In this document: positions 1 through 64,000 of the stretch, piece by piece
How the letters are laid out: each line of letters starts with the position of its first letter
Numbering within the stretch: position 1 is the stretch's first letter
NCBI GenBank assembly: GCA_951812335.1
Contig: OX638293.1
Span: 248,001 to 312,000, forward strand
DNA from: Rhodothermales bacterium
GTDB lineage: Bacteria > Bacteroidota > Rhodothermia > Rhodothermales > VXPQ01
Length of the DNA stretch: 64,000 bases
Reading direction: 5' to 3'
The notes under the pieces: generated by a model
Databases searched by the model: none
What the model was told of the DNA's origin: nothing
What the model saw: only the letters and a program-made list of their open reading frames with translations
Made by a program: the position numbers and the translations under genes

Positions 1-25
1 TGACGACGCTCCGTTGCGTGCTCAT
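1..25 (-). CDS. Possible 5' end of a gene running off the left edge
   Basis: An ATG on the minus strand at 25-23 opens a frame that stays open to the window edge and begins M-S-T-Q-R-S. An AAAGG stretch lies about eight bases upstream and could serve as ribosome binding site. Only eight codons are visible, so no product can be named and the call may be chance. Confidence 0.25.
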
Positions 26-240
26 GACAATACCTTTGAAATTCCAGATCGTTTGGCGACAGTCGGCCTGCTTATTGCGAGGTTTTTCATGAGCTCACGC
101 CGAAATTTCCCGCAAAAGCCCGATACTTAATGAATATACGAAAATAAACATATAGGCAAAATTTTTTTTATCGAATTTTCATATCTTTACACAAAGAACA
201 GCGTTCGACCTTCCGGCGATTTCTCTCGCCTTGCACCTAA
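26..240. other. Intergenic region downstream of the DUF2723 gene
   Basis: This AT-rich stretch (most marked at about 125-195) separates the stop codon of the DUF2723 gene from the left edge. A short GGCGA/TCGCC stem with a six-base loop lies at 215-230, just past the stop, but no T-run follows it on the minus strand, so it is at best a weak terminator. No gene was seen here. Confidence 0.3.
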
Positions 241-3114
241 CTATCCGCCGCTAGCCTCTTCTTCAAGCGTTTGTTCGTATTCCTCGTTCATCCGCCGATA
301 ATCTTCCACCGATCTCCTGAGCGTGGAGTCCCCGAGAAGGTCCGCAAGGCGTCCGCTGAGCGCCGACGCGGCGTCATAATCCTTCCCCTGGAGATAAATG
401 CTCCGAAATATTTGCAGGTACGATCCGGCAAGTTCCAGATCGCGATCCGTCTCGGCTTGTTCGAGGCGGCGCAATACGAGCGGTTCGGCGCCCTTGGCAA
501 CATCGGTGGCCTTGTCGACATACCCGGATTCGAAATAGGCCCTCGCCAGCAATAGATACGATTGCTCGTCGCCGGGAATCGTATCGAACGGCACCTTCGC
601 CATCAGAGTATCGAGCAGCGCCCCTGCTTGCTCCGTTTCCCCGGCGAAGGCGAGCGATTGGGCGGTGTGGGCAAAAATGTTGCGGTAGCCGTCCACCATA
701 CCGCGGATCGTCTCGTCGTAGTAGACATTCGGATTATTCAGGTTGCGGAACCGGAAATTAGCCAGAATGCCGGACGCCACGGACGGCACGACCCGGCCGA
801 ACCCTCCTCCGTGCCGGACGGGTACAGTCTTGAATGCCTGTCCCTCAAGGTGGAAGAAATCCTGCAAACCGAGTTGGCCGTCCGGACTTGTCGTCACAGC
901 AAAGTACACGGGGCGCTGCCATCCTTCCCGCGCGTTTGTGACCACGATGTCCAGGGAGGCTTGGTCGGCGATATACAACATGTTGGTCTCGTCGTTGTAG
1001 GGCCGCCCCTCTAGTCGCCAGCGCATCGGGTTCATGATCAGGTTGGTGTCGGCGATCCCAGGCAGGAATATCTCGGATTCCGGTGCGAACCGGTCGGTAT
1101 TCACCGGCAGCTCGATATCCCGGGGAGTCCACGCAGTCGCGCCGATCAGGTCGATCCTGTCGTCGGACATGGAGAAGGGAAGCGGCGACGATTCCCGCGA
1201 CCACTGGTTTTTGAGTTGCCGGATATACCAGGGGGTGTTGAGCAGCGACAGGTTGACGACGCGCACATCCGTCCGCTGGCCCTCGACCTCCTGCAGGTAC
1301 CAGAGTGGAAATGTGTCATTGTCTCCATTGGTGAACAGGATAGCTTCCTCCTCCAGACCGTTCAGCATGTTCCAGGCATAATCCGGCGCGACGTAATTGC
1401 CGGACCGGTCGTGTTCGAACCAATTTTCCCGTACCATCCAGGCAGGCGCCGCAAGGAACAGAACCGCACCCAGCGCCAGCATAGCGCCGCGCACCTTTCG
1501 CTGGTCCCACATGGTATGGACCATTTCGCGCAGGGAGTACAGGATACCGGTGGCTCCCAATCCAATCCACAGGGAGAATGCGAAGAAGCTGGCCACATAG
1601 GCGTAATCCCGCTCGCGAGGCTGCAACGGCGTCTGGTTCAGATATACGATGATCCCGAGGCCCGTGATGAGAAATAGCGTAAGCACACTGAGCGCCCGGC
1701 GCCAGTCCCGGTTGAAGTGAAAACCGGCGCCGATCAACCCCAGGAGCAACGGCAGCGCATAGTACACGTTCCGGGAAGCCCTTGTCGAGGGTGTTGTCAT
1801 GAGGTAGTCGTTCGCCCCGATACGCTCATCGATAAATCCGATTCCAGTGGCCGGCGGCGCATCCTGCACATCGCTTGCCCTGCCCATGAATTGCCACAGG
1901 AAGTAGCGGATGTACATGTGCCCGACCTGATATTTCCGGAAGAACTCCCAGTCCGAATCGTACAGCGCATAGTAGGGGCGGTGCGCCGGTTCTTGCGAGT
2001 ACCTGCGAGGAAAGAATTTCTCGTTCGAGAAATCGACGTCGTTGATCCGGTTGTCGAACGTGTACCCCTTCAGGAGCGGCAACGCGCCGTATTGTTCGCG
2101 TTTCAGGTAGGAAACGATCGCCTCGGTCGTTTCCGGGTCGTTCTCGTCGATAGGGGGATCGGCGGCGCTACGGATGAAGATCAGCGCGTAGCTCGAATAC
2201 CCGATGAGCACGACGGCCAAGCTCAGGGCGATGAGGTTTGCCGTGGCCCACCTTTTCTTGTGTGTGTACCATACGCCGAACGTCGCCGCGGCAATCACGA
2301 ACAGCATGAACAGCACGGGGCTCCCGGTTTGCCCGGCTATGGTAGGCAGATACTGCACCACGCCGGGGTACACGACCAGGAAAATGACGACGGAGGCGAG
2401 TCCGGTCCACAGTATGCCGCGCCATCGTTTCCCCGCTTCCCAGGAGGGTTTTTCGATTTCCGTGAAATAAACGATCAGGGCAATAAAAAATACGGCAAGC
2501 AGGTTGAGCAGATGCACCCCGATGGCAAGACCCACCAGGTAGGAGATGAGAATAAGGTACCGATGAGCGTACCGTCCCGACGGGCGCCGGTCCCCGGCAA
2601 ACGTCTCCTCCTCTTTGCGGGTCTCTTCGCTCCACCTCATGACCAGCCAGACGACCAGTGCCGTGAAGCACATCGAAAGACCGTAAACTTCGGCCTCGAC
2701 GGCATTGAACCAGAACGAATCCGTGGCGGCGAACGTGATGGCCCCGATGACGCCGCCGCACAGAGCTGCGATGCGGTGTTCCGGAGACGGATCCTCCTTG
2801 CCTCTTTCCTGCACCTGCCACTCGCGCACGAGCCGGACGATGATCAGGTGTGTGAGCAGCACCGTCACGGCGCTGGCGAGCACGGACACGAAGTTTACGG
2901 AGAGAGCCACGTACGCGGTCGGCGCGAACATGGAGAAGAGGCGTCCGACGAGCATGTAGAACGGCGCTCCGGGGGGATGGGATACCTCGAGCAGATTCGC
3001 GATGGCAATGAATTCGCCGGCATCCCAGAAAGAAGCGGTCGGCGCTACGGTAAGCCCGTAAAGCACAAGCGCGAACAGAAAAACGGCGCCCGCAACGATT
3101 CTATGTGTGGTCAT
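241..3114 (-). CDS. DUF2723/TMEM260-like membrane glycosyltransferase with TPR-like tail
   Basis: A 957-residue polytopic membrane protein. It starts with a membrane segment (residues 5-30) followed by the DUF2723 signature: a TASFWDAGEFIA stretch near residue 27, then HPPGAPFYMLVGR near 47. About ten further hydrophobic segments reach to about residue 560. The remaining 400 residues form a soluble periplasmic part, whose last 150 look like TPR helices. The family is related to the TMEM260 protein O-mannosyltransferases and is common in Bacteroidota-type bacteria, where it is thought to move sugar from a polyprenyl carrier to exported proteins. The substrate here is unknown. It stands alone on the minus strand and starts with a clear ATG at 3114. 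Confidence 0.88.
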   Translation of the reverse strand: MTTHRIVAGAVFLFALVLYGLTVAPTASFWDAGEFIAIANLLEVSHPPGAPFYMLVGRLFSMFAPTAYVALSVNFVSVLASAVTVLLTHLIIVRLVREWQVQERGKEDPSPEHRIAALCGGVIGAITFAATDSFWFNAVEAEVYGLSMCFTALVVWLVMRWSEETRKEEETFAGDRRPSGRYAHRYLILISYLVGLAIGVHLLNLLAVFFIALIVYFTEIEKPSWEAGKRWRGILWTGLASVVIFLVVYPGVVQYLPTIAGQTGSPVLFMLFVIAAATFGVWYTHKKRWATANLIALSLAVVLIGYSSYALIFIRSAADPPIDENDPETTEAIVSYLKREQYGALPLLKGYTFDNRINDVDFSNEKFFPRRYSQEPAHRPYYALYDSDWEFFRKYQVGHMYIRYFLWQFMGRASDVQDAPPATGIGFIDERIGANDYLMTTPSTRASRNVYYALPLLLGLIGAGFHFNRDWRRALSVLTLFLITGLGIIVYLNQTPLQPRERDYAYVASFFAFSLWIGLGATGILYSLREMVHTMWDQRKVRGAMLALGAVLFLAAPAWMVRENWFEHDRSGNYVAPDYAWNMLNGLEEEAILFTNGDNDTFPLWYLQEVEGQRTDVRVVNLSLLNTPWYIRQLKNQWSRESSPLPFSMSDDRIDLIGATAWTPRDIELPVNTDRFAPESEIFLPGIADTNLIMNPMRWRLEGRPYNDETNMLYIADQASLDIVVTNAREGWQRPVYFAVTTSPDGQLGLQDFFHLEGQAFKTVPVRHGGGFGRVVPSVASGILANFRFRNLNNPNVYYDETIRGMVDGYRNIFAHTAQSLAFAGETEQAGALLDTLMAKVPFDTIPGDEQSYLLLARAYFESGYVDKATDVAKGAEPLVLRRLEQAETDRDLELAGSYLQIFRSIYLQGKDYDAASALSGRLADLLGDSTLRRSVEDYRRMNEEYEQTLEEEASGG

Positions 3115-3175
3115 AGATACCTATGGCATGTACGGGAAAACAATACTTTGTTAACGCCGAGCGGTACCGGGCGTT

Positions 3176-3325
3176 TCATGGAGTGGCGTCCGCATTCGGA
3201 TTTCCCCGCAACGCTGTCGTGATGCCAAGCTCCGCCACGATCATCACGATCTCTCCCCGGACCTTCGGTTGTTCTTCGAGAAAAGCCGCCAGTTCGTTCG
3301 CAAAGACAGGATCACCCGCCTTATT
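3176..3325 (-). pseudogene. Probable C-terminal remnant of rsmI (16S rRNA methyltransferase I)
   Basis: An open frame of about 50 codons with no start codon, bounded upstream by a TAA at 3326-3328 and ending at TGA 3176-3178. Its middle reads NELAAFLEEQPKVRGEIVMI, which resembles the tail of RsmI, the enzyme that 2'-O-methylates C1402 of 16S rRNA; E. coli RsmI carries a comparable GELLAW...KGEMVLIVEG segment. The SAM-binding part is absent. It sits between the DUF2723 gene and a hypothetical gene. The match is from memory of the family and is short, so confidence is moderate to low. Confidence 0.38.
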
Positions 3326-3518
3326 TTAGTGCCAATTTGCTGTCATTGCACACACCCTAAGCTGTGGGAAGAGTTGATAGGATCTGTTTGATCGAGTTTC
3401 GGACACGTCCGGCTATGTCTTGGAAGTGTTTGCGAAGTGTACCGTGTGCTTTTCTCCGGCCACAATAATCCCGCTTACACAGTTTAGCGGACACGCCCCA
3501 GGGACACCGCCATCGTCC

Positions 3519-4082
3519 CTAATCCGATACATATCTGCCATAGTGTGCTGGAAGAATCCCCTGCAATGTCTCCGCCGCCGCGAATTCTTCCCATGCTTCC
3601 GCAGCTGCTTCCTGGGCCGCAGCAATCTTTTTCCATGCCGCCGCCAGCGCTTTCCGTTTCGCCAGGCCACTTCCCCAAACTGAAGCCCGTTTACGCGAGT
3701 GTGCAGCATTTTTCCGAAAAAGCGCAGCCCTTCTCCGCGCCTCAGAATCCGATTCCTGGCTCTGTAAGGGCGGGGTTCGTGACATCGAAGCCAGATTTCG
3801 GCAATCTGCAGCACTTGCCCTCGTTCGCCAAGCCCTTTTTTTCAACTTTTTCTCCTTTTTCATGCACAACGCAACTGGTTTCCATCTCCGCAGTATCCGG
3901 AGAGGTTGCCACACCACTGCGTATTTTGTCGCAATGGCTTCCAAAGCTCTTGCTTCCATGTCCAAAGCTTTCGCCTCTTCATAAAGCCACTCCGCTTCCG
4001 CAGACAGCGCCGCTACGCCCGCGCGCGTCTTTGCATCCAGCGGATACACCGTAACCCCTCCTATCGTAGTCCTTTCTTTCAT
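3519..4082 (-). CDS. Hypothetical Ala/Arg/Lys-rich coiled-coil protein
   Basis: A 187-residue frame starting MKERTTIGG. Two Ala/Glu-rich helical stretches (about residues 25-50 and 140-172) look like coiled coil. Between them is a very basic, irregular section (about 57-110) coinciding with A-runs in the DNA. In that section another minus-strand frame has more normal composition, so the gene may be frameshifted or decayed. No family was recognised and there is no signal peptide or membrane segment. It lies upstream of the rsmI remnant, just past the 3' end of the restriction operon. Confidence 0.4.
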   Translation of the reverse strand: MKERTTIGGVTVYPLDAKTRAGVAALSAEAEWLYEEAKALDMEARALEAIATKYAVVWQPLRILRRWKPVALCMKKEKKLKKRAWRTRASAADCRNLASMSRTPPLQSQESDSEARRRAALFRKNAAHSRKRASVWGSGLAKRKALAAAWKKIAAAQEAAAEAWEEFAAAETLQGILPAHYGRYVSD

Positions 4083-4167
4083 GGTCCTTTGGGTTCAGTG
4101 ATCGGATTCCCGAAAACAGCGCCGGTTCGGGTTGGTGCAAAACGAGGTTGAATTACATAGGTTCGCC

Positions 4168-4884
4168 TCAAGCCATGCACCGTTCGAGGCGCTCCTTGCG
4201 TTTGGGCCAATCGGGCAACACCGTATCAAGCAATGTGAAGAAGGCCGTACCGTGGTGCGGTTCGGCGATATGGCAGAGTTCGTGGGTAATCACGTAGTCG
4301 ATGGCGTCTACGGGCGCTTCGATCAGCCTTCGGTTCAGAAGCAGCCTCATGCCTGGGGACATGGATCCCCATCGTTTGCGAAGTTGCCGGACGATGATCC
4401 CCCGGGGGCGAAACGCTTCCGCATCGGGAAACCGCGCAAGATTCGCTTCCAGCCGTTCGGTAAACTTGACGCGCGCGCGATCCCGGTACCACCGCTCAAG
4501 CAGCGCCCTGGTAATGTCCGGTTCGTCCGGCCGACGGCTATGGACCACAAGAAACCCGCGAATCAGCTGCACCTTCTGCTCCTCCCCGGGCACGACCTTC
4601 AGGCGATACTGCCGTCCGAGATAGCGGTGCGTTTCGCCGGCGACGTATCGCCGCTCGGGCGTTCGGGGAAGATATTGCTCGAAAAACCGTTGCTGCCGTT
4701 GCACCCATGCCGCCCGTTTCCTCACCTTCGCGGCAATGTCCTCCGGCGTGGCGTCAAGGGGCGCGGCGACCACAACGGACGCATCGGGCTCGACAGCGAT
4801 CTCAAGCGTGCTTCGCTCGCGGCGAGACACGGTAAATTCGACCGTACCCGAACCGAATTCGATACGTTGACGCTCGACGGTCAT
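4168..4884 (-). CDS. YgjP/SprT-like zinc metallopeptidase (DUF45) of the type I RM operon
   Basis: A 238-residue soluble protein with the gluzincin motif HELCH at 201-205, a further histidine pair at 210-211 as likely third zinc ligand, and the RWGSMSPG stretch typical of the YgjP family near residue 171. Its ATG overlaps the hsdR stop in an ATGA arrangement, so it is translationally coupled to the restriction subunit. YgjP-like peptidases are frequently the last gene of type I restriction operons; their role there is not established. One possibility is proteolytic control of HsdR, but that is inference. Confidence 0.85.
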   Translation of the reverse strand: MTVERQRIEFGSGTVEFTVSRRERSTLEIAVEPDASVVVAAPLDATPEDIAAKVRKRAAWVQRQQRFFEQYLPRTPERRYVAGETHRYLGRQYRLKVVPGEEQKVQLIRGFLVVHSRRPDEPDITRALLERWYRDRARVKFTERLEANLARFPDAEAFRPRGIIVRQLRKRWGSMSPGMRLLLNRRLIEAPVDAIDYVITHELCHIAEPHHGTAFFTLLDTVLPDWPKRKERLERCMA

Positions 4885-7800
4885 GCCGGGAACCTCGCTC
4901 GCGCCACGTTCATGATCTTTTGCTGCAGCTCGTCCAGAACCTCTGTCGACAAATCAATCCCCTTTCCGTCGCGAAGAACATCGAAGAAATAATCGTCGAT
5001 CGCATTGCGCATGGCGTTCTGAGCCTCTTCATTCGACCACACATCCACAATGTGGCGCTGCTTGACGATTTCGACAAGTGCGCGTGCAACCTCGGCGATC
5101 AGATCGCGATCGGGACCCTGTTCGTTTTCCCGAACCAGTTTGTCGTCCAGTATCCCGAAGAAAGCCAGTGCGTCTTCGTCGCCGCGCAAACTTTCCGGCA
5201 CATCGCGCCCCCTGTCCTTCCTGGCGACCTTGCGAGCCAGCTCGACAACTTCATTCAGATACCTGCTTTCGGAAATCCTGCGCTCGCGATAATCGCGCAT
5301 CGTTTCCTCAAGAAGCTTCGAGAACCGTTCGTAGAACACCGGATCCTGATCCATCCTCTCCGTAATCGCCCGCCTCGTTGCGCTCGCGATCCGGTCCGCC
5401 TTCGAAGCATCCGAGATTCCGGTTTCCGAGAGAACGGCGTTCAGGGCATTCGGATCGTTGATATTGACCAGGGGAATGATCGTCTCGGCAGGAAACGCAG
5501 CGACATGATCGTCCAGTAACCTGCGGATTTTCGGTTCGAATTCTTTTACATCCACCTCCTCCTGGTAACGAAGTCGCACGGAGTGCCGAAGCTCGCTGAA
5601 CTGCTTCCAGTCCTTTTTCAGGCGGGCAATTTCCGCATCGCCGAACTCATCGTACGACTTGTCCGACGATAGCGCAATGTGGAGACAACGGCTGAACGCC
5701 CGAAGACGTCCGTAGAAATCCTGGCGGATAGCCTCATCGGACAGGAACTGTTCAAACTGCTCCATATCCTTCTTGTTGGCAACCGTCTTGAATACGTCCC
5801 AGAGTTGGTCGTGCAGTTGGGGAAGTTTGCGAATTTCCTCGCGCACATCGCGCACAGTACCGGCAAGATCGTCGGGGTCGTACCCCTCGAAAGCGCTATA
5901 CGCGGTCAGGGCGGCATCGAGCTCGCCAAGCAATCCCTCGTAGTCGATAATGAAACCGAACTGCTTTTCGATGTGCCGGCCTTCCGGTCCCTCTTCTTCA
6001 TACAAACGATTCACGCGAGCGATAGCCTGCAAAAGGTTGTGCTCGCGAAGCGGTTTGCACACATAAAGCACTGTGTTCGCTGGCGCATCGAAGCCGGTCA
6101 GCAACTTCGAAACAACGATCAGAATCTCCGGTTCGGTCGCATCCTTGAATGCATCGATGATTTCCCGGTTATACGTTTTCTCGGTCCCGAATCGGGCCAT
6201 CATCCGGTCCCAGAACCGGCGCACGAGATCCCTGGAATCCCGATCGACTTCTTCGTTGCCTTCGTTGTCGTCGGGCGGGGAAATAACGATTTCGCTGGTA
6301 ACATGGCCAATTTCGTCCAGCATCTCCTTGAAACGCACTGCCGCCGCCTTGGACGGAGCCACGAGTTGCGCCTTGAAACCGGTTCCCTGCCAATGCTGGC
6401 GAAAATGCTCGGAGATATCGAAGGCTTTCGCGCGAATGGTCTGTTCGGTCTTCGACAGCGCGTCCATGCGCGAGAATTTGCGTTTCAGGTCGGCCTTTTG
6501 GGCCTCGGTCAATCCTTCGCTTATTTTGTCGAACCACTGGTCGATTACATCGGGCGCAATCTTCTGCTCGACCAGACGCCCCTCGTAAAGAAGCGGCACG
6601 ACCGCCCCGTCTTCGACCGCCTCGTTGATGGCGTACTGATGAATCAGGCCGCCGAAGGTCGCAAAGGTGTTTTTCTCCCCCTTGAGTAGCGGCGTGCCGG
6701 TGAAACCGATATAGCAGGCCCTGGGCAGAATCCTGCGCATCCGGGCGGCAAGTTGACCGTGCCCGCCATAGCGGCCTGTCTGCGAACGGTGGCTTTCGTC
6801 GACCAGTACGAAAATGTTGGCGTCTTCGTCTACATATTCGGCTTTGTTCGCCGCCGCGTAGAATTTGTTGACGACGGTCGTGATCAAAGGCTTCCGGCTA
6901 CGGATCAGTTCGATGAGATTTTTTCCGCTCGTCGCTCGAACCGGCTCCATGTCGCAGGACTTGAAGGTGGCCTTGATTTGCTTGTCGAGATTGTCGCGGT
7001 CCGTAACAATTACGATACGCGGATTGTGAATATCCGGAGCCAGCGCAAGCGCCCGCCCCAGCATCACCATGGTCAGCGACTTACCCGATCCCTGGGTATG
7101 CCAGACGACGCCGCCCTTCCGCCGCCCTTCCATATCGAACTGTTTGACCCGCTGCATGACGGCCAGTACGCCGAAGAACTGCTGATGCCGAGCGATCTTT
7201 CGCTTGCCTGCATCGAATACGGTAAAGCGGCGAACCAGATCGAGCATGCGCTCCGGACGAGCAAGCGCATGAAGCGCCCTGTCCTGTTCGGTAACTTCCC
7301 GGCTGCCATCTGCGGCCAGCACATCGAAGTATGGGCGCGCATCGGACAAGCTGCCGGAGTATACCGCCTGTTTATCGGCAACCTTCAATGGCTGGTTAGC
7401 CAGTTTATACAGCACCGCAGACGAGCGGGATTTGCCCGTATCCGCTTCCGGGATGACCGGATACCGCTCAGCGGACGCCTGCGAAGCAGCCATTTCGGCA
7501 AGACTTGCAGCAACGTCCTGATCCTCCGACCATGCCTGCCAGAACTTCCACGGCGTGCCCACCGTGGCGTAGCGGGCCTCCTGCCGATTCATGACCATGA
7601 GCAACTGCGCAAAGTGGAAGAGTTGCGGGATCTGGTCCTCGTTCTGATAACCGATCAACTGGCTGCCGGCTTTCTTGAGACTTTCAGTCGGGCGTTTGTT
7701 TTCGACGACCAGAAACGGGATGCCGTTCACGTACCCCACGATGTCGCAACGCCGGGTCTGCTCGCTGGCCGTGCGTTCCACGACCACCTCGGAGGCTACA

Positions 7801-8201
7801 TGGAAAACATTATTCTCGGGCGTTTCCCAATCGATGTAGCGAAAGGACCACGACTTCGAATCTCCCTTAATGGTCTTGGCGATGGTCGTGCCCAGCACCA
7901 GGGCGTCGTAGATATCCTGGTTTGTGCCGCGCAATCCCTTGAGCCGATCAGGCATCGGCTTGAGCCGCCGGATCGCCTCGTGTATATCCTCCGGATCGAA
8001 CGGATACTCCTCCCCGCGGTAGGTGAATCGGTTGATCCGGCGCAATTGATCGACCAGTATTTCCTCGATCAACACGTTGCGCAAGCGATCGCCGCGCAGG
8101 TTCCCGACCTCGGCCTGGGAAAGCGGCTCGAATCCGAGCGCCACGAGGAACTGGACGGCCGGAATCTGGGACTGGTGCTTTTCGGCGGGGTTGAAGGTCA
8201 T
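4881..8201 (-). CDS. hsdR: Type I restriction enzyme R subunit (HsdR)
   Basis: The translocase and nuclease subunit of a type I restriction-modification enzyme, 1106 residues from the ATG at 8201. An in-frame TTG six codons upstream also exists but has less support. The N-terminal nuclease domain shows the PD-(D/E)xK-type series CDIVGY...VVENK (about residues 152-170). A superfamily 2 helicase follows, with Walker A HTQGSGKS (about 368-375), a DESH box (about 468), FTGTP and a motif VI region TGFDAP...QAIARVNR. The C-terminal 350 residues are helical and should contact the HsdM2S core. It lies 155 bp after hsdS, so it may have its own promoter or be read through. Confidence 0.95.
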   Translation of the reverse strand: MTFNPAEKHQSQIPAVQFLVALGFEPLSQAEVGNLRGDRLRNVLIEEILVDQLRRINRFTYRGEEYPFDPEDIHEAIRRLKPMPDRLKGLRGTNQDIYDALVLGTTIAKTIKGDSKSWSFRYIDWETPENNVFHVASEVVVERTASEQTRRCDIVGYVNGIPFLVVENKRPTESLKKAGSQLIGYQNEDQIPQLFHFAQLLMVMNRQEARYATVGTPWKFWQAWSEDQDVAASLAEMAASQASAERYPVIPEADTGKSRSSAVLYKLANQPLKVADKQAVYSGSLSDARPYFDVLAADGSREVTEQDRALHALARPERMLDLVRRFTVFDAGKRKIARHQQFFGVLAVMQRVKQFDMEGRRKGGVVWHTQGSGKSLTMVMLGRALALAPDIHNPRIVIVTDRDNLDKQIKATFKSCDMEPVRATSGKNLIELIRSRKPLITTVVNKFYAAANKAEYVDEDANIFVLVDESHRSQTGRYGGHGQLAARMRRILPRACYIGFTGTPLLKGEKNTFATFGGLIHQYAINEAVEDGAVVPLLYEGRLVEQKIAPDVIDQWFDKISEGLTEAQKADLKRKFSRMDALSKTEQTIRAKAFDISEHFRQHWQGTGFKAQLVAPSKAAAVRFKEMLDEIGHVTSEIVISPPDDNEGNEEVDRDSRDLVRRFWDRMMARFGTEKTYNREIIDAFKDATEPEILIVVSKLLTGFDAPANTVLYVCKPLREHNLLQAIARVNRLYEEEGPEGRHIEKQFGFIIDYEGLLGELDAALTAYSAFEGYDPDDLAGTVRDVREEIRKLPQLHDQLWDVFKTVANKKDMEQFEQFLSDEAIRQDFYGRLRAFSRCLHIALSSDKSYDEFGDAEIARLKKDWKQFSELRHSVRLRYQEEVDVKEFEPKIRRLLDDHVAAFPAETIIPLVNINDPNALNAVLSETGISDASKADRIASATRRAITERMDQDPVFYERFSKLLEETMRDYRERRISESRYLNEVVELARKVARKDRGRDVPESLRGDEDALAFFGILDDKLVRENEQGPDRDLIAEVARALVEIVKQRHIVDVWSNEEAQNAMRNAIDDYFFDVLRDGKGIDLSTEVLDELQQKIMNVARARFPA

Positions 8202-8356
8202 GGCATGATGTTTCGGCAAATTAATCCGGGATCCTTGCGTACCGTGGTTATTTCAAGTGGAAAGGATTGGGAATTTCCCGGTCGACAATGGGGGTTTCGG
8301 GTTTTCCCGGGCCCCTTTTTGTTTTTTCAAGGCCGCAAGCGCTCAAGGAAAGCATT
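8202..8356 (-). other. hsdS-hsdR intergenic spacer with a GC-rich hairpin
   Basis: The only sizeable gap in the restriction operon. On the plus strand it contains GGGG...CCCGGGCCCC followed by a T-rich run (about 8290-8328), which would be terminator-shaped if transcribed on the plus strand. On the minus strand it forms the same stem preceded by A-runs. It could modulate read-through into hsdR, which often needs delayed expression. No promoter was recognised with confidence. Confidence 0.3.
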
Positions 8357-9598
8357 TCAGTCATGTCTTCCCTCCACGGCTACGCGCCATTCTCCTGTGA
8401 GTAGCTTTTGCATCAGGCCGCGTTTTTGACGAGCTAGGATGTCAATTTCCCGAAGGAGCGCATTGATTTCGTCGGAAGCCGTCTTAAGAACTTCTCCTAT
8501 ACGCTCTTGTTCGATTCGGCTGGGAACATTGACCATCATGTTCTGGAAATTCTTTTTTGAGATCACATATCGCTGACCACTTCCGTCACCGAGGCGGTGT
8601 GCCTGACGCCTAAAGTCATCTGCCTGAAAGACATATGCACGGAAGTTGATATCCCATTTTTCTTGTAGGCGGAACCGGACAACATGATAGCTATAGACGA
8701 CACCCGGCATATCTTCAGCGGCAACGGCCGTGATCGCAATTTCGTCAGGGGTTTCCGACGAAGGAGTAAAGAAAATGTCGCCACACTGAACATCACATTG
8801 AGCGATCTTCTTCAAAGGAGCTGTTACCCGGTGATCAAGTTCACAATCAAAGATGAACTCTCTACGAAAAACATCTAGATAATTAAGCAATCGAACACTC
8901 GTTTCTTGCGGACTGCTTTTCTTATTCACCCCCGCAGATGACACGGTACCAACCTTTCCCAACCGTACCTTGCGGTGAGGCTGACCGTGGAATTCAAGAA
9001 AACGCCATTCGCCAGCCAGCATCTTCTGTAGAAGAGTGTGTTTATAGCGCTTCTTAGCAATGAGAAGTGCTTCCAACTTCTCAATCGCCTCATCCCATGT
9101 CCGCAGAATCTCGCCGATCTTACGCTGTTCGGGGAGAGAAAAAACTGGAATTATGAACCTGCCAATTTGTTCAAAATTCAATCCTTCCCGGCTACCTCCA
9201 CCCTGGAATGACCAAATCTGCTTTTGTCCTTCGTACGAATTCAGAAACGCACTCAGAAAATGTGGCTCCAGAGTATCTTTGGTTCGGATAATGCAAACGT
9301 GCTGGTTCACGTTTGCTTCTGCAAGAGAGTCTGGCGCAACGCAACTCCTGCCAATCGAGGCCCCTGTAATATTCAGGAGAACATCCTTACCCTTGACGGC
9401 AGACCCCGACATTTGAGCATGGATGTCATTTGAAATGAATGCGACATCATTCAAGTTTAATGCCCCGCAAAGCACATTCTGGCTTCTGATCAGGGGAATA
9501 CCTGTTGCTTGATATGAAGAGGCGCCTCCTCTGGGGGTTTTGCCGCTTCCGATCTTTGAAACATACTCGCGTAGCCTTGCAAACTTCACGTCACTCAT
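8357..9598 (-). CDS. hsdS: Type I restriction-modification specificity subunit (HsdS), full length
   Basis: A 413-residue DNA-recognition subunit with the usual two halves. Each is a target-recognition domain followed by a coiled-coil spacer: spacer 1 near 165-200 (LPEQRKIGEILRTWDEAIEK) and spacer 2 near 355-405 ending QKLLTGEW. The segment ending LLQKMLAGEW at about 197 is the matching end of repeat one. The start chosen is the ATG at 9598, which overlaps the RhuM stop as TGATG and is preceded by a very strong purine-rich GGGAGGGGGG; a GTG one codon upstream is also possible. The gene is visibly lower in GC than its neighbours, typical of exchanged specificity genes. Confidence 0.93.
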   Translation of the reverse strand: MSDVKFARLREYVSKIGSGKTPRGGASSYQATGIPLIRSQNVLCGALNLNDVAFISNDIHAQMSGSAVKGKDVLLNITGASIGRSCVAPDSLAEANVNQHVCIIRTKDTLEPHFLSAFLNSYEGQKQIWSFQGGGSREGLNFEQIGRFIIPVFSLPEQRKIGEILRTWDEAIEKLEALLIAKKRYKHTLLQKMLAGEWRFLEFHGQPHRKVRLGKVGTVSSAGVNKKSSPQETSVRLLNYLDVFRREFIFDCELDHRVTAPLKKIAQCDVQCGDIFFTPSSETPDEIAITAVAAEDMPGVVYSYHVVRFRLQEKWDINFRAYVFQADDFRRQAHRLGDGSGQRYVISKKNFQNMMVNVPSRIEQERIGEVLKTASDEINALLREIDILARQKRGLMQKLLTGEWRVAVEGRHD

Positions 9599-10656
9599 CA
9601 CCCCCCTCCCGTCTGCTCTCCCGCCCCCTCCGCCGCCTGCCTCAACACCTTCACCTCCTTGTCGAAATCCGACTCGAACGTACGATCCTGCACGATCCGG
9701 TAGCGCTCGAACTCGCTTTCGGCATGATTGCGGGCAATATCCGCGCTGATCCGACCGGCGTCTTCCAGAATCTCCCGGTCGGTCAGTTTAAGGAATCCAT
9801 CCAGCGTTTCCTTCCAGTCCTCCATCGTCGTGGGAAGTTTGCGTTCGGCGCGATCCTCGGCCAGATCGAGAAACGCATTGACGATACGGCCCAGGGATTC
9901 GAGTTCTTCGGCGCTCAGGTAGTTTTTGGCGATCGCCACATCGCCCTTGAGCACTTTGCCGTCCGGCGCAGCCGCCCAATGGCTGAGACCCATATGCGGT
10001 TTACCGCTATCCGCCCGCGCCTTGATCAATTCCGCAGCGGTGTGACCGTGAATAGCGTAGTGCAGTTTGTTCTGCACCGCAGCAAAGAAAGCGCGCGTGG
10101 CAGGCGCATTCTTGTCGTAGTCGACGCTGGTGGCGTAAATATCCGTGACTTTCTGGTAGAAGCGCCGCTCGCTCAAACGGATTTCGCGAATCTCGGCAAG
10201 CAGGCGCTCGAAATAATCCTCGCCCAGAAACGCGCCGTTCTCCATGCGCTCTTTGTCCAGCACATAGCCCTTGATCGCGTACTCGCGCAGAACCTGCGTC
10301 GCCCACCGGCGAAATTGCGTGGCGCGGATAGAGTTCACCCGGTACCCGACCGAAATAATGGCGTCCAGATCGTAAAATTGGGTGTTGTAGGTTTTCCCGT
10401 CGGCGGCAGTTATCCGGAATTTCCGGATAACTGAATCGGGGGCCAGTTCGCCAGAGTCGAAGATATTTCCGAGATGTTCGCTGATCGTTTTCACACTGAC
10501 CCCGAACAATTCGGCCATCATCTTCTGGGTCAGCCAGATGGTCCCGTCCTGATAGCGCACTTCAATGCTGTCGCCGCCGCTGGCCTGATGGGTGAAGATC
10601 AGAAACTCGGCGGTGCTGCTGCGGATAGCGACCGATTTCGTCGTTTTGCAGCTCAT
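9598..10656 (-). CDS. RhuM-family protein embedded in the hsd operon
   Basis: A 352-residue protein of the RhuM virulence family. The N-terminal 120 residues read EVRYQDGTIWLTQKMMAELF and continue with TISEHLGNIFDSGEL, SVIRKF and YNTQFYDLDAIISVGYRVNS, the signature of the family and related to phage antirepressor-like winged-helix domains. A longer helical domain follows. The start is the ATG at 10656, one base after the hsdM stop, and the end overlaps hsdS, so it is translated as part of the modification operon. RhuM proteins recur between hsdM and hsdS; their function is not known. A DNA-binding regulator of the system is plausible. Confidence 0.88.
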   Translation of the reverse strand: MSCKTTKSVAIRSSTAEFLIFTHQASGGDSIEVRYQDGTIWLTQKMMAELFGVSVKTISEHLGNIFDSGELAPDSVIRKFRITAADGKTYNTQFYDLDAIISVGYRVNSIRATQFRRWATQVLREYAIKGYVLDKERMENGAFLGEDYFERLLAEIREIRLSERRFYQKVTDIYATSVDYDKNAPATRAFFAAVQNKLHYAIHGHTAAELIKARADSGKPHMGLSHWAAAPDGKVLKGDVAIAKNYLSAEELESLGRIVNAFLDLAEDRAERKLPTTMEDWKETLDGFLKLTDREILEDAGRISADIARNHAESEFERYRIVQDRTFESDFDKEVKVLRQAAEGAGEQTGGG

Positions 10657-10657
10657 G

Positions 10658-12187
10658 TCACAAGTCCTCCGAAACTTCGACGCCAAGTTCCTTGAGATAC
10701 CCCTTCATCCTCGCCCGCACATCGACCAGTTCCGCCTCGATCTGTTCGATTTCTTTCTGCACGGCCGCTACGTCGATTTCTTCTTCGGGCTCGAACGTGT
10801 CCACATAGCGCGGAATGTTCAGGTTGTATCCGTTTTCGGCAATCTCTTCCGGGCTGGCAAGATGCGAGTATTTCTCTACCGCCTCCCGGGCCTTATAGGT
10901 CTTCAGCACCTTGTCCACATGCGCCTCGTTCATCACATTCCGGGCCTTATCCGGCGTAAAATCCTTGCTCGCATCGATAAAGAGCACATCGCGGCGCGCC
11001 TCGTTTTCTCCGCCTTGTTCGCGAGAACGATCGAACACGAGAACGGCTACGGGAATGCCGGTCGTGGAGAAAAGATTGGCGGGCAACCCTACCACGGCGT
11101 CAAGGAGATTCTCCTCGATCAGCGCCTGTCGGATTCGTCCTTCCGCCCGGCTCCTGAACAACACGCCATGCGGAACGATCACGGCCACGCGACCGCTCTG
11201 GCGTTTTGCGATCTCTATCATGTGCGTGATGAACGCATAATCGCCTTTCGATTTGGGCGGCGCCCCGCGCCAAAAACGCTTATGCGGATCGTTCTCCGCA
11301 TTCTCGGCGCCCCATTTGTCCAGCGAGAAAGGCGGGTTCGCGACAACGATATCGAAGCGCATCAACCGGTCGCCCTCGATCAGGGTCGGACCGTTCAGCG
11401 TGTCGCACCATTCGATGCGGGCGGCGTCCTTCGCGTGCAAGAACATGTTCATGCGCGCCAGCGCCCAGGTGGCGCCGTTCACCTCCTGTCCATACAGCGC
11501 GAAGTTGTCCGAACCTACCTCCGTGGAGGCACGGATCAGAAGCGAGCCGGAGCCGCAAGCCGGATCGCAAATCGTGTCGCCGGATTGCGGAGCGGCGAGT
11601 TTCGCCAACAGTTTCGAGACCGCTGCCGGAGTATAGAATTCGCCCGCCTTCTTGCCGGCGTCTGAGGCAAAGCGGGAAATCAGATAGATGTAACATTCGC
11701 CGATGATATCCTCGTTCACGCGAGAGGGCCGCAGATCCATTTCCGGCCCGGCGAAATCCTCCAGAAGATTTTTCAGGCGTCGATTACGGTCCTTGACCCG
11801 GCCGAGATTGGCTTCCGAATTAAAGTCGATGTTGCGAAAAACGCCTTCCAGCTTCTGGCGGTTGGCGTCCTCTATCGCCTCCAGGGCGATATTGATGCGC
11901 TCGCCGATATCGGCCTCGTCCCTCGCTTCGTACAGATCGTAGAAACTCGCATTGTCGGGCAATACGAACCGCTCGCGCTGCAGCCTGCGCCCGATGCGCA
12001 CCTGGTCATCCCCATATTGCTTGCGATACGTTTCGAGCCGATCGTTCCACAGGTCCGAAATGTACTTGAGGAAAAGCATCACGAGGATGTAGTCCTTGTA
12101 CTGACCTGCATCGACGACGCCCCGGAAGGTATCGCAAGCGGCCCACGCCGTCCGATTGACTTGTTGCTGCGTCAGGTGCTCGTTCAT
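10658..12187 (-). CDS. hsdM: Type I DNA methyltransferase subunit (HsdM)
   Basis: The adenine-N6 methyltransferase subunit, 509 residues. An N-terminal helical HsdM_N domain (1-165) is followed by the methylase domain, with the SAM-binding DPACGSGSL at 208-216 and catalytic NPPF at 284-287. The C-terminus carries the coiled-coil region that packs against HsdS. It combines with HsdS as M2S for modification and with HsdR for restriction. Its ATG overlaps the stop of the upstream half-size hsdS (ATGA), and RhuM starts one base after its stop. Confidence 0.95.
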   Translation of the reverse strand: MNEHLTQQQVNRTAWAACDTFRGVVDAGQYKDYILVMLFLKYISDLWNDRLETYRKQYGDDQVRIGRRLQRERFVLPDNASFYDLYEARDEADIGERINIALEAIEDANRQKLEGVFRNIDFNSEANLGRVKDRNRRLKNLLEDFAGPEMDLRPSRVNEDIIGECYIYLISRFASDAGKKAGEFYTPAAVSKLLAKLAAPQSGDTICDPACGSGSLLIRASTEVGSDNFALYGQEVNGATWALARMNMFLHAKDAARIEWCDTLNGPTLIEGDRLMRFDIVVANPPFSLDKWGAENAENDPHKRFWRGAPPKSKGDYAFITHMIEIAKRQSGRVAVIVPHGVLFRSRAEGRIRQALIEENLLDAVVGLPANLFSTTGIPVAVLVFDRSREQGGENEARRDVLFIDASKDFTPDKARNVMNEAHVDKVLKTYKAREAVEKYSHLASPEEIAENGYNLNIPRYVDTFEPEEEIDVAAVQKEIEQIEAELVDVRARMKGYLKELGVEVSEDL

Positions 12188-12789
12188 CGTTTGGTTCTTT
12201 TTTGTTCAGTAGCCCGGCTACTGCATTTTACACGTTCCCCAAGAATCCGGCTTGTAATTTTTCTTCTTTTCTCCGCAAGCAGGAGCGTGAGCGCCTTCTC
12301 CCGCTTCGAAAGCGCGTCCGCCGCTACTATCCTCTGCTGGGTCTCGACGTCCGGTATATCGAGGCGGAGATCGCTGAGGACCGATCTCGGTATCATGCGT
12401 ATGCCGGTCCCTCGACCCATCCTCTCGAAATAGCGCTGCGCGTCGGGGCGGTTGATCGCCCACGCCAGGTATTCGGGCGTAACGATGTCGGGATTCGGAC
12501 GAAGAACAATCAGAGGAAAAATCGCAAGGACAGGCTCTGCCAGGCATCCGTCCAGTGCAGATGCGGTGTTGCGATCCCCGCGCGAGCGGAAAACCACATC
12601 CCCCGCGCGCGCAAAATAGCGGTCCGGAAGCTCGCCAAGTTCCACGCGAATCAGCGTATCGGAATTGACCTCTCCGTCCGCCGCGACGTCGCGCAACTGG
12701 ATCGCCGGCGCCCCGCCCTGTAAAACAGGCTGGAGACGCCTCCGGGCGGTATACCCGGCCTGAATCGTGCAAAGGTCCGCGATGCGCAT
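12184..12789 (-). CDS. Half-size HsdS-like specificity protein (single recognition domain)
   Basis: A 201-residue protein resembling one half of HsdS. A single Methylase_S-type recognition domain (about 1-150) contains ...YFARAGDVVFRSRGD... and ...YFERMGRGTGIRMIP. It is followed by a coiled-coil segment (about 150-185, DVETQQRIVAADALSKREKA) like the HsdS spacer. It is the first gene of the operon and overlaps hsdM. Half-size S proteins can act as dimers, and this one may supply an alternative specificity or assist assembly alongside the full HsdS. It could also be a degenerate S subunit kept for translational coupling. The ATG start is clear. Confidence 0.8.
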   Translation of the reverse strand: MRIADLCTIQAGYTARRRLQPVLQGGAPAIQLRDVAADGEVNSDTLIRVELGELPDRYFARAGDVVFRSRGDRNTASALDGCLAEPVLAIFPLIVLRPNPDIVTPEYLAWAINRPDAQRYFERMGRGTGIRMIPRSVLSDLRLDIPDVETQQRIVAADALSKREKALTLLLAEKRRKITSRILGERVKCSSRATEQKRTKR

Positions 12790-12932
12790 GAAACGAAAAT
12801 TTCTCTGTATTTCGGCCTACAGCATACTATACGTACGTAAAAGGATTGAGTTTCGATTTTTTGCAGTAGGAGAGTTACTGTATTTTTTTGTGATTGCAAA
12901 TCGCCGGATGGAGCAACCGGCTCTTGAACCGT
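12790..12932 (-). promoter_or_regulatory. Upstream region of the hsd operon with a TACGTACGTA palindrome
   Basis: This AT-rich leader precedes the first restriction-operon gene and should hold its promoter. A perfect ten-base palindrome TACGTACGTA lies at 12830-12839, about 40 bases before the start codon, next to a TATAGTAT stretch on the minus strand that could be a -10 element. No controller (C) protein gene is adjacent. The operator reading is inference. Confidence 0.35.
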
Positions 12933-13093
12933 ATTGCTTCGTCATTCCTTGCCAGCGCGCCCCTTTCAGCCTCCCGAAGGGCGCGTCACGCCCACGATGC
13001 CGGAAACCTCAGTGTTTTTCAACGATGGAATCATAACGTCATTTACGCGTGAAAGTAAAGCGCTGAGCGAAGCGGTTTTGATCAGAGTATCCT
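12933..13093 (-). repeat. MITE-like dispersed repeat, copy A (single arm)
   Basis: Read on the minus strand the block begins AGGATACTCTGATCAA (13093-13078), continues through a conserved section of about 70 bases, a GACGCGCCCTTCGGGAGGCTG-type core and ends with TGGCAAGGAATGACGAAGCA-type sequence near 12933. The first 70 bases match the copies at 26575-26650 and 58830-59088. Only one arm and one terminal motif are present. It fills the gap between the hsd operon and the DUF1499 gene. Long open frames across it are spurious. Confidence 0.7.
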
Positions 13094-13163
13094 TAAATAC
13101 TCCGGCTATCGCACAGAACCGGCGCCGGGTCCCCGCAAAAAAGCCCCAATCCATCCGAATACC

Positions 13164-13754
13164 ATGCCCGTAAAATTCGCGCCCTCTCTGGACGGATCCG
13201 GTTGCGTGTGCAGTCGAGCCGCCTCGGATCCGCATCGCGTCGCGTCTTTTACGGTTCCGGGGGATCCGGCCGACGAATTCCTGCAGGTCAGAAACTGGGT
13301 GGCTTCCTTGCGTCGTACCGTCGTCCTCACCGCGACGGACGAGTATGTGCATGCGACCTATCGAAGCAGGCTGCTCTCGGACTGCCGAACCCCATTGGGT
13401 CTGGATCACATCGAATTGCGCCTATGCACCGAGCACGCTACGATCCACATTCGCTCGACCAGGAAGATGACCTGCTACGCAACGTTGGCTGTTTCCGAGG
13501 ATCCGGCCGACGCATTCCTGCGGTTCAGGAATGCGTTGACCTCCTCCTGGAGAACCACTATCCTCAACGAAACGGACGAGTACCTGCACGGCGTCTGGAT
13601 GGTAAGCCCGTGGATCCTGGACGACATCGAGTGCCGCCTTTTTGCCGGGCATGCAATGATCCACATCCGCTCGACCTCGCAGTATGGCTTCTGGGACTTC
13701 CGGGTCAACCGGAAACGCATCGAAAAACTCCGCCACCGGATTCAAACCGGATAA
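13164..13754 (+). CDS. Tandem DUF1499-domain protein
   Basis: A 196-residue soluble protein made of two copies of a DUF1499-like unit. Copy 1 spans about residues 20-100 (DPADEFLQVRNWV, then TDEYVHATYRS, HIELRL, IHIRSTRK). Copy 2 spans about 108-192 (DPADAFLRFRNAL, then TDEYLHGVW, DIECRLF, IHIRSTSQ) and alone keeps the usual family ending DFRVNRKRIEKLR. DUF1499 proteins normally have one unit and no known function. The duplication is visible in the DNA as well. It converges on the sulfotransferase gene with a 13-base overlap of the 3' ends. Confidence 0.75.
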   Translation: MPVKFAPSLDGSGCVCSRAASDPHRVASFTVPGDPADEFLQVRNWVASLRRTVVLTATDEYVHATYRSRLLSDCRTPLGLDHIELRLCTEHATIHIRSTRKMTCYATLAVSEDPADAFLRFRNALTSSWRTTILNETDEYLHGVWMVSPWILDDIECRLFAGHAMIHIRSTSQYGFWDFRVNRKRIEKLRHRIQTG

Positions 13755-14782
13755 CCGAGGATCTCGAGTCCAGGACGGCATGCTTCGGTGATAGCGGTCT
13801 GTTCACCCGGGTCGAGTTGCGCAAATTTCGACGGCGTCTGCCGTGGAATGGTGCAGGTTTCACGAATCCAGTTGTCATCTTCCAGAGACGGGTCGATGAA
13901 CCGGATAAGTCGCCGGATCTCGGCTTCCGGCTCCGCTTGCATATCTTCGAACTTCAGATTCAGGAGGCGATCGGGCGGCAGATCGCCCACCATATGATCT
14001 CCCAGCTCGATCAGTGCGCTCCAGAGCGCCGCAAAACCAGGAAGCGTGAGCTTGTCGAACGGCAAGTTCTCAGGCTTGGTGACGATGCGAGACAAAGGCT
14101 CCATATAGGGATTGATGGCTTCCCAAAGCCTCCTTCGGTACAACAACGCCATGGCGTCAAAACCGCCGAACTGCATCTTCTGCAAGGTCGCCAGAATGAG
14201 ACGAAAGAGGTAATGACGACTCATGGAAATGGTTGTCTCACGCCCGTCGCGATACACATGGATCACTCGCATTTCAGGAAACAGACGCAGCAGCCTGGAA
14301 GCATACAACAACGATCCGCCTGAACGTTCGACCCATACGCTCCGGTCAAACCGTTCGCACAGCCATCCGAAAAGATGTCGCACATGATCGGCAGGCGCCT
14401 GCCTGGGTTGTCCCCGAACCACCGGTTCGAGCTCGTCGAACAGCGCCTCATGCTCATCCGTGATATGGGGAAGCGCGGCGCACATAATCGGCGGTACATC
14501 GCTTTGCGTGAAGCGGGCATTCGGAGCACCGAACGGATAGATCAACTCCGGAACAGGCTCCCGCAACATGAGACGGGTCCTGTGCTGTTGCTTACTGAAG
14601 CGATCCCACATCCAATCGCCGGTGGTCCGTCGCGGGCGAAACGTACCTATCCCGATGTAGCTGTAAAACTCGGAAAGACTGAGAACGCGCGGGTGCCGGT
14701 TCAGAATGTTCGACACCATCGTCGATCCACACCGTCCGGTACTCAGAACCAGGACGGGCGGAATAGGCACGGGCTTTACCAT
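13742..14782 (-). CDS. Sulfotransferase-family protein
   Basis: A 346-residue cytosolic protein of the P-loop sulfotransferase family, which transfers sulfate from PAPS to hydroxyl or amine acceptors. The 5'-phosphosulfate loop STGRCGSTM is at residues 14-22, and the 3'-phosphate-binding motif YRDGRETTISMS lies near residue 185. The acceptor cannot be read from sequence. Its ATG overlaps the stop of the upstream MpaB-type oxygenase gene (ATGGTAA), so the two are coupled and may act on the same small molecule or lipid. Confidence 0.85.
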   Translation of the reverse strand: MVKPVPIPPVLVLSTGRCGSTMVSNILNRHPRVLSLSEFYSYIGIGTFRPRRTTGDWMWDRFSKQQHRTRLMLREPVPELIYPFGAPNARFTQSDVPPIMCAALPHITDEHEALFDELEPVVRGQPRQAPADHVRHLFGWLCERFDRSVWVERSGGSLLYASRLLRLFPEMRVIHVYRDGRETTISMSRHYLFRLILATLQKMQFGGFDAMALLYRRRLWEAINPYMEPLSRIVTKPENLPFDKLTLPGFAALWSALIELGDHMVGDLPPDRLLNLKFEDMQAEPEAEIRRLIRFIDPSLEDDNWIRETCTIPRQTPSKFAQLDPGEQTAITEACRPGLEILGYPV

Positions 14783-15972
14783 GGCGTCGCCATATTCGCT
14801 TGCAAGTGATCGGGCAACCGGTATCTGAGATCGTCCAGCATGGACGCTTCCAGCAAAAAGACGAAATTATTGCCCCGCCATTTCTGAGCGATATTTGGAG
14901 CCAACTTGTGGGACATGGCGTGAACCTGGCGCAATACGCGCATCCGCCGCAAGAGTCCCTGGGTCTCGCATTGCGGGAACTGGAGCTGGTCTGCAAGATC
15001 GTCGCCAAGCAATGCCCTTGAGACCCGGTATGTGCGGCTCAAAAAGGCCTGGTGCTCTGCGAGCTCGGTTTTGCCGGCAATCTTGGGCAACGCATTGACC
15101 AGGGCATTCGCAATAACGACCGACTCATCGGAAGGCGGAGGCTCGCACGAGGTGGCGATACGATACAGTTCATGGGTTTCTCCCTCGTCGCCCTCGAACA
15201 GAAAAAACTCGGGCGTACCGATCAGCGAGGAAGCGTAACGCCAGGCATGCATGTAGCCGCGACGCATCTCTTCGTCCATTTCGGCTCCGAGTCTCTCTGC
15301 CTGCCGCAGCGTGGTCGCGGAGAAATTGGCGGATGCGAGCGCCATGTGCGCAGCGCTAAGCGGCGTACCGAAAACCTCTTCGTCCCAGTTACCCTGATCG
15401 CGGATCAGCCATCTGAGTTGCGCATGCACCAGTCTGATGCGCACGGACAGTTTCCAGCCGTCTCCCTGGCGATCAAGGGCGCCTGGCAACATGATCTCAA
15501 TAAAATGCCGAGTGTTCTGCCGGACTCGCCGCGGACCGAAACCGCTCATGGTCCGACCCGAAGCATAGAACGCCTTGGCTATCAAGGTAGACGCATTCTG
15601 CAAGGTGGCCACGAAAAAAGCCGGTATAAACAAATCCGAATAACTATGAAAAGCTCGGTAACCCCCTCTCAGGATAGCCGGATCGAACCACTCGGGCGGC
15701 GTTTCGATCGAATCGAAGAAATCGCGAAGCAACCTGGGAGCGTCGGCCAGGACCTCTACGTCCTGTTGCATGCCGGCCTTGATGAACCGGTTTACTTCCC
15801 CCGGTGAAAACGGGGCCAGGGAATCTATGACCGCATCGGCGAGAGGATCGCCAATGCACGTATGCTTGATGTATTGATCGGCAAGATGCGGATTGAGCGC
15901 ACAGGTACGATCGTACCCGGCCTGGTAGGCAGACGGTACCTTCAGCCCATTCCGTACGGTTGAACCAGGCAT
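14776..15972 (-). CDS. MpaB/DUF2236-family haem oxygenase-like protein
   Basis: A 398-residue protein of the oxygenase MpaB / rubber-oxygenase catalytic domain family (DUF2236). It shows the region from a hydrophobic PAFFVATLQNAS helix through TRHFIEIMLPG and the RLVHAQLRWLI stretch, which matches the family's conserved R-x-x-H-A helix. Members of known function are b-type haem proteins that cleave C=C or prenyl side chains; the substrate here is unknown. It lies downstream of coxB by about 190 bp and is overlapped by the sulfotransferase gene. I chose the ATG at 15972; a GTG two codons upstream is also possible. Confidence 0.78.
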   Translation of the reverse strand: MPGSTVRNGLKVPSAYQAGYDRTCALNPHLADQYIKHTCIGDPLADAVIDSLAPFSPGEVNRFIKAGMQQDVEVLADAPRLLRDFFDSIETPPEWFDPAILRGGYRAFHSYSDLFIPAFFVATLQNASTLIAKAFYASGRTMSGFGPRRVRQNTRHFIEIMLPGALDRQGDGWKLSVRIRLVHAQLRWLIRDQGNWDEEVFGTPLSAAHMALASANFSATTLRQAERLGAEMDEEMRRGYMHAWRYASSLIGTPEFFLFEGDEGETHELYRIATSCEPPPSDESVVIANALVNALPKIAGKTELAEHQAFLSRTYRVSRALLGDDLADQLQFPQCETQGLLRRMRVLRQVHAMSHKLAPNIAQKWRGNNFVFLLEASMLDDLRYRLPDHLQANMATPW

Positions 15973-16166
15973 ACTCACGCCGATGGAAAAGCGGTGAGAA
16001 GAATCACGGCGAATACAAACCGCTGGGGCCTCCGGCTATACCACATATGACAGCGATTCGAGGAATATCGTTCGTAGTGAATTCGCCCGAGGTACAACTT
16101 GAACATTGTACCGACCCCCAGCCAAAGAATCAAGACGATCTACGGTGCGTCAGACTTGGAAAACCA

Positions 16167-16937
16167 CTATACCCCGGCCCGTTCGGATTGCTCCGCCAGC
16201 CATGCGGCATACCCCTCCGCCGTGTGCACCGTGAAGTAGCCGCGCATCCGATAGTGACCCACGCCGCAGAGTTGCGCACAGGCGATTTCCCAGTCGCCCG
16301 TGCGGATGGGCGTGAAATAAAGGGGGATGGACAACCCGGGAATAGCGTCCTGCTTGACCCGCATTTCGGTCAGGGTGAAACTGTGAATCACATCCTTGGA
16401 CGTGAGGTGCACGATCACCGGCTTGTTCACAGGCACGTGCAACTCGTTGAGGGTCACGATGTCGTCCGCACCCGCCGGATCGTCCGGTTGTAAACCGATC
16501 GGATTGGTTTGCAAATCCACCAGATAGATATCCCGCTGCCCGAACACGCCGTCAGGCCCCGGATAATGGATGTTCCAGGCAAACTGCTCGGCAATCACAT
16601 GTACGACGGTGGACTCCTCCTCGGACGGATAATTTTCCTCCGCGCGAAGCGCGCCCCAGGTCGGAATCGCGAATGCGAAAAGCAGCACCAGTTCCGCTAC
16701 GATCACGCCCACTTCCTGGTAGGTAGAAAAGTGCGACGTAGTCCCGTAGTAGTTGGCTTTCGGATTTCTGGAAGCCCGGAACCGGTACAACGTGTAGAGA
16801 AAGAAAGGCGCCCAGATGAGGAAAAGCACCAGCATCAGCCAGTGCACCAGCCCCATCATGGCGTCAATTTCCGCACTGTGTGCCGACGCTGCCTCGGGCA
16901 GCCCGAGATAATTCGTGAGATCAAGCCACTTTAACAT
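16167..16937 (-). CDS. coxB: Cytochrome c oxidase subunit II (first oxidase)
   Basis: A 256-residue CuA subunit that takes electrons from a periplasmic donor. Two N-terminal membrane segments (about 30-50 and 75-100) precede the cupredoxin domain. CuA ligands are visible as the histidine in DVIHSF (about 178) and the cluster CAQLCGVGHYRM (about 222-233), giving two Cys, His and Met; the usual glutamate of CSEIC is Gln here. There is no C-terminal haem c domain, unlike the coxB at 43601-44533. It is the last cox gene of this operon, after two small membrane-protein genes. Confidence 0.93.
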   Translation of the reverse strand: MLKWLDLTNYLGLPEAASAHSAEIDAMMGLVHWLMLVLFLIWAPFFLYTLYRFRASRNPKANYYGTTSHFSTYQEVGVIVAELVLLFAFAIPTWGALRAEENYPSEEESTVVHVIAEQFAWNIHYPGPDGVFGQRDIYLVDLQTNPIGLQPDDPAGADDIVTLNELHVPVNKPVIVHLTSKDVIHSFTLTEMRVKQDAIPGLSIPLYFTPIRTGDWEIACAQLCGVGHYRMRGYFTVHTAEGYAAWLAEQSERAGV

Positions 16938-17003
16938 GTGAATCGCCGGGCGGATTGATGGAAATTCATATGGATACTCTGTGCTGTCCCGCGAACCGTT
17001 TCA

Positions 17004-17306
17004 TCAAGTAAAATCTCCTTTCACAGGGCGTAACTCGCCCTCCTCCGTCATGACGGCCTCGCCCCGGGCAAGCAACCGGGCCCGGCGGCGCATGCGAAGA
17101 AAAAACGCTCCAACGCCTCCGCCCACGAAACCCGTTACTCCGATGAGCATCAGCATGGCCATGCTGATGCCCTGTGTCGTCGGATTTGCCGTAGCGTTGG
17201 CGCCCCAACACATCTCGCAAGCGGCAGCCGTTTGAGGAAGAAGCACAAGCCACGCCGAGGGGAGCACGGCGGCGGAAACAGCAATGCGACGGACGGCGCC
17301 TTTCAT
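17004..17306 (-). CDS. Small membrane protein of the first cox operon
   Basis: A protein of about 100 residues starting at the ATG at 17306. A cleavable-looking signal sequence ends near residue 33 (QTAAA) and is followed at once by a CEMCWGA motif, one membrane helix (about 48-70) and a basic cytoplasmic tail. The ATG overlaps the stop of the preceding small gene. No family was recognised. The paired cysteines at the periplasmic start and its place between coxD and coxB suggest an accessory or assembly subunit of the oxidase, possibly metal- or redox-linked; this is inference. Confidence 0.65.
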   Translation of the reverse strand: MKGAVRRIAVSAAVLPSAWLVLLPQTAAACEMCWGANATANPTTQGISMAMLMLIGVTGFVGGGVGAFFLRMRRRARLLARGEAVMTEEGELRPVKGDFT

Positions 17307-17512
17307 AATTTGCCCCCCGCGATATACCCCGTGCGCGCCACCTTTTTCAGGAAACGCGCGCCGTAGACAACCAGTACGGCGCCCACGAGAAACGAAACCG
17401 CCGCAGCCGCAACCGACAACGCGCCATCGCCCGTAAGAGCCCATACTCCGAAGCCCAGGCACAACAGGGCCGAGGCCACGATGAACACGATATGGAAGGC
17501 TTTCAGCGACAT
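17303..17512 (-). CDS. Small two-helix membrane protein of the first cox operon
   Basis: A protein of 69 residues from the ATG at 17512, two bases after the coxD stop. It consists of two hydrophobic helices (about 5-26 and 30-50) followed by a short basic tail. It overlaps the next small gene by an ATGA. No homologous family was recognised. Position and spacing indicate a minor oxidase subunit or assembly factor. Confidence 0.6.
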   Translation of the reverse strand: MSLKAFHIVFIVASALLCLGFGVWALTGDGALSVAAAAVSFLVGAVLVVYGARFLKKVARTGYIAGGKL

Positions 17513-17514
17513 GG

Positions 17515-17832
17515 TCAGAATCCGAAAATCAGGAAACCGATCTGGTCCACGTAATACACGCTGAAAAGCAGGAACATAACCAGCAACAGCGCGAGGCTCA
17601 GCCAGACGAGCCACCGGATGACCTGCTCCTCCGAAACGAGGTGCATGAAATAGGCCGCCACCAGCCCCGCCTTGACGGTCGCAATCAGCAAGGCGACAAT
17701 GAGCGCCGGCACAAAGGGCAGTTCAAGATAGCCCACGACTACCGTGACCGCCGTAAGGACAGCCAGCGATCCGAAAACAAGCATGTACACGCGTACGTGC
17801 TTTTTTATTTCCTCAACAGAATGCTCGCTCAT
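17515..17832 (-). CDS. coxD: Cytochrome c oxidase subunit IV (first oxidase)
   Basis: A 105-residue protein with three hydrophobic helices and the prokaryotic COX4 pattern: a short charged N-terminus, then a central helix with LLIATVKAGLVAAYFMHL (about residues 46-63). It is a non-catalytic subunit of aa3-type oxidases. It follows coxC and precedes two very small membrane-protein genes in the same direction. Confidence 0.88.
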   Translation of the reverse strand: MSEHSVEEIKKHVRVYMLVFGSLAVLTAVTVVVGYLELPFVPALIVALLIATVKAGLVAAYFMHLVSEEQVIRWLVWLSLALLLVMFLLFSVYYVDQIGFLIFGF

Positions 17833-17871
17833 AATGCGCTGTACGTTGACCAGGCCTGCACGCCTGGAGTA

Positions 17872-18489
17872 TTAAAGCAGGTAAATCGTCGGAAAGAGGA
17901 ATATCCATACGAGATCGACAAAGTGCCAGTAAAGCCCTGCAATCTCGATCCGGTTCGTGAATCGTTTCGGGTCGGTCTTCCACATGCGAGCGCCCGGCCA
18001 CATGAAATACATGTTGACGATAATGCCGCCGATCACGTGCAGGCCGTGCAGCCCGGTCAGCACAAAGTAGATGGCAAGGAAATTGTTCTCGGCGGGCAGG
18101 TACCCGTGGCTGAACTTTTCGCCGTACTCGAAGGCTTTTACGATGAGAAAGGCGAAGCCGAGCGCAATGGTGGCCCCCATGTACAACCGGTACCGGTCGA
18201 ACCGCTTCATCGCAAGGGAGGCCCAGGACATCACCATCGTAACGCTCGACCCGATAAGTATGAGCGTATTGAGGGTGGCCAGGGGGACATTCAGAATGTC
18301 CGAAGCCCGTTCGTACATGTGCCCGCCTATCTCGCCGGGCCATTCGGGCGCGCCGATACGCAGGAAAATATATGCCGAGAACAGCCCGCCGAACAGCATG
18401 ACTTCGGAGGCGAGAAAAAGCCACACTCCGATCTTTGCATTGTTTACGCCCGTATCGGGCCGGGGCGCAACGGTGAATGGAATTTGCAT
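17872..18489 (-). CDS. coxC: Cytochrome c oxidase subunit III (first oxidase)
   Basis: A 205-residue membrane protein with five hydrophobic segments, the short form of subunit III. Family features are WLFLASEVMLFGGLFSAYI near residue 29, FVLTGLHGLHVIGG near 145 and the ending YWHFVDLVWIFLFP near 187. It stabilises subunit I and its proton uptake. It lies between coxA and coxD. Confidence 0.93.
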   Translation of the reverse strand: MQIPFTVAPRPDTGVNNAKIGVWLFLASEVMLFGGLFSAYIFLRIGAPEWPGEIGGHMYERASDILNVPLATLNTLILIGSSVTMVMSWASLAMKRFDRYRLYMGATIALGFAFLIVKAFEYGEKFSHGYLPAENNFLAIYFVLTGLHGLHVIGGIIVNMYFMWPGARMWKTDPKRFTNRIEIAGLYWHFVDLVWIFLFPTIYLL

Positions 18490-18544
18490 GTCGGTCAGGG
18501 TTCACAAACGGGTTTCATACATACGATAGGCGCGCTGGCCCGAA

Positions 18545-20323
18545 TTAATCTTCCGATGCTTCGGCGGGCGGAGCATTCTGCGGCCAGTAATCTTCGTCAT
18601 GGTCCGGGTGGCTGTATTCGTACGGGTCCCGGTACACCTCGGGCAGATCGTGGAAGTTACCGTGCCCGACAGGAGGAGACGGGGCTGCCGTCCATTCGAG
18701 CGTCGTGGCGTCCCAGTGGTTCTCGGTGGCCTTTTTCCCCTTCTTCATGCTGATAAGAAGATTCACGATAAACGGGATCTGGAAAACGAACAGCACCCAT
18801 GAGGCGATCGACATCACTTCGTTGTAGACGATCACATCCTGTGCATGGGCGTAAATCTCCCCGCCGTCATACAACCGCCGCGAAACGCCGGCCATCCCCT
18901 GAATGAGCATGGGGAAGAAGATAAAATTCATGCTGACGATCGTACCCCAGAAGTGGATCTTGCCGAGCGTGTCGTTCATGGTTCGCCCGGTCATCTTCGG
19001 GAACCAGTAATAAATGCCGGCCATGAGGGCGAGAATAGTGCCCGGCGCCACCACATAATGGAAGTGCCCGATCACGTAGTAGGTATCGTGCAGGGGAATA
19101 TCGGTGGGAGCCAACCCCAACGGCAACCCCGTGAGCCCGCCGATGCCGAACATGGGCAAAAAGCCCAGCGCAAAGAGCATGGGCGTCGTGAACCGGATAG
19201 ACCCCCCCCACAGCGACAGAAAAAGCGCCGTAAGAATAATCACCGACGGGATCGAGATGATCATCGTGGTGGTCTGGAAAAACACGCTCATCACCTGCCC
19301 CATTCCGGTAATGAACATGTGATGCGCCCAGACGATGAACGACATGAAGCCGAGGAAAATCAGGGAATACACCATCACCTTGTATCCCCGGAGCGGTTTC
19401 CGCGAGTTATTGGCGATAATCTCTGCGACGATGCCCATGGCCGGCAGCACCAGCACATACACCTCCGGGTGAGCGAGGAACCAGAACAGATGCTGCCAGA
19501 GCAATGGACTGCCCCCGCCCGCGACATCGACCACTTCGCCGCTGACGACCAGCCCCGACGGCATAAAGAAACTGGTGTCGAGCAAGCGGTCGGACAGTTG
19601 CAGAATGGAAGCGGCCTCCAGCGGAGGAAACGCCAGCAGCAACAGGAAAGACGTAATGAACTGCGCCCACACGAAGAAGGGCATCCGCATGAAGGTCATC
19701 CCTTCGGCCCGAAGCTGCACAATGGTCGTCAGGAAATTGACGGCGCCCAGCAGGGATGAAGTAATGAGAAAAACCATGCCGATAAGCCACATCGTCTGCC
19801 CCATCGACTCGATGACGGACAAGGGGGCATACGAGGTCCAACCGGCCTTGGCGGCGCCGGCGGGCACGAAGAAACTGCCCAGCATGACCAGGCCGCCCAC
19901 AACAAAGACCCAGTAGCTGGCCATGTTGAGTTTCGGAAACGCCATGTCCGGCGCACCGATCTGTAGCGGGACGATGTAGTTGCCGAACGCCCCCACCGCC
20001 AGCGGAACGATGCCGAGAAACACCATGATGGTGCCGTGCATGGCGCCCAGCTGGTTGTAAAATTCGGGGAGCATGATGCCGCCGGGCATCGTGTCGTCGG
20101 TGAAAAGCCAGCCGATCAGCGGCACCGGCTCTCCGGGATAGGCGAGTTGCCACCGCAGGAGCATCACGAGCGAGAACCCGAACAGCAGAAAAAGAAGCGC
20201 TGTAATGCCGTACTGAATCCCGATGACCTTGTGGTCGGTCGAGAAAATGTATTTCCTCCAGAAAGAGGCATGGTGGACGTCTTCCCCGTGGTGGCCTTCC
20301 GGGACGGCTGCGTGATCAGCCAT
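18545..20323 (-). CDS. coxA: Cytochrome c oxidase subunit I lacking the K-channel lysine
   Basis: The catalytic oxygen-reducing subunit, 592 residues and twelve helices. Metal ligands are intact: H96 and H422 for the low-spin haem, H420 for the high-spin haem, H285 with the cross-linking Y289 in AHPEVY, and H334-H335 for CuB. The D-channel aspartate region GAPDMAFPKLN and the glutamate E287 are present, giving an A1-like D pathway. However, the segment that normally reads IPTGIK is IPSVII at 358-363, so the conserved K-channel lysine is an isoleucine. The oxidase at 41833-43551 keeps this lysine. It is the second gene of its operon, after the cupredoxin-like lipoprotein. Confidence 0.95.
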   Translation of the reverse strand: MADHAAVPEGHHGEDVHHASFWRKYIFSTDHKVIGIQYGITALLFLLFGFSLVMLLRWQLAYPGEPVPLIGWLFTDDTMPGGIMLPEFYNQLGAMHGTIMVFLGIVPLAVGAFGNYIVPLQIGAPDMAFPKLNMASYWVFVVGGLVMLGSFFVPAGAAKAGWTSYAPLSVIESMGQTMWLIGMVFLITSSLLGAVNFLTTIVQLRAEGMTFMRMPFFVWAQFITSFLLLLAFPPLEAASILQLSDRLLDTSFFMPSGLVVSGEVVDVAGGGSPLLWQHLFWFLAHPEVYVLVLPAMGIVAEIIANNSRKPLRGYKVMVYSLIFLGFMSFIVWAHHMFITGMGQVMSVFFQTTTMIISIPSVIILTALFLSLWGGSIRFTTPMLFALGFLPMFGIGGLTGLPLGLAPTDIPLHDTYYVIGHFHYVVAPGTILALMAGIYYWFPKMTGRTMNDTLGKIHFWGTIVSMNFIFFPMLIQGMAGVSRRLYDGGEIYAHAQDVIVYNEVMSIASWVLFVFQIPFIVNLLISMKKGKKATENHWDATTLEWTAAPSPPVGHGNFHDLPEVYRDPYEYSHPDHDEDYWPQNAPPAEASED

Positions 20324-20428
20324 AATGATCGATCGGACTTAATTCGTCAGGAAAATGGAGGGGCGACTCGCGCCCGGCGCAGCATGGAAAACCGCCTCAC
20401 TGCGCCGGACGCGTATCGTCGCCGGTGT

Positions 20429-21211
20429 TTATGCCTCTGCTCCGTCGCCGAAGGTAAAGTCGAGCGTGACGGATTCGCCGTCGGCCACACTCACGCTCTG
20501 CTCCTGTACGCCGTATTCTTCGTGCCAGGCTTCGATGACATAGTCGCCTGCAGGCAGATCGCCTATGGAGTACCCGCCCGCTTCGTCGGATGTGCTGAAA
20601 TAGGGATGCGCCGTAACGCCGGCCCATGATTCCATCCAGGGATGAACGTCACACTTGATGCGGGCCATGACCTCGGGAACCCGGAAGACTTCCTCGCGCT
20701 CCTGGCCTGCCGTGGGCATCCCGAAATTGAACGGACGGTTCGCTTCCGGCAGTGCATGAATGTTGTGCAGCAGGGGGTCGCTGTTACGAATCTTGATAGG
20801 CTGTCCGGCCTGCACGCCGAACACATGCGGCTCATAGGTGCATCCTACCTGATCCAGCACAACCGGCTCGGAACGCGCCGGGAACGTCATATCTCCGAGG
20901 CCGTCCTTGACGTGCACGAACACCCAGCGCAGCGTGCCGTTGTCGTTGACAACCACTTTCCGACTGAGGGCCGGCTCCTCGCGCAGGGCCATACACTCGC
21001 GGTCGAGATTAAGCGCTGGCTGCTCAGGGGCCGTACCCGTAAACCGAATGGAGCCCGACACAACAGCACTTCCCGCCGGTGTATATTCCTCTGCGGCCGT
21101 ATCGCCGCCTTCCGTGGAGTCGCCGCCCGCGTCGGCGCCACCGCCGCCACAGCCCGCGATAAGCATCGCGACCAGAGCGAGCGGGAGCATGTAAAACGTA
21201 ATTCTGTTCAT
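20429..21211 (-). CDS. Lipoprotein with cupredoxin-like metal motif, cox-associated
   Basis: A 260-residue exported lipoprotein: signal peptide with lipobox LIAGC (Cys21), then a flexible acidic/Gly linker to about residue 48. The folded part has a beta-rich domain with SDPLLHNIH near residue 145 and KCDVHPWMESW near 187, followed by a carboxypeptidase-regulatory-type beta sandwich (about 205-255, YSIGDLPAGDYVIEAWHEE). The His...Cys-x2-His-x2-Met set could bind a type 1-like copper, as in plastocyanin-like carriers. It directly precedes coxA in the same direction, so an electron-donor or copper-handling role for this oxidase is plausible; this is inference. Confidence 0.72.
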   Translation of the reverse strand: MNRITFYMLPLALVAMLIAGCGGGGADAGGDSTEGGDTAAEEYTPAGSAVVSGSIRFTGTAPEQPALNLDRECMALREEPALSRKVVVNDNGTLRWVFVHVKDGLGDMTFPARSEPVVLDQVGCTYEPHVFGVQAGQPIKIRNSDPLLHNIHALPEANRPFNFGMPTAGQEREEVFRVPEVMARIKCDVHPWMESWAGVTAHPYFSTSDEAGGYSIGDLPAGDYVIEAWHEEYGVQEQSVSVADGESVTLDFTFGDGAEA

Positions 21212-21274
21212 GGGGAACGTTCTTGCGTTTGGTTAAGAAACGGTATGTGCGTATCTATGCACAATTGTCGTCGA

Positions 21275-21290
21275 TAGTATAGCAATACTA
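21275..21290. promoter_or_regulatory. Inverted repeat in a divergent promoter region
   Basis: TAGTAT and ATACTA form a perfect six-base inverted repeat around a four-base spacer. It lies in the AT-rich 100-base gap between the divergently transcribed cox-operon lipoprotein gene and the hypothetical gene at 21312. The gap must hold promoters for both directions, and the repeat could be an operator or overlap a -10 element. Confidence 0.35.
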
Positions 21291-21311
21291 AAAATAAATT
21301 TTTGTGAAAAG

Positions 21312-21671
21312 ATGGAATGGCTCTGGCCCTTGTTCGAACCTTATGTCCGCAAAAGTTTCGAGCGCCGGGGGATAGACGACCCGGATATGTCCGATCTCGA
21401 TACAGCCTTCCTGCGTCTTCTGGGATCGTCCACCGTGACCATTCTGGTGCAGGAACCCTGGCGCGGCTCGGTCCGCTTCAAAGGACTGGACCGCCTCCCG
21501 GCGGCGGAATGCATGGACCTGTTCCGGGACCCGGAGGGATATCTGTTCGAACGCTTCGGAGGCGGGAAGTACAAACTCAATTTCCACGAAGGATGGAATT
21601 TCGTGGCTACGCAGAACTTCAAGCCCGAAGGCGAACCGAAGTGGACGGACCTGCCGGGTATGGATTTATGA
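21312..21671 (+). CDS. Hypothetical 119-residue protein
   Basis: A small soluble protein starting MEWLWPLFEPYVRKSFERRG and ending ...KWTDLPGMDL, with no signal peptide or membrane segment. It has many aromatic residues and an acidic/basic balance normal for a folded cytosolic protein. No family was recognised. It is divergent from the cox operon and converges on the outer-membrane receptor gene with 67 bases between. Confidence 0.6.
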   Translation: MEWLWPLFEPYVRKSFERRGIDDPDMSDLDTAFLRLLGSSTVTILVQEPWRGSVRFKGLDRLPAAECMDLFRDPEGYLFERFGGGKYKLNFHEGWNFVATQNFKPEGEPKWTDLPGMDL

Positions 21672-21738
21672 CAGGCGAAAGCGGGATCGATGGACTGTCC
21701 TGCCGGGGACGCAAGACGATCCCCCTCTCCTGCAATGG

Positions 21739-24549
21739 TTACAGATTTATTCGTATGCCGCGCGCCCTGCGCTTCGATCCGGCGCCTGAACCGGGAGAAA
21801 GTCGGTACGAGAATTTAAGCAGAACGTAACGCCCCAGCGAAGCGATCCGCTCCTCCCGAATGTACGTGTTCGTATTGGAAAACCGGACATCCTCGTTCCG
21901 TCCGAGCAGATCGAATCCTGTCAGTTCGATGTCGGCGCGTTCGTTCATCAAGGACCGCGCAACTGAAGCCCCCAGGATGGGCACGCTGCCGACGTCGCCG
22001 AACACTTCCCGAGAATAGGTCCGGTAATCGAACGAACCGGTTACGCGCCATTTTTCGGTGAAATACAGCGTCGCATCGGCGTAGTAGGTACGATTGACGT
22101 ACTGCCGATTCTGCTCCTCGTTCAGCGAGTAGTCCGCCGCATTGAAGGTGTACCGGGCGCCTGCCCGTATATCGAACAGGTCCGTATTCCGATTATTCAG
22201 GCCGACATCGATCGTATGGCGCAGGATGCGCGCCCTGTTCTCGGCCTCGTTGACATATTCGAGGCTGCGCTCGAATACCGGATTATTGGACACATTGATT
22301 TCCAGGCCGAGGGGACGGACAGGCGTGCCGAAATGAACGCTTCCCGAGAACCGCCAGGAGCCGTCCGCATTGACCGAGGTAATGACCTGTCGGAACCGTT
22401 CGTCCACGACTCTCGACTGCGCAATGTCGTTGTTCACGTAGGTGCTCCGGGCAAACACGAACACCTTCGTAAACGTGAAGGGATCGTAGAAAGAGAAACG
22501 CAGATCGACGTTGTGACGATATTCCGGCTTCAGCGCAGGATTTCCCGTACGCACAAGCAGTGGATTGGTGTTGTTCGTAAGGGGTTGCAGATCGGTAATG
22601 GACGGTTCCCGCGCACGCCCCGAGTACTCCAGCGATAAATCCATCCGTTCGCCAAGATCGTACCTGAAATTCGCCCGGGGCAACACATGTGTGTATGCGT
22701 TTTCGATCCGTGCGTGGACCTCCTCGCCGGTCAAGCCGACAATATTCCCGGCCAGCGTCGATTTTTGCAGATTGGCGCCTATACCGGCCTTGAATTTTTC
22801 TCCGCTTGCCTGGTATCGAACGCCCCCCTGTATATAGGAATACATACGGTCGTATCCGGAAGAAAGCCTGTCGTTGAAAACGGAAGCGCCGGATACCATG
22901 TCGAACACCGACTGCCTGCGTTCTTCCTCCAACTGCCGGCTCTCTACTTGAAATTCCAGCCTACCCCCTTCCCCGACAGGTTCGATATACGAAAGCTGTT
23001 GCGTCGATTGCAACGAACTCCCTGGGCGTGTTTGCAACTGCATGATTTCGTCGCGGGAAAGTACGTTCCCCTCCTCGAAAAACCGTGTAATCGAACGGAG
23101 ATCGCCGGACATGTCGTCGTCGTTCAGGCGGCCCCGCACTTCTCCCACCAGACTGCGACCCTTTTCGTCGAGCCGACGACGCCATGTCAGCGAACCGTTT
23201 GCACCCAGGTTGTCGCTTTCCGACCTGTAATCGGCCAGGGCCGCGTTCTCGGTCGCCCCCCGAGCCAGCGTAACGGTCTCCGAAATATTCGCCAGCGAGG
23301 AGGCGCCCGCCGTCAGTCCGCCGCGCAGTCGCAGGTCGTGCCCTTCCCCGAATTCGTGAGAGGCGTTCACGGTCAAACGGTGGGTCAGGTTATCGCTGGT
23401 CTGCCCGCCGGTCTCGTTCACGAAAGAAGACTGCACGGGCCCAAGCAATTGCTGCTGCTGCGCCACGCGATCCTGCCGGTTATCCACGTTCGACAGGAAA
23501 TAACTGGCGTGGGCCCAGGTATTCTCTCCGAAATCCCTGTTCGCATTGAGCCCGACCGAAACGGTCTCCGACAACCCGTCCCGGTTGGAGGAAAAACCGT
23601 CGCCGGAACGAATCATTAACCTCCCGCCCATGGCCTCCATACCTCCCAGCAGCGTGACGATGTCGCCGAACGAAAAATTCTGCCGGTTGACGTTGTTGAC
23701 GTTCCCGATGAGAGACCACTGCGTGGACGGGCCGAAGCGGTTTACGGAAACATTGCCGTCGTAGTGCTCCTCGCTCCCGTATCCCCCCGTCAAATGACCG
23801 AAATATCCTCTTTCCGCCTCTTCTTTCAGATCCAGATTGATGGTTTTGACATCCTCTCCGTCCTCGATACCGGTAAACTCCTCCATGTCCGACGCTTTAT
23901 CGTATACCTGCACCTTTTCGATCACATTCGCGGGCAGGTTTTTGGTGGCAATGGCGGGATCGTCTCCAAAAAATTCCTTGTTCTCGACCAGCACTTTCTG
24001 CACTTCTTCCCCTTGCGCCCGGATTGTGCCGTCGTCCTCTACCTCTATGCCGGGCAATCGCCGGAGCAAGTCTTCCACCATGTCGTTGGGGCGCGTCGCG
24101 AAGGCAGCAGCATTGTATTCGAGCGTATCTACTTTAACGACAATGGGTATGTGCTCGGCGCCGATCACCAGTTCGTCCAGTTCGACAGTCGAGGCTTCGA
24201 GTACGATGGTCCCCGCATCGTAGTCGCCGCCCGACAGATCCATGTCCTGCCGGTGCGCCCGGAACCCGACATAGGTGATCTGCAGGATATACGCGCCTTC
24301 GGGAACACGCCGAAGGGTAAACGCCCCGTCCCGATCGGTCGTCGAGAACCGGGTCATAACCGAATCTTCGCGGGTGAGCGCCACCACCGTCGCGCTCGGA
24401 AGCCCCGCGCCCGTCGAATCCACGACCACGCCGGTAACCTCGAAACGGCTATTCTGAGCCGTAGCTGTTTCCGTACCCAGGAGGCAGACAAAAAGACAAG
24501 CAACTACCCGGAGGCTTGCCGCCTGCCAACCCATGCGTATATATTTCAT
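21739..24549 (-). CDS. TonB-dependent-receptor-like outer membrane beta-barrel protein
   Basis: A protein of about 936 residues beginning with a signal peptide ending near ATAQ. An N-terminal carboxypeptidase-regulatory-like (CarboxypepD_reg) domain (about 30-110) follows, then a plug domain (about 120-210; RPNDMVEDLLRRLPGIEVED) and a long C-terminal beta-barrel of the OMP_b-brl_3 type. This group imports or binds ligands at the outer membrane in Bacteroidota-type cells; the ligand is unknown. The start is the ATG of MKYIRMG at 24549; an ATG seven codons upstream is also in frame. It follows the GLPGLI gene by 54 bases, a usual pairing. Confidence 0.88.
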   Translation of the reverse strand: MKYIRMGWQAASLRVVACLFVCLLGTETATAQNSRFEVTGVVVDSTGAGLPSATVVALTREDSVMTRFSTTDRDGAFTLRRVPEGAYILQITYVGFRAHRQDMDLSGGDYDAGTIVLEASTVELDELVIGAEHIPIVVKVDTLEYNAAAFATRPNDMVEDLLRRLPGIEVEDDGTIRAQGEEVQKVLVENKEFFGDDPAIATKNLPANVIEKVQVYDKASDMEEFTGIEDGEDVKTINLDLKEEAERGYFGHLTGGYGSEEHYDGNVSVNRFGPSTQWSLIGNVNNVNRQNFSFGDIVTLLGGMEAMGGRLMIRSGDGFSSNRDGLSETVSVGLNANRDFGENTWAHASYFLSNVDNRQDRVAQQQQLLGPVQSSFVNETGGQTSDNLTHRLTVNASHEFGEGHDLRLRGGLTAGASSLANISETVTLARGATENAALADYRSESDNLGANGSLTWRRRLDEKGRSLVGEVRGRLNDDDMSGDLRSITRFFEEGNVLSRDEIMQLQTRPGSSLQSTQQLSYIEPVGEGGRLEFQVESRQLEEERRQSVFDMVSGASVFNDRLSSGYDRMYSYIQGGVRYQASGEKFKAGIGANLQKSTLAGNIVGLTGEEVHARIENAYTHVLPRANFRYDLGERMDLSLEYSGRAREPSITDLQPLTNNTNPLLVRTGNPALKPEYRHNVDLRFSFYDPFTFTKVFVFARSTYVNNDIAQSRVVDERFRQVITSVNADGSWRFSGSVHFGTPVRPLGLEINVSNNPVFERSLEYVNEAENRARILRHTIDVGLNNRNTDLFDIRAGARYTFNAADYSLNEEQNRQYVNRTYYADATLYFTEKWRVTGSFDYRTYSREVFGDVGSVPILGASVARSLMNERADIELTGFDLLGRNEDVRFSNTNTYIREERIASLGRYVLLKFSYRLSPGSGAGSKRRARGIRINL

Positions 24550-24603
24550 AACGATCGGTTGGGAGTACATCGGGATAGCGAAAACAAAGCGGATGCCCGG
24601 ACG

Positions 24604-25419
24604 TCAGCGTCGGTCAATCCGCCGGATAACGGTCCTGTTACCGCCCCGGCCCTGCATTTCTTCCAGTTTTTCCTTCCGAATGGCGGCAAACTCTTCCTGC
24701 GTAACGACCTTCCCTTTTTCCGGCGCCCGAATCAACGCTTCGTCAGGCGCATCGAGCGAAACGTGCGTAGCGCTGTAGGTAGTAGGATTTTCCCTGTCGA
24801 TAGACAGCACCAGAATCGCACCGGGCAACCCTCCGAACGAGGCAGGACCGACCGATACGGGAAGTTCCGGGGCGAACCAGGCTTCTACCGTGGCGCTGTC
24901 CGCTTCCGTGACCGCCTTCTGGCATGCAAAACCGAGGTACTCGCCCTGTTCGCCCGTGAGGCGCCATGCATATTCGGGCCGGTCGCCTCGTATCAGAAAA
25001 GCGCGGCCCAGAAAGTCTTTCCGTTCAGTGACCGTCCAGGCTTCGAGATCGGTGTACGTTACGGTACGCTCCCGCAGGCGTCCTCGCGTACGAATGCGAA
25101 TATTGACATCCCCCCGGGAACGGTTCACCGATCGACCGGGGATTGCCGCCGAATCCGGGGTCGCCATCATAACCGACGCCTTTTCCGTGAAGTGGAGGCG
25201 CCAGACCGTAGTATCCACCGCCGACATCGAGGCCAATATCTCCTCTTGCATTTCTCGCAGAGCGGGCGGCAGCTCGAAATCCTCGGGAATTTCCGGCTTT
25301 ACGGTTCGCTGGTAACGGATCGTTCCCGCCGTTTGGGCAAGCGCTGGCGGCAGGACCAAAGCATACGGGACAGTGCCCAGCAGGAGAAAAAGGACCATTC
25401 CCCTGCAAACGGAACGCAT
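24604..25419 (-). CDS. GLPGLI-family exported protein
   Basis: A 271-residue secreted protein of the GLPGLI family (function unknown). It has a signal peptide ending around LPPALAQ and shows the family hallmark FGGLPGAILVLSIDR near residue 195 plus the preceding aromatic RPEYAWRL region. The chosen start is the ATG at 25419 (MRSVCRG); the longer open frame begins 12 codons upstream. It is upstream of, and probably co-transcribed with, the outer-membrane receptor gene. Confidence 0.85.
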   Translation of the reverse strand: MRSVCRGMVLFLLLGTVPYALVLPPALAQTAGTIRYQRTVKPEIPEDFELPPALREMQEEILASMSAVDTTVWRLHFTEKASVMMATPDSAAIPGRSVNRSRGDVNIRIRTRGRLRERTVTYTDLEAWTVTERKDFLGRAFLIRGDRPEYAWRLTGEQGEYLGFACQKAVTEADSATVEAWFAPELPVSVGPASFGGLPGAILVLSIDRENPTTYSATHVSLDAPDEALIRAPEKGKVVTQEEFAAIRKEKLEEMQGRGGNRTVIRRIDRR

Positions 25420-25573
25420 TGCAAGGCGTACGGAAAAATTAAGGGGGGAGCACATGGTTCACGCGCAGGCAATGTGTCGAAGAAACATCCCGTACAAACC
25501 CGACCGGAACACGTATACAACGAACGTCGGAATAAATATATTGTTTGCCGGGTTACCTGAGATTGTTTTCTTC

Positions 25574-25633
25574 GGATAGGCGTTTCATTCCATTGGACTC
25601 TGCGGATCGGCGTTTCATTCCGTTGGACCTTGC
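25574..25633. repeat. Two tandem 30-bp direct repeats
   Basis: Two consecutive units (25574-25603 and 25604-25633) share the core CGTTTCATTCC-TTGGAC, with three mismatches over 30 bases. They lie between the GLPGLI gene and the plus-strand hypothetical gene, in the region expected to carry divergent promoters. A duplicated regulatory site or a simple slippage duplication would both fit. Confidence 0.6.
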
Positions 25634-25653
25634 GCTACCCTACCTGCAATGCC

Positions 25654-26136
25654 ATGCCCAAACCCCTTGCTCCCTCCCCCGATCACCGCCGGCGCATCGC
25701 TACTCTGCTCGGCTTGCTGACAAGCGAGGAAGCGCAGGAAACGATGTCGCAGCGCCTCGGACGTTCGAGGTTGGCGTACGAACTGGCTTGCGCCTGGTTC
25801 GATGACGTGTATGTTCCGAGCGAGCGGTATATGGATGGGCTGAAGGGCGATATGGCGCCCGAGGCGGCAGAGACCTTCAGAGACGCTTTCGATCCCGTGG
25901 AACTGGCCGCCATGGAGCGGTTCCATCGTTTCTTCGAACTGCGCATCGATATGCTGCCGGATGCGATGATCGCCTCGCGATGCATCCCTGTGGACGACCG
26001 CTGGCGGAGCCTGATGAAGGACGCAGGCTATCTGCTGGAAGACATCGGCGGTAATGCAGAAAATTTCCGGCCGAGGGTTACAGAATCCGGGGGTGTCTCC
26101 GAAGAAATCGCCGCAATCATCCGAATCGCAACCTGA
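25654..26136 (+). CDS. Hypothetical helical protein
   Basis: A 160-residue soluble protein, mainly helical, beginning MPKPLAPSPDHRRR. It contains an E/F/D-rich central part (DMAPEAAETFRDAFDPVELA) that resembles small uncharacterised helical proteins of this bacterial group, but no named family was recognised. I chose the ATG at 25654; a TTG eight codons earlier is in frame. Its 3' end overlaps the convergent CopD-like gene by 20 bases. Confidence 0.55.
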   Translation: MPKPLAPSPDHRRRIATLLGLLTSEEAQETMSQRLGRSRLAYELACAWFDDVYVPSERYMDGLKGDMAPEAAETFRDAFDPVELAAMERFHRFFELRIDMLPDAMIASRCIPVDDRWRSLMKDAGYLLEDIGGNAENFRPRVTESGGVSEEIAAIIRIAT

Positions 26137-26569
26137 GCCCCAAGTACAGCACGACCGCAGCAAGTAGGGCGTTGGCAAGCGCAGACCACAGGGCAATCCG
26201 CGTTTTCCCCTGAGGCACAAGCTTCAGACTGTACCATGCCTGGTTCACGCCCATCGTAAGGAACAGGATGAATTTGGCGCCGACCAATTGGAGATACATA
26301 GTCGGATAGCTGAAGTTTGTCAGCCACCCCGCATTGATGAGATTGAAAATCCCTGTCAGCAGAATGGTGAAGAAAAGCTCCCTGCTGAACCGCTGGAACC
26401 GGCGCACCAGCGTCTCGATAAGCGTAGCGGCGCGTCCGGGGTCAAGGTGTTCGGCCCCAAACCGGCGGACGGCAGGCATCGCCACAAACGGTACGACGAT
26501 CATCCCGCCCACCCAGACGATGATCGCCGCCAGATGAATCCATAGAACGACGGCGCGAAAGGTGAACAT
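26117..26569 (-). CDS. CopD-like membrane protein
   Basis: A 150-residue membrane protein with four hydrophobic helices. The first helix, VLWIHLAAIIVWVGGMIVVPF, with its H-x8-GG pattern resembles the CopD/DUF4149 group of copper- or haem-related membrane proteins. Basic loops precede helix 2 (RRFQRFSRELFF). It is the last gene in the direction of the bd-like cluster, but repeat copy B separates it from the gene before, so co-transcription is uncertain. Confidence 0.65.
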   Translation of the reverse strand: MFTFRAVVLWIHLAAIIVWVGGMIVVPFVAMPAVRRFGAEHLDPGRAATLIETLVRRFQRFSRELFFTILLTGIFNLINAGWLTNFSYPTMYLQLVGAKFILFLTMGVNQAWYSLKLVPQGKTRIALWSALANALLAAVVLYLGLRLRFG

Positions 26570-26574
26570 GGCTT

Positions 26575-26650
26575 TTTAACGATGCAATCATGATGTCCTG
26601 TACGCGGGACAGTGAAGCACTGATCGAAGTGGACTTGATCAGAGCATCCT
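26575..26650 (-). repeat. MITE-like dispersed repeat, copy B (terminal segment)
   Basis: About 75 bases matching the conserved end of copies A and C. On the minus strand it starts with AGGATGCTCTGATCAA (26650-26635), one mismatch from the others, immediately after the TAA stop of the PCP_red gene. It lies between that gene and the CopD-like gene. The rest of the longer copies is missing. Confidence 0.65.
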
Positions 26651-27130
26651 TTACATGCCCATGCCGCTGCGCGCCCGGTCCAGGACGGTCTCGGTGACTT
26701 CGGCGAGTCCTTCCGCTTCGGCATAGCGCTCCACGCTTTGCATGACCATGCCGCGGGCAGAAGCAGGGATATTCTCCATGCGCTGGCGCGCCCCCTCCGT
26801 CCAGGGCATGCCGCTGCGCCCGAAGGCCTCGTTGACCATACCCGTAAACGGACATTTCGAAGCTCCGCTTTCCACAGCGGGGCCGGAGGCTCCGACCGAC
26901 GAAGAAGCCAGGCCGGTCCGTATGCTTTCCATAGGCTCGGCAGGCACGGGTTGTCCGCCGATCTTCACGCCAAGAGAGCGCACCACCTGGGTCTCGCTCG
27001 CATTGGTCAGCATGGCCGTTTGCCTGTCGCACACGGGGCAACCGAAGATCACCGTCATGGAGCCGCGATCGGGACCGCGCGTTTCGGCGAGGTGCATGGC
27101 CTCGTCACATTCCACGCAAAGAAATTTCAT
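26651..27130 (-). CDS. Zinc-ribbon protein with C-terminal PCP_red domain
   Basis: A 159-residue soluble protein. The N-terminus is a four-cysteine zinc ribbon (CVEC near residue 5, CPVC near 31). A linker contains a KCPF motif near residue 91, a Cys-Pro pair of the kind seen in haem-responsive sites. The last 50 residues (PWTEGARQRMENIPASARGM and onward) match the PCP_red domain, the small domain at the end of the light-independent protochlorophyllide reductase B subunit. No photosynthesis gene is present, so a tetrapyrrole-related accessory role is the likely reading. It overlaps the Mrp gene by an ATGA. Confidence 0.75.
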   Translation of the reverse strand: MKFLCVECDEAMHLAETRGPDRGSMTVIFGCPVCDRQTAMLTNASETQVVRSLGVKIGGQPVPAEPMESIRTGLASSSVGASGPAVESGASKCPFTGMVNEAFGRSGMPWTEGARQRMENIPASARGMVMQSVERYAEAEGLAEVTETVLDRARSGMGM

Positions 27131-28026
27131 GAGGCATCCAGCAGAAGTTTAAGACAATCGGCCAGTTCGGTGAAGGCGCACGCCGCCGGCCGATCCGGGT
27201 GTTCGTGCAGGTACGGACGTCCTTCGTCGGCAGCCATGCCGAGGGCCGGATCGAAGGGGATACGAGCCAGTACAGGCACATCGAGGGTCCTGGCTAACCG
27301 GTCCGTACGGTCCGGCGGATACAGCGGATCTGCCTGTCCGCAATGCGGACAGGTATGCGACGCCATGTTTTCGACAAGCCCCAGCGACGACACATCGAGG
27401 TGTTCCTGGATCATGCGTACGGAGCGGCCCACCGCATCGAGAGCTACCGCCGAAGGAATGGTAACCACGACAGCCGCATCGATGCGCGGAGTCACATCGG
27501 CAAGCGTCGGCAAACGATCCGAGCCGGGCGGCAAGTCTACAAGGAGTATATCCAGCGCACCCCATGCGGTATCGGTAATAAGCTCCCGCAGGGCGCCTGC
27601 CTCACGGAGCCCGCGCCAGGCGGCTCCGCCGGATTGCGAGGGAGCGTCCCACGCTACAGGCGTCGTTTCGTCGCGCAAAAAGAGAGCCATGGACATGACG
27701 CGTACACCCAACGTTGTTTCGGGAGGAGAAACAACTCCTCCTGCACGTTGCAGCGGGGTCGTCGCCTGCACACCGGTCATCCGCCCGAGCGACGGGCCAT
27801 TGATATCTCCATCCACGAGACCGACGCGCGCGCCATTGCGGGCCAGCGCCGCGGCAAGATTCACCGCCACAGTGCTCTTTCCAACCCCTCCCTTACCGCT
27901 CATTACCGCGACGATATAGCGAATATCGCTGAGACGTTCCGCCAGCCGGTCGGCCTGCACCGCCACCTGACCCGCCACATCGGAACCCCCATCGGTTGCT
28001 ATGTCGTGCCAGGTTTTCATCCGCAT
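27127..28026 (-). CDS. Mrp/NBP35-family iron-sulfur carrier ATPase
   Basis: About 299 residues from the ATG at 28026 (another ATG lies two codons on; a TTG directly after the previous stop is also in frame). The deviant Walker A MSGKGGVGKST is followed by GLVDGDINGPSLGRM, the LLVDLPPGSD motif and a C-terminal HTCPHCG pair. These define the Mrp/ApbC family, which carries and transfers [4Fe-4S] clusters. Within this cluster it could mature the radical SAM enzyme or ferredoxin. It sits between the universal-stress/PCP_red gene and the zinc-ribbon PCP_red gene. Confidence 0.9.
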   Translation of the reverse strand: MRMKTWHDIATDGGSDVAGQVAVQADRLAERLSDIRYIVAVMSGKGGVGKSTVAVNLAAALARNGARVGLVDGDINGPSLGRMTGVQATTPLQRAGGVVSPPETTLGVRVMSMALFLRDETTPVAWDAPSQSGGAAWRGLREAGALRELITDTAWGALDILLVDLPPGSDRLPTLADVTPRIDAAVVVTIPSAVALDAVGRSVRMIQEHLDVSSLGLVENMASHTCPHCGQADPLYPPDRTDRLARTLDVPVLARIPFDPALGMAADEGRPYLHEHPDRPAACAFTELADCLKLLLDAS

Positions 28027-28041
28027 AGCCCATCGCCCCAA

Positions 28042-29976
28042 TCACGACACGGCTTCTTCCGCCTGCTGCTTGCGAATAGCCTCTTCCATGGCTTTCCTGG
28101 ACACTTCCAGCCCTTCTTCGGCAATCTCCAGCGTGACGATGGTGGTGTTATGCCCGTCTGCGGCCGTTTCCATCCGCCCCTTCGTCTTGTCGCGCATGAA
28201 TCCTTCGGGGACCCGTTCGAGGCGAGCCCAGGCGTCCGGCGTCCACTTGTACGCCCCCTTGTCAATCAATTCGACGGAAACGGCTTCCCGGGCCGGGGCC
28301 TGCTCCGCCGGATTCTCCTTCAGCCCGGAACCGGGCGCAGAAAGCACCGAGGTGTCCTCAAGCAAATCCCCTACCGCCGCCGCCACCATGTCGCGGGTGA
28401 TCGTATCAAGTCCCTTGACACGGGCGCTCTTTTCGATCTGTGCGCGGGCGCGGCGCATCTGGTACCCGTCCGGGACCTTCCTGAGCAGTTCGCGAGCATC
28501 CCGCGTCCACTTGATCTTTTTCTTGTCGAAGGTTTCGATCTCTTCGACAGCGCCTTCGAGGGGCGCCAGCTTGCGGAGCGCCTCCTTGTCGATCTCCTGG
28601 AATTCCTCGGGAGCGGCCCCGCATACAGCGCACACGGCGGGCTTGAATCCGCGCGCCGCGTAGCCGCACCGGCTGCATACGTACGTCGTTTCATCGACGG
28701 CGGCAATGTTTTCGCGAGCCACGGATTCGGCAATGATTCCCATAGATCGCATGGCGGATTCCGGAAGAATGGTCGCCATCGCCTGCTCGACCACCTTTTG
28801 GGTGATCACGGAGTGGCCACGTTCCATGGCCCACCGATGGATCGTCGTACGCGCAATGTTGCGGGCAAAATCGGGAGCCGTATTGAGAATGGCCGTGGCC
28901 TCGTCCGTCCAGATCATGGATTCTTCGGCCCGCACGTCGAGCGGGGGCGTGTACCGCCTGCTCGACAACAACACATTACAGGAAACCATCCGCAGCAGGT
29001 TTTCCGTATTGCTGCCGATGTCCATGTCTTCGTCGCTATGCACCCCGATGCGACCCATGACAAGCAGCCAGGGCTTTTCGCGGCGCACGTACTGGAGAAT
29101 CTTGTCGAAGGCCTTGCCGTCGAGCAGCGTGATCTTCAGGTCCACGCCCTCTTCGGCGGCAACGCGATGCGCCACTTCGAGATGCGACTGGTATATCTTC
29201 GCAAGCCCCGTGTCGATAACCTCTTCGTGGAGCTGCTCCTGCTCCTTGAACCGGAATACCTTCGAGGCCTTTTCGGTCAGCACATGCACGATGCTGTTGA
29301 ACATCGCGTAATGCAGGTAGGGGTCGTAGACCGACACCGCCTCCACGCGCTTGTCCAGCTTCCGGCCCAGTTCGAGGGCCGTTTTCAGACCGGCGAAAGA
29401 CTCGGGGCTGCCGTCAACGGCCACCACGATGTGCCCGCCATCGGGTTCGCCCACGGCGTGCCCGTTCATCTGACGGTCGAAGGCATCCGTGTTCTTGACG
29501 ACAAGCATGTCGGTGCGCGCCCGCCGCACGACCCGAGAGCATACGCTACCCAGCACACTGTCGCGAACGGCGCCGAGACCGAGCGCCCCCATCACGACCA
29601 GATCGTAGTCGCTCTCCTCGATGTCCTGTACGATGATCTTCCAGTTCTTTCCATCGTACATCTTCGGCTGGAAGGGCAATTTTTCCTCGCGGCACCGTTT
29701 GTCCATCACGGTCAGGTACGAATCCGAAATCAGTTCGAGACCCATCGTGATGAGCGTGTCGTGCACCTTCCGCTGTTTTTCCATCTCCTCTTCAACGAGA
29801 TACTCCTCGGGCAGCGTAAACTCCATCTGCTTGAAGCGGTAATCGTGCATACGGGCTGCGTAGGCATGGCTGCCCACGAGCTCCCCATCGAACCGCTTCG
29901 CCAGTTCCACGGCAAGTTCGATGCTCGCCATCGAATGGTCCGAATTGTCGACCGGAACGAATATAGTCTTGTACAT
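28042..29976 (-). CDS. Tandem universal stress protein fused to zinc ribbon and three PCP_red domains
   Basis: A 644-residue soluble multidomain protein. Two UspA-type domains come first: residues 1-160, with the nucleotide motif GALGLGAVRDSVLGS near 130, and about 175-340, beginning HIVVAVDGSPES. PCP_red copy 1 follows (about 350-400, IWTDEATAILNTAP), then a rubredoxin-like ribbon (CSRCGYAA...CAVCG, about 430-450), PCP_red copy 2 (about 485-535, KWTRDARELLRKVP) and copy 3 (about 575-620, KWTPDAWARLERVP). USP domains bind ATP; PCP_red is known from dark-operative protochlorophyllide reductase. I know of no function for the combination. It lies mid-operon with a five-base gap upstream. Confidence 0.85.
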   Translation of the reverse strand: MYKTIFVPVDNSDHSMASIELAVELAKRFDGELVGSHAYAARMHDYRFKQMEFTLPEEYLVEEEMEKQRKVHDTLITMGLELISDSYLTVMDKRCREEKLPFQPKMYDGKNWKIIVQDIEESDYDLVVMGALGLGAVRDSVLGSVCSRVVRRARTDMLVVKNTDAFDRQMNGHAVGEPDGGHIVVAVDGSPESFAGLKTALELGRKLDKRVEAVSVYDPYLHYAMFNSIVHVLTEKASKVFRFKEQEQLHEEVIDTGLAKIYQSHLEVAHRVAAEEGVDLKITLLDGKAFDKILQYVRREKPWLLVMGRIGVHSDEDMDIGSNTENLLRMVSCNVLLSSRRYTPPLDVRAEESMIWTDEATAILNTAPDFARNIARTTIHRWAMERGHSVITQKVVEQAMATILPESAMRSMGIIAESVARENIAAVDETTYVCSRCGYAARGFKPAVCAVCGAAPEEFQEIDKEALRKLAPLEGAVEEIETFDKKKIKWTRDARELLRKVPDGYQMRRARAQIEKSARVKGLDTITRDMVAAAVGDLLEDTSVLSAPGSGLKENPAEQAPAREAVSVELIDKGAYKWTPDAWARLERVPEGFMRDKTKGRMETAADGHNTTIVTLEIAEEGLEVSRKAMEEAIRKQQAEEAVS

Positions 29977-29981
29977 AATGG

Positions 29982-30386
29982 CTAATAGATCAGTTTGAGG
30001 CGGTCGTAAATGTACGTGAGGCGGTACATAACATATCGCAGCGTTTCGGAATCTTCTGCAAGAAGCGAAACGGCAAGCAGGGCACGCTGGAGGCGATCGG
30101 CGCGGCTCGGGAGGGAAGAACGTTCCGCCTCTTCCAGTCCCTCGGCGAAGGCATTCATCTCGAAACGCGCCCGTACCATCGTGTTGTAGGGATCGCTGCC
30201 CGGCTCGGCCTCTTCCATGATTCGCTCCAGGCGTCCCGTTTCCATGCGTACAATGGCCGGCGCCATGCGGCGAAATTCCTTCCAGCCTACAAAATCCAGT
30301 TCGTTCCAGTCAAGACGCCTCGCGGCCAACTCGGCGGCACGCGCTTCGAGCGCATCAGGCGGCGCTATGTCCCGGGACGGCTCCAT
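29982..30386 (-). CDS. Hypothetical helical protein of the bd-like cluster
   Basis: A 134-residue soluble, largely helical protein (MEPSRDIAPPDALEARAAEL...). It has a conserved-looking WNELDFVGWKEFRRMAPAIV segment near residues 27-46 and ends DRLKLIY. Whether the ARLxxVP-like spacing in the first half relates to PCP_red is unclear, as no clear match was seen. Spacing of 5 and 14 bases to its neighbours indicates co-transcription with the respiratory cluster. No function was recognised. Confidence 0.6.
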   Translation of the reverse strand: MEPSRDIAPPDALEARAAELAARRLDWNELDFVGWKEFRRMAPAIVRMETGRLERIMEEAEPGSDPYNTMVRARFEMNAFAEGLEEAERSSLPSRADRLQRALLAVSLLAEDSETLRYVMYRLTYIYDRLKLIY

Positions 30387-30400
30387 GATGGCAGGCGGAA

Positions 30401-30997
30401 TCAGAAAGGACGGTGTACGGTGCCGGGTTCGAGGCGCTCTCCCATTTGAAGCAAACCCTTGTACTTACGGCGAAACTCCGCCGGGTCCTGAGCGATCGTT
30501 TTCATGGAAAATTCGGGTAGAAGCGCCGTGAGGCGTTCGTCCATCTCTTCCTTCTCGATCCAGCCATATTTTATATAGGCCAGCACAATATGATAGTCCG
30601 GTTCGTCGCCGCGAGCCACGTGCCGGAATGCCACCGAGTACGGATCGAAATGCCACAAACTCAATCCTGAGTCCGGGAGGTCCCGGACAAGCCGGTGCCG
30701 TTGTTCGGCTCCTGCCGGCAGGGGAATCAGATCGCCCGGAAATTCCTGCTCGATCGCCACGCCGAACTGCGCAGCGGCGCGGGCCGCGGCCGCATCCCAT
30801 TCGGGCCTGTACGCCACATCGGCATACAGGCGCACGGCGTCCGTCCACGACCGCCATCCCTCCAGGACCTGCGAGGTCTCTCCAAGCAGAAGCAACCGCC
30901 CGACACGCCCCTGCTCGGGAGCCGAAGCGACATAATTGTGGGCCGCAGCAGCTAAAAAATCCTGCAGTACGAAACGGGTTACCAGCGATCCGGTCAT
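30401..30997 (-). CDS. Hypothetical protein of the bd-like cluster
   Basis: A 198-residue soluble protein from the ATG at 30997, which overlaps the ferredoxin stop as ATGA; a longer open frame extends upstream but runs through the ferredoxin gene. The sequence begins MTGSLVTRFVLQDFLAAAAH and ends with a charged helical part (EEMDERLTALLPEF, then a FRRKYKGLLQMGERL stretch). No cysteine motif, membrane helix or known family was seen. Its coupling to the ferredoxin argues for a shared role. Confidence 0.6.
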   Translation of the reverse strand: MTGSLVTRFVLQDFLAAAAHNYVASAPEQGRVGRLLLLGETSQVLEGWRSWTDAVRLYADVAYRPEWDAAAARAAAQFGVAIEQEFPGDLIPLPAGAEQRHRLVRDLPDSGLSLWHFDPYSVAFRHVARGDEPDYHIVLAYIKYGWIEKEEMDERLTALLPEFSMKTIAQDPAEFRRKYKGLLQMGERLEPGTVHRPF

Positions 30998-31209
30998 GAT
31001 GTCACCTCCGCATCGGACACGGCGACAGGTTCCTTCCAGTCCGGAATCGGCACGATGGCTTCCTCGGGACACTCGGCGACACATTCCGTAAAATCGCAAC
31101 ACGTATCGTCGATGACGTAGATCGGATCTCCGGGTGAAATCGCGCTAATCGGACACACGTCCACGCACAGGCCGCATTGCGCGCAGGCGTCTGTGATCAT
31201 GTGAGGCAT
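30994..31209 (-). CDS. Ferredoxin, two [4Fe-4S]-type motifs
   Basis: A 71-residue ferredoxin. The first cluster motif is canonical, CAQCGLCVDVCP (residues 9-20). The second is CCDFTECVAECP (about 37-48), with the spacing of the bacterial 2[4Fe-4S] group in which the second motif has a longer insertion. It would donate low-potential electrons, most obviously to the radical SAM enzyme encoded two genes upstream. It overlaps the next hypothetical gene. Confidence 0.88.
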   Translation of the reverse strand: MPHMITDACAQCGLCVDVCPISAISPGDPIYVIDDTCCDFTECVAECPEEAIVPIPDWKEPVAVSDAEVTS

Positions 31210-31262
31210 GGCCGCAAAGTAATGTGTAAAAAACGGATGCGAGGCGATCCGGAAAGGGCCTT

Positions 31263-32057
31263 CTACTCCTGCCCCTGTCCGTTCATAGCCTGTTTGTCGA
31301 TCACGCCGCCGGCTTCGTTGACAGTGTTGTCGCTACGCTTGCCGGGATAACGGCGTTTGGGCGTCTTGTCCTTCCAGCGGTAGATCCAGAAACAGTACGA
31401 ATAAGGATAAATGGTCTGAACGACATGAAATGGCTCGTATTCGAACAGGCGGCGCATCGCCCAGGGGAAACGGTACCGCTTGTCCTCCGGCTCGATGATT
31501 TCAACGACACAGTCTGCCTGAAAACTGACGAACACCGGGGAATTGCCGGTCCACAGCACGGACGCAAAGGGATTCTCGACAAGATTTTTGAGCGTGGATC
31601 CCTCAAAAATTTCGAGGAGCCCGACGCGCCGCCAGTCGATATGCTCGGGATGGGAATACAACTCGCGGGCCGTCCGGATGCGCAGATCGCGGGTCTCGTT
31701 CACGGCATGGGGCGGTAATGCCTGTATCCGGGCGACGGCATCTTCCACCAGTTCGAGGTAATAATCGATATGTTCATCCTTTGGAGTGAACCCTACGCCC
31801 TTGTTGGCCAGATTGGGAACAAGCGCATCGTCAGCCCATGTGGCCACAACAGGCAGATGCCCCGCGTTGAACGCGATGTACTGGTCCTGCTCAATGGCGT
31901 CGTAAATGCTGTGCTTGTAGTCGAGCTGCCACCGGATGAATTTCTCCGGGAGCTCAATGACGTCAAGATTCCGGTCGGCGCCGTTCTTTTTGAGACGGGC
32001 GACCCCGTTGGTTACCTGCACCTGCTCTGTGAGCGTTTTTGCGTCAAGCTTTTCCAT
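31263..32057 (-). CDS. Hypothetical protein of the bd-like cluster
   Basis: A 264-residue soluble protein (MEKLDAKTLTEQVQVTNGVA...) without signal peptide or membrane helix. It is rich in aromatic residues (WQLDYKHSIYDAIEQDQYI near 43; a FHVVQTIYPYSYCFWIYRW segment near 210). I recognised no family. It lies between the radical SAM and ferredoxin genes with gaps of 32 and 53 bases, so it probably belongs to the same maturation module. Confidence 0.62.
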   Translation of the reverse strand: MEKLDAKTLTEQVQVTNGVARLKKNGADRNLDVIELPEKFIRWQLDYKHSIYDAIEQDQYIAFNAGHLPVVATWADDALVPNLANKGVGFTPKDEHIDYYLELVEDAVARIQALPPHAVNETRDLRIRTARELYSHPEHIDWRRVGLLEIFEGSTLKNLVENPFASVLWTGNSPVFVSFQADCVVEIIEPEDKRYRFPWAMRRLFEYEPFHVVQTIYPYSYCFWIYRWKDKTPKRRYPGKRSDNTVNEAGGVIDKQAMNGQGQE

Positions 32058-32089
32058 GAATGGGTTGGTAAATGAAGGAGTATGATTGG

Positions 32090-33394
32090 TTATACAAGTC
32101 GTTCCGGGGTAACGGGTTCCTTAATAACCCCGGCGTCGAGCGGTTTCTTGACAGGTTCCGAAAAAGACGGCGCCCTCCGATCCATGCCGGCAAGCGCTTC
32201 CTGCATGAGGCCTGCAGAGATGCGGCGCACGCCGTGTCGGTCCGCATACGTTTCAAGGCCTTTACGAACTTTGTCGCGAATGAAAGAGATCGGGATACGA
32301 TCAAGTCGCCTCTGCGCTTCGGGAGACCATTCTATATCGTATCGTTCGAGCATCCTGCCGGTCGGCTGGTAAAGACAGGCCGGATCTTCGGCAAGATAGT
32401 CCTCGAAAGCGGCCTGAGCCCGGCAGCGGCAACCGCCGCAGAGTTCGTTGAACTCGCATGCGCCGCATTTGCCCTTGAGCCGGGAAGGATCGCGTAAATC
32501 CGTCAGCACGGGAGAAGAAGTCCATATCTCGGCGAAAGACTGTTCGCGGACGTTTCCGGCTACCACCGTCATGTACGGGCACGGCGTGACATCCCCGCCC
32601 GGCGTGATGCGGCAGTACTGCGTACCGGCCATGCAGCCGCCGCTCTCCAGTCCGCCAAGCCCCTCGTCGTACGCGATCTGCTTGAATTGCGGGGCGCATT
32701 TCGAGCGAACCAGCATGGGACGGTGCTCGTCCTGCACCTTCACCATTTCCCGAAGCATCGTATCCGTGGCGACGGCGGAAAGATCATTCATCTCCTGCCC
32801 CCGGCCCGTCTGTACCAGAAAGTACAGATTGAAGGACCAGGCGCCTTTCTTGCGCGCAAACGCCATCAGTTCAGGAATTTCGTCCCGGTTCATATCCATG
32901 ACGGTCGTTTGCACGAGCACTTCGAGGCCATGCCTGCGACATATTTCGAGGGCGCGGACCGAATGCTCCCAGGCGTTCGGGCCACCGCGAAAGGAATTGT
33001 GCTTCTCGGGATCGATGGAATCGATGCTGATGCCTACCCCTTTGACGCCGCATTCCACCATCTTGCGCGCAACGAAATCGTTGACCATGACCCCGTTCGT
33101 GCCCATCACCACCCACATTCCCTTTGCAGAGGCCGTCTGCGCAATCCCGTAGATATCCCGGCGCAAGAGCGGCTCTCCGCCGGTAAGAATGAGCATCTCC
33201 GTACCGAGCGCCTCCATCTCGTCGATCAGCGCGAGACACTCGTCCGTGGTTAATTCGTTTTCTTCGGCGGTACCCCCCTCCATATAGCAATGGGGGCACT
33301 TGAGATTGCATTTCCTGGTCAGATTCCAGGAAACGAGCGAGGGGCGATACCCACCGGGAGAAGACAGGAAGGATAGGGAACGAGCGGCTTCCAT
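32090..33394 (-). CDS. Radical SAM/SPASM enzyme (NirJ/AhbD/PqqE-like) with C-terminal PCP_red domain
   Basis: A 434-residue enzyme. The radical SAM cluster motif CNLKCPHC is at residues 29-36 and a glycine-rich LTGGEP motif at about 69-74. A C-terminal SPASM/twitch region is cysteine-rich (CRITPGGDVTPCPY..., then CGACEFNELCGGCRC near 325-345) and would bind auxiliary [4Fe-4S] clusters. This layout is typical of NirJ and AhbD, which modify haem precursors, and of peptide-modifying enzymes such as PqqE. A PCP_red domain follows at about 375-425 (EWSPEAQRRLDRIP). No small substrate peptide gene was seen next to it, so a tetrapyrrole substrate is more likely; this is inference. Confidence 0.88.
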   Translation of the reverse strand: MEAARSLSFLSSPGGYRPSLVSWNLTRKCNLKCPHCYMEGGTAEENELTTDECLALIDEMEALGTEMLILTGGEPLLRRDIYGIAQTASAKGMWVVMGTNGVMVNDFVARKMVECGVKGVGISIDSIDPEKHNSFRGGPNAWEHSVRALEICRRHGLEVLVQTTVMDMNRDEIPELMAFARKKGAWSFNLYFLVQTGRGQEMNDLSAVATDTMLREMVKVQDEHRPMLVRSKCAPQFKQIAYDEGLGGLESGGCMAGTQYCRITPGGDVTPCPYMTVVAGNVREQSFAEIWTSSPVLTDLRDPSRLKGKCGACEFNELCGGCRCRAQAAFEDYLAEDPACLYQPTGRMLERYDIEWSPEAQRRLDRIPISFIRDKVRKGLETYADRHGVRRISAGLMQEALAGMDRRAPSFSEPVKKPLDAGVIKEPVTPERLV

Positions 33395-33421
33395 AGGTAC
33401 GAGGGAAAGACCTCCGGAGAA

Positions 33422-35038
33422 TCAGGCGGAAACGGAGGTGCGATACCGAAAGCGCATCAGGCCGACGATGCTGAGCAGCACGAAAAGCGTGAGACCGGAA
33501 GCACGTAACATGGGCATCACCGGCGAAGGACGCTCGGAGGGCTCGAGGTACAGATAATACCATCCCGTTACGCCCCGGCGATTGCCCCGCTCGTCGTTGA
33601 AACCGTCCCATACCGAGAAGGCGATCGGGACGAAGGTGTCTTCCGCAAAACGCTCGTCGCGCGGCATGGTGAAGACGGCGGTCCATGCACCGTCCTCGTA
33701 GGTCGCATAGACGGACGGGGAGGTTTCGCCAGCGAGCAGGTTACCACTCCCGCGCCCGACGTACGAACGGCCTTCTCCCGAAGCCAGATCGGCGAACCAC
33801 AGATCGACCGGCTGTCTTGCGTCCCCGAAAAGGAAATACGGCATACCTCCCGACGCAAGCTCCCGGGGGAACTGTACGGCGACCGCATCGGACCAGATGC
33901 TTGTCACGGTATCCCGAACGACCTGCTCCGTGGGCGGAACTTCCATATCCGGGGCATTGCTCCCCGTCGTCTCCGCGGACATGTCGTGCCATGAAAGAAG
34001 AATGGCGATCTCGTCCGCATTGTAGCGCACTTTCACCTCGATGCCGTCTACGCCGGGCATAAACGACCGTCCGGGTTCAATGATCTGTCCGACCACGGGA
34101 AAATAGGCGCCGCGTTCCTCGCCGAAAGCTGCCCTGCCCTGTGCCGGGTCGACGGGATCGTTTGCATACTGCGCCGTCGCAGAGGTCGCATAATCGGGAT
34201 CGTCCTGCGACAGCGAATAGACGTAATCGACGAGGGCCCAACTGTCTTCGATCGGAGTAATGCTGTAGGACGGCATGGGCGAACCGTCGAGGCCCGTCGT
34301 AAACGTGCGATAGATGTCCTCGCGTGTGTCGCCCCCTATGAAGGTCCAGCGCTTCGTAAGATCGGCAGGGCGGATATGGTTGCCCCATTGCTCTTGCAGC
34401 GTCACAGCGGAAGGCCCGTCGCCGCGTCCGGCCATGCCATGGCAATCGAAGCACTGGTTCTCTTCGTAGACTGCGCGCCCCCGTTCGGCAGACGATTCGC
34501 TGAACGACGGGGGGTTGGGAATCTCGATTACATCGGGAACGCCGTACGGTCCGGAGAAATCGTCGTTGAAGGTTTTTAGATAGTAGACAAGGTTGCGAAT
34601 TTCGTCGTCGTTTAGCTGAGGCCAGGGGGGCATACCGGTATAGGGCATGCCGTTGCGAATCACCCCTGCGATATCGTCATCCGTAGGCAACTGTCCGCTC
34701 GGTGTGGTGCGCACCTTGTAGATGCCTGCCGTAAAGTCGCGGGGCATCGGGCGCATGAATGGCGCAGCAACCCCGTCCCCTTTGCCGGTTTCCCCATGGC
34801 ACTGCGCACATTTGTCTATGTAAAGCAGGCGGCCGGCCTCGCGCTGTTCGTCGGCGCCAAGATCCGGCGCGGGTTGCGCCAACACGGTCAGGGGAAGCAA
34901 TACGACAGGCAAACACGCCCCCAGGACATACGATATGAGGCTCGATCGGGAAAAACGCACAACAGCGCGTTCTGCCCGGCAAGCAGACGAGCGAATCGCT
35001 ATGTCGGTGTTATTCCTAATGGTCTCCACCTCCCCCAT
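33422..35038 (-). CDS. Diheme cytochrome c with ethylbenzene-dehydrogenase-like haem domain
   Basis: A 538-residue exported protein with a late signal sequence (about 33-55). Two c-type domains follow, with CAQCH (about 77) and CFDCH (about 190). An EB_dh-like domain then spans about 300-500 (WSDAVAVQFP, PYFLFGDARQPVDLWFAD, PIAFSVWDG, WYYLYLE), a fold that binds haem b in the gamma subunits of DMSO-reductase-family enzymes. A single C-terminal membrane helix anchors it. No molybdenum catalytic subunit is nearby, so the EB_dh part probably relays electrons within the bd-like complex. Its start overlaps the upstream gene by 23 bases. Confidence 0.88.
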   Translation of the reverse strand: MGEVETIRNNTDIAIRSSACRAERAVVRFSRSSLISYVLGACLPVVLLPLTVLAQPAPDLGADEQREAGRLLYIDKCAQCHGETGKGDGVAAPFMRPMPRDFTAGIYKVRTTPSGQLPTDDDIAGVIRNGMPYTGMPPWPQLNDDEIRNLVYYLKTFNDDFSGPYGVPDVIEIPNPPSFSESSAERGRAVYEENQCFDCHGMAGRGDGPSAVTLQEQWGNHIRPADLTKRWTFIGGDTREDIYRTFTTGLDGSPMPSYSITPIEDSWALVDYVYSLSQDDPDYATSATAQYANDPVDPAQGRAAFGEERGAYFPVVGQIIEPGRSFMPGVDGIEVKVRYNADEIAILLSWHDMSAETTGSNAPDMEVPPTEQVVRDTVTSIWSDAVAVQFPRELASGGMPYFLFGDARQPVDLWFADLASGEGRSYVGRGSGNLLAGETSPSVYATYEDGAWTAVFTMPRDERFAEDTFVPIAFSVWDGFNDERGNRRGVTGWYYLYLEPSERPSPVMPMLRASGLTLFVLLSIVGLMRFRYRTSVSA

Positions 35039-35846
35039 GATCCTCCCGCGCCCGCGGTCGGTGTCCGGTGAAATCGTACAGGAAAAGCGTCACATCCCAC
35101 ATATCCTCTTCCGAGAGAAAGTTCTCCCAGGCAGGCATGGCCGAAAGCCAGGGCGTGGATTCGTTCGGAAGACCTGGACCGCCCTTGGCGATGCGCCAGA
35201 AAATATAGCCTTCCTGCAGCATGGCGATGGTCGTGGCGTCCTGGAAATTCGCGGGAATGGGGTCGAACCCGTGGGCAAAGAGGCCGTCTCCCGCCATATC
35301 GTCCCCGTGGCAGTACACGCAGTTTTCGTAGTACACCCGGCGCCCGTTCTCCACATGCTCCTCGAACGCTGCCGGGTCTTCCGTTTCAAGGGCGCGGTAC
35401 GGATTGTCGTCGTTGACAAGATCGATCGTATTTCCGGCCACTTCTATACTGGTAGGCGGCGGCGGATGAATCGTGCGGCTGCTGAGAGGAGGCGCCGGCC
35501 CTTCCGTTACGTCGAAATACACGCGGAGCGCCACAAGACAAGGCAGCACCGCAATGACCGCCAAGAGGGAAATCGTATACTTTTTCTGCGTCGTGAATGC
35601 CACGAACTGGTCCAGTACAAACCGGAAATGCGCCGAATTCGCCGATAAATACGCCACCAACGCAAGTGTCAGGATGGCCACGAACATCCCCTGGATCGAG
35701 GTGGGCAGCGGCGGGTCGATGCCCCAGCGCAGAAAAACGAATACAGCAATCCACCACCCCGCCAACCAGCCGAGGATGTTTATCTTCGGCACGAAGCGCA
35801 TCGCTACGAGCCCTGCACACACCACAAGCAGGATAATGATGTTCAT
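35016..35846 (-). CDS. Membrane-bound monohaem cytochrome c
   Basis: A 276-residue protein with three or four N-terminal membrane helices (about 1-45, 50-70, 90-110). A periplasmic cytochrome c domain has CVYCH near residue 177 and the likely axial methionine in WLSAMPAW near 237. It ends in a histidine- and glycine-rich tail (EDHGGGGDH) that may bind metal. It overlaps the preceding diheme cytochrome gene by an ATGA and is a probable subunit of the bd-like complex. Confidence 0.87.
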   Translation of the reverse strand: MNIIILLVVCAGLVAMRFVPKINILGWLAGWWIAVFVFLRWGIDPPLPTSIQGMFVAILTLALVAYLSANSAHFRFVLDQFVAFTTQKKYTISLLAVIAVLPCLVALRVYFDVTEGPAPPLSSRTIHPPPPTSIEVAGNTIDLVNDDNPYRALETEDPAAFEEHVENGRRVYYENCVYCHGDDMAGDGLFAHGFDPIPANFQDATTIAMLQEGYIFWRIAKGGPGLPNESTPWLSAMPAWENFLSEEDMWDVTLFLYDFTGHRPRAREDHGGGGDH

Positions 35847-36667
35847 GATCCTCCCTTTTGCAACGCCAGGTAATCAACCAGCGTCTTGAGCTGTCCGGAC
35901 GATATCTTGTCGTAAAATCCGGTAGCTCTCAACTGGGCCGACATCAGACCCGCCACAAATCCCTCCGACACGACAGCGTCCGGATCCATGATCGCCTCGT
36001 ATATTTCGGCGGTCGAAAGATCGTTTCCCACATTGTACAAACTGGGACCCAGCAGAGGCGTGGGTTCGGTGACGCTGTGGCAAGTACCGCAGGCATACAT
36101 GGTGAACAACTCCTCCCCGGACAGGTTTTCCGAAGAAGGCGCACCAGACACGCTTGCTTGCGAAGAAGTCGATGCGCCGGCCGAATTCTCTTCGCTCTGC
36201 CAGCGCAACTCCGTGTCCAGCGTAACCGTGGGGGCGCCGCCGAGACTCTGTAAATACGCAATCACCGCGAGAATTTCCCGGTCGTTCAGGTCGATGGGCG
36301 GATCGGAGATAGGAGTCATGCCGGGCAGAAATCCCTCGACAATATATTCATTCGGGTCATAGAGCGACTCGGCCAGGTATTCCACGTCGCTGAAGCCTTC
36401 CTTCCGCTCGGCAGCCACCAGCCCGATGTTCGCCAGATCGGGGAAACGCCCTCCGGTTTCCCCGGATACGGTATGACACGTAAGACACGTGCCCTTCCCC
36501 GAAGCGATTTCCTCGCCGGCGGCTACCAGATCCTCCGTGGTCATGTCGGCTCCGAGTTCCGTATCCTCGGGCGGATACGTCACCGTCTGCGGCACCATCT
36601 GGCTGACGTAGCTATAGAATGCGGCCACGAGAATGGTGAAGACACATATCTTGACAGCGTTCATCAT
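35843..36667 (-). CDS. Membrane-anchored diheme cytochrome c
   Basis: A 274-residue protein with one N-terminal membrane anchor (about 4-25). Two cytochrome c domains carry CLTCH (about residue 61) and CGTCH (about 193), joined by a Ser/Ala-rich linker (about 155-180). Each domain has a late methionine for axial ligation. Its ATG overlaps the stop of the bd-like subunit I gene, so it is almost certainly a direct partner, passing electrons to or from that membrane core. Confidence 0.9.
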   Translation of the reverse strand: MMNAVKICVFTILVAAFYSYVSQMVPQTVTYPPEDTELGADMTTEDLVAAGEEIASGKGTCLTCHTVSGETGGRFPDLANIGLVAAERKEGFSDVEYLAESLYDPNEYIVEGFLPGMTPISDPPIDLNDREILAVIAYLQSLGGAPTVTLDTELRWQSEENSAGASTSSQASVSGAPSSENLSGEELFTMYACGTCHSVTEPTPLLGPSLYNVGNDLSTAEIYEAIMDPDAVVSEGFVAGLMSAQLRATGFYDKISSGQLKTLVDYLALQKGGS

Positions 36668-38409
36668 GACGATGTCCCCTCCCCGGCATCGAGTTTTTTC
36701 TTACCCGCAAGACTGGAAAGGAAAAACACGACTGCGATAAACGCAAAGAAGATCAGCACCGTCACAGACACCACATTGGCGGCGTAGCCCAGCGTGGGTG
36801 TAAACGCATCCACCGATGTGTCGCGCATAACCCCGTAGACGTGCCAATGCTGGCGAATGCCCGAACGGACGTAGCCCATAAGTCCCATCGTCCACGCAAA
36901 CGTGATGGCAATGAAAAAGAGCGCGTACTGCGCCCGGTTGGGAATCTTGCCCCACTCGATCGGCCCCAGAATCTTCGCCTTTCTGAACATGAAGACATCG
37001 ATGATCGTGATCGAAATCATGGCGAAGAGCACCAGACTCACCTGCGGGATCGACAAACCGATCCGTACGGACGCCTCCACGAAGTAGCCGTACACCCCGA
37101 GGAAGATGACAACGCCCACGACCACCGCCAGGATACCGAACTGAATGATATTGCCGGTTTTCGCCCACGAAACGGTCGCCTCCTTGTTGGCCCGTCGGTA
37201 AAACAGAAAGCTCAGGTATGTGGTGAGAATGAGCACGTTGACGGCGGTGTTCTTGGCCGACATCACGCCCAGCACATTCAGGATCGGGTGATGAGACCCG
37301 CCCATAGCGCGGGCTTCCTCGACCGTGGCGACCAGGGAATGCGGCGTGGCCCAGACGATAAAACAGACGGTAATGGATGCGAGCAGCCATTTGGTGAACT
37401 TGCGATAGCGTTCCGCCCCGTGAATGCGCTCCATACTCAGCCACAGGTAATAGTTGGCTGCAAGGAACAGGTTGCCGATAAGCACAGCCTGAATGATGAA
37501 CAACCAGGAGAATGTGCCGCCCATGAGCGCAATACCGAGGCTCTGGGAAAAAGCGTAGATTTCACGGCCCAGCCAGTAGCCTGCGAACGGCAGCGGGAGC
37601 AACGCTGCGATCGCAATAAAATTGCCCATGTAGCCCATCCAGTCGTAGTGCGCCCGCTCTTCGTCGGTCTTCGCGCCAAGAAACTTGTAGGCCCCGTATG
37701 CCGCCGCAATCGACCCGCCGAAGCAGATATTTGCGATGAGCCGGTGGATGTTGATGGGCATCCACGTGAAGTTGTTGATGGCGTCCCAGGTGCTGAGCAG
37801 ATTCCCTTCGGCGTCGATGCCGTTGGGGGAATTCATGAAGGTAAGCCAGGAATCGGCAATGAAAATGATGGCGATGCCTACCAGGTTGAGACAGAGACCG
37901 ATGACCAGGTGCAGCCACTTCGGCATCTTGCCCCATCCGTAATAATAACTGTACAGGAAGACGGCTTCGAGGAAGAAGACGCATGCGTACAGCATGAATG
38001 TCCAGTCGAAGATGGAGACCAGATACTCCATCAACCGGGGATACAGAATGAACAGGAAGAAGGTCAGAAGTGCGCCGAGACTGGCTGTAAAGGAGAAAGA
38101 GACGGACAAAAGGCGCGTGAATTCATACGCCAGATCGTCGTAGCGCTTGTCGCCGTTGCGGAAGCCGATGAACTCGATCGTGAGCGCGAACATCGGGACG
38201 GCGAGCACGAACGCCCCGAACATGAGGTGCAACTGGGCGATCACCCAAACCACCACACGGCTGCCTACGACGGGAAAGGAGCGATACTCGACTTGCCCGG
38301 CGGCTTCCTGAGCCCACGCATCGGGCGTCCAGAACGCAACAAGAGCCAACCCCGCAAGCATCAAAAACAGGAGAACCCCGGAGGGCAATCTCCTCGCAAG
38401 CAGTTTCAT
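36664..38409 (-). CDS. Cytochrome bd-like oxidase subunit I (CydA-like)
   Basis: A 581-residue membrane protein of the CydA family with a signal-like first segment and about nine to ten helices. Expected haem-ligand regions are seen: the first histidine in AQLHLMFG (about residue 61), acidic FFLEAVFLYSY (about 147) and the second histidine in NIHRLIANICFGG (about 202). Canonical CydA has a GRQPW motif near the quinol site; the matching place here reads RSGIRQHWHVYGVMRD (about 520-535). No CydB gene is adjacent; c-type cytochrome genes follow instead. Similar CydA-like proteins occur in Nitrospira and relatives. Whether it reduces oxygen, nitric oxide or something else is open. Confidence 0.88.
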   Translation of the reverse strand: MKLLARRLPSGVLLFLMLAGLALVAFWTPDAWAQEAAGQVEYRSFPVVGSRVVVWVIAQLHLMFGAFVLAVPMFALTIEFIGFRNGDKRYDDLAYEFTRLLSVSFSFTASLGALLTFFLFILYPRLMEYLVSIFDWTFMLYACVFFLEAVFLYSYYYGWGKMPKWLHLVIGLCLNLVGIAIIFIADSWLTFMNSPNGIDAEGNLLSTWDAINNFTWMPINIHRLIANICFGGSIAAAYGAYKFLGAKTDEERAHYDWMGYMGNFIAIAALLPLPFAGYWLGREIYAFSQSLGIALMGGTFSWLFIIQAVLIGNLFLAANYYLWLSMERIHGAERYRKFTKWLLASITVCFIVWATPHSLVATVEEARAMGGSHHPILNVLGVMSAKNTAVNVLILTTYLSFLFYRRANKEATVSWAKTGNIIQFGILAVVVGVVIFLGVYGYFVEASVRIGLSIPQVSLVLFAMISITIIDVFMFRKAKILGPIEWGKIPNRAQYALFFIAITFAWTMGLMGYVRSGIRQHWHVYGVMRDTSVDAFTPTLGYAANVVSVTVLIFFAFIAVVFFLSSLAGKKKLDAGEGTSS

Positions 38410-38450
38410 CCGCGTCCCTGGTCTTCGTGGTAAAAAGGGGGGCTTCGCGG

Positions 38451-38483
38451 CAAAGAATACGTAACCGGCGGCGAGAGTGCAAA
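38451..38483 (-). promoter_or_regulatory. Candidate Bacteroidota-type promoter of the bd-like cluster
   Basis: On the minus strand a TTTG (38483-38480) is followed about 20 bases later by TATTCTTTG (38459-38451). This resembles the Bacteroidota primary-sigma pattern TTTG-N19-21-TAnnTTTG, with one extra base in the second box. It lies about 40 bases upstream of the CydA-like start codon, in the divergent gap with the T9SS protein gene. Confidence 0.4.
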
Positions 38484-38612
38484 AAATTTACCGGGATTTT
38501 GCGATATTGATGCAACATTATTCATTTACCCCAGACTCAAGACATCTACATGCTCTTCGATACAGGTCACCACACAACCAAAACCTTTCATAGCCCTCTT
38601 GCACAGCGTAGC

Positions 38613-40478
38613 ATGCGTTTCCTACGGCGCATAGGCTGTGCCCTGATCGTCGCGGGAGTATTCTCGCTACTCTGCCGACCGGTATCGGCAATCTCCCCTT
38701 CCGGTAATAACATCGGCAGGATAGCCGCCGCCGACACCGTCGTGATCAACGAAATCAACTACAACTCGCATGAGGATTACGAAAGTATGGACTGGGTGGA
38801 ACTGTACAATGCCGGCGCCACAGATGTTGACCTGACCGGGTGGACCTACTCCGACGCAGACGACGATCACGTATTCGCGTTTCCGGACGGCACGATCCTG
38901 AAGAGCGGGGAATACCTTGTTGCCGCCCAAGAAATAGCCAGCTTCTCCGTCATACATCCCAGCGTGTCCAATGCAGTGGGAGATGCGGGCTTCGGGCTGG
39001 CCGGCGGCGGGGAACTCGTGCGCATCTTCGACGCATCGGGCGCTATAGTGGACTCCCTCACGTACGACGACTCGGCGCCCTGGCCCGAAGAAGCGGACGG
39101 AGACGGCTATACCCTGGCGCTCACCGATCCGACGTGCGATAACCATCTGCCCGAATGCTGGAGTGCATCGGCGCAGATGAACGGTACTCCCGGGGCGCCA
39201 AATTTTCCGCAGTCGGATGAGACCTGTCCACGGCCGGCTGAAATTGAGGCCATACCCGCGACCATCATAACGGCCGAACAGGTGGAGAGTGGCGCTGCCA
39301 CCCTGCAGCAATTCGTGCTCGCTTATTTCGAGTATGCCCTGAAAATCAGCGCTTCCCCGCTGTCGGCCGGGTACCTCGGATGTCTTTTGACGCACGAGGG
39401 ACCCTGGAATTACGGTTCCACCTACATTGCTACGACGACCACCAGCGGCACACTGGCTCTGCACGGGCAGGATGTGCTTTTGACGGGCGGAGTGGTTGAC
39501 TCTACTATGCTCGAGACGATCAGTGCGGCAGCGGCTATGTCGCAAGCAGGCGGCGCTTTCGAGTTTATGGGCGACGACGGCTACGCGGTAACGTACTTTA
39601 ACCCCGACGGCAGTGCGGGCATCCTGGTTGCGGGCCTCGATATTCAGGCATCCCACGTCACGGAAGTCGCCGTCGCTCCCGGCGATCCTCCCGCCGTAAC
39701 GGCCCGCGATGTGGTGGACCGCGAAAGCCTGAAGGCCTTCGTGAACGGGGCGGCGGATTACGCCCAGGCGCTCTATGATGAGGAAGGCTATGACGCCGGT
39801 CTTAGAGTAAAGAGGGTATTCCGGGATACGACCGGATACTGGAGACACGGCCCCACCTACCTCTTTATAATGGACCGCACCGGCTACACGTATTTCCACG
39901 GGGCGTTTCCGGAGAAGTATGAGCTTCAGGCTCCGACGGAGACCCTCACGGACGCCGTTACCGGAGAACTCATTCTCCCGCAGATTATCGCGGCGGCGGC
40001 AAGCAGCGAGGAGGGAGGCTTCGTCACGTATCATTTCGACAATCCCGACGACGACTCCGACAGCGCCGACATACCCAAGGTGACGTTCGCCCGCGAGTAT
40101 GAGTTTAATTTCACCCTGCCCAATGGCGCCGAGGCAACCAATGTATTCATCATGGGCGCCGGCATATATGAGGATGAGGTAACGTCGGTCGAACCCGTGG
40201 ACGAAGAAATCCCCGCGGCTTTCGCGCTGGAGCAGAACTATCCGAACCCGTTCAATCCCTCCACGACGATCGAGTTTTCTCTCGAGCGGGCGCAGGCGAT
40301 CACGCTTACGGTCTATGACGTGCTCGGTCGCGAGGTCCGCGTGCTGGCGGACGGCGTGCAGCCGGCGGGCCGCTACAGCGTTTCGTTCGATGGAGCGGGT
40401 CTGGCCGGGGGTACGTACCTGTATGCCCTGCGTACCGGGCAGCATGTCTCCGTGAAGAAGATGATCTTGCTCAAGTAA
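38613..40478 (+). CDS. Secreted lamin-tail and Cache-like protein with type IX secretion tail
   Basis: About 621 residues from the ATG at 38613 (MRFLRR); the frame stays open to an ATG 21 codons upstream. After a signal peptide comes a lamin-tail domain (about 32-165: VINEINYNSHEDYESMDWVE, DLTGWTYSD). Then come a Cache-like region, probably degenerate (about 210-350), and a clearer single-Cache-like domain (about 360-520, with YLFIMDRTGYTYFHGAFPEK). The last 85 residues are a T9SS type A sorting domain (ALEQNYPNPFNPSTTIEFSL, ending VKKMILLK). The protein should reach the cell surface through the T9SS. Ligand and role are unknown. It is a single gene followed by a terminator. Confidence 0.82.
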   Translation: MRFLRRIGCALIVAGVFSLLCRPVSAISPSGNNIGRIAAADTVVINEINYNSHEDYESMDWVELYNAGATDVDLTGWTYSDADDDHVFAFPDGTILKSGEYLVAAQEIASFSVIHPSVSNAVGDAGFGLAGGGELVRIFDASGAIVDSLTYDDSAPWPEEADGDGYTLALTDPTCDNHLPECWSASAQMNGTPGAPNFPQSDETCPRPAEIEAIPATIITAEQVESGAATLQQFVLAYFEYALKISASPLSAGYLGCLLTHEGPWNYGSTYIATTTTSGTLALHGQDVLLTGGVVDSTMLETISAAAAMSQAGGAFEFMGDDGYAVTYFNPDGSAGILVAGLDIQASHVTEVAVAPGDPPAVTARDVVDRESLKAFVNGAADYAQALYDEEGYDAGLRVKRVFRDTTGYWRHGPTYLFIMDRTGYTYFHGAFPEKYELQAPTETLTDAVTGELILPQIIAAAASSEEGGFVTYHFDNPDDDSDSADIPKVTFAREYEFNFTLPNGAEATNVFIMGAGIYEDEVTSVEPVDEEIPAAFALEQNYPNPFNPSTTIEFSLERAQAITLTVYDVLGREVRVLADGVQPAGRYSVSFDGAGLAGGTYLYALRTGQHVSVKKMILLK

Positions 40479-40489
40479 TACGACGTGTC

Positions 40490-40510
40490 GGCGGGGCCGG
40501 CGCCTTTTTT
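40490..40510 (+). terminator. Rho-independent terminator after the T9SS protein gene
   Basis: A GC-rich stem GGCG/CGCC with loop GGGCCGG at 40490-40504 is followed at once by six T residues. It starts 12 bases after the stop codon of the T9SS-secreted protein gene on the plus strand. Confidence 0.6.
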
Positions 40511-40747
40511 ACTCCTTTTTCACACCTTTTTGTACCCCTTTTTTACACCTTGCCCTCCGAATAGGCCTTTCGAATGATGCGGGGCGGATCATGGGAAGAG
40601 CCATAGGGATGGGGAACTGCTCCAGACCCAGTACCATGCAACCGCTGCGAGGCAGGTGATGGAGCACGGCGGTGCTATCCATCCCGCCGCATATGTACCC
40701 CTTGCGTCATACAGAGAATCGGTTACAACCGGCACAGCACCATGCAT
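40511..40747. other. Intergenic region with repeated C/T tracts
   Basis: Downstream of the terminator, three successive pyrimidine tracts of the form CCTTTTT-ACACC/GTACC occupy about 40514-40551. The remainder up to the coxD-side hairpin shows no credible gene. Both flanking genes end here (convergent). Confidence 0.4.
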
Positions 40748-40769
40748 GCGAAACGAGGAGGCGTTTCGC
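40748..40769 (-). terminator. Stem-loop downstream of coxD (possible terminator of the ACIII-caa3 operon)
   Basis: A perfect eight-base stem GCGAAACG/CGTTTCGC with a six-base loop lies 14 bases past the coxD stop codon on the minus strand. No T-run follows, so it may act as a 3' mRNA-stabilising hairpin or a factor-aided terminator. Confidence 0.42.
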
Positions 40770-40783
40770 AAACCGTTTCCGGT

Positions 40784-41125
40784 TCATTCGCCCTGTCCTG
40801 TCCCCTCCGTATTCAAAATCGCTTCCTTCCCCACATTGCCGAGATCGCCCCGGAAGGCGGTGTCGAACAACGTAAAGGCGAGGAAGACCACCACGAAAAG
40901 AATCCCCAGCCCGAAAAACAACGCATTGACCGGTTTGTCGTACTTGAGAGCCATGAAGAAAAGCACCACGAGCAGGGCCTTGGTCCCGGCGATCGCAAGG
41001 GCCAGCGGTATATTGAACGCACCTATATCGACCTGCGCCGTGAGGGCTGTCAGAGCGGTCAGCGCCACCAGGGCGGCGAATACCTTCAGCAGCGTTTTGG
41101 GTGGAATGATATGGTGCCCTTTCAT
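40784..41125 (-). CDS. coxD: caa3 oxidase subunit IV
   Basis: About 113 residues from the ATG at 41125. A TTG directly after the coxC stop would add 11 residues. Three hydrophobic helices with the AIAGTKALLVVLFFMALKYD stretch place it in the prokaryotic COX4 group. It ends the ACIII-caa3 operon and is followed by a stem-loop. Confidence 0.85.
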   Translation of the reverse strand: MKGHHIIPPKTLLKVFAALVALTALTALTAQVDIGAFNIPLALAIAGTKALLVVLFFMALKYDKPVNALFFGLGILFVVVFLAFTLFDTAFRGDLGNVGKEAILNTEGTGQGE

Positions 41126-41158
41126 GCCCGCAAGGCGATCCGGCGTCCCGGTTCGCAA

Positions 41159-41827
41159 CTAAATGAGATAAAGCAATGGAAAAAGAAATATCCAGATGAT
41201 GTCCACAAGGTGCCAGTACAGACCGGAAAGCTCCACAGGCGTGTAGTACCCGCTGTGAAAATCTCCCCGGATCGCCCGCACGCCCAGCCAGCTTAATACA
41301 CCCATACCGACCAATACATGCACCCCGTGAATGCCGGTCATCACATAATAGATGCTGAAGAAGATCGGAACGATGGGCTGGTTCATCTCCGCATACGCAA
41401 AATTTCCGCCGGGAAAGATGCCCAGATGGAATTTGTGCGTGTACTCGAAGTACTTCACCACCATGAACACGCCGGCCAGCAACACCGTGATGAACAGATT
41501 GACCACCAGCGCCCTGCGCTTGTCGGTCTGCGCAGCACGGATGGCCAGCGCCACGGTGAGGGAAGAGGCCAGCAGCACCACGGTGTTCAGGCCGCCCATC
41601 CAGGGGTTCAGTTCGGTGGAAGCGACCGCAAACACCTCCGGATACCAGACGCGATACACGGCATAGGCCACAAACATCCCGCTGAAAAGAAGGACCTCCG
41701 TGATAAGGAAAAGCCACATCCCGAGTTTCGCCGCGTCGAACTGCTGATCGGACGAAACGAAGTAATGCTTCAGATGCGCCGGGGAGCGCTCCTGTGCGGC
41801 CTGTTCCGCCGCGCTCGTATTGGCCAT
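41159..41827 (-). CDS. coxC: caa3 oxidase subunit III
   Basis: A 222-residue membrane protein with five helices. Family landmarks are MWLFLITEVLLFSGMFVAY near residue 37, YYVMTGIHGVHVLVGMG near 160 and YWHLVDIIWIFLFP at the end. It supports the catalytic subunit of the caa3 oxidase. It lies five bases after coxA and directly before coxD. Confidence 0.94.
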   Translation of the reverse strand: MANTSAAEQAAQERSPAHLKHYFVSSDQQFDAAKLGMWLFLITEVLLFSGMFVAYAVYRVWYPEVFAVASTELNPWMGGLNTVVLLASSLTVALAIRAAQTDKRRALVVNLFITVLLAGVFMVVKYFEYTHKFHLGIFPGGNFAYAEMNQPIVPIFFSIYYVMTGIHGVHVLVGMGVLSWLGVRAIRGDFHSGYYTPVELSGLYWHLVDIIWIFLFPLLYLI

Positions 41828-41832
41828 GATGC

Positions 41833-43551
41833 TTACGTCCGGTCCTGGTTCAGAGCGACATCCGGCGGATCCGCGCCCCTATGGTCTTCGACGGTTTCGG
41901 AGCGGGACGCCCCGATCCGGTCGAACTCGTAGGGCCCCCGCGTGACAAACGGCGTCCGATGGAAATTATGGGGATCCGGGCGCACGCCCGTATGCGTCCA
42001 TTCCAGCGTAGCGCCCCCCCATGGATTCGCGGTCGCCTTCTTCCCTCGAAAAAGGGAAACCAGCAAATATCCCAGCACCAGAAAGAGGCCAAGCCCCATG
42101 ACCCACGAACCTATCGTGGAAAGCTGATGCAGGGAGGTGAACTCGGGCAGATAGTCGTGGTAGCGGCGGGGCATGCCGCGCGATCCCAGCACGAGCTGCG
42201 TGAAAAAAGTCAGGTTCAGCCCCACGAATATCAGAAACGCAGCGATCTGGCCGCATACCTCGTTGTAAAGGCGTCCCGTGACTTTCGGCCACCAGTAATG
42301 CAAGCCGCCAAGGAGCGCGATGACCGTACCGCCCATCATTACATAATGAAAATGACCCACGACGTAGTAGGTGTCGTGCAGGTGAATATCCACGGCCAGC
42401 ACACCCACCATGATGCCCGTTACGCCCCCGATCGTGAACAGCACCAGAAACGAAAGCGCGTACAGCATCGGGGTTTTGAACGAAATGGATCCCTTGTACA
42501 TGGTAGCGATCCAGTTGAACACCTTGATCCCCGACGGAATACCGATCAGGTAGGTAATCAGCGAGAAAATGATCGAGGAAATGGCGGATTGGCCGGAGAC
42601 GAACATATGATGCCCCCAGACCAGAAAACCCAGCATGGCGATCGCTACGGAAGACAACGCAATGGCCGTATATCCGTAGATGCGCTGCCTCGAAAACGTC
42701 GCGATCAGTTCGGAAACGATCCCGAAGCCCGGCAGAATCATGATGTACACCGCCGGATGCGAGTAGAACCAGAAGAAATGCTGAAAAAGGATTGGATCGC
42801 CGCCGAGGGCCGGGTCGAAAATGCCGATCCGGAGGAGACGCTCCAGGAAGAGCAGCAGGACGGTGATACCGAGCACGGGGGTGGCGAGCACCTGTACGAT
42901 ACTCGTCGAATAAATGCTCCAGACAAAAAGCGGAAGGCGGTTCCACGTCATCCCCGGCGCGCGCATCTTGTGCACCGTAACGATGAAATTGATCCCCGTG
43001 AATATGGAGGCGAACCCCGCAACGAAAACCGCCATGGCCAGGAACAGCACTGCGGGGCCCGTGCGGGCCGAATAGGGCGTGTAGAAAGTCCATCCCGTAT
43101 CCACGCTGCCGACCACCATCGCCACGACGATGAGAATGACGCCCAGTAAATACAAATAGTAACTGAACAGATTCAGCCGGGGAAACGCCACGTCTTTTGC
43201 GCCGAGATGCAGGGGCAACAGGAAATTGCCCAGAAAACCCGGGATGGCGGGAATGATGAACCCGAACACCATGACGATGCCATGGAGCGAGAACAGCTGG
43301 TTGTAGCTCTGGGCGGACAGGAAGGTCTCGCCGGGCAGCAGCAGTTCGGCGCGCACCAGCAGCGCGAAGACGCCTGCCGCAAGAAAGGCGATCGCTGCCG
43401 TGACGGCATACAGGATGCCGATACGCTTGTGGTCCAAGGAAAACATCCACGACCCGATGCTTTTCGCATGGGTAATGTAGTCGCCGTGCGCAGGATGCTC
43501 TTCGGCATCCCGGGCCTGCGCTGCTTCGCTCCGATCCATGTCTTGGGTCAT
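41833..43551 (-). CDS. coxA: caa3 oxidase subunit I, A2 type
   Basis: The catalytic haem-copper subunit, about 572 residues from the ATG at 43551 (a GTG nine codons upstream is also in frame). All metal ligands are visible, including WGHHMF for CuB and VGHFHYV for the haems. The D-channel glutamate is replaced: the motif is YSHPAVY instead of GHPEVY, the hallmark of A2-type oxidases such as the caa3 of Rhodothermus marinus and Thermus. The K-channel segment IPSGIK is intact. It pumps protons while reducing oxygen with electrons from the haem c of its subunit II. Confidence 0.95.
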
Positions 43552-43600
43552 AGATTCCGTCGATCCGTCTTCGTACACGGCGGCGTCCGTGCGCGCACCG

Positions 43601-44533
43601 CTATTGTTGCTCCCGGATAAAGGCGATCAGTGCGGATAATTCCCGCTCGCTGAGACCACCGTAAATGGGAGACATTATGTTGGCATACCCTTCCACCACC
43701 TTGGCGCCGGGCTCGACGATGGATTCGCGCAGGTAATCGTCGTCCACCACCACAGTGGATCCGTCGTCGAGCGTCTCGGTCTTTCCATACAATCCCGCCA
43801 GGGTCGGGCCAATCCCCGGCGTCCCGTCTATACTGTGGCATGTGACACAAACCTGTTGCTCGTACAGTTGCGCGCCCAGCTCGGGAAGCGGGGTATCCTC
43901 GTCCACGCCCGCCGAGGCAAGCCATGCCTCGAAATCTCCCTGCGAATGGGTAATGACCGACGCCAGCATCGCCGCATGCCCCGTTCCGCAGTATTCCGTA
44001 CAGAACACCTGAAACGTATCCACGCGCGTGGCCTCGAACCAGACCGCCGAATACCGGTTCGGCAACACATCCTGCTTGACCCGAAAGGCCGGGACAAAGA
44101 AACTGTGCAACACGTCGACGCTGCTCATGACAAGACGCACGGGACGGTCTACGGGCACGTGCAATTCGTTGGTCGTGACGGCGCCGGTCGGATACTCGAA
44201 ATCCCATTTCCACATAGCGCCGCGCACATAGACTTCGTAGGCGTTCGGCGGCGCCACGCTCTGCTCGACGAACAACCGGAACCCCCAATTGAAAACGATC
44301 AGCACGAGGATCGTGGGCAACACCACCCACGAGATTTCCACCATCTTGTTCGGCTTCACGCGCTCCGGAGCAGGACCGCCGCGCCGCCGCCGGTAGCGAT
44401 ACGCAAGGTACGCTATAGCCGCCACCACCCCTGCAAAAAGGATGACGCTTGCCCACGTTACGAAGTAGAACAGGCTGTCGATTTCGGACGACAGGGTCGA
44501 CGCGCCATCGGGCAGCCAAAACGATCCGGTCAT
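43601..44533 (-). CDS. coxB: caa3 oxidase subunit II with fused cytochrome c
   Basis: A 310-residue CuA subunit. Two membrane helices (about 22-44 and 66-86) are followed by the cupredoxin domain, with the CuA histidine in DVLHSF and the cluster CTEYCGTGH near residue 188, and a C-terminal cytochrome c domain with CVTCH near residue 232. The fused haem c is what makes the enzyme a caa3 oxidase; it accepts electrons from ACIII or a soluble carrier. It lies downstream of the SCO gene by 90 bases and upstream of coxA. Confidence 0.95.
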
Positions 44534-44623
44534 AATTGCCGATTCCTGTTTTCCGAGCCGGGGCCTCCTGCTGCGGACATATTCATAAGAGCGGCGTCAT
44601 AAAAGCGCAAAAAACCGGCGAGG

Positions 44624-45532
44624 TTATACCGTGGGGGCAGGTGTATGTCCGGGTGCGGACCATGTGCGATGCGCCCCCCGGCGCCGTATCGCGACAAAGA
44701 ATACGCCCAGCAGGACGACAGCCAGGCCTCCGCTGAACTTCATCAGATTTACGGCATGAAGCACATACGAATTAGCGTTCGGGTCATATTGCAGACAATA
44801 CAGCAGGACCCGATTGAGGGGCGAACCCGCACGCCCTTCCGACACCTCTATAAGTGCAGCCCGCACATCCGAAGGAGCGAACTGTATACCGGGCATGTAC
44901 CGCATCACCGTCCCCTCTCCGCTCAGAAAAATGAGCGTGAACGGGTGCGCGTACACCTGCTCGTCCTCGATCCAGTTATACCGGAACCCTACTGCTTCCG
45001 TAAGCGCCGCAATCGAGGTGTCCTCTCCCGTAAGAAAATGCCATCCCTCCGCGGCTTCGGGCTTGCCCAGCATATTCAGGTACATTTTCTTCCTCTCCGA
45101 CGCCAGCGCCGGTGTTTCGAGCGGGTTGAAACTCACCGTCACGACATCGAATTGATCGCCGGGCGTCCAAGGCATCCCCTTCAGCGTTTCGGTCAACCCG
45201 TGCAACACCATATTGCACATGGTGGGACACTCGTGATAAACCAACGTCAACAACACAGGACGTTTGCCGTCGAAGTACTGTCCGAGGGCAACCTCGTCCC
45301 CATCCTCGTTCCGAAAAACAAGGTCGCGGGACGGCTCGGCGCCGATCCGCTGGTCAAGACCAATCCCTTCGAACTGTGGGGGCAACGTGTCTGTCGATTG
45401 ACCGAATGCCGGAGCAACTGCAACGGCGGCCAGCACGGTCGCGCCGGATACAACCCATGCAAACAGCCCGGGCAAAAACTGCCGGGCAGTCTCCCTCGCC
45501 TGGGTTCGATATGGCTTGCAGCAGATTGTCAT
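44624..45532 (-). CDS. SCO1/SenC-type copper chaperone
   Basis: A 302-residue thioredoxin-fold protein that delivers copper to the CuA site of subunit II. It has an export signal (about 20-45), the copper motif CPTMC (in LVYHECPTMCNMVL, near residue 104) and the later ligand histidine in VYAHPFTLIF (about 192). A C-terminal membrane helix (about 265-285) anchors it. The ATG at 45532 overlaps the stop of the upstream small membrane-protein gene (ATGA); a longer open frame upstream is not coding for this protein. Confidence 0.92.
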   Translation of the reverse strand: MTICCKPYRTQARETARQFLPGLFAWVVSGATVLAAVAVAPAFGQSTDTLPPQFEGIGLDQRIGAEPSRDLVFRNEDGDEVALGQYFDGKRPVLLTLVYHECPTMCNMVLHGLTETLKGMPWTPGDQFDVVTVSFNPLETPALASERKKMYLNMLGKPEAAEGWHFLTGEDTSIAALTEAVGFRYNWIEDEQVYAHPFTLIFLSGEGTVMRYMPGIQFAPSDVRAALIEVSEGRAGSPLNRVLLYCLQYDPNANSYVLHAVNLMKFSGGLAVVLLGVFFVAIRRRGAHRTWSAPGHTPAPTV

Positions 45533-45927
45533 CGCTCGCGGTGCGTGGCCATGTATTCGGAGGCGTAGAACTCCTCGGGATGGACCGGCGCCTCTTGCGC
45601 CATCAGTTGCATAGCCCGCGCTATGGGAATACGATAGCGTTCCCCCGGCCCCGCGATGGCCTCGTACTGCGTAAGAAGCACGGCGGCATGCAGACGCACT
45701 TCTTCCAGCTCGGGATAGGTGCTCTGGTCGGTGGTTTCCACCAGCACCTCTTGCGCCGTAAGGTCCGTATACTGAAAAAGCGCTACGACCGCCAGGCCAA
45801 TGAGGAACGCGGTCATAACCACGAAACCAAGAATCTGACCGGCTTCGATGCCTTCCTGCTCGACGTGCGGGCGCTCCGTTCCTTCGACCCATTGCGCCCC
45901 TTCCGAAATGTCCGTGGGATTCGGCAT
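45529..45927 (-). CDS. Small single-helix membrane protein of the ACIII operon
   Basis: A 132-residue protein from the ATG at 45927, eight bases after actF. A polar N-terminus is followed by one membrane helix (about 32-54, GFVVMTAFLIGLAVVALFQY) and a soluble periplasmic part ending in an IPIARAMQLMAQE helix, which resembles the small accessory proteins found between ACIII and cytochrome oxidase genes. No catalytic motif is visible. It may be an extra ACIII or caa3 subunit that helps hold the supercomplex together; this is inference. Confidence 0.72.
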   Translation of the reverse strand: MPNPTDISEGAQWVEGTERPHVEQEGIEAGQILGFVVMTAFLIGLAVVALFQYTDLTAQEVLVETTDQSTYPELEEVRLHAAVLLTQYEAIAGPGERYRIPIARAMQLMAQEAPVHPEEFYASEYMATHRER

Positions 45928-45935
45928 GGTCAACG

Positions 45936-47180
45936 TCAGGTATTTTCGAAATGCAGCGAATCGTCCAGTCCGGGAGACCGGAAAGGAACAAGGCTGTGCC
46001 GGACGAGGCGGTACATGAACGCACCGAATACGATCCCGAAGAGACCCAGCCAGTTCGCAACGTCCAGAAAATGAATCGTGGCGGCGTCGCGATGCAGCAC
46101 CGGCGCGGCCAACCAGTGGATATCGAACCACTGCATCGCAAGCAGCCAGACGCAAATTACTCCGAGAAGCAGTTTGGACCGTTTAACGGCTCTCGACAGC
46201 AACAGGAAAAAGGGCACGATGAAATGTCCAATAAGCAGCACAGCGCTGTGCACTTCCCAGCCATGGCTGAGACGGTGGCGATACCAGAGCGTCTCTTCCG
46301 GTATGTTGCCGTACCAGATCAACATGTACTGGCTGAACGCAATGTACGTCCAGAACACAACGAAGGCGAAGGCCATTTTGCCAAGGTCCTGATAGTGCTC
46401 CGTGGTAACGACCCCCCGCAGGTTGCCCCCACCCTGGAGCATCATAGCGCAAAGCGCAAGCAATGCGTGAATCGACATGAAGGCGCCCGCAAACACGTAT
46501 ACCCCGAAAATGGTCGAAAACCAGTGCGGATCAAGCGACATCAGCAAGTCGTAACTCGCAAATGCAGTGGTAATCGCCGCTACCGCAAGCCCCCAGGCGC
46601 TAACCTTGCGCTGACGGGCCGGAATATCGCCATCGCCCGTACAATCCTGCGCAAGCGAATTTCGATACAGAAGATAGGCGAGCAGACCCCACACCAGGAA
46701 ATAGGCCGCAAGGCGTACCAGAAAAAACGGGACATTCAGATAGGGCGTCTTTCCGGCAAGGATGGGATCGGCTGCGACGGCCTCCGCATGCGTCCAATGA
46801 TAGAGATCGTGCAGCCCGAAGAGAACAGGAATACCAAGTACGGCCAGTAACGGGAACGTCCACAACAGGGCTTCGGCCAGGCGCCGCACCACGATACTCC
46901 AGCGCGCCCTCGTCAGGTGCTGTATAAGCACGAAATACAACGCTCCCAGCGCGATGGTCAGACAGAACACCCATCCTATCAGGTACGAAAAATAAAACTG
47001 ATGCGGATCCGTCAGCCAGCCGGACAATCCCGACGTAAGCCCGAGCGCACCGACCAGCAGGGGAATCCCCCATATGCGCCAATCTCCCTTATACCGGAAC
47101 GCATCCGGCGCATCGGCGGCGGTCGATGCAAACGGATCCAGGAAACGCTGGGTGATATGGCTCTTTTTCAGTGTCGCCAT
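45936..47180 (-). CDS. actF: Alternative complex III subunit ActF (NrfD/PsrC-like quinol-binding subunit)
   Basis: A 414-residue membrane protein with ten hydrophobic helices, the shorter of two NrfD-like subunits in ACIII. It shows the WTHAEAVAADPIL...GKTPYLN periplasmic loop (about 129-150) and the ending helices typical of the family. With ActC it forms the membrane core; the quinol site is attributed mainly to ActC. It follows actE by a five-base gap. Confidence 0.92.
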   Translation of the reverse strand: MATLKKSHITQRFLDPFASTAADAPDAFRYKGDWRIWGIPLLVGALGLTSGLSGWLTDPHQFYFSYLIGWVFCLTIALGALYFVLIQHLTRARWSIVVRRLAEALLWTFPLLAVLGIPVLFGLHDLYHWTHAEAVAADPILAGKTPYLNVPFFLVRLAAYFLVWGLLAYLLYRNSLAQDCTGDGDIPARQRKVSAWGLAVAAITTAFASYDLLMSLDPHWFSTIFGVYVFAGAFMSIHALLALCAMMLQGGGNLRGVVTTEHYQDLGKMAFAFVVFWTYIAFSQYMLIWYGNIPEETLWYRHRLSHGWEVHSAVLLIGHFIVPFFLLLSRAVKRSKLLLGVICVWLLAMQWFDIHWLAAPVLHRDAATIHFLDVANWLGLFGIVFGAFMYRLVRHSLVPFRSPGLDDSLHFENT

Positions 47181-47185
47181 CGAAT

Positions 47186-47818
47186 CTATTCGTTTTCCCC
47201 GGCGCCCGCTTCACGCCGGATATCGTCGAGGAGTACGGCGGGTATGTCGCTCCCGGACGCATACTGGCTGCGCTGAAGAGCCCGGATATAGGCCACGATG
47301 GCCCATCGGTCCGCTACCGGAATCTGGTGTGCATACCCGGGCATGGTGCGCACGCCGTTCGCAATCACATCGTACAGATAGCCGTCCGTTTCCTCGCGCA
47401 ACCGGTCGCTGTGATAGGTCGTGGCCGGTGTATACCCGAAACCGCCTGTCGTAATGATGCCTTCGCCATCGCCGGCGGCGCCATGACACGGGGTGCAGAA
47501 AATATCGTACCGGGTTTGCCCGTGTTCCAGGAGTTCTATCGTCAGCGGAATCGGCATGGCCTCTACATAACTCCCGTCGCCGTTTCGCCCTTCGTGAAAC
47601 CGCGTATCCTCGCGCAAAAAACCGCGCGCAACCGTTCCGGGAACGGGCGGCCGCATGGAGCGCCCGTCCGCAAAGAAGGTATTGGCCTCCTGCGGATCGA
47701 ACCGCTCCTGATAATCCATGTTCAGGTTGGGATGGATAGGCGTATGTTCATGCGTCGTGCCGCGGCAGGACGCCAGCAAGAAGGCTGCAAACACCAGTAC
47801 CGTTCCCCCTCTCTTCAT
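47186..47818 (-). CDS. actE: Alternative complex III subunit ActE (monohaem cytochrome c lipoprotein)
   Basis: About 210 residues from the ATG at 47818; two further in-frame ATGs lie upstream. A lipoprotein signal ends LLASC near residue 17. The cytochrome c domain has CTPCH near residue 101 and a late methionine (GVRTMPGYAHQI) for axial ligation. ActE hands electrons from the complex to the oxidase. It lies between actD and actF. Confidence 0.92.
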   Translation of the reverse strand: MKRGGTVLVFAAFLLASCRGTTHEHTPIHPNLNMDYQERFDPQEANTFFADGRSMRPPVPGTVARGFLREDTRFHEGRNGDGSYVEAMPIPLTIELLEHGQTRYDIFCTPCHGAAGDGEGIITTGGFGYTPATTYHSDRLREETDGYLYDVIANGVRTMPGYAHQIPVADRWAIVAYIRALQRSQYASGSDIPAVLLDDIRREAGAGENE

Positions 47819-47884
47819 GAGCATATATCCATAATATCCTTGTGCGCGCGGGAAACCGGCTTCCACCGGACTCGCCGCATGCCA

Positions 47885-48465
47885 TCATTCTTCTTCGGTG
47901 AGCAATTCAACGTGATACCCGCCAAGGTCCGTCAGCAATTGCCGGGTCCCCTCGATGTCGAAACACTTGTCCGACGCCGCAATGTGCAGGAAGAATGCGT
48001 CGTCGGTCGCCCGCGTAAAATTTCGGGAGTAAAAAAGCGGATTGTGAGGGCGCGGCAGCCCGTTCAACGCAAACATGCCCGCTACTGCGCCAAAGGCCGC
48101 AAAAAGCACCGTCAATTCGAACATGATAGGAATGGACGGCTCAATGGCGAAAAACGGTTTGCCGCTGATGTTGAGGGGATACGCCACGGCGCCGGTCCAC
48201 CATTGCAACCAGTACGCCAGCGCGAAACCGGTAATTCCGCCGCCCAGGGTAAAAAACCCGACCAGCGAATTGCCCAGCCCCATGGCCTTGTCCATGCCAT
48301 GAATCGGAAAGGGCGAATGCACGTCGAAATGCCGGTAGCCCGCCTCTCGAACCTGTGCCGCCGCATCCAGCAGTGCTCCGGGATCGGCAAACTCGGCAAG
48401 CAGCCCGTGTACGGGCTCGCTTTCGTAGATGCCCATCGACGCCTTTATTTCCGCAAGGATTGTCT

Positions 48466-48469
<4 letters not shown>
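47885..48469 (-). CDS. actD: Alternative complex III subunit ActD (DUF3341)
   Basis: A 194-residue protein of the DUF3341 family: a soluble N-terminal part ([24 protein letters not shown]-type, about 22-60) followed by two membrane helices (about 82-105 and 122-145) and a short soluble tail. It is a structural ACIII subunit without cofactor. Its ATG overlaps the actC stop. Confidence 0.92.
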
Positions 48470-49845
<1,376 letters not shown>

Positions 49846-49861
49846 TGCGTTCGACGGAAGA

Positions 49862-52800
49862 TTATCCCTGGGGTTCGAGTTCGGGGTTCGGGTTCGTTAC
49901 GCGCGCCAGATACGAGGTGCGCGGCTTGACGGACAGTTCGGCCAGCATTTCGTACCGACGAGGGTTTTTTCTCGCCTGCACCACCGCACTGTTCGGGTTG
50001 TTCAAATCACCGAACGTAATGCTCTGCATAGGACACGCCTGCTGACACGCCGTCTTGACTTCGCCATCCAGAAGCGCCTGCTCGGCAAGGTGCGCAGCCT
50101 GCTGTGCTCCTCGAATCCGCTGGATGCAGTACGAGCATTTCTCCATGACGCCCCGGAAACGGACCGTCACATTCGGATTCTGCGCCATCTGCACCGTTTC
50201 CGGCAACGTCTTCGTCCAGTTGAAGAAACTGAACCGGCGCACCTTGTACGGGCAATTGTTGGAGCAGTACCGCGTACCGATGCAGCGGTTGTAAATCATC
50301 TGGTTCGTGCCATCCGGGGAATGCACAGTCGCCGCCACCGGACACACCGCTTCGCACGGAGCATTCTCGCAGTGCATGCACGGCACCGGCTGCACGACCA
50401 TAGCCGGATTGTCCGTATCCTCTTCCCCGGAAACGAAATAACGGTCAATTCGCAACCAGTGCATCTCGCGCCCTCGACCCACCTCTTCCTTGCCCACCAT
50501 CTGCACATTGTTCTCGCTGTTGCACGCGACAACGCAAGCGTTGCAGCCCGTGCAGGTATTCAGGTCGATGACCATCCCCCACTGATTCTCGTAATAGGGG
50601 TTTTCCGTGATGGCGGGCTGTTCGGAAGGATGTTGTTTCTGCCAGAGCGCAGGGTAATCCTCCCACTCTTCCTGTCCATGAAGCGGAGGAACCGCATCCG
50701 GCGCAAACGTAGGGCGTTCCCTGAATTCCGCGAGGGTGGCCTTGCGAAAAAGGGGACGGCCCTCCATGTAGCCATGCTCCTGCGTAGTGGAAATCGTCCA
50801 GGTATCGCCGGTCGTTTTCACCTCGGCGCCGGCAAGCACGCGGCGCATGTCCGCACGGCGCAACACAGAAACGTTTTCCCCGACTCCGTTCGCAAGCGGA
50901 CCGTCGGCATAGATATCGGTGTAATGATCCAGATCGAAGAAACGGGCCTTCCTCGGCGGGCGAGTGGTTGAAATATTGCGCCCGTATCCCATGGTCAGGT
51001 GCACCGAGCGATCCGGCAAACCCGGTTGTATCCAGGCCGGCAATCGAATGCTTCGGCCGTCCACGGTGATTTCCAGCACATCGACGACGTACTGTCCCTT
51101 GTCGTATTTCGCCGACACACCCAGGCGCTCGGCCATTGCCGGAGCGATCAACGCCACATTATCCCACACAATCTTGGTCGTGGGATCGGGAAGTTCCATC
51201 ATCCAGGCATTGTTGGCGTACGAACCGTCCAGCACGGTCGGATCGAGGCGAATGACGACCTCGATTTCCTCCTCGCCAGGAGAAGCGACAGAAAAGGAAG
51301 GGGTCTCCAATACCGGAGTCGTCTCCGGATAGCCACTGTCCGGCAGGAACCCGTCGTGCAGCGCCTTCCGCCACGCCTGCTCCGCATCGCCGGGAAGATA
51401 TGCCGACCACTGCTCCCGCACGAGGTCATACCCCGGCGTATCCATGCCGGTTACGAGCAGACCGAGCACTTCCACGTCGGATTTCGCCGCCTCGTACAGA
51501 GGCGCAATCAGCGGCTGAACGACGGAGAGCGTACCGTCGCAGGCGCGCCCGTCTCCCCATGCTTCGAGATAATGCGCTTGCGGAATATGCCATTCTGCAG
51601 CCTGTCCCGTCTCGTCAAGATGCAACCCGAGGTGCACCGTCCGGGCGACACGCTCCATTCCGCCGGCAAAATCGAGTTCGGGTGGAGCACTGTACACCGG
51701 ATTGACTCCCAACATCAAAAGCAGGTCGATCTCGCCGGCATGCATATTGGCCGCCAGATCGGCGAAGCGTTCGATCTGCGAGAATTCCGCCTCGTCGTCC
51801 ACATCCAGATAAGAAACCGTACCGCCCACGGCGCCGAGCGCCTGATTGATAGCCGCTGCGAGCATATGGACTTCGGGCGGTTGGGTATCGCCCGCAACCA
51901 CTACGGCGCGCGGACCCGCCGCTTGCACATCGCGGGCCATCGCACGAAGGAACGCATCCTCCATGGCGCCCTGACTCGAAAATTCGCCGATACCGAGTTG
52001 CGAAGCCAGCGCCTGCGCAAACGCAGGAATATCGCCGGAGCGCAACCTCTTGCGATGATCGGCCATCCCTCCCGTAAGCGAATAGTTGCTCTCTACAACA
52101 TACAGCCTGCCGGGGATATCTTCCGGGGACGCCATCCGTCTGTTTTGCGCATATTCCGCCGTATTGGACAGAAGATCGACCTCCGTCGGGCCGAGGAAAT
52201 CGCTGTCCAGGCTAACGATGACTTCCGCATTGGAAAACCGGTACAAGGGCCGCACCGTGCGTCCTTCCGTCGTCCGCAGCCCCGTCCGGGACGGATCGTC
52301 CCCTTCAGGCGCATACGTAATCCATTTCATTTCCGGGAAACGCTCCGCAAGACGGCGACGAAGCGACCGGATCGTAGGAGAGGATGTCGGGGGCGACAAA
52401 ACCGCAATCCGATCGGCACCGTCCAGTTCCTGCGCAAGACGCACGAACTCCCGCCATTCTGCGCCGACGCCCTGGCGCAACATGCGCTGCGAGCGATCCG
52501 GATCGTACATATTCAGAATGGATGCCTGTTCGAACGCCCCTGTCGCCCCCCGGGACATGGGATGCTCCGGATTCCCTTCTACCTTGGTGGGACGCCCTTC
52601 ATGGCTCTTCACAAGAATCGGGCGCAGCACCCCGCGGTACGGCATGCCCGTAGCGTAATGGAGGGGTTCTCCCGGAACGATCTCTTCCGGCTGGCGCGTG
52701 TACGGAAGTACTTGCTCGACGGGACGCCGGCAGGCCGACAAACCGGCCATCGCCATGGAAGCGCCCATGATACGCAGAAAATCCCTGCGGGACGCGCCAT

Positions 52801-52939
52801 CCGGCCGATCGCTTGCGCCCGGCATGAACTCCCCGGCATGAAGGTCGCCAATATCTCCTTCGAGATCGGCCGTACTACGCCAGAACCGCTCGCGCGGCGC
52901 AGGGGCCTCTACATCTTTCAGGACAGGAAGGTCGATCAT
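49862..52939 (-). CDS. actB: Alternative complex III subunit ActB (molybdopterin-oxidoreductase-like/iron-sulfur fusion)
   Basis: A 1025-residue periplasmic subunit. A Tat signal with [10 protein letters not shown] (about 49-58) leads to a lipobox-like LSAC. The N-terminal 700 residues resemble a molybdopterin oxidoreductase that has lost its cofactor. The C-terminal quarter is a PhsB/NrfC-like ferredoxin domain with motifs [37 protein letters not shown] and [12 protein letters not shown]...ACQQACP, which hold three [4Fe-4S] clusters and one [3Fe-4S] cluster. It passes electrons from the quinol site to the haems of ActA and ActE. It lies 24 bases after actA. Confidence 0.95.
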
Positions 52940-52963
52940 GCCGATCTCTCGTCTGATCCGATT

Positions 52964-53611
52964 CTAATAATGGCACGCGGAGCAATTTACGGGAGGACGG
53001 ATATCTTCCCGTTCGATACGCTCCGCATTGCGTTCCATGAAATCCGCCGGATGTTCGTATCCCATGAGAGTCACAGCTTCATCAGGACGCAACTGCTCCT
53101 CCGGGTTACGGTGACAGTCCAGACACCACCCCATAGAAAGCGGCTCCGGCTGGGAAACGACATCCATCAGGTCTATCCGGCCGTGACATGTCTCGCACCC
53201 CACTCCATTGTTGACATGGGCGGCATGGCTGAAATGCACATAATCCGGAAGAAAATTGACCTTGATCCACTCCACGGGCATGTCTTCCGCCCAGCTTTTT
53301 CGCACCGGGTGCAAAGACAGCGCCTCGGTCTGCACCTGCGCATGACAGTTCATGCACGTTTGGGTGGGAGGGAGATTCGCCTCGGCGGTCATTTCCACAT
53401 TCGTGTGGCAATACCGGCAATCCAGCCCCAATTCGCCTGCATGAAGCCGGTGGCTATACGGTACGGGCTGTTCGGGGGCATAGCCCACATCCGTGTACTC
53501 CGGAGAAAAGTAGTACCAGACAAAACCGACAAGCGCTACGCCTCCCACAAGCGCCCCAACCAAAGAAAGGATTGGCAACGCGTTAGCTCCTTTGGGAAAA
53601 AGCTGAGGCAT
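52964..53611 (-). CDS. actA: Alternative complex III subunit ActA (pentahaem cytochrome c)
   Basis: A 215-residue protein with one N-terminal membrane helix (about 15-35) and five CxxCH haem sites: CRYCH, CMNCH, CETCH, CLDCH and a last CSACH at the very end. Many extra histidines supply second axial ligands. This is the pentahaem subunit that starts every complete ACIII operon. The promoter should lie in 53612-53778, shared with the divergent glycosyltransferase gene. Confidence 0.95.
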   Translation of the reverse strand: MPQLFPKGANALPILSLVGALVGGVALVGFVWYYFSPEYTDVGYAPEQPVPYSHRLHAGELGLDCRYCHTNVEMTAEANLPPTQTCMNCHAQVQTEALSLHPVRKSWAEDMPVEWIKVNFLPDYVHFSHAAHVNNGVGCETCHGRIDLMDVVSQPEPLSMGWCLDCHRNPEEQLRPDEAVTLMGYEHPADFMERNAERIEREDIRPPVNCSACHY

Positions 53612-53778
53612 GCGAATGGATGTAAACTGCGTGAATCGGAGAATTCCCGAAGCGCGTACGGACCAGGCAGCGTATAAGGTAATGCTTATATTGAACCGGC
53701 AAGGCGTTTTGCGATTGAATTTAGGATAAATTGCGTACGAAACGCTGCGCTAAACCGCGCACCCGCCTCTCCATTCTC

Positions 53779-55908
53779 ATGGATGTATCGCATTCTCCTG
53801 CTGCGACGGTCGATCGTCGCACGGACGTAATCGACCTTTCGGTCGTTATCGTCAATTACAACGTGCGGGAATTCCTCGAACAAACGCTCCGTTCCGTGTT
53901 CCGTGCACAGGCCGAACTGAACATGGAAGTGTTCGTGGTCGATAACAACTCCGTGGACGGCAGCCCGACGATGGTGCGCACACACTTCCCCGAAGTACGT
54001 CTGATCGTCAACGCAGGCAACGCGGGCTTCGGCGCCGCCAACAATCAGGCAATCCGCAAGGCGCGCGGACGCTATGTCCTGGTGCTGAACCCGGACACGA
54101 TCGTACAGGAAAACACGCTGGTTACCCTTGTCCGATTCCTCGACGAGCACCCGGACGCCGGCGCCGCCGGATGCAAGATCCTGCATCCGGACGGGACATT
54201 CGCTCTCGAAAGCCGACGCGCATTCCCCACGCCCCGCGTAGCCTTTTTCCGTATGACCGGATTGGCGGCGCTTTTTCCGCGCAGCCCTGTGTTCGGGCGC
54301 TACAACATGACCCATCTGCCGGAAAACGAGACGGCCGAGGTAGATGCGTTGAGTGGGTCGTGCATGATGCTTCGGCGGGCTGCGCTCGACGAGGCGGGCC
54401 TCTTCGACGAAGAGTTCTTTATGTACGGGGAAGATATCGACTTGTGTTACCGCATCCAGCAGGCCCGCTGGAAAATCTACTATACCCCGGAAACGGAAAT
54501 CATTCATTACAAAGGACAGAGCACCCGAAAGGGCGAGTTGCGTTACGTGCGCCTTTTCTACGGCGCCATGCTCCGGTTTACGGAGAAGCATTTCGAGAGT
54601 CGATACTCGAAACTGCTGGCCCTGCTGCTTCGATGCGGCATCCTGGTCCGGGCCGGGATGTCCCTGGCGGCAAAATTCGGACGCATCGCCGCCTGGCCCC
54701 TCCTGGATTTTTGCATGGTATATGCCTCCGCAGGCCTTCTGGCGACAGCCTATGCCTCCATGCTCGGCGCCCGCGTGGCGCCGTTGTTCTTCAGCGTCGT
54801 GGCGCCAATATACGGCCTTGGCTCCGTTACAGGTATCGCTGCCCTCGGAGGATACCGGCGGAAGAATTCTTTCCGTTCCGTTCCGGTGGGCATACTTGCA
54901 GGCCTCCTTCTCGTGGCTGCGCTATCCTTTTTCGTAAAAACCATTGCCTTTTCACGGCTTGTCGTACTGCTCACCTTGCCCGTGTCCGTCCTCGTGTCCT
55001 GGACCGCACGGTGGATCCGCATGCTCCGGGACGCCGAACCGATACACGGGCGACACGCCGTCCTCGTGGGGCGCCGGGACGAGGCCATACGTCTGCACAA
55101 CATGCTTGCCCGGCACCCGAGACCCCCGTTTTCCCTGAAAGGATTCGTTACGCCGGACGAGGAGATGCCTGCGAACAATGGTAGCGATCCCGACGCAGCG
55201 CTTATCCGCGGCCTCGACGAAGAAATGCCCGGGGACGATCCCGGCGATTTCGCGAGCAACACGGAGCCGGCATGGCTCGGCCGAGCAGGGCAATTACGCG
55301 ACATGGTCCGTCTCGGGAAACTCCACGATGTCGTTTTTGCTTCCGGCGCGCTTTCGAACCGGTCTATCTTCCGGTATATCCAGGAACTGCACGACCTGAA
55401 CGTACACATCCGCATCCTGGCCGATGGACGAGATCATGTCATCGGCAGAGCGTCGGTAGACGATCTTTCGATGGTCAATCTCGTAGAAACGGGGGATGCA
55501 TTCGTACACGCCCGCCCGTCGGGGCCCCGACGCCTGCTGGAAAAAGGCATTGCGTCGGTCGGTCTTCTCATGCATCCCGTGCTGGCGGCAACCGCCCCCC
55601 TCGCCGGTCAGAACTCGCTTCCGGCGCGTCTTGCACGTAAAACGAAAAAATTTCCCGATATTCTTCTCGGACGACGCGCCCTGGTCGGCTACGACGAAAC
55701 CACCGATTACCGCCCGCCCCCGGAATGGAACCTCCGGCCTGGCGTTTTCACCGTGGTGGATGTCGTCAACCTTCCCCGGGACGCCGTGGACGAACTTGAT
55801 TCCGCCTATTGGTTCTACGTCAGAAACCGGACCCTGTCCCTCGACTGGGATATTATCGTCCGATCCCTCAAGAACGCCGCCGGGATTCACGAACGCATCG
55901 GCTCATGA
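53779..55908 (+). CDS. GT2 glycosyltransferase fused to a degenerate polyprenyl-phosphate sugar transferase
   Basis: About 709 residues from the ATG at 53779. Residues 15-270 form a family 2 glycosyltransferase of the WbbL rhamnosyltransferase type ([37 protein letters not shown]). Four membrane helices follow (about 285-420), then a CoA_binding_3-like nucleotide fold (about 435-590) as in WcaJ-type enzymes. The last 130 residues retain only traces of the Bac_transf domain ([35 protein letters not shown]). The catalytic core with its Asp-Glu pair is missing. It should act in cell-surface polysaccharide assembly. Its stop overlaps accA. Confidence 0.8.
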
Positions 55909-56900
55909 CGCCATCTCCTCAATATCTTCTGGATTTCGAAAAACCCCTCGTGGAACTCGAGCAGAAGCTCGACGAAATGAGGGCATTCGACACGGAAGAC
56001 GCGAAGGTCGACCTGTCCAGGGAAATCGCCGCGCTGGAGGCCCGCGTAGACGAACTGCGCGCATCCATTTACCGCAATCTGACGCGATGGCAGCGCGTAC
56101 AGATCGCGCGCCACCCGATGAGGCCGTACACGCTCGATTACATCGAGGCCATGACGGAAGACTTCGTGGAAATGCACGGCGACCGCCTGTATGGAGACGA
56201 CCCCGCGATCGTGGGCGGGTTTGCGAAGTTTCGGGGCGCCGAATACGGAGGCGTCGACCGCTCCGTCATGATCCTGGGACACCAGAAAGGACGCGATGTG
56301 AAAAGCCGGAAGTACCGGCGCTTCGGGATGCCGAACCCGGAAGGATATCGCAAGGCGCTGCGGCTCGTGCGGCTCGCCGCCAAATTCAACCGGCCTGTGA
56401 TCGCGCTGCTCGACACCCCCGGCGCATACCCCGGACTGGAAGCGGAAGAACGCTGTCAGGCTGAAGCCATCGCAAAAAATCTGTTCGAGATGGCCCGTCT
56501 GCCCGTGCCCATCGTGGTCGTCATTATCGGCGAGGGGGCATCGGGCGGAGCGCTCGGCATCGGCATGGGCGACCGCATCCTGATGCTCGAAAATTCCTGG
56601 TATTCCGTAATCTCCCCAGAGAGCTGTTCGCAGATACTGTGGCGTTCGTGGGATTACAAGGAAGACGCGGCGCAATCCCTGAAACTTACTGCCCCCGATC
56701 TGATGGAATTCGGTATTATCGACCGGATCGTCAAGGAACCGGAAGGGGGCGCGCACCGGAATCCGGCCGACACCATTCGCAGCGTGGGCACGGTCATTGA
56801 GGAAACGCTCGCGGAAATCGGAGGAACGCTCCCGGAAGAGCTTGTCCGGAAACGCATCGAAAAGTTCGAGCGCATGGGGAGTGTTCGGGTTGAACAATGA
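55905..56900 (+). CDS. accA: Acetyl-CoA carboxylase carboxyltransferase subunit alpha
   Basis: A 331-residue cytosolic enzyme that, with AccD, transfers carboxyl groups from biotin to acetyl-CoA in the first step of fatty acid synthesis. The N-terminal helical hairpin ([15 protein letters not shown]) is followed by the crotonase-fold core with [35 protein letters not shown] (about 205-219) and [12 protein letters not shown]. The start is the ATG at 55905, overlapping the previous stop as ATGA; upstream extension of the frame is an artefact. AccD is not in the window. Confidence 0.95.
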
Positions 56901-56928
56901 CCGGAATTACCCCGGTACGTCATCCGTA

Positions 56929-57840
56929 ATGAACGATCTGCCCGACTATATCTCCGAGGAGGCGTTGCGGGGATTCGTCAAGGACGCGCTGGCGGAAGAT
57001 GTCGGCTCCGGAGACATCACGACAGAAGCCGTAGTCGACGAGACCGTACGAGCCGAGGGGCAATTCCTCGCCAAGGCAGACGGTATTCTGGCGGGCCTGA
57101 CGATGGCCGAATATGTTTTCTCCACGGTGGACGACCGCATCCGGTGTTCCTGGCAATGCGGAGACGGCGGGGCCATTCGCGCCGGCGCAACGTTCGGAAC
57201 AGCCCGTGGACCCGCACAAGGCCTACTCGTCGCCGAGCGGCTCGTCCTGAACCTTATGCAGCGCATGAGCGGCATCGCAACGCTTACGCACCGGTTCGTG
57301 GATGCCGTCAAGGGGCTTCCGGGACAGATTACGGATACGCGCAAGACCGCACCCGGTCTGCGCCGGCTCGACAAATGGGCCGTCCGGTTGGGCGGCGGAA
57401 CAAACCACCGTCTTGGCCTCGACGATATGTTTCTCGTCAAGGAAAACCACATTGCCGCCGCCGGGGGTGTGGCGCAAGCGCTTCGAGCGGCGGATCGGCG
57501 GCGCCAGGAACAAGCATTGCCGATGCTCATCGAGGTCGAAGCGCGTACGCTGGACGAGGTGCGCGATGTGCTGCGTACCGGATGCGCGGACCGCATTCTG
57601 CTGGACAATATGGTGGATTTGTCTGTCGACGGACATGCTGGCGGCGGGCGGATAGACGTATCCCGGCTCCGGGCAGCCACGGCTCTCATCGACGGACGGA
57701 TCCCTGCCGAAGCGTCCGGCAACGTGACCCTCGACACGGTCCGGGCCATCGCCGAAACCGGCGTACAGTACATTTCCTGCGGCGCCCTGACTCATTCCGT
57801 CGAGGCGCTGGATATTTCTCTGCAACTGCGCATCGTGTAG
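56929..57840 (+). CDS. nadC: Nicotinate-nucleotide pyrophosphorylase (carboxylating)
   Basis: A 303-residue enzyme that converts quinolinate and PRPP to nicotinate mononucleotide in de novo NAD synthesis. It shows EDVGSGDITTEAV (about 22), NLMQRMSGIATLT (about 107), TDTRKTAPGLRRLDKWAVRL (about 135), GGGTNHRLGLDDMFLVKENH, and the EVEARTLDEV and ISCGALTHS motifs at the C-terminal end. Length is normal. The ATG at 56929 follows accA by 28 bases. Confidence 0.95.
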   Translation: MNDLPDYISEEALRGFVKDALAEDVGSGDITTEAVVDETVRAEGQFLAKADGILAGLTMAEYVFSTVDDRIRCSWQCGDGGAIRAGATFGTARGPAQGLLVAERLVLNLMQRMSGIATLTHRFVDAVKGLPGQITDTRKTAPGLRRLDKWAVRLGGGTNHRLGLDDMFLVKENHIAAAGGVAQALRAADRRRQEQALPMLIEVEARTLDEVRDVLRTGCADRILLDNMVDLSVDGHAGGGRIDVSRLRAATALIDGRIPAEASGNVTLDTVRAIAETGVQYISCGALTHSVEALDISLQLRIV

Positions 57841-57889
57841 CGGGAGATTTCTGTTGTACGATGCAGGGCCTGTTCCTGCGATAAATCCC

Positions 57890-58831
57890 ATGAAACACTC
57901 TGTGAATACCCCGACGCAAAAAATGCCTGTGCGATACGGCGGCATCGAGGCCGGAGGAACAAAGTTCGTGTGCGCGATCGGCGACGCTTCGCTTTCGTTG
58001 CTTGAGCGTATCGAATTCCCCACCACCACGCCCGACGAAACGCTCGGCCGGGCCATCGACTTCTTCCGGTCCCGGGCGGGAAACGGCACACTGACCGCAC
58101 TGGGCATCGGATCGTTCGGCCCCGTAGATCCCCGCCCCGACTCCCCTACCTGGGGGTATATCACCTCCACGCCCAAAAAGGGATGGCGCCACACCGATTT
58201 TGCAGGCAATCTCGGCCGGGCGCTCGGCGTACCCGTCGGCTTCGATACGGATACGAACGCCGCCGCCCTCGGAGAAGGAGCGCTCGGCGCCGCGAAGGAC
58301 CTGCATACGTTCGTCTATCTGACGATCGGCACCGGGGTAGGCGGTGGAGCGCTGGTCGGCGGCGTTCGCATACACGGCCTGCTGCATCCGGAGATGGGGC
58401 ATATGAGGCTGCCGCGCGCCGAAGGCGACAGCTTCGAGGGGGTATGCCCCTTCCATGGAGATTGCCTCGAAGGTATGGTGTCCGGCCTCGCGCTACACGC
58501 CCGCGCAGGCGGCCCACCGGATCACTTGCCCGCCAATCACGCAATATGGACCAATATGGTCCACTATCTCTCCGCCGCGCTGGTTAACGTCACATGCGTG
58601 CTTTCCCCGCAGCGCATTATCCTTGGCGGGGGCGTCATGCACCAGCGCCACCTGTTTCCGCGCATTCGCCGGCGCGTACAGAACCTGCTGGCCGACTACC
58701 TGCAAAGCCCGGAAATCGTCAGCCATCCGGAAACGTTCATCGTGCCCCCGGGACTGGGAGACGACGCCGGTGTGGTCGGCGCGCTGGCGCTGGCCCGGCA
58801 CGCCGCCGGAGGAGATATCGACCAGGTATAG
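57890..58831 (+). CDS. ROK-family sugar kinase, fructokinase-like
   Basis: A 313-residue ATP-dependent sugar kinase. The ROK phosphate loop GGIEAGGTKFVCAIGD (about 17-32), the catalytic aspartate region GFDTDTNAAALGEG (about 117-130) and the nucleotide loop TIGTGVGGGALVGG (about 143-156) are present. The zinc-binding segment has CPFHGDCLEG near residue 187. This spacing and the GITSTPKKGW-type stretch fit the fructokinase (GmuE/ScrK-like) branch. It starts 49 bases after nadC. Repeat copy C begins within its stop codon. Confidence 0.88.
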   Translation: MKHSVNTPTQKMPVRYGGIEAGGTKFVCAIGDASLSLLERIEFPTTTPDETLGRAIDFFRSRAGNGTLTALGIGSFGPVDPRPDSPTWGYITSTPKKGWRHTDFAGNLGRALGVPVGFDTDTNAAALGEGALGAAKDLHTFVYLTIGTGVGGGALVGGVRIHGLLHPEMGHMRLPRAEGDSFEGVCPFHGDCLEGMVSGLALHARAGGPPDHLPANHAIWTNMVHYLSAALVNVTCVLSPQRIILGGGVMHQRHLFPRIRRRVQNLLADYLQSPEIVSHPETFIVPPGLGDDAGVVGALALARHAAGGDIDQV

Positions 58832-59088
58832 GATACTCTGATCAAAACCGCTTCGCTCAGCGCTTCGCGTTCGCGCGTAAAAGATATTATAATTGCATCG
58901 TCGGAATTAGCGAAAAACGCTGCGGATTCGGGGCAGTGCGGACGTGACGCGCCCTTCGGGAGGCTGCGAGAAGCGCGCTGGCCGCGTCATTCCTCATTAT
59001 GCGGGACCGCCACATACATTGCTTCGTCATTCCTTGCCAACGCACCCCTCTCAACCTCTGAACTTCGCAGACTTAATCAGAGTATCCT
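58830..59088. repeat. MITE-like dispersed repeat, copy C (two-armed, with terminal inverted repeats)
   Basis: A 259-base element bounded by AGGATACTCTGATCAA (58830-58845) and TTAATCAGAGTATCCT (59073-59088), which are inverted repeats with one mismatch in 16. The left arm equals copy A in reverse orientation, including the GACGCGCCCTTCGGGAGGCTG-type core. The right arm repeats the A sequence in forward orientation from ATTGCTTCGTCATTCCTTGC onward, with an internal deletion. There is no transposase gene. The left end overlaps the TAG stop of the sugar kinase gene. Confidence 0.7.
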
Positions 59089-59251
59089 GTAGAAACATTC
59101 CGCCGGAAGAAAGATTTGACGAAGAAGAATTAACCGGCGACGATCCGTACGTACTCGCTCGCCCCCCGTCCTTCCGAACCTGTCAGGACCGCCTTATATG
59201 CAGTAGCGCTACGGCAAAAGCATCTCTACAACGTAACGACGCAGCGCCTCT
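59089..59251 (+). other. Leader region of the WcaJ-type gene
   Basis: A 163-base gap between repeat copy C and the sugar transferase gene. It should contain that gene's promoter, but no convincing element was identified. Short open frames here are not credible genes. Confidence 0.3.
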
Positions 59252-60661
59252 ATGTTACAAGAGCAAAGCCGGCTTTTTCAGCGCATCCTGTTCGCCGTCG
59301 ATCTGGCCCTGATCGTCATCGGGTGGATTCTCGCCTGGTTCATCCGCTTCGAGGTCCTCGACTGGATAGGGTTTATCCCTCCACCCGAGTGGCTGCCCCT
59401 TTCCCGGTACCTCAGCTTCCTTCCGTGGGTGCTCATCGTGTCGATGGGCGTGTTCTGGTTTTCCGGCCTGTACACCCCCGACCGCCTGCAGCGCATGACG
59501 CACCTCACGCTCAGCGTGGCTAAAGCGGTGGTCATGGGCCTGATCGTGGTTACCGCTTCGCTGTCCTTCTACCGCGAGCTGTATTTCTCGCGCCTCCACA
59601 TGATGCTCTTCGGCGCCATTACCCCGATGCTGATGGTGTTCGCCCGCGTCGCCATGTATATGCTGCTGCGTCGCGCCCGCAAGCGGGGAATGTACCTGCG
59701 GCGCGTCCTTATTTTGGGAGCGGGAGACGCCGGACGCAAACTGGAAGACGCACTGCGGCAATATCCCTGGATCGGGTTCGAGATCGCAGGCTTCCTCGAC
59801 GACCACAAGAAGGATGAGGAAGACGTACTGGGGAGCGTCTCGGAGGCCGTAGCCGTCGTGGACCGTTTCCAGCAGGCAGGCCGCCCCATCAACTACGTCT
59901 ATATTGCCCTCCCGCTCACGGTCCTGCATCAGATCCAGCCCCTCGTGGACGAACTGTCCACCCGGCTGGCGCATGTCTGCCTCGTCCCGGATCTGTTCCA
60001 CTTCGATATCGTGAACAGCCGGGTCACCAGCATCGAGGGCCTGCCCATCATCCACCTGATCGACGAAGCGCCCCTGGAATTCGCCCGCATTACGAAGCGC
60101 ATCGTGGACGTGGTTTTCGCTTCGACGGTACTCGTTCTCCTGTCCCCGCTCCTGCTGCTGCTTGCCATAGGGGTGAAGTTCTCCTCGCCCGGGCCCGTGT
60201 TTTACAGGCAGAGCCGGATGGGACTCAACGGACGCACCTTCGACATGCTTAAGTTCCGGTCCATGCCCGTGGACGCCGAAGCCGCCACCGGCGCCGTATG
60301 GGCGCAGCCGGGCGAAAAAAGAGCGACCCGGCTCGGCGCGCTCATGCGGCGCACCTCCCTCGACGAATTGCCGCAGTTCATCAATGTGCTCAAGGGGGAC
60401 ATGTCGGTCGTGGGGCCGCGGCCCGAGCGGCCGGTATTCATCGAGCAATTCCGGGACCGCGTGCCCCGCTACATGCTGCGCCACAAGATGAAGGCAGGCA
60501 TCACCGGATGGGCGCAGGTCAATGGCTGGCGGGGCGACACCTCTATCGAAAAACGCATCGAGTACGACCTGTACTATATCCGCAACTGGTCCCTCCGCCT
60601 GGACGTCAAGATCATGATCATGACGCTATGGTCCGGGTTCGTGAACAAGAATGCGTATTGA
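59252..60661 (+). CDS. Undecaprenyl-phosphate sugar phosphotransferase (WcaJ-type)
   Basis: A 469-residue membrane enzyme that starts surface-polysaccharide repeat units by moving a sugar phosphate from a nucleotide sugar to undecaprenyl phosphate. Four to five N-terminal helices (10-135) precede a CoA_binding_3 domain (about 145-260, RVLILGAGDAGRKLE). The Bac_transf catalytic domain (about 280-465) has the SPGPVFYRQSRMGLNGRTF motif, the catalytic pair in RRTSLDELPQF, VVGPRPERP, AGITGWAQVNGWRG and YYIRNWSLRLDVKIM. The intact domain contrasts with the degenerate one in the GT2 fusion at 53779-55908. Confidence 0.92.
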   Translation: MLQEQSRLFQRILFAVDLALIVIGWILAWFIRFEVLDWIGFIPPPEWLPLSRYLSFLPWVLIVSMGVFWFSGLYTPDRLQRMTHLTLSVAKAVVMGLIVVTASLSFYRELYFSRLHMMLFGAITPMLMVFARVAMYMLLRRARKRGMYLRRVLILGAGDAGRKLEDALRQYPWIGFEIAGFLDDHKKDEEDVLGSVSEAVAVVDRFQQAGRPINYVYIALPLTVLHQIQPLVDELSTRLAHVCLVPDLFHFDIVNSRVTSIEGLPIIHLIDEAPLEFARITKRIVDVVFASTVLVLLSPLLLLLAIGVKFSSPGPVFYRQSRMGLNGRTFDMLKFRSMPVDAEAATGAVWAQPGEKRATRLGALMRRTSLDELPQFINVLKGDMSVVGPRPERPVFIEQFRDRVPRYMLRHKMKAGITGWAQVNGWRGDTSIEKRIEYDLYYIRNWSLRLDVKIMIMTLWSGFVNKNAY

Positions 60662-60670
60662 GGGGGGAGG

Positions 60671-63600
60671 TTGCCGGAAAAAATTCTGAAGATTGGCGTC
60701 GGGCGTCTTTTCGCTACAGGAAGCGATCCCGATCGCGACCGGATATTTCATGTGGCGGGAATGCGCTATTCCGACCGCGTCGCACCGCTCGCCAAAGACT
60801 GGATTCTCGACCCCGGACGTAACCTCACGCGGCGGCTCTACGAACAAAGCCGGGTCGGCAAGGAACTCAGGAAAGAAAAACCGTCCTGGAAAGAAGCGGA
60901 ACCGGATATCGCTTCCTTCTTCGCCGATCTGGACGTGCTTTTCCTGTACGACCGGAACCGGCAACGGGACTGGTTCCGGCATACCGTTCTCCGGCCCGCC
61001 CCGAACCGGAGCAAAAACGGCCGGGCCGCGCGCAAATCCCCCATCTGCGTCGATCTCGGCGAAATAGCCCGATTTTTCCTTCCCGACCGCGATCTCCCGG
61101 ACGACGAAACGCTGATCCGGCAATCCATCCCCGAAACGCAGTGGAACCGCTCCGATCCCCGGTTGCCGCTCCTCGTCCGTAGCCTTGGCCTGCTGTTGCA
61201 AGACGTCATCGCTGCGATTCGCTCCGAATCGCAGGCAAAACCGGGGGTTTCGCTCGTATACAGCCTGCTCGACCAGGCCATGGCCCCGCAAGGCGAATCT
61301 CCCGGCGGACTCGAAGACTTTCGCGCGGCATTGGAGGTAGCCGGCATAGCGCACCGGATCCAGTGGAGCAACGATCTGTTCGCCAAACCCTATGGGGACA
61401 AGGCGCCCGATACCATCCCCGATACGGATGCATGGAACGGCCTCCTGACCCGGGAAGCGCGCAAGGCCACAGCGCCTCTTGCAAAGGAAACGAGTCCGCG
61501 CATGCCGGAACCGCTTGACATGGCGCTCCTTAACGGGAGCGAGACGCACCGGGGCAATGGGCGCATGACGCCGGCCCCGCAGGTCGATGCAGAGGACTCT
61601 CCGGAAGCAACGCCGCAGCCGCCGATAGTCCGCCTTGAACAGGTGGACGAGGCCTTTGACCGGCTGATCGAAGAGGTGGAAGACTTCCGGCCCCGGCGCG
61701 AACAACAGACCTTCGCCCGCTTCTGCGCCGACGCCATCAATAAAGAAGGCATATACGCCATCGAGGCCGGAACGGGCACAGGAAAAACGCTGGGCTATCT
61801 GATACCGGCCTGCGAATATATTCGACAGGGCCGCGCTCCGGAGACGCGCAGCGGCAAGATCGGCAAAATCATTGTCGCCACGGCCACGAAGAATTTACAG
61901 GATCACCTCCTCGAAACGGAATGGCCGCGCCTTACCCGTACGGGATCGCTTTACCAGGATTTCAAGGCGGCGCCGCTCAAGGGCAAAAGCAACTTTTTGT
62001 GCATAACCGCCGTGGTCGACCTGTTCGAGGAAGCATACGGACCGGCAGAATCGGGCGGAAAAACCGCAAAGACGCCTCCGTCGCGGCGGAAACGTCCTGC
62101 AAGCGCATCCCGCGGCGCCCCGGCGGAGAAGCGTCTCGCCTGGCTGTTCCTGTTCCTGGTCCTCGTGCGCAACCGGGGCGAAACGGAAAATATCCCCTGG
62201 AATTCTTTCCGGCGGCGATTCCCCGATCTGGACGATTTTCTCGACGAGGCGAATGCAGCGGTGGCCTGCACATCCGACCTGTGCCGCATGGGCGCATCCT
62301 GCATCTACCCCCGGCGCCTGCAAAAAGCCCGCGAGGCGGACATCGTGGTTACGAACCACTACAAACTGCCTCTCATGGACAGCCAGATACAGGAACCGGC
62401 GCAAATATGCCTGATCGACGAGGCGGATCAATTTCCGGACAACCTGCGCAACGCCGCCACCATGACCCTGTCCACCTACCGTATCCGGCGCAGGTTTTTG
62501 CAACGGGTTGCAGGCTCCGGACGCCGGCGCGGATTTGCGCACATGCTGGAAGATCGTTTTGCGAAGTCGTTGCAGGCGGCCGGCGGGCTAATAGCCGATA
62601 ACGATACGCTCGGAAAAGCCGTATCGAGCGTACAGTCCATTCGCGCGGCTTGCGAGGAAATACACGTTCTCCTGGACATCATCGGCGAGATATCCAGAGA
62701 CTACCCTGACCGCGAAACCCGGCGATGGGTCACGATGCACCCGACGGCCGGAGAACATTTCCGGACGCACCTGTCCTCGCTGGCCGCCCACTTCGATCAT
62801 ATCGCTACATGCTGGGACGCCCTGCTGCACAGCGGACTGTACGAGGACGCCGGAAACAAGCGGATGCAACGCGAAAAAGCGCGCATCGTAAAATATATCC
62901 GGTTCGCAAAGGAACTGAGTTTCGAAGCGTCGGAAATCGCAAACGATTACCCCTCGGACGATTTCGTACATATCTGCACCTTCCGCGGGGAAGGATGGAC
63001 GCTGCAAAAAATCCCCTATGACATCTCGGCGGTCCTGAAAGAAACATGCCAAAAGCACTATGCGACCACCCTTTTCACCTCGGCGACATTGTTCGTGGAC
63101 AACCGTCTCGATCTGTTTTCCGATAATCTGGGCATTCCGTTCGATGCGCATACGTCGGAGCGTATCGCCTCGCCGTTCGATTACGCCAAAAATGTCAAGG
63201 GGTTTGTAACCCATTCCATTCCACCCTATTTGTCCAACGGTTCCGCGCAACGAAAAAGCAGATGGCGCAAGGAGGCCGCAGGCGCTCTTGCCCGGCTGGT
63301 CGTGGCGCTGAACGGGCGTACGCTGGCGCTGTTCACCAGTACGGAAGAGATGCGCGACATCTTCGAACAGGTGCAGCCCGTACTGGAGCGATACGGCGTC
63401 GATCCCCTGCTGCAGGACGGGAGCAGCCTTGCCGAAATCAATGCCTTCCGCGCCACGGAGCACAGCGTGCTCTTCGGAGTGGATCGATTCTGGACCGGCG
63501 TGGATTTTCCCGGCGCAACGCTATCGCAGGTTATTGTGGTGCGTCTGCCCAATCCGAACCTCGGAGATCCGCTTATTGCGCACCGGCAAGAATGCATGGG

Positions 63601-63898
63601 CAATACATTCTGGGAAAGATATTACCGGCCCACCACCAAACTGAAATTGCGGCAGGGCTTCGGACGCCTGATCCGTTCGGAAAAAGACAAGGGGTTGTTC
63701 GTGGTGCTGGATCAGCGGCTGTGGTCGAACGAGCGCATGCGGAATCTGCAGGACGCGGTGCCCGTAATGCTGCATCGCTGCTCCACCGAACCGGACGGAA
63801 TGCATTGGCTGACCGGTAGCGGATTAAAACATTTGGGGCTGCATGCGGAATTTGAGAGCAGAAATGTGTATATGGAAGAAGTAAGACTTCGCGGCTGA
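60671..63898 (+). CDS. DinG-like superfamily 2 helicase with degenerate DnaQ-like N-terminal domain
   Basis: A 1075-residue DNA helicase. The helicase part starts near residue 340, with Walker A EAGTGTGKT (365-373), the iron-sulfur-type cysteine region CTSDLCRMGASC (about 540), a CLIDEADQFPDN box (about 580), FTSATLF and a motif VI region QGFGRLIRSEKDKGL. Residues 1-245 follow the DnaQ exonuclease pattern (GRLFATGSDPDRDRIFHVAG; FLYDRNRQRDWF; VDLGEIARFFLP; AHRIQWSNDL), but the catalytic Asp-x-Glu of motif I is lost, so it is probably inactive. The TTG at 60671 directly follows a GGGGGGAGG run, so the exact start is uncertain. Confidence 0.85.
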   Translation: MPEKILKIGVGRLFATGSDPDRDRIFHVAGMRYSDRVAPLAKDWILDPGRNLTRRLYEQSRVGKELRKEKPSWKEAEPDIASFFADLDVLFLYDRNRQRDWFRHTVLRPAPNRSKNGRAARKSPICVDLGEIARFFLPDRDLPDDETLIRQSIPETQWNRSDPRLPLLVRSLGLLLQDVIAAIRSESQAKPGVSLVYSLLDQAMAPQGESPGGLEDFRAALEVAGIAHRIQWSNDLFAKPYGDKAPDTIPDTDAWNGLLTREARKATAPLAKETSPRMPEPLDMALLNGSETHRGNGRMTPAPQVDAEDSPEATPQPPIVRLEQVDEAFDRLIEEVEDFRPRREQQTFARFCADAINKEGIYAIEAGTGTGKTLGYLIPACEYIRQGRAPETRSGKIGKIIVATATKNLQDHLLETEWPRLTRTGSLYQDFKAAPLKGKSNFLCITAVVDLFEEAYGPAESGGKTAKTPPSRRKRPASASRGAPAEKRLAWLFLFLVLVRNRGETENIPWNSFRRRFPDLDDFLDEANAAVACTSDLCRMGASCIYPRRLQKAREADIVVTNHYKLPLMDSQIQEPAQICLIDEADQFPDNLRNAATMTLSTYRIRRRFLQRVAGSGRRRGFAHMLEDRFAKSLQAAGGLIADNDTLGKAVSSVQSIRAACEEIHVLLDIIGEISRDYPDRETRRWVTMHPTAGEHFRTHLSSLAAHFDHIATCWDALLHSGLYEDAGNKRMQREKARIVKYIRFAKELSFEASEIANDYPSDDFVHICTFRGEGWTLQKIPYDISAVLKETCQKHYATTLFTSATLFVDNRLDLFSDNLGIPFDAHTSERIASPFDYAKNVKGFVTHSIPPYLSNGSAQRKSRWRKEAAGALARLVVALNGRTLALFTSTEEMRDIFEQVQPVLERYGVDPLLQDGSSLAEINAFRATEHSVLFGVDRFWTGVDFPGATLSQVIVVRLPNPNLGDPLIAHRQECMGNTFWERYYRPTTKLKLRQGFGRLIRSEKDKGLFVVLDQRLWSNERMRNLQDAVPVMLHRCSTEPDGMHWLTGSGLKHLGLHAEFESRNVYMEEVRLRG

Positions 63899-63928
63899 AG
63901 AGGTGGAGGATGTTCAAAAATCCATACA

Positions 63929-64000
63929 ATGGAGTTTGAAACAGCGACCCTATATGGGCCCCTCATGATTGTTAGGCAAAGCGATTCTCCCCTTGCACCA
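63929..64000 (+). CDS. Possible 5' end of a gene running off the right edge
   Basis: An ATG at 63929, 30 bases after the helicase stop, opens a frame beginning MEFETATLYGPL that stays open for 24 codons to the window edge. A GGTGGAGGA stretch lies about 20 bases upstream, somewhat too far for a usual ribosome binding site. Too little is visible to name a product. Confidence 0.3.
   Translation, partial: MEFETATLYGPLMIVRQSDSPLAP

Follow-up and report, generated by a model that had tools for sequence, protein, structure and literature searches.

What does a radical SAM enzyme do in the operon of a bd-like cytochrome, and on which kind of substrate does it act? The question is raised by a window of 64,000 nucleotides from a Rhodothermales genome (all coordinates without a locus label refer to this window), in which a first-pass annotation had placed a radical SAM enzyme with a PCP_red domain inside a bd-like operon. 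This much is borne out by the open reading frame, the Pfam domains, the Cyt_bd_oxida_I match, and the gaps between genes. The annotation further proposed a tetrapyrrole as substrate and a likeness to NirJ and AhbD.

A Radical SAM Gene in a Compact Operon

The gene (32090–33394, minus strand) codes for a protein of 434 amino acids. It contains a Radical_SAM domain (residues 24–180, 108.9 bits) and a SPASM domain (residues 254–313, 45.5 bits), both above the Pfam cut-offs, and a C-terminal PCP_red domain (PF08369; residues 356–400, minus strand 32195–32329) scoring 43.8 bits against a curated cut-off of 32.5. The CNLKCPHC motif occupies residues 29–36, and the AF2 model has a pLDDT of 86. The protein is kept at about 63–96% identity in Rhodothermales, Myxococcota, Acidobacteriota, Calditrichota, Chloroflexota, and Marinimicrobia, and because it is conserved across these six groups the reading frame is far beyond chance. 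Within the phylum, a close ortholog (68–100% identity) is found in 13 of 394 genomes, the window's own included, and all 13 belong to one order, the Rhodothermales. When named genomes were scanned, 44 radical SAM loci were recovered from records whose titles name Rhodothermales, Myxococcota, Chloroflexi, Acidobacteriota, Calditrichota, Deltaproteobacteria, and Marinimicrobia. The genomes compared are mostly MAGs. One copy (G183:C1:166990-168219, loci L013 and L042) has a single in-frame TGA near its start and is either a pseudogene or the result of a sequencing error.

The operon comprises 12 genes on the minus strand, with intergenic gaps of −23 to +53 nt from the bd gene through the final PCP_red gene. 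The first codes for a bd-like cytochrome of CydA type (36664–38409, 581 amino acids) that passes the CydA profile Cyt_bd_oxida_I (PF01654) with 87.2 bits, the aligned part being residues 50–286 only. In the profile match to solved CydA chains the N-terminal half alone aligns, including a shared His at the first haem site. No cassette protein has a Pfam match to CydB. Then come a cytochrome c protein in which domain and motif searches find two CXXCH (35843–36667), a membrane-anchored cytochrome c with one CXXCH (35016–35846; Pfam and motif), and a protein with two cytochrome c domains (PF00034) fused to a haem b domain of the ethylbenzene dehydrogenase (EB_dh) type (PF09459; 33422–35038). The radical SAM gene is followed by genes for a 264-aa protein (31263–32057), a 71-aa ferredoxin (30994–31209; CAQCGLCVDVCP), and two conserved proteins that match no Pfam or NCBIfam family, one of 198 aa that is an optional member of the cassette (30401–30997) and one of 134 aa (29982–30386). 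The last three genes code for a tandem Usp protein that bears three PCP_red domains along with a weak rubredoxin-like knuckle (28042–29976; Pfam), an Fe-S carrier ATPase of the Mrp/NBP35 type with a CPHC motif (27127–28041; PF10609, 231 bits), and a CXXC...CXXC zinc-ribbon-like protein with a C-terminal PCP_red domain (26651–27130; PF08369). According to Pfam and to the loci of relatives, a small membrane protein with weak CopD similarity (26117–26569, minus strand) comes after the cassette. The order bd-cytA-cytB-cytEB-rSAM-...-Usp-Mrp-PCP_red is retained in all 12 relatives compared. Neither the bd nor the Usp protein, used as a query against plasmids, turned up a related cassette. Just upstream of the cassette lies an operon for a caa3-type cytochrome c oxidase (40784–44533, minus strand; COX2 with cytochrome c, COX1, COX3, and COX4), accompanied by a weakly SCO1-like protein (44624–46141).

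Within the cytochrome bd superfamily, OR-N of Nitrospinota has been proposed to take electrons from cytochrome c (PMC10839748). The locus resembles such putatively cytochrome c-using members in its gene content, which is a CydA-like core encoded with c-type cytochromes. Literature searches found no published tie of these cytochromes to a radical SAM enzyme or to PCP_red proteins.

The 264-aa protein probably adopts a PNPOx-like split-barrel fold, of the flavin/haem type. A weak PNPOx_N match is found in 12 of 14 relatives, and VIA gives Z scores of up to 7.7 for a model with a pLDDT of 69, in a range (Z < 8) that may reflect a common arrangement; Foldseek alone gives no significant match. The fold includes both flavin and haem binders. 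In a Chloroflexota locus (L164:1824-3758), a homolog of the 264-aa protein (probability 99.9) is naturally fused to Usp-PCP_red, and this fusion links the split-barrel, Usp, and PCP_red members of the cassette.

Family Placement of the Enzyme

The enzyme lies below the cut-off of every NCBIfam family scored. The best scores are those of NirJ2 (TIGR04055, 350 bits) and AhbD (TIGR04545, 302.7 bits), each with a curated cut-off of 500, followed by TIGR04053 (256), NirJ (TIGR04051, 210 against 515), AhbC (195), the mycofactocin maturase MftC (160), and PqqE (135). The NirJ2 of Paenibacillus itself scores 440 bits, and the operon-borne AhbD references of Chloroflexota, at 429–458 bits, likewise remain under the TIGR04545 cut-off.

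The SPASM cysteines are spaced C233-x20-C254-x17-C272-x37-C310-x2-C313-x5-C319-x2-C322-x17-C340. They fit exactly the motif CX20-33CX17CX36-37CX2CX5CX2CX17-35C published for full-SPASM AhbD, a subset of AhbD with two auxiliary [4Fe-4S] clusters (Fix et al., PMC10452713). The full motif is present in 36 of 38 orthologs, in the NirJ2 of Paenibacillus, and in four of seven AhbD-type references (these come from AhbC-AhbD-siroheme decarboxylase operons of Chloroflexota, with two solo copies in addition). It occurs in none of the AhbC, NirJ, NirJ1, TIGR04053, PqqE, and MftC references tested. Judged from the sequence, the radical SAM core and this motif show a predicted RS cluster and ligands for two auxiliary [4Fe-4S] clusters.

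In the tree, the enzyme and its divergent relatives form one clade (support 100/98), which adjoins AhbD, TIGR04053, and NirJ2 with a joint support of 99/98. The enzyme stands outside the AhbD clade, the two being separate (100/98 and 99/97). AhbC and NirJ group apart (100/98), as do PqqE and MftC (95/90). Because the best profiles, the shared cysteine motif, and the 99/98 clade agree, the enzyme is regarded as AhbD-like. The phylogenetic placement proposed in the first-pass annotation thus groups it with AhbD, TIGR04053, and NirJ2, apart from AhbC/NirJ and from PqqE/MftC; the AU test rejects neither a clade with AhbC/NirJ (p = 0.144) nor one with the peptide enzymes (p = 0.106).

The latter value is compatible with a maturase that would put a crosslink or thioether into a protein of the cassette, such as a cytochrome or the Usp protein. 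SPASM enzymes often act on peptides, and, of the structural matches listed, the peptide maturases SkfB, PqqE, and SuiB are the closest solved folds; neither these matches nor the PDB sequence search include a chain of AhbD or NirJ. Such a role is nevertheless improbable, given that the profile scores, the cysteine motif, and the supported branches point to the tetrapyrrole group, that haem synthesis genes are found as neighbors (see following), and that no precursor peptide gene lies next door. PqqE and MftC share the SPASM fold with the enzyme and differ from it in the low scores, in cysteine spacing, and in having a precursor gene. A candidate precursor in the cassette was rejected, since the lone conserved short gene codes for the ferredoxin (Fer4, 27.4 bits against a cut-off of 21.1); clustering with peptide enzymes together with a conserved precursor, which the first-pass annotation named as its refutation, was thus not found. 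The ferredoxin gene is masked when the next gene is given a longer reading frame with a GTG start. It is conserved across the order and adjoins or lies near the radical SAM gene in most Rhodothermales cassettes and in L056 of Chloroflexota; none was found near unlinked radical SAM copies.

In Thermus plasmids (L116:3282-6101), a TIGR04053 radical SAM gene lies immediately 3′ of a nitrite reductase gene. Because of this position, the sequence hints that TIGR04053 too is perhaps a tetrapyrrole enzyme.

Haem Synthesis in the Host Genomes

Several loci from the scan place the radical SAM gene close to haem genes. In L065, where it is unlinked from the cytochrome, it is followed by one hydrolase-like gene on the opposite strand and by genes for HemQ (132.9 bits), ferrochelatase (287.8 bits), and a HemY-type oxidase, and then by those of alternative complex III. 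In genome G402 (L066), HemQ and a HemY-type gene lie less than 6 kb from it, and in L057 a UbiA/CtaB-type prenyltransferase and a HemY-type gene are upstream of it. CtaB-like or HemY-like genes are also near it in L053, L054, L059, L063, and L083. The names HemY and CtaB stand here for Pfam families (Amino_oxidase and UbiA) and sequence appearance, and not for equivalog models. Together with the profile scores, the tree position, and the eight-cysteine motif of AhbD type, the HemQ, HemH, and HemY neighbors in other phyla lend support to the tetrapyrrole substrate of the first-pass annotation.

HemF, HemN, or HemQ is present in 27 of the 30 enzyme-positive genomes. All 13 hosts of the order are covered, by HemF in four (the genus of the window), by HemQ in eight, and by HemN in one, and so are 14 of the 17 hosts from other phyla. 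The three exceptions are G405, which carries a siroheme decarboxylase, G408, a small and probably incomplete genome, and G410. The complete coverage of the order led us to reject the enzyme as the sole coprohaem decarboxylase, that is, as the missing step of haem b synthesis. It could instead be an additional haem b synthase that, like AhbD, makes haem b by decarboxylating coprohaem, with no need of oxygen or peroxide, and fills the bd-like cytochrome at low oxygen. This is consistent with a cysteine motif identical to that of AhbD, with the HemQ-HemH-HemY neighbors, which belong to a pathway with coprohaem as intermediate, and with the rarity of HemN alongside the enzyme in the order (1 of 13 hosts against 10 of 20 nonhosts, p = 0.02). 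The last contrast also hinted at a substitute for the oxygen-independent HemN, a role that was rejected because 10 of the 17 hosts in other phyla have both. The same 10 genomes weigh against an additional synthase, as do the HemF, HemN, or HemQ already present in 27 hosts, the HemF-type pathway of the window's genus, in which coprohaem is no intermediate, and the separation of the enzyme clade from AhbD. An additional synthase is therefore a rather doubtful explanation, though a better one than a peptide maturase. Six near-complete genomes of the order (G013, G034, G085, G096, G131, and G242) have ferrochelatase and lack HemF, HemQ, an above-cut-off HemN, and the radical SAM copy alike.

A siroheme decarboxylase (PF17805), the profile used for the AhbA/B partners of AhbD and the NirDLGH partners of NirJ, is absent from 29 of the 30 hosts, the window's genome among them, which removes the substrate of NirJ and AhbC. 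An enzyme of NirJ/AhbC type acting on didecarboxysiroheme to give a d1-like cofactor has in its favor the homology to NirJ and AhbC seen in the scores above, and membership in a broad family of tetrapyrrole radical SAM enzymes. It is very improbable all the same, as NirJ and AhbC have the four AuxII cysteines alone and lack those of AuxI, whereas the enzyme has both sets and belongs to a different supported clade; the siroheme route was rejected for want of the decarboxylase. The likeness to NirJ is weaker than that to AhbD and NirJ2, and the comparison with NirJ should be replaced by one with these two. In conclusion, because HemF, HemN, or HemQ is present in 27 of 30 hosts and the siroheme decarboxylase is missing in 29, the enzyme is unlikely to be a NirJ or the only haem b synthase.

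The PCP_red Set

PCP_red is known mainly from chlorophyll synthesis. The genome of the window (2.69 Mb) has five such domains, all inside this operon: besides that of the radical SAM enzyme, three in the Usp protein and one in the zinc-ribbon protein. These three proteins form a set whose presence is all-or-none in the order. Within the order, all 13 genomes that carry the enzyme have PCP_red, and the 20 that lack the enzyme have none (Fisher p = 2e-9, the genomes not being phylogenetically independent); the domain is also present in all 17 enzyme-positive genomes examined among the other records. Even if the radical SAM gene stands apart from the cytochrome, as in Acidobacteriota, Usp-PCP_red is still directly 3′ of the bd-cytochrome c genes wherever the locus sequence is long enough, and Mrp and PCP_red genes are usually near it. 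In the divergent Chloroflexota loci L163 and L165 the remaining core consists of bd, cytochrome c, Usp, and radical SAM. This constant helper set, found wherever the enzyme occurs, suggests that the cytochrome has a haem-tailoring line of its own.

At L086 and L111 (Chloroflexota), the Usp and radical SAM genes lie beside a molybdopterin oxidoreductase along with the cytochromes. Divergent Usp-PCP_red and radical SAM genes adjoin a large molybdopterin oxidoreductase that has a subunit of EB_dh type at L086:1-11215 and L162:1-8099, and because of these neighbors the bd-like protein may not be the only one that the set serves.

Searches of the literature on PCP_red with radical SAM, AhbD with cytochrome bd, and PCP_red with Usp found no relevant report. 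The nearest known use of the domain is in ChlB/BchB, a subunit of the dark protochlorophyllide reductase, and the zinc-ribbon protein weakly matches the C-terminus of a solved ChlB (2XDQ chain B). The nitrogenase-like domain of ChlB/BchB is missing here, PCP_red being carried instead by the radical SAM, Usp, and zinc-ribbon proteins.

A Dedicated Tetrapyrrole Enzyme?

The reading that we prefer, with a probability of roughly 0.5, is that of a dedicated tetrapyrrole-modifying radical SAM enzyme, in a clade of its own resembling AhbD and NirJ2, that serves the co-encoded bd-like cytochrome. In its favor, PCP_red accompanies the enzyme strictly in the order, and Usp-PCP_red comes after the bd-cytochrome c genes even when the enzyme is unlinked. 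Counted against it are the missed cut-offs, the AU values of 0.106 and 0.144, the peptide-maturase folds, the unlinked genes of Acidobacteriota, the kinship among the genomes, and most of these being MAGs.

AhbD, the haem synthase of the siroheme-dependent pathway, shares with the enzyme the radical SAM core, the equally spaced eight-cysteine SPASM motif, 33–39% identity in the references used, and tetrapyrrole genes as neighbors. The enzyme differs from it in its separate clade, its score of 303 bits against a cut-off of 500, its PCP_red tail, the lack of AhbA/B partners, and hosts that already make haem b. NirJ2, of the type found in Heliobacteria and Paenibacillus, gives the top profile score, has an equal motif, and is 38% identical in its Paenibacillus plasmid copy. 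Unlike the enzyme it has no PCP_red, and it is accompanied by a second, NirJ1-like radical SAM gene and an AsnC-type siroheme decarboxylase-like gene, neither of which is found here.

The most likely substrate of the dedicated enzyme is haem b, coprohaem, or a close precursor, modified to serve some special purpose. Ferredoxin, as a natural donor, would bring electrons to the RS cluster, and the 5′-deoxyadenosyl radical would act, as in AhbD, on a propionate side chain of the iron porphyrin (haem b or coprohaem), the auxiliary clusters carrying off the leftover electron. The PCP_red domains may be docking modules that gather the enzyme, the Usp scaffold, and the zinc-ribbon protein at the tetrapyrrole, with Mrp as a putative supplier of Fe-S clusters. 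The product would then be inserted into the bd-like core, or else into the haem b partner of that core. That the core holds a non-standard haem is possible, and the existing haem b routes of nearly all hosts make this more likely. More tentatively, the enzyme might make a previously undescribed haem, for example one with propionates further oxidized or decarboxylated, solely for this cytochrome c-linked bd-like oxidase, with the PCP_red proteins as a loading complex; we regard this as a little less doubtful than an additional haem b synthase.

If the preferred reading is right, the enzyme represents a new branch of haem-shaping radical SAM enzymes linked with a respiratory complex that is found in several phyla, and the PCP_red set is an independent handle for finding this branch. 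Two questions would then become accessible to tests, namely the haem content of the cytochrome c-linked bd-like enzymes and the role of PCP_red beyond chlorophyll synthesis. Should the set indeed be a loading complex, PCP_red would gain a general role in the docking of tetrapyrroles.
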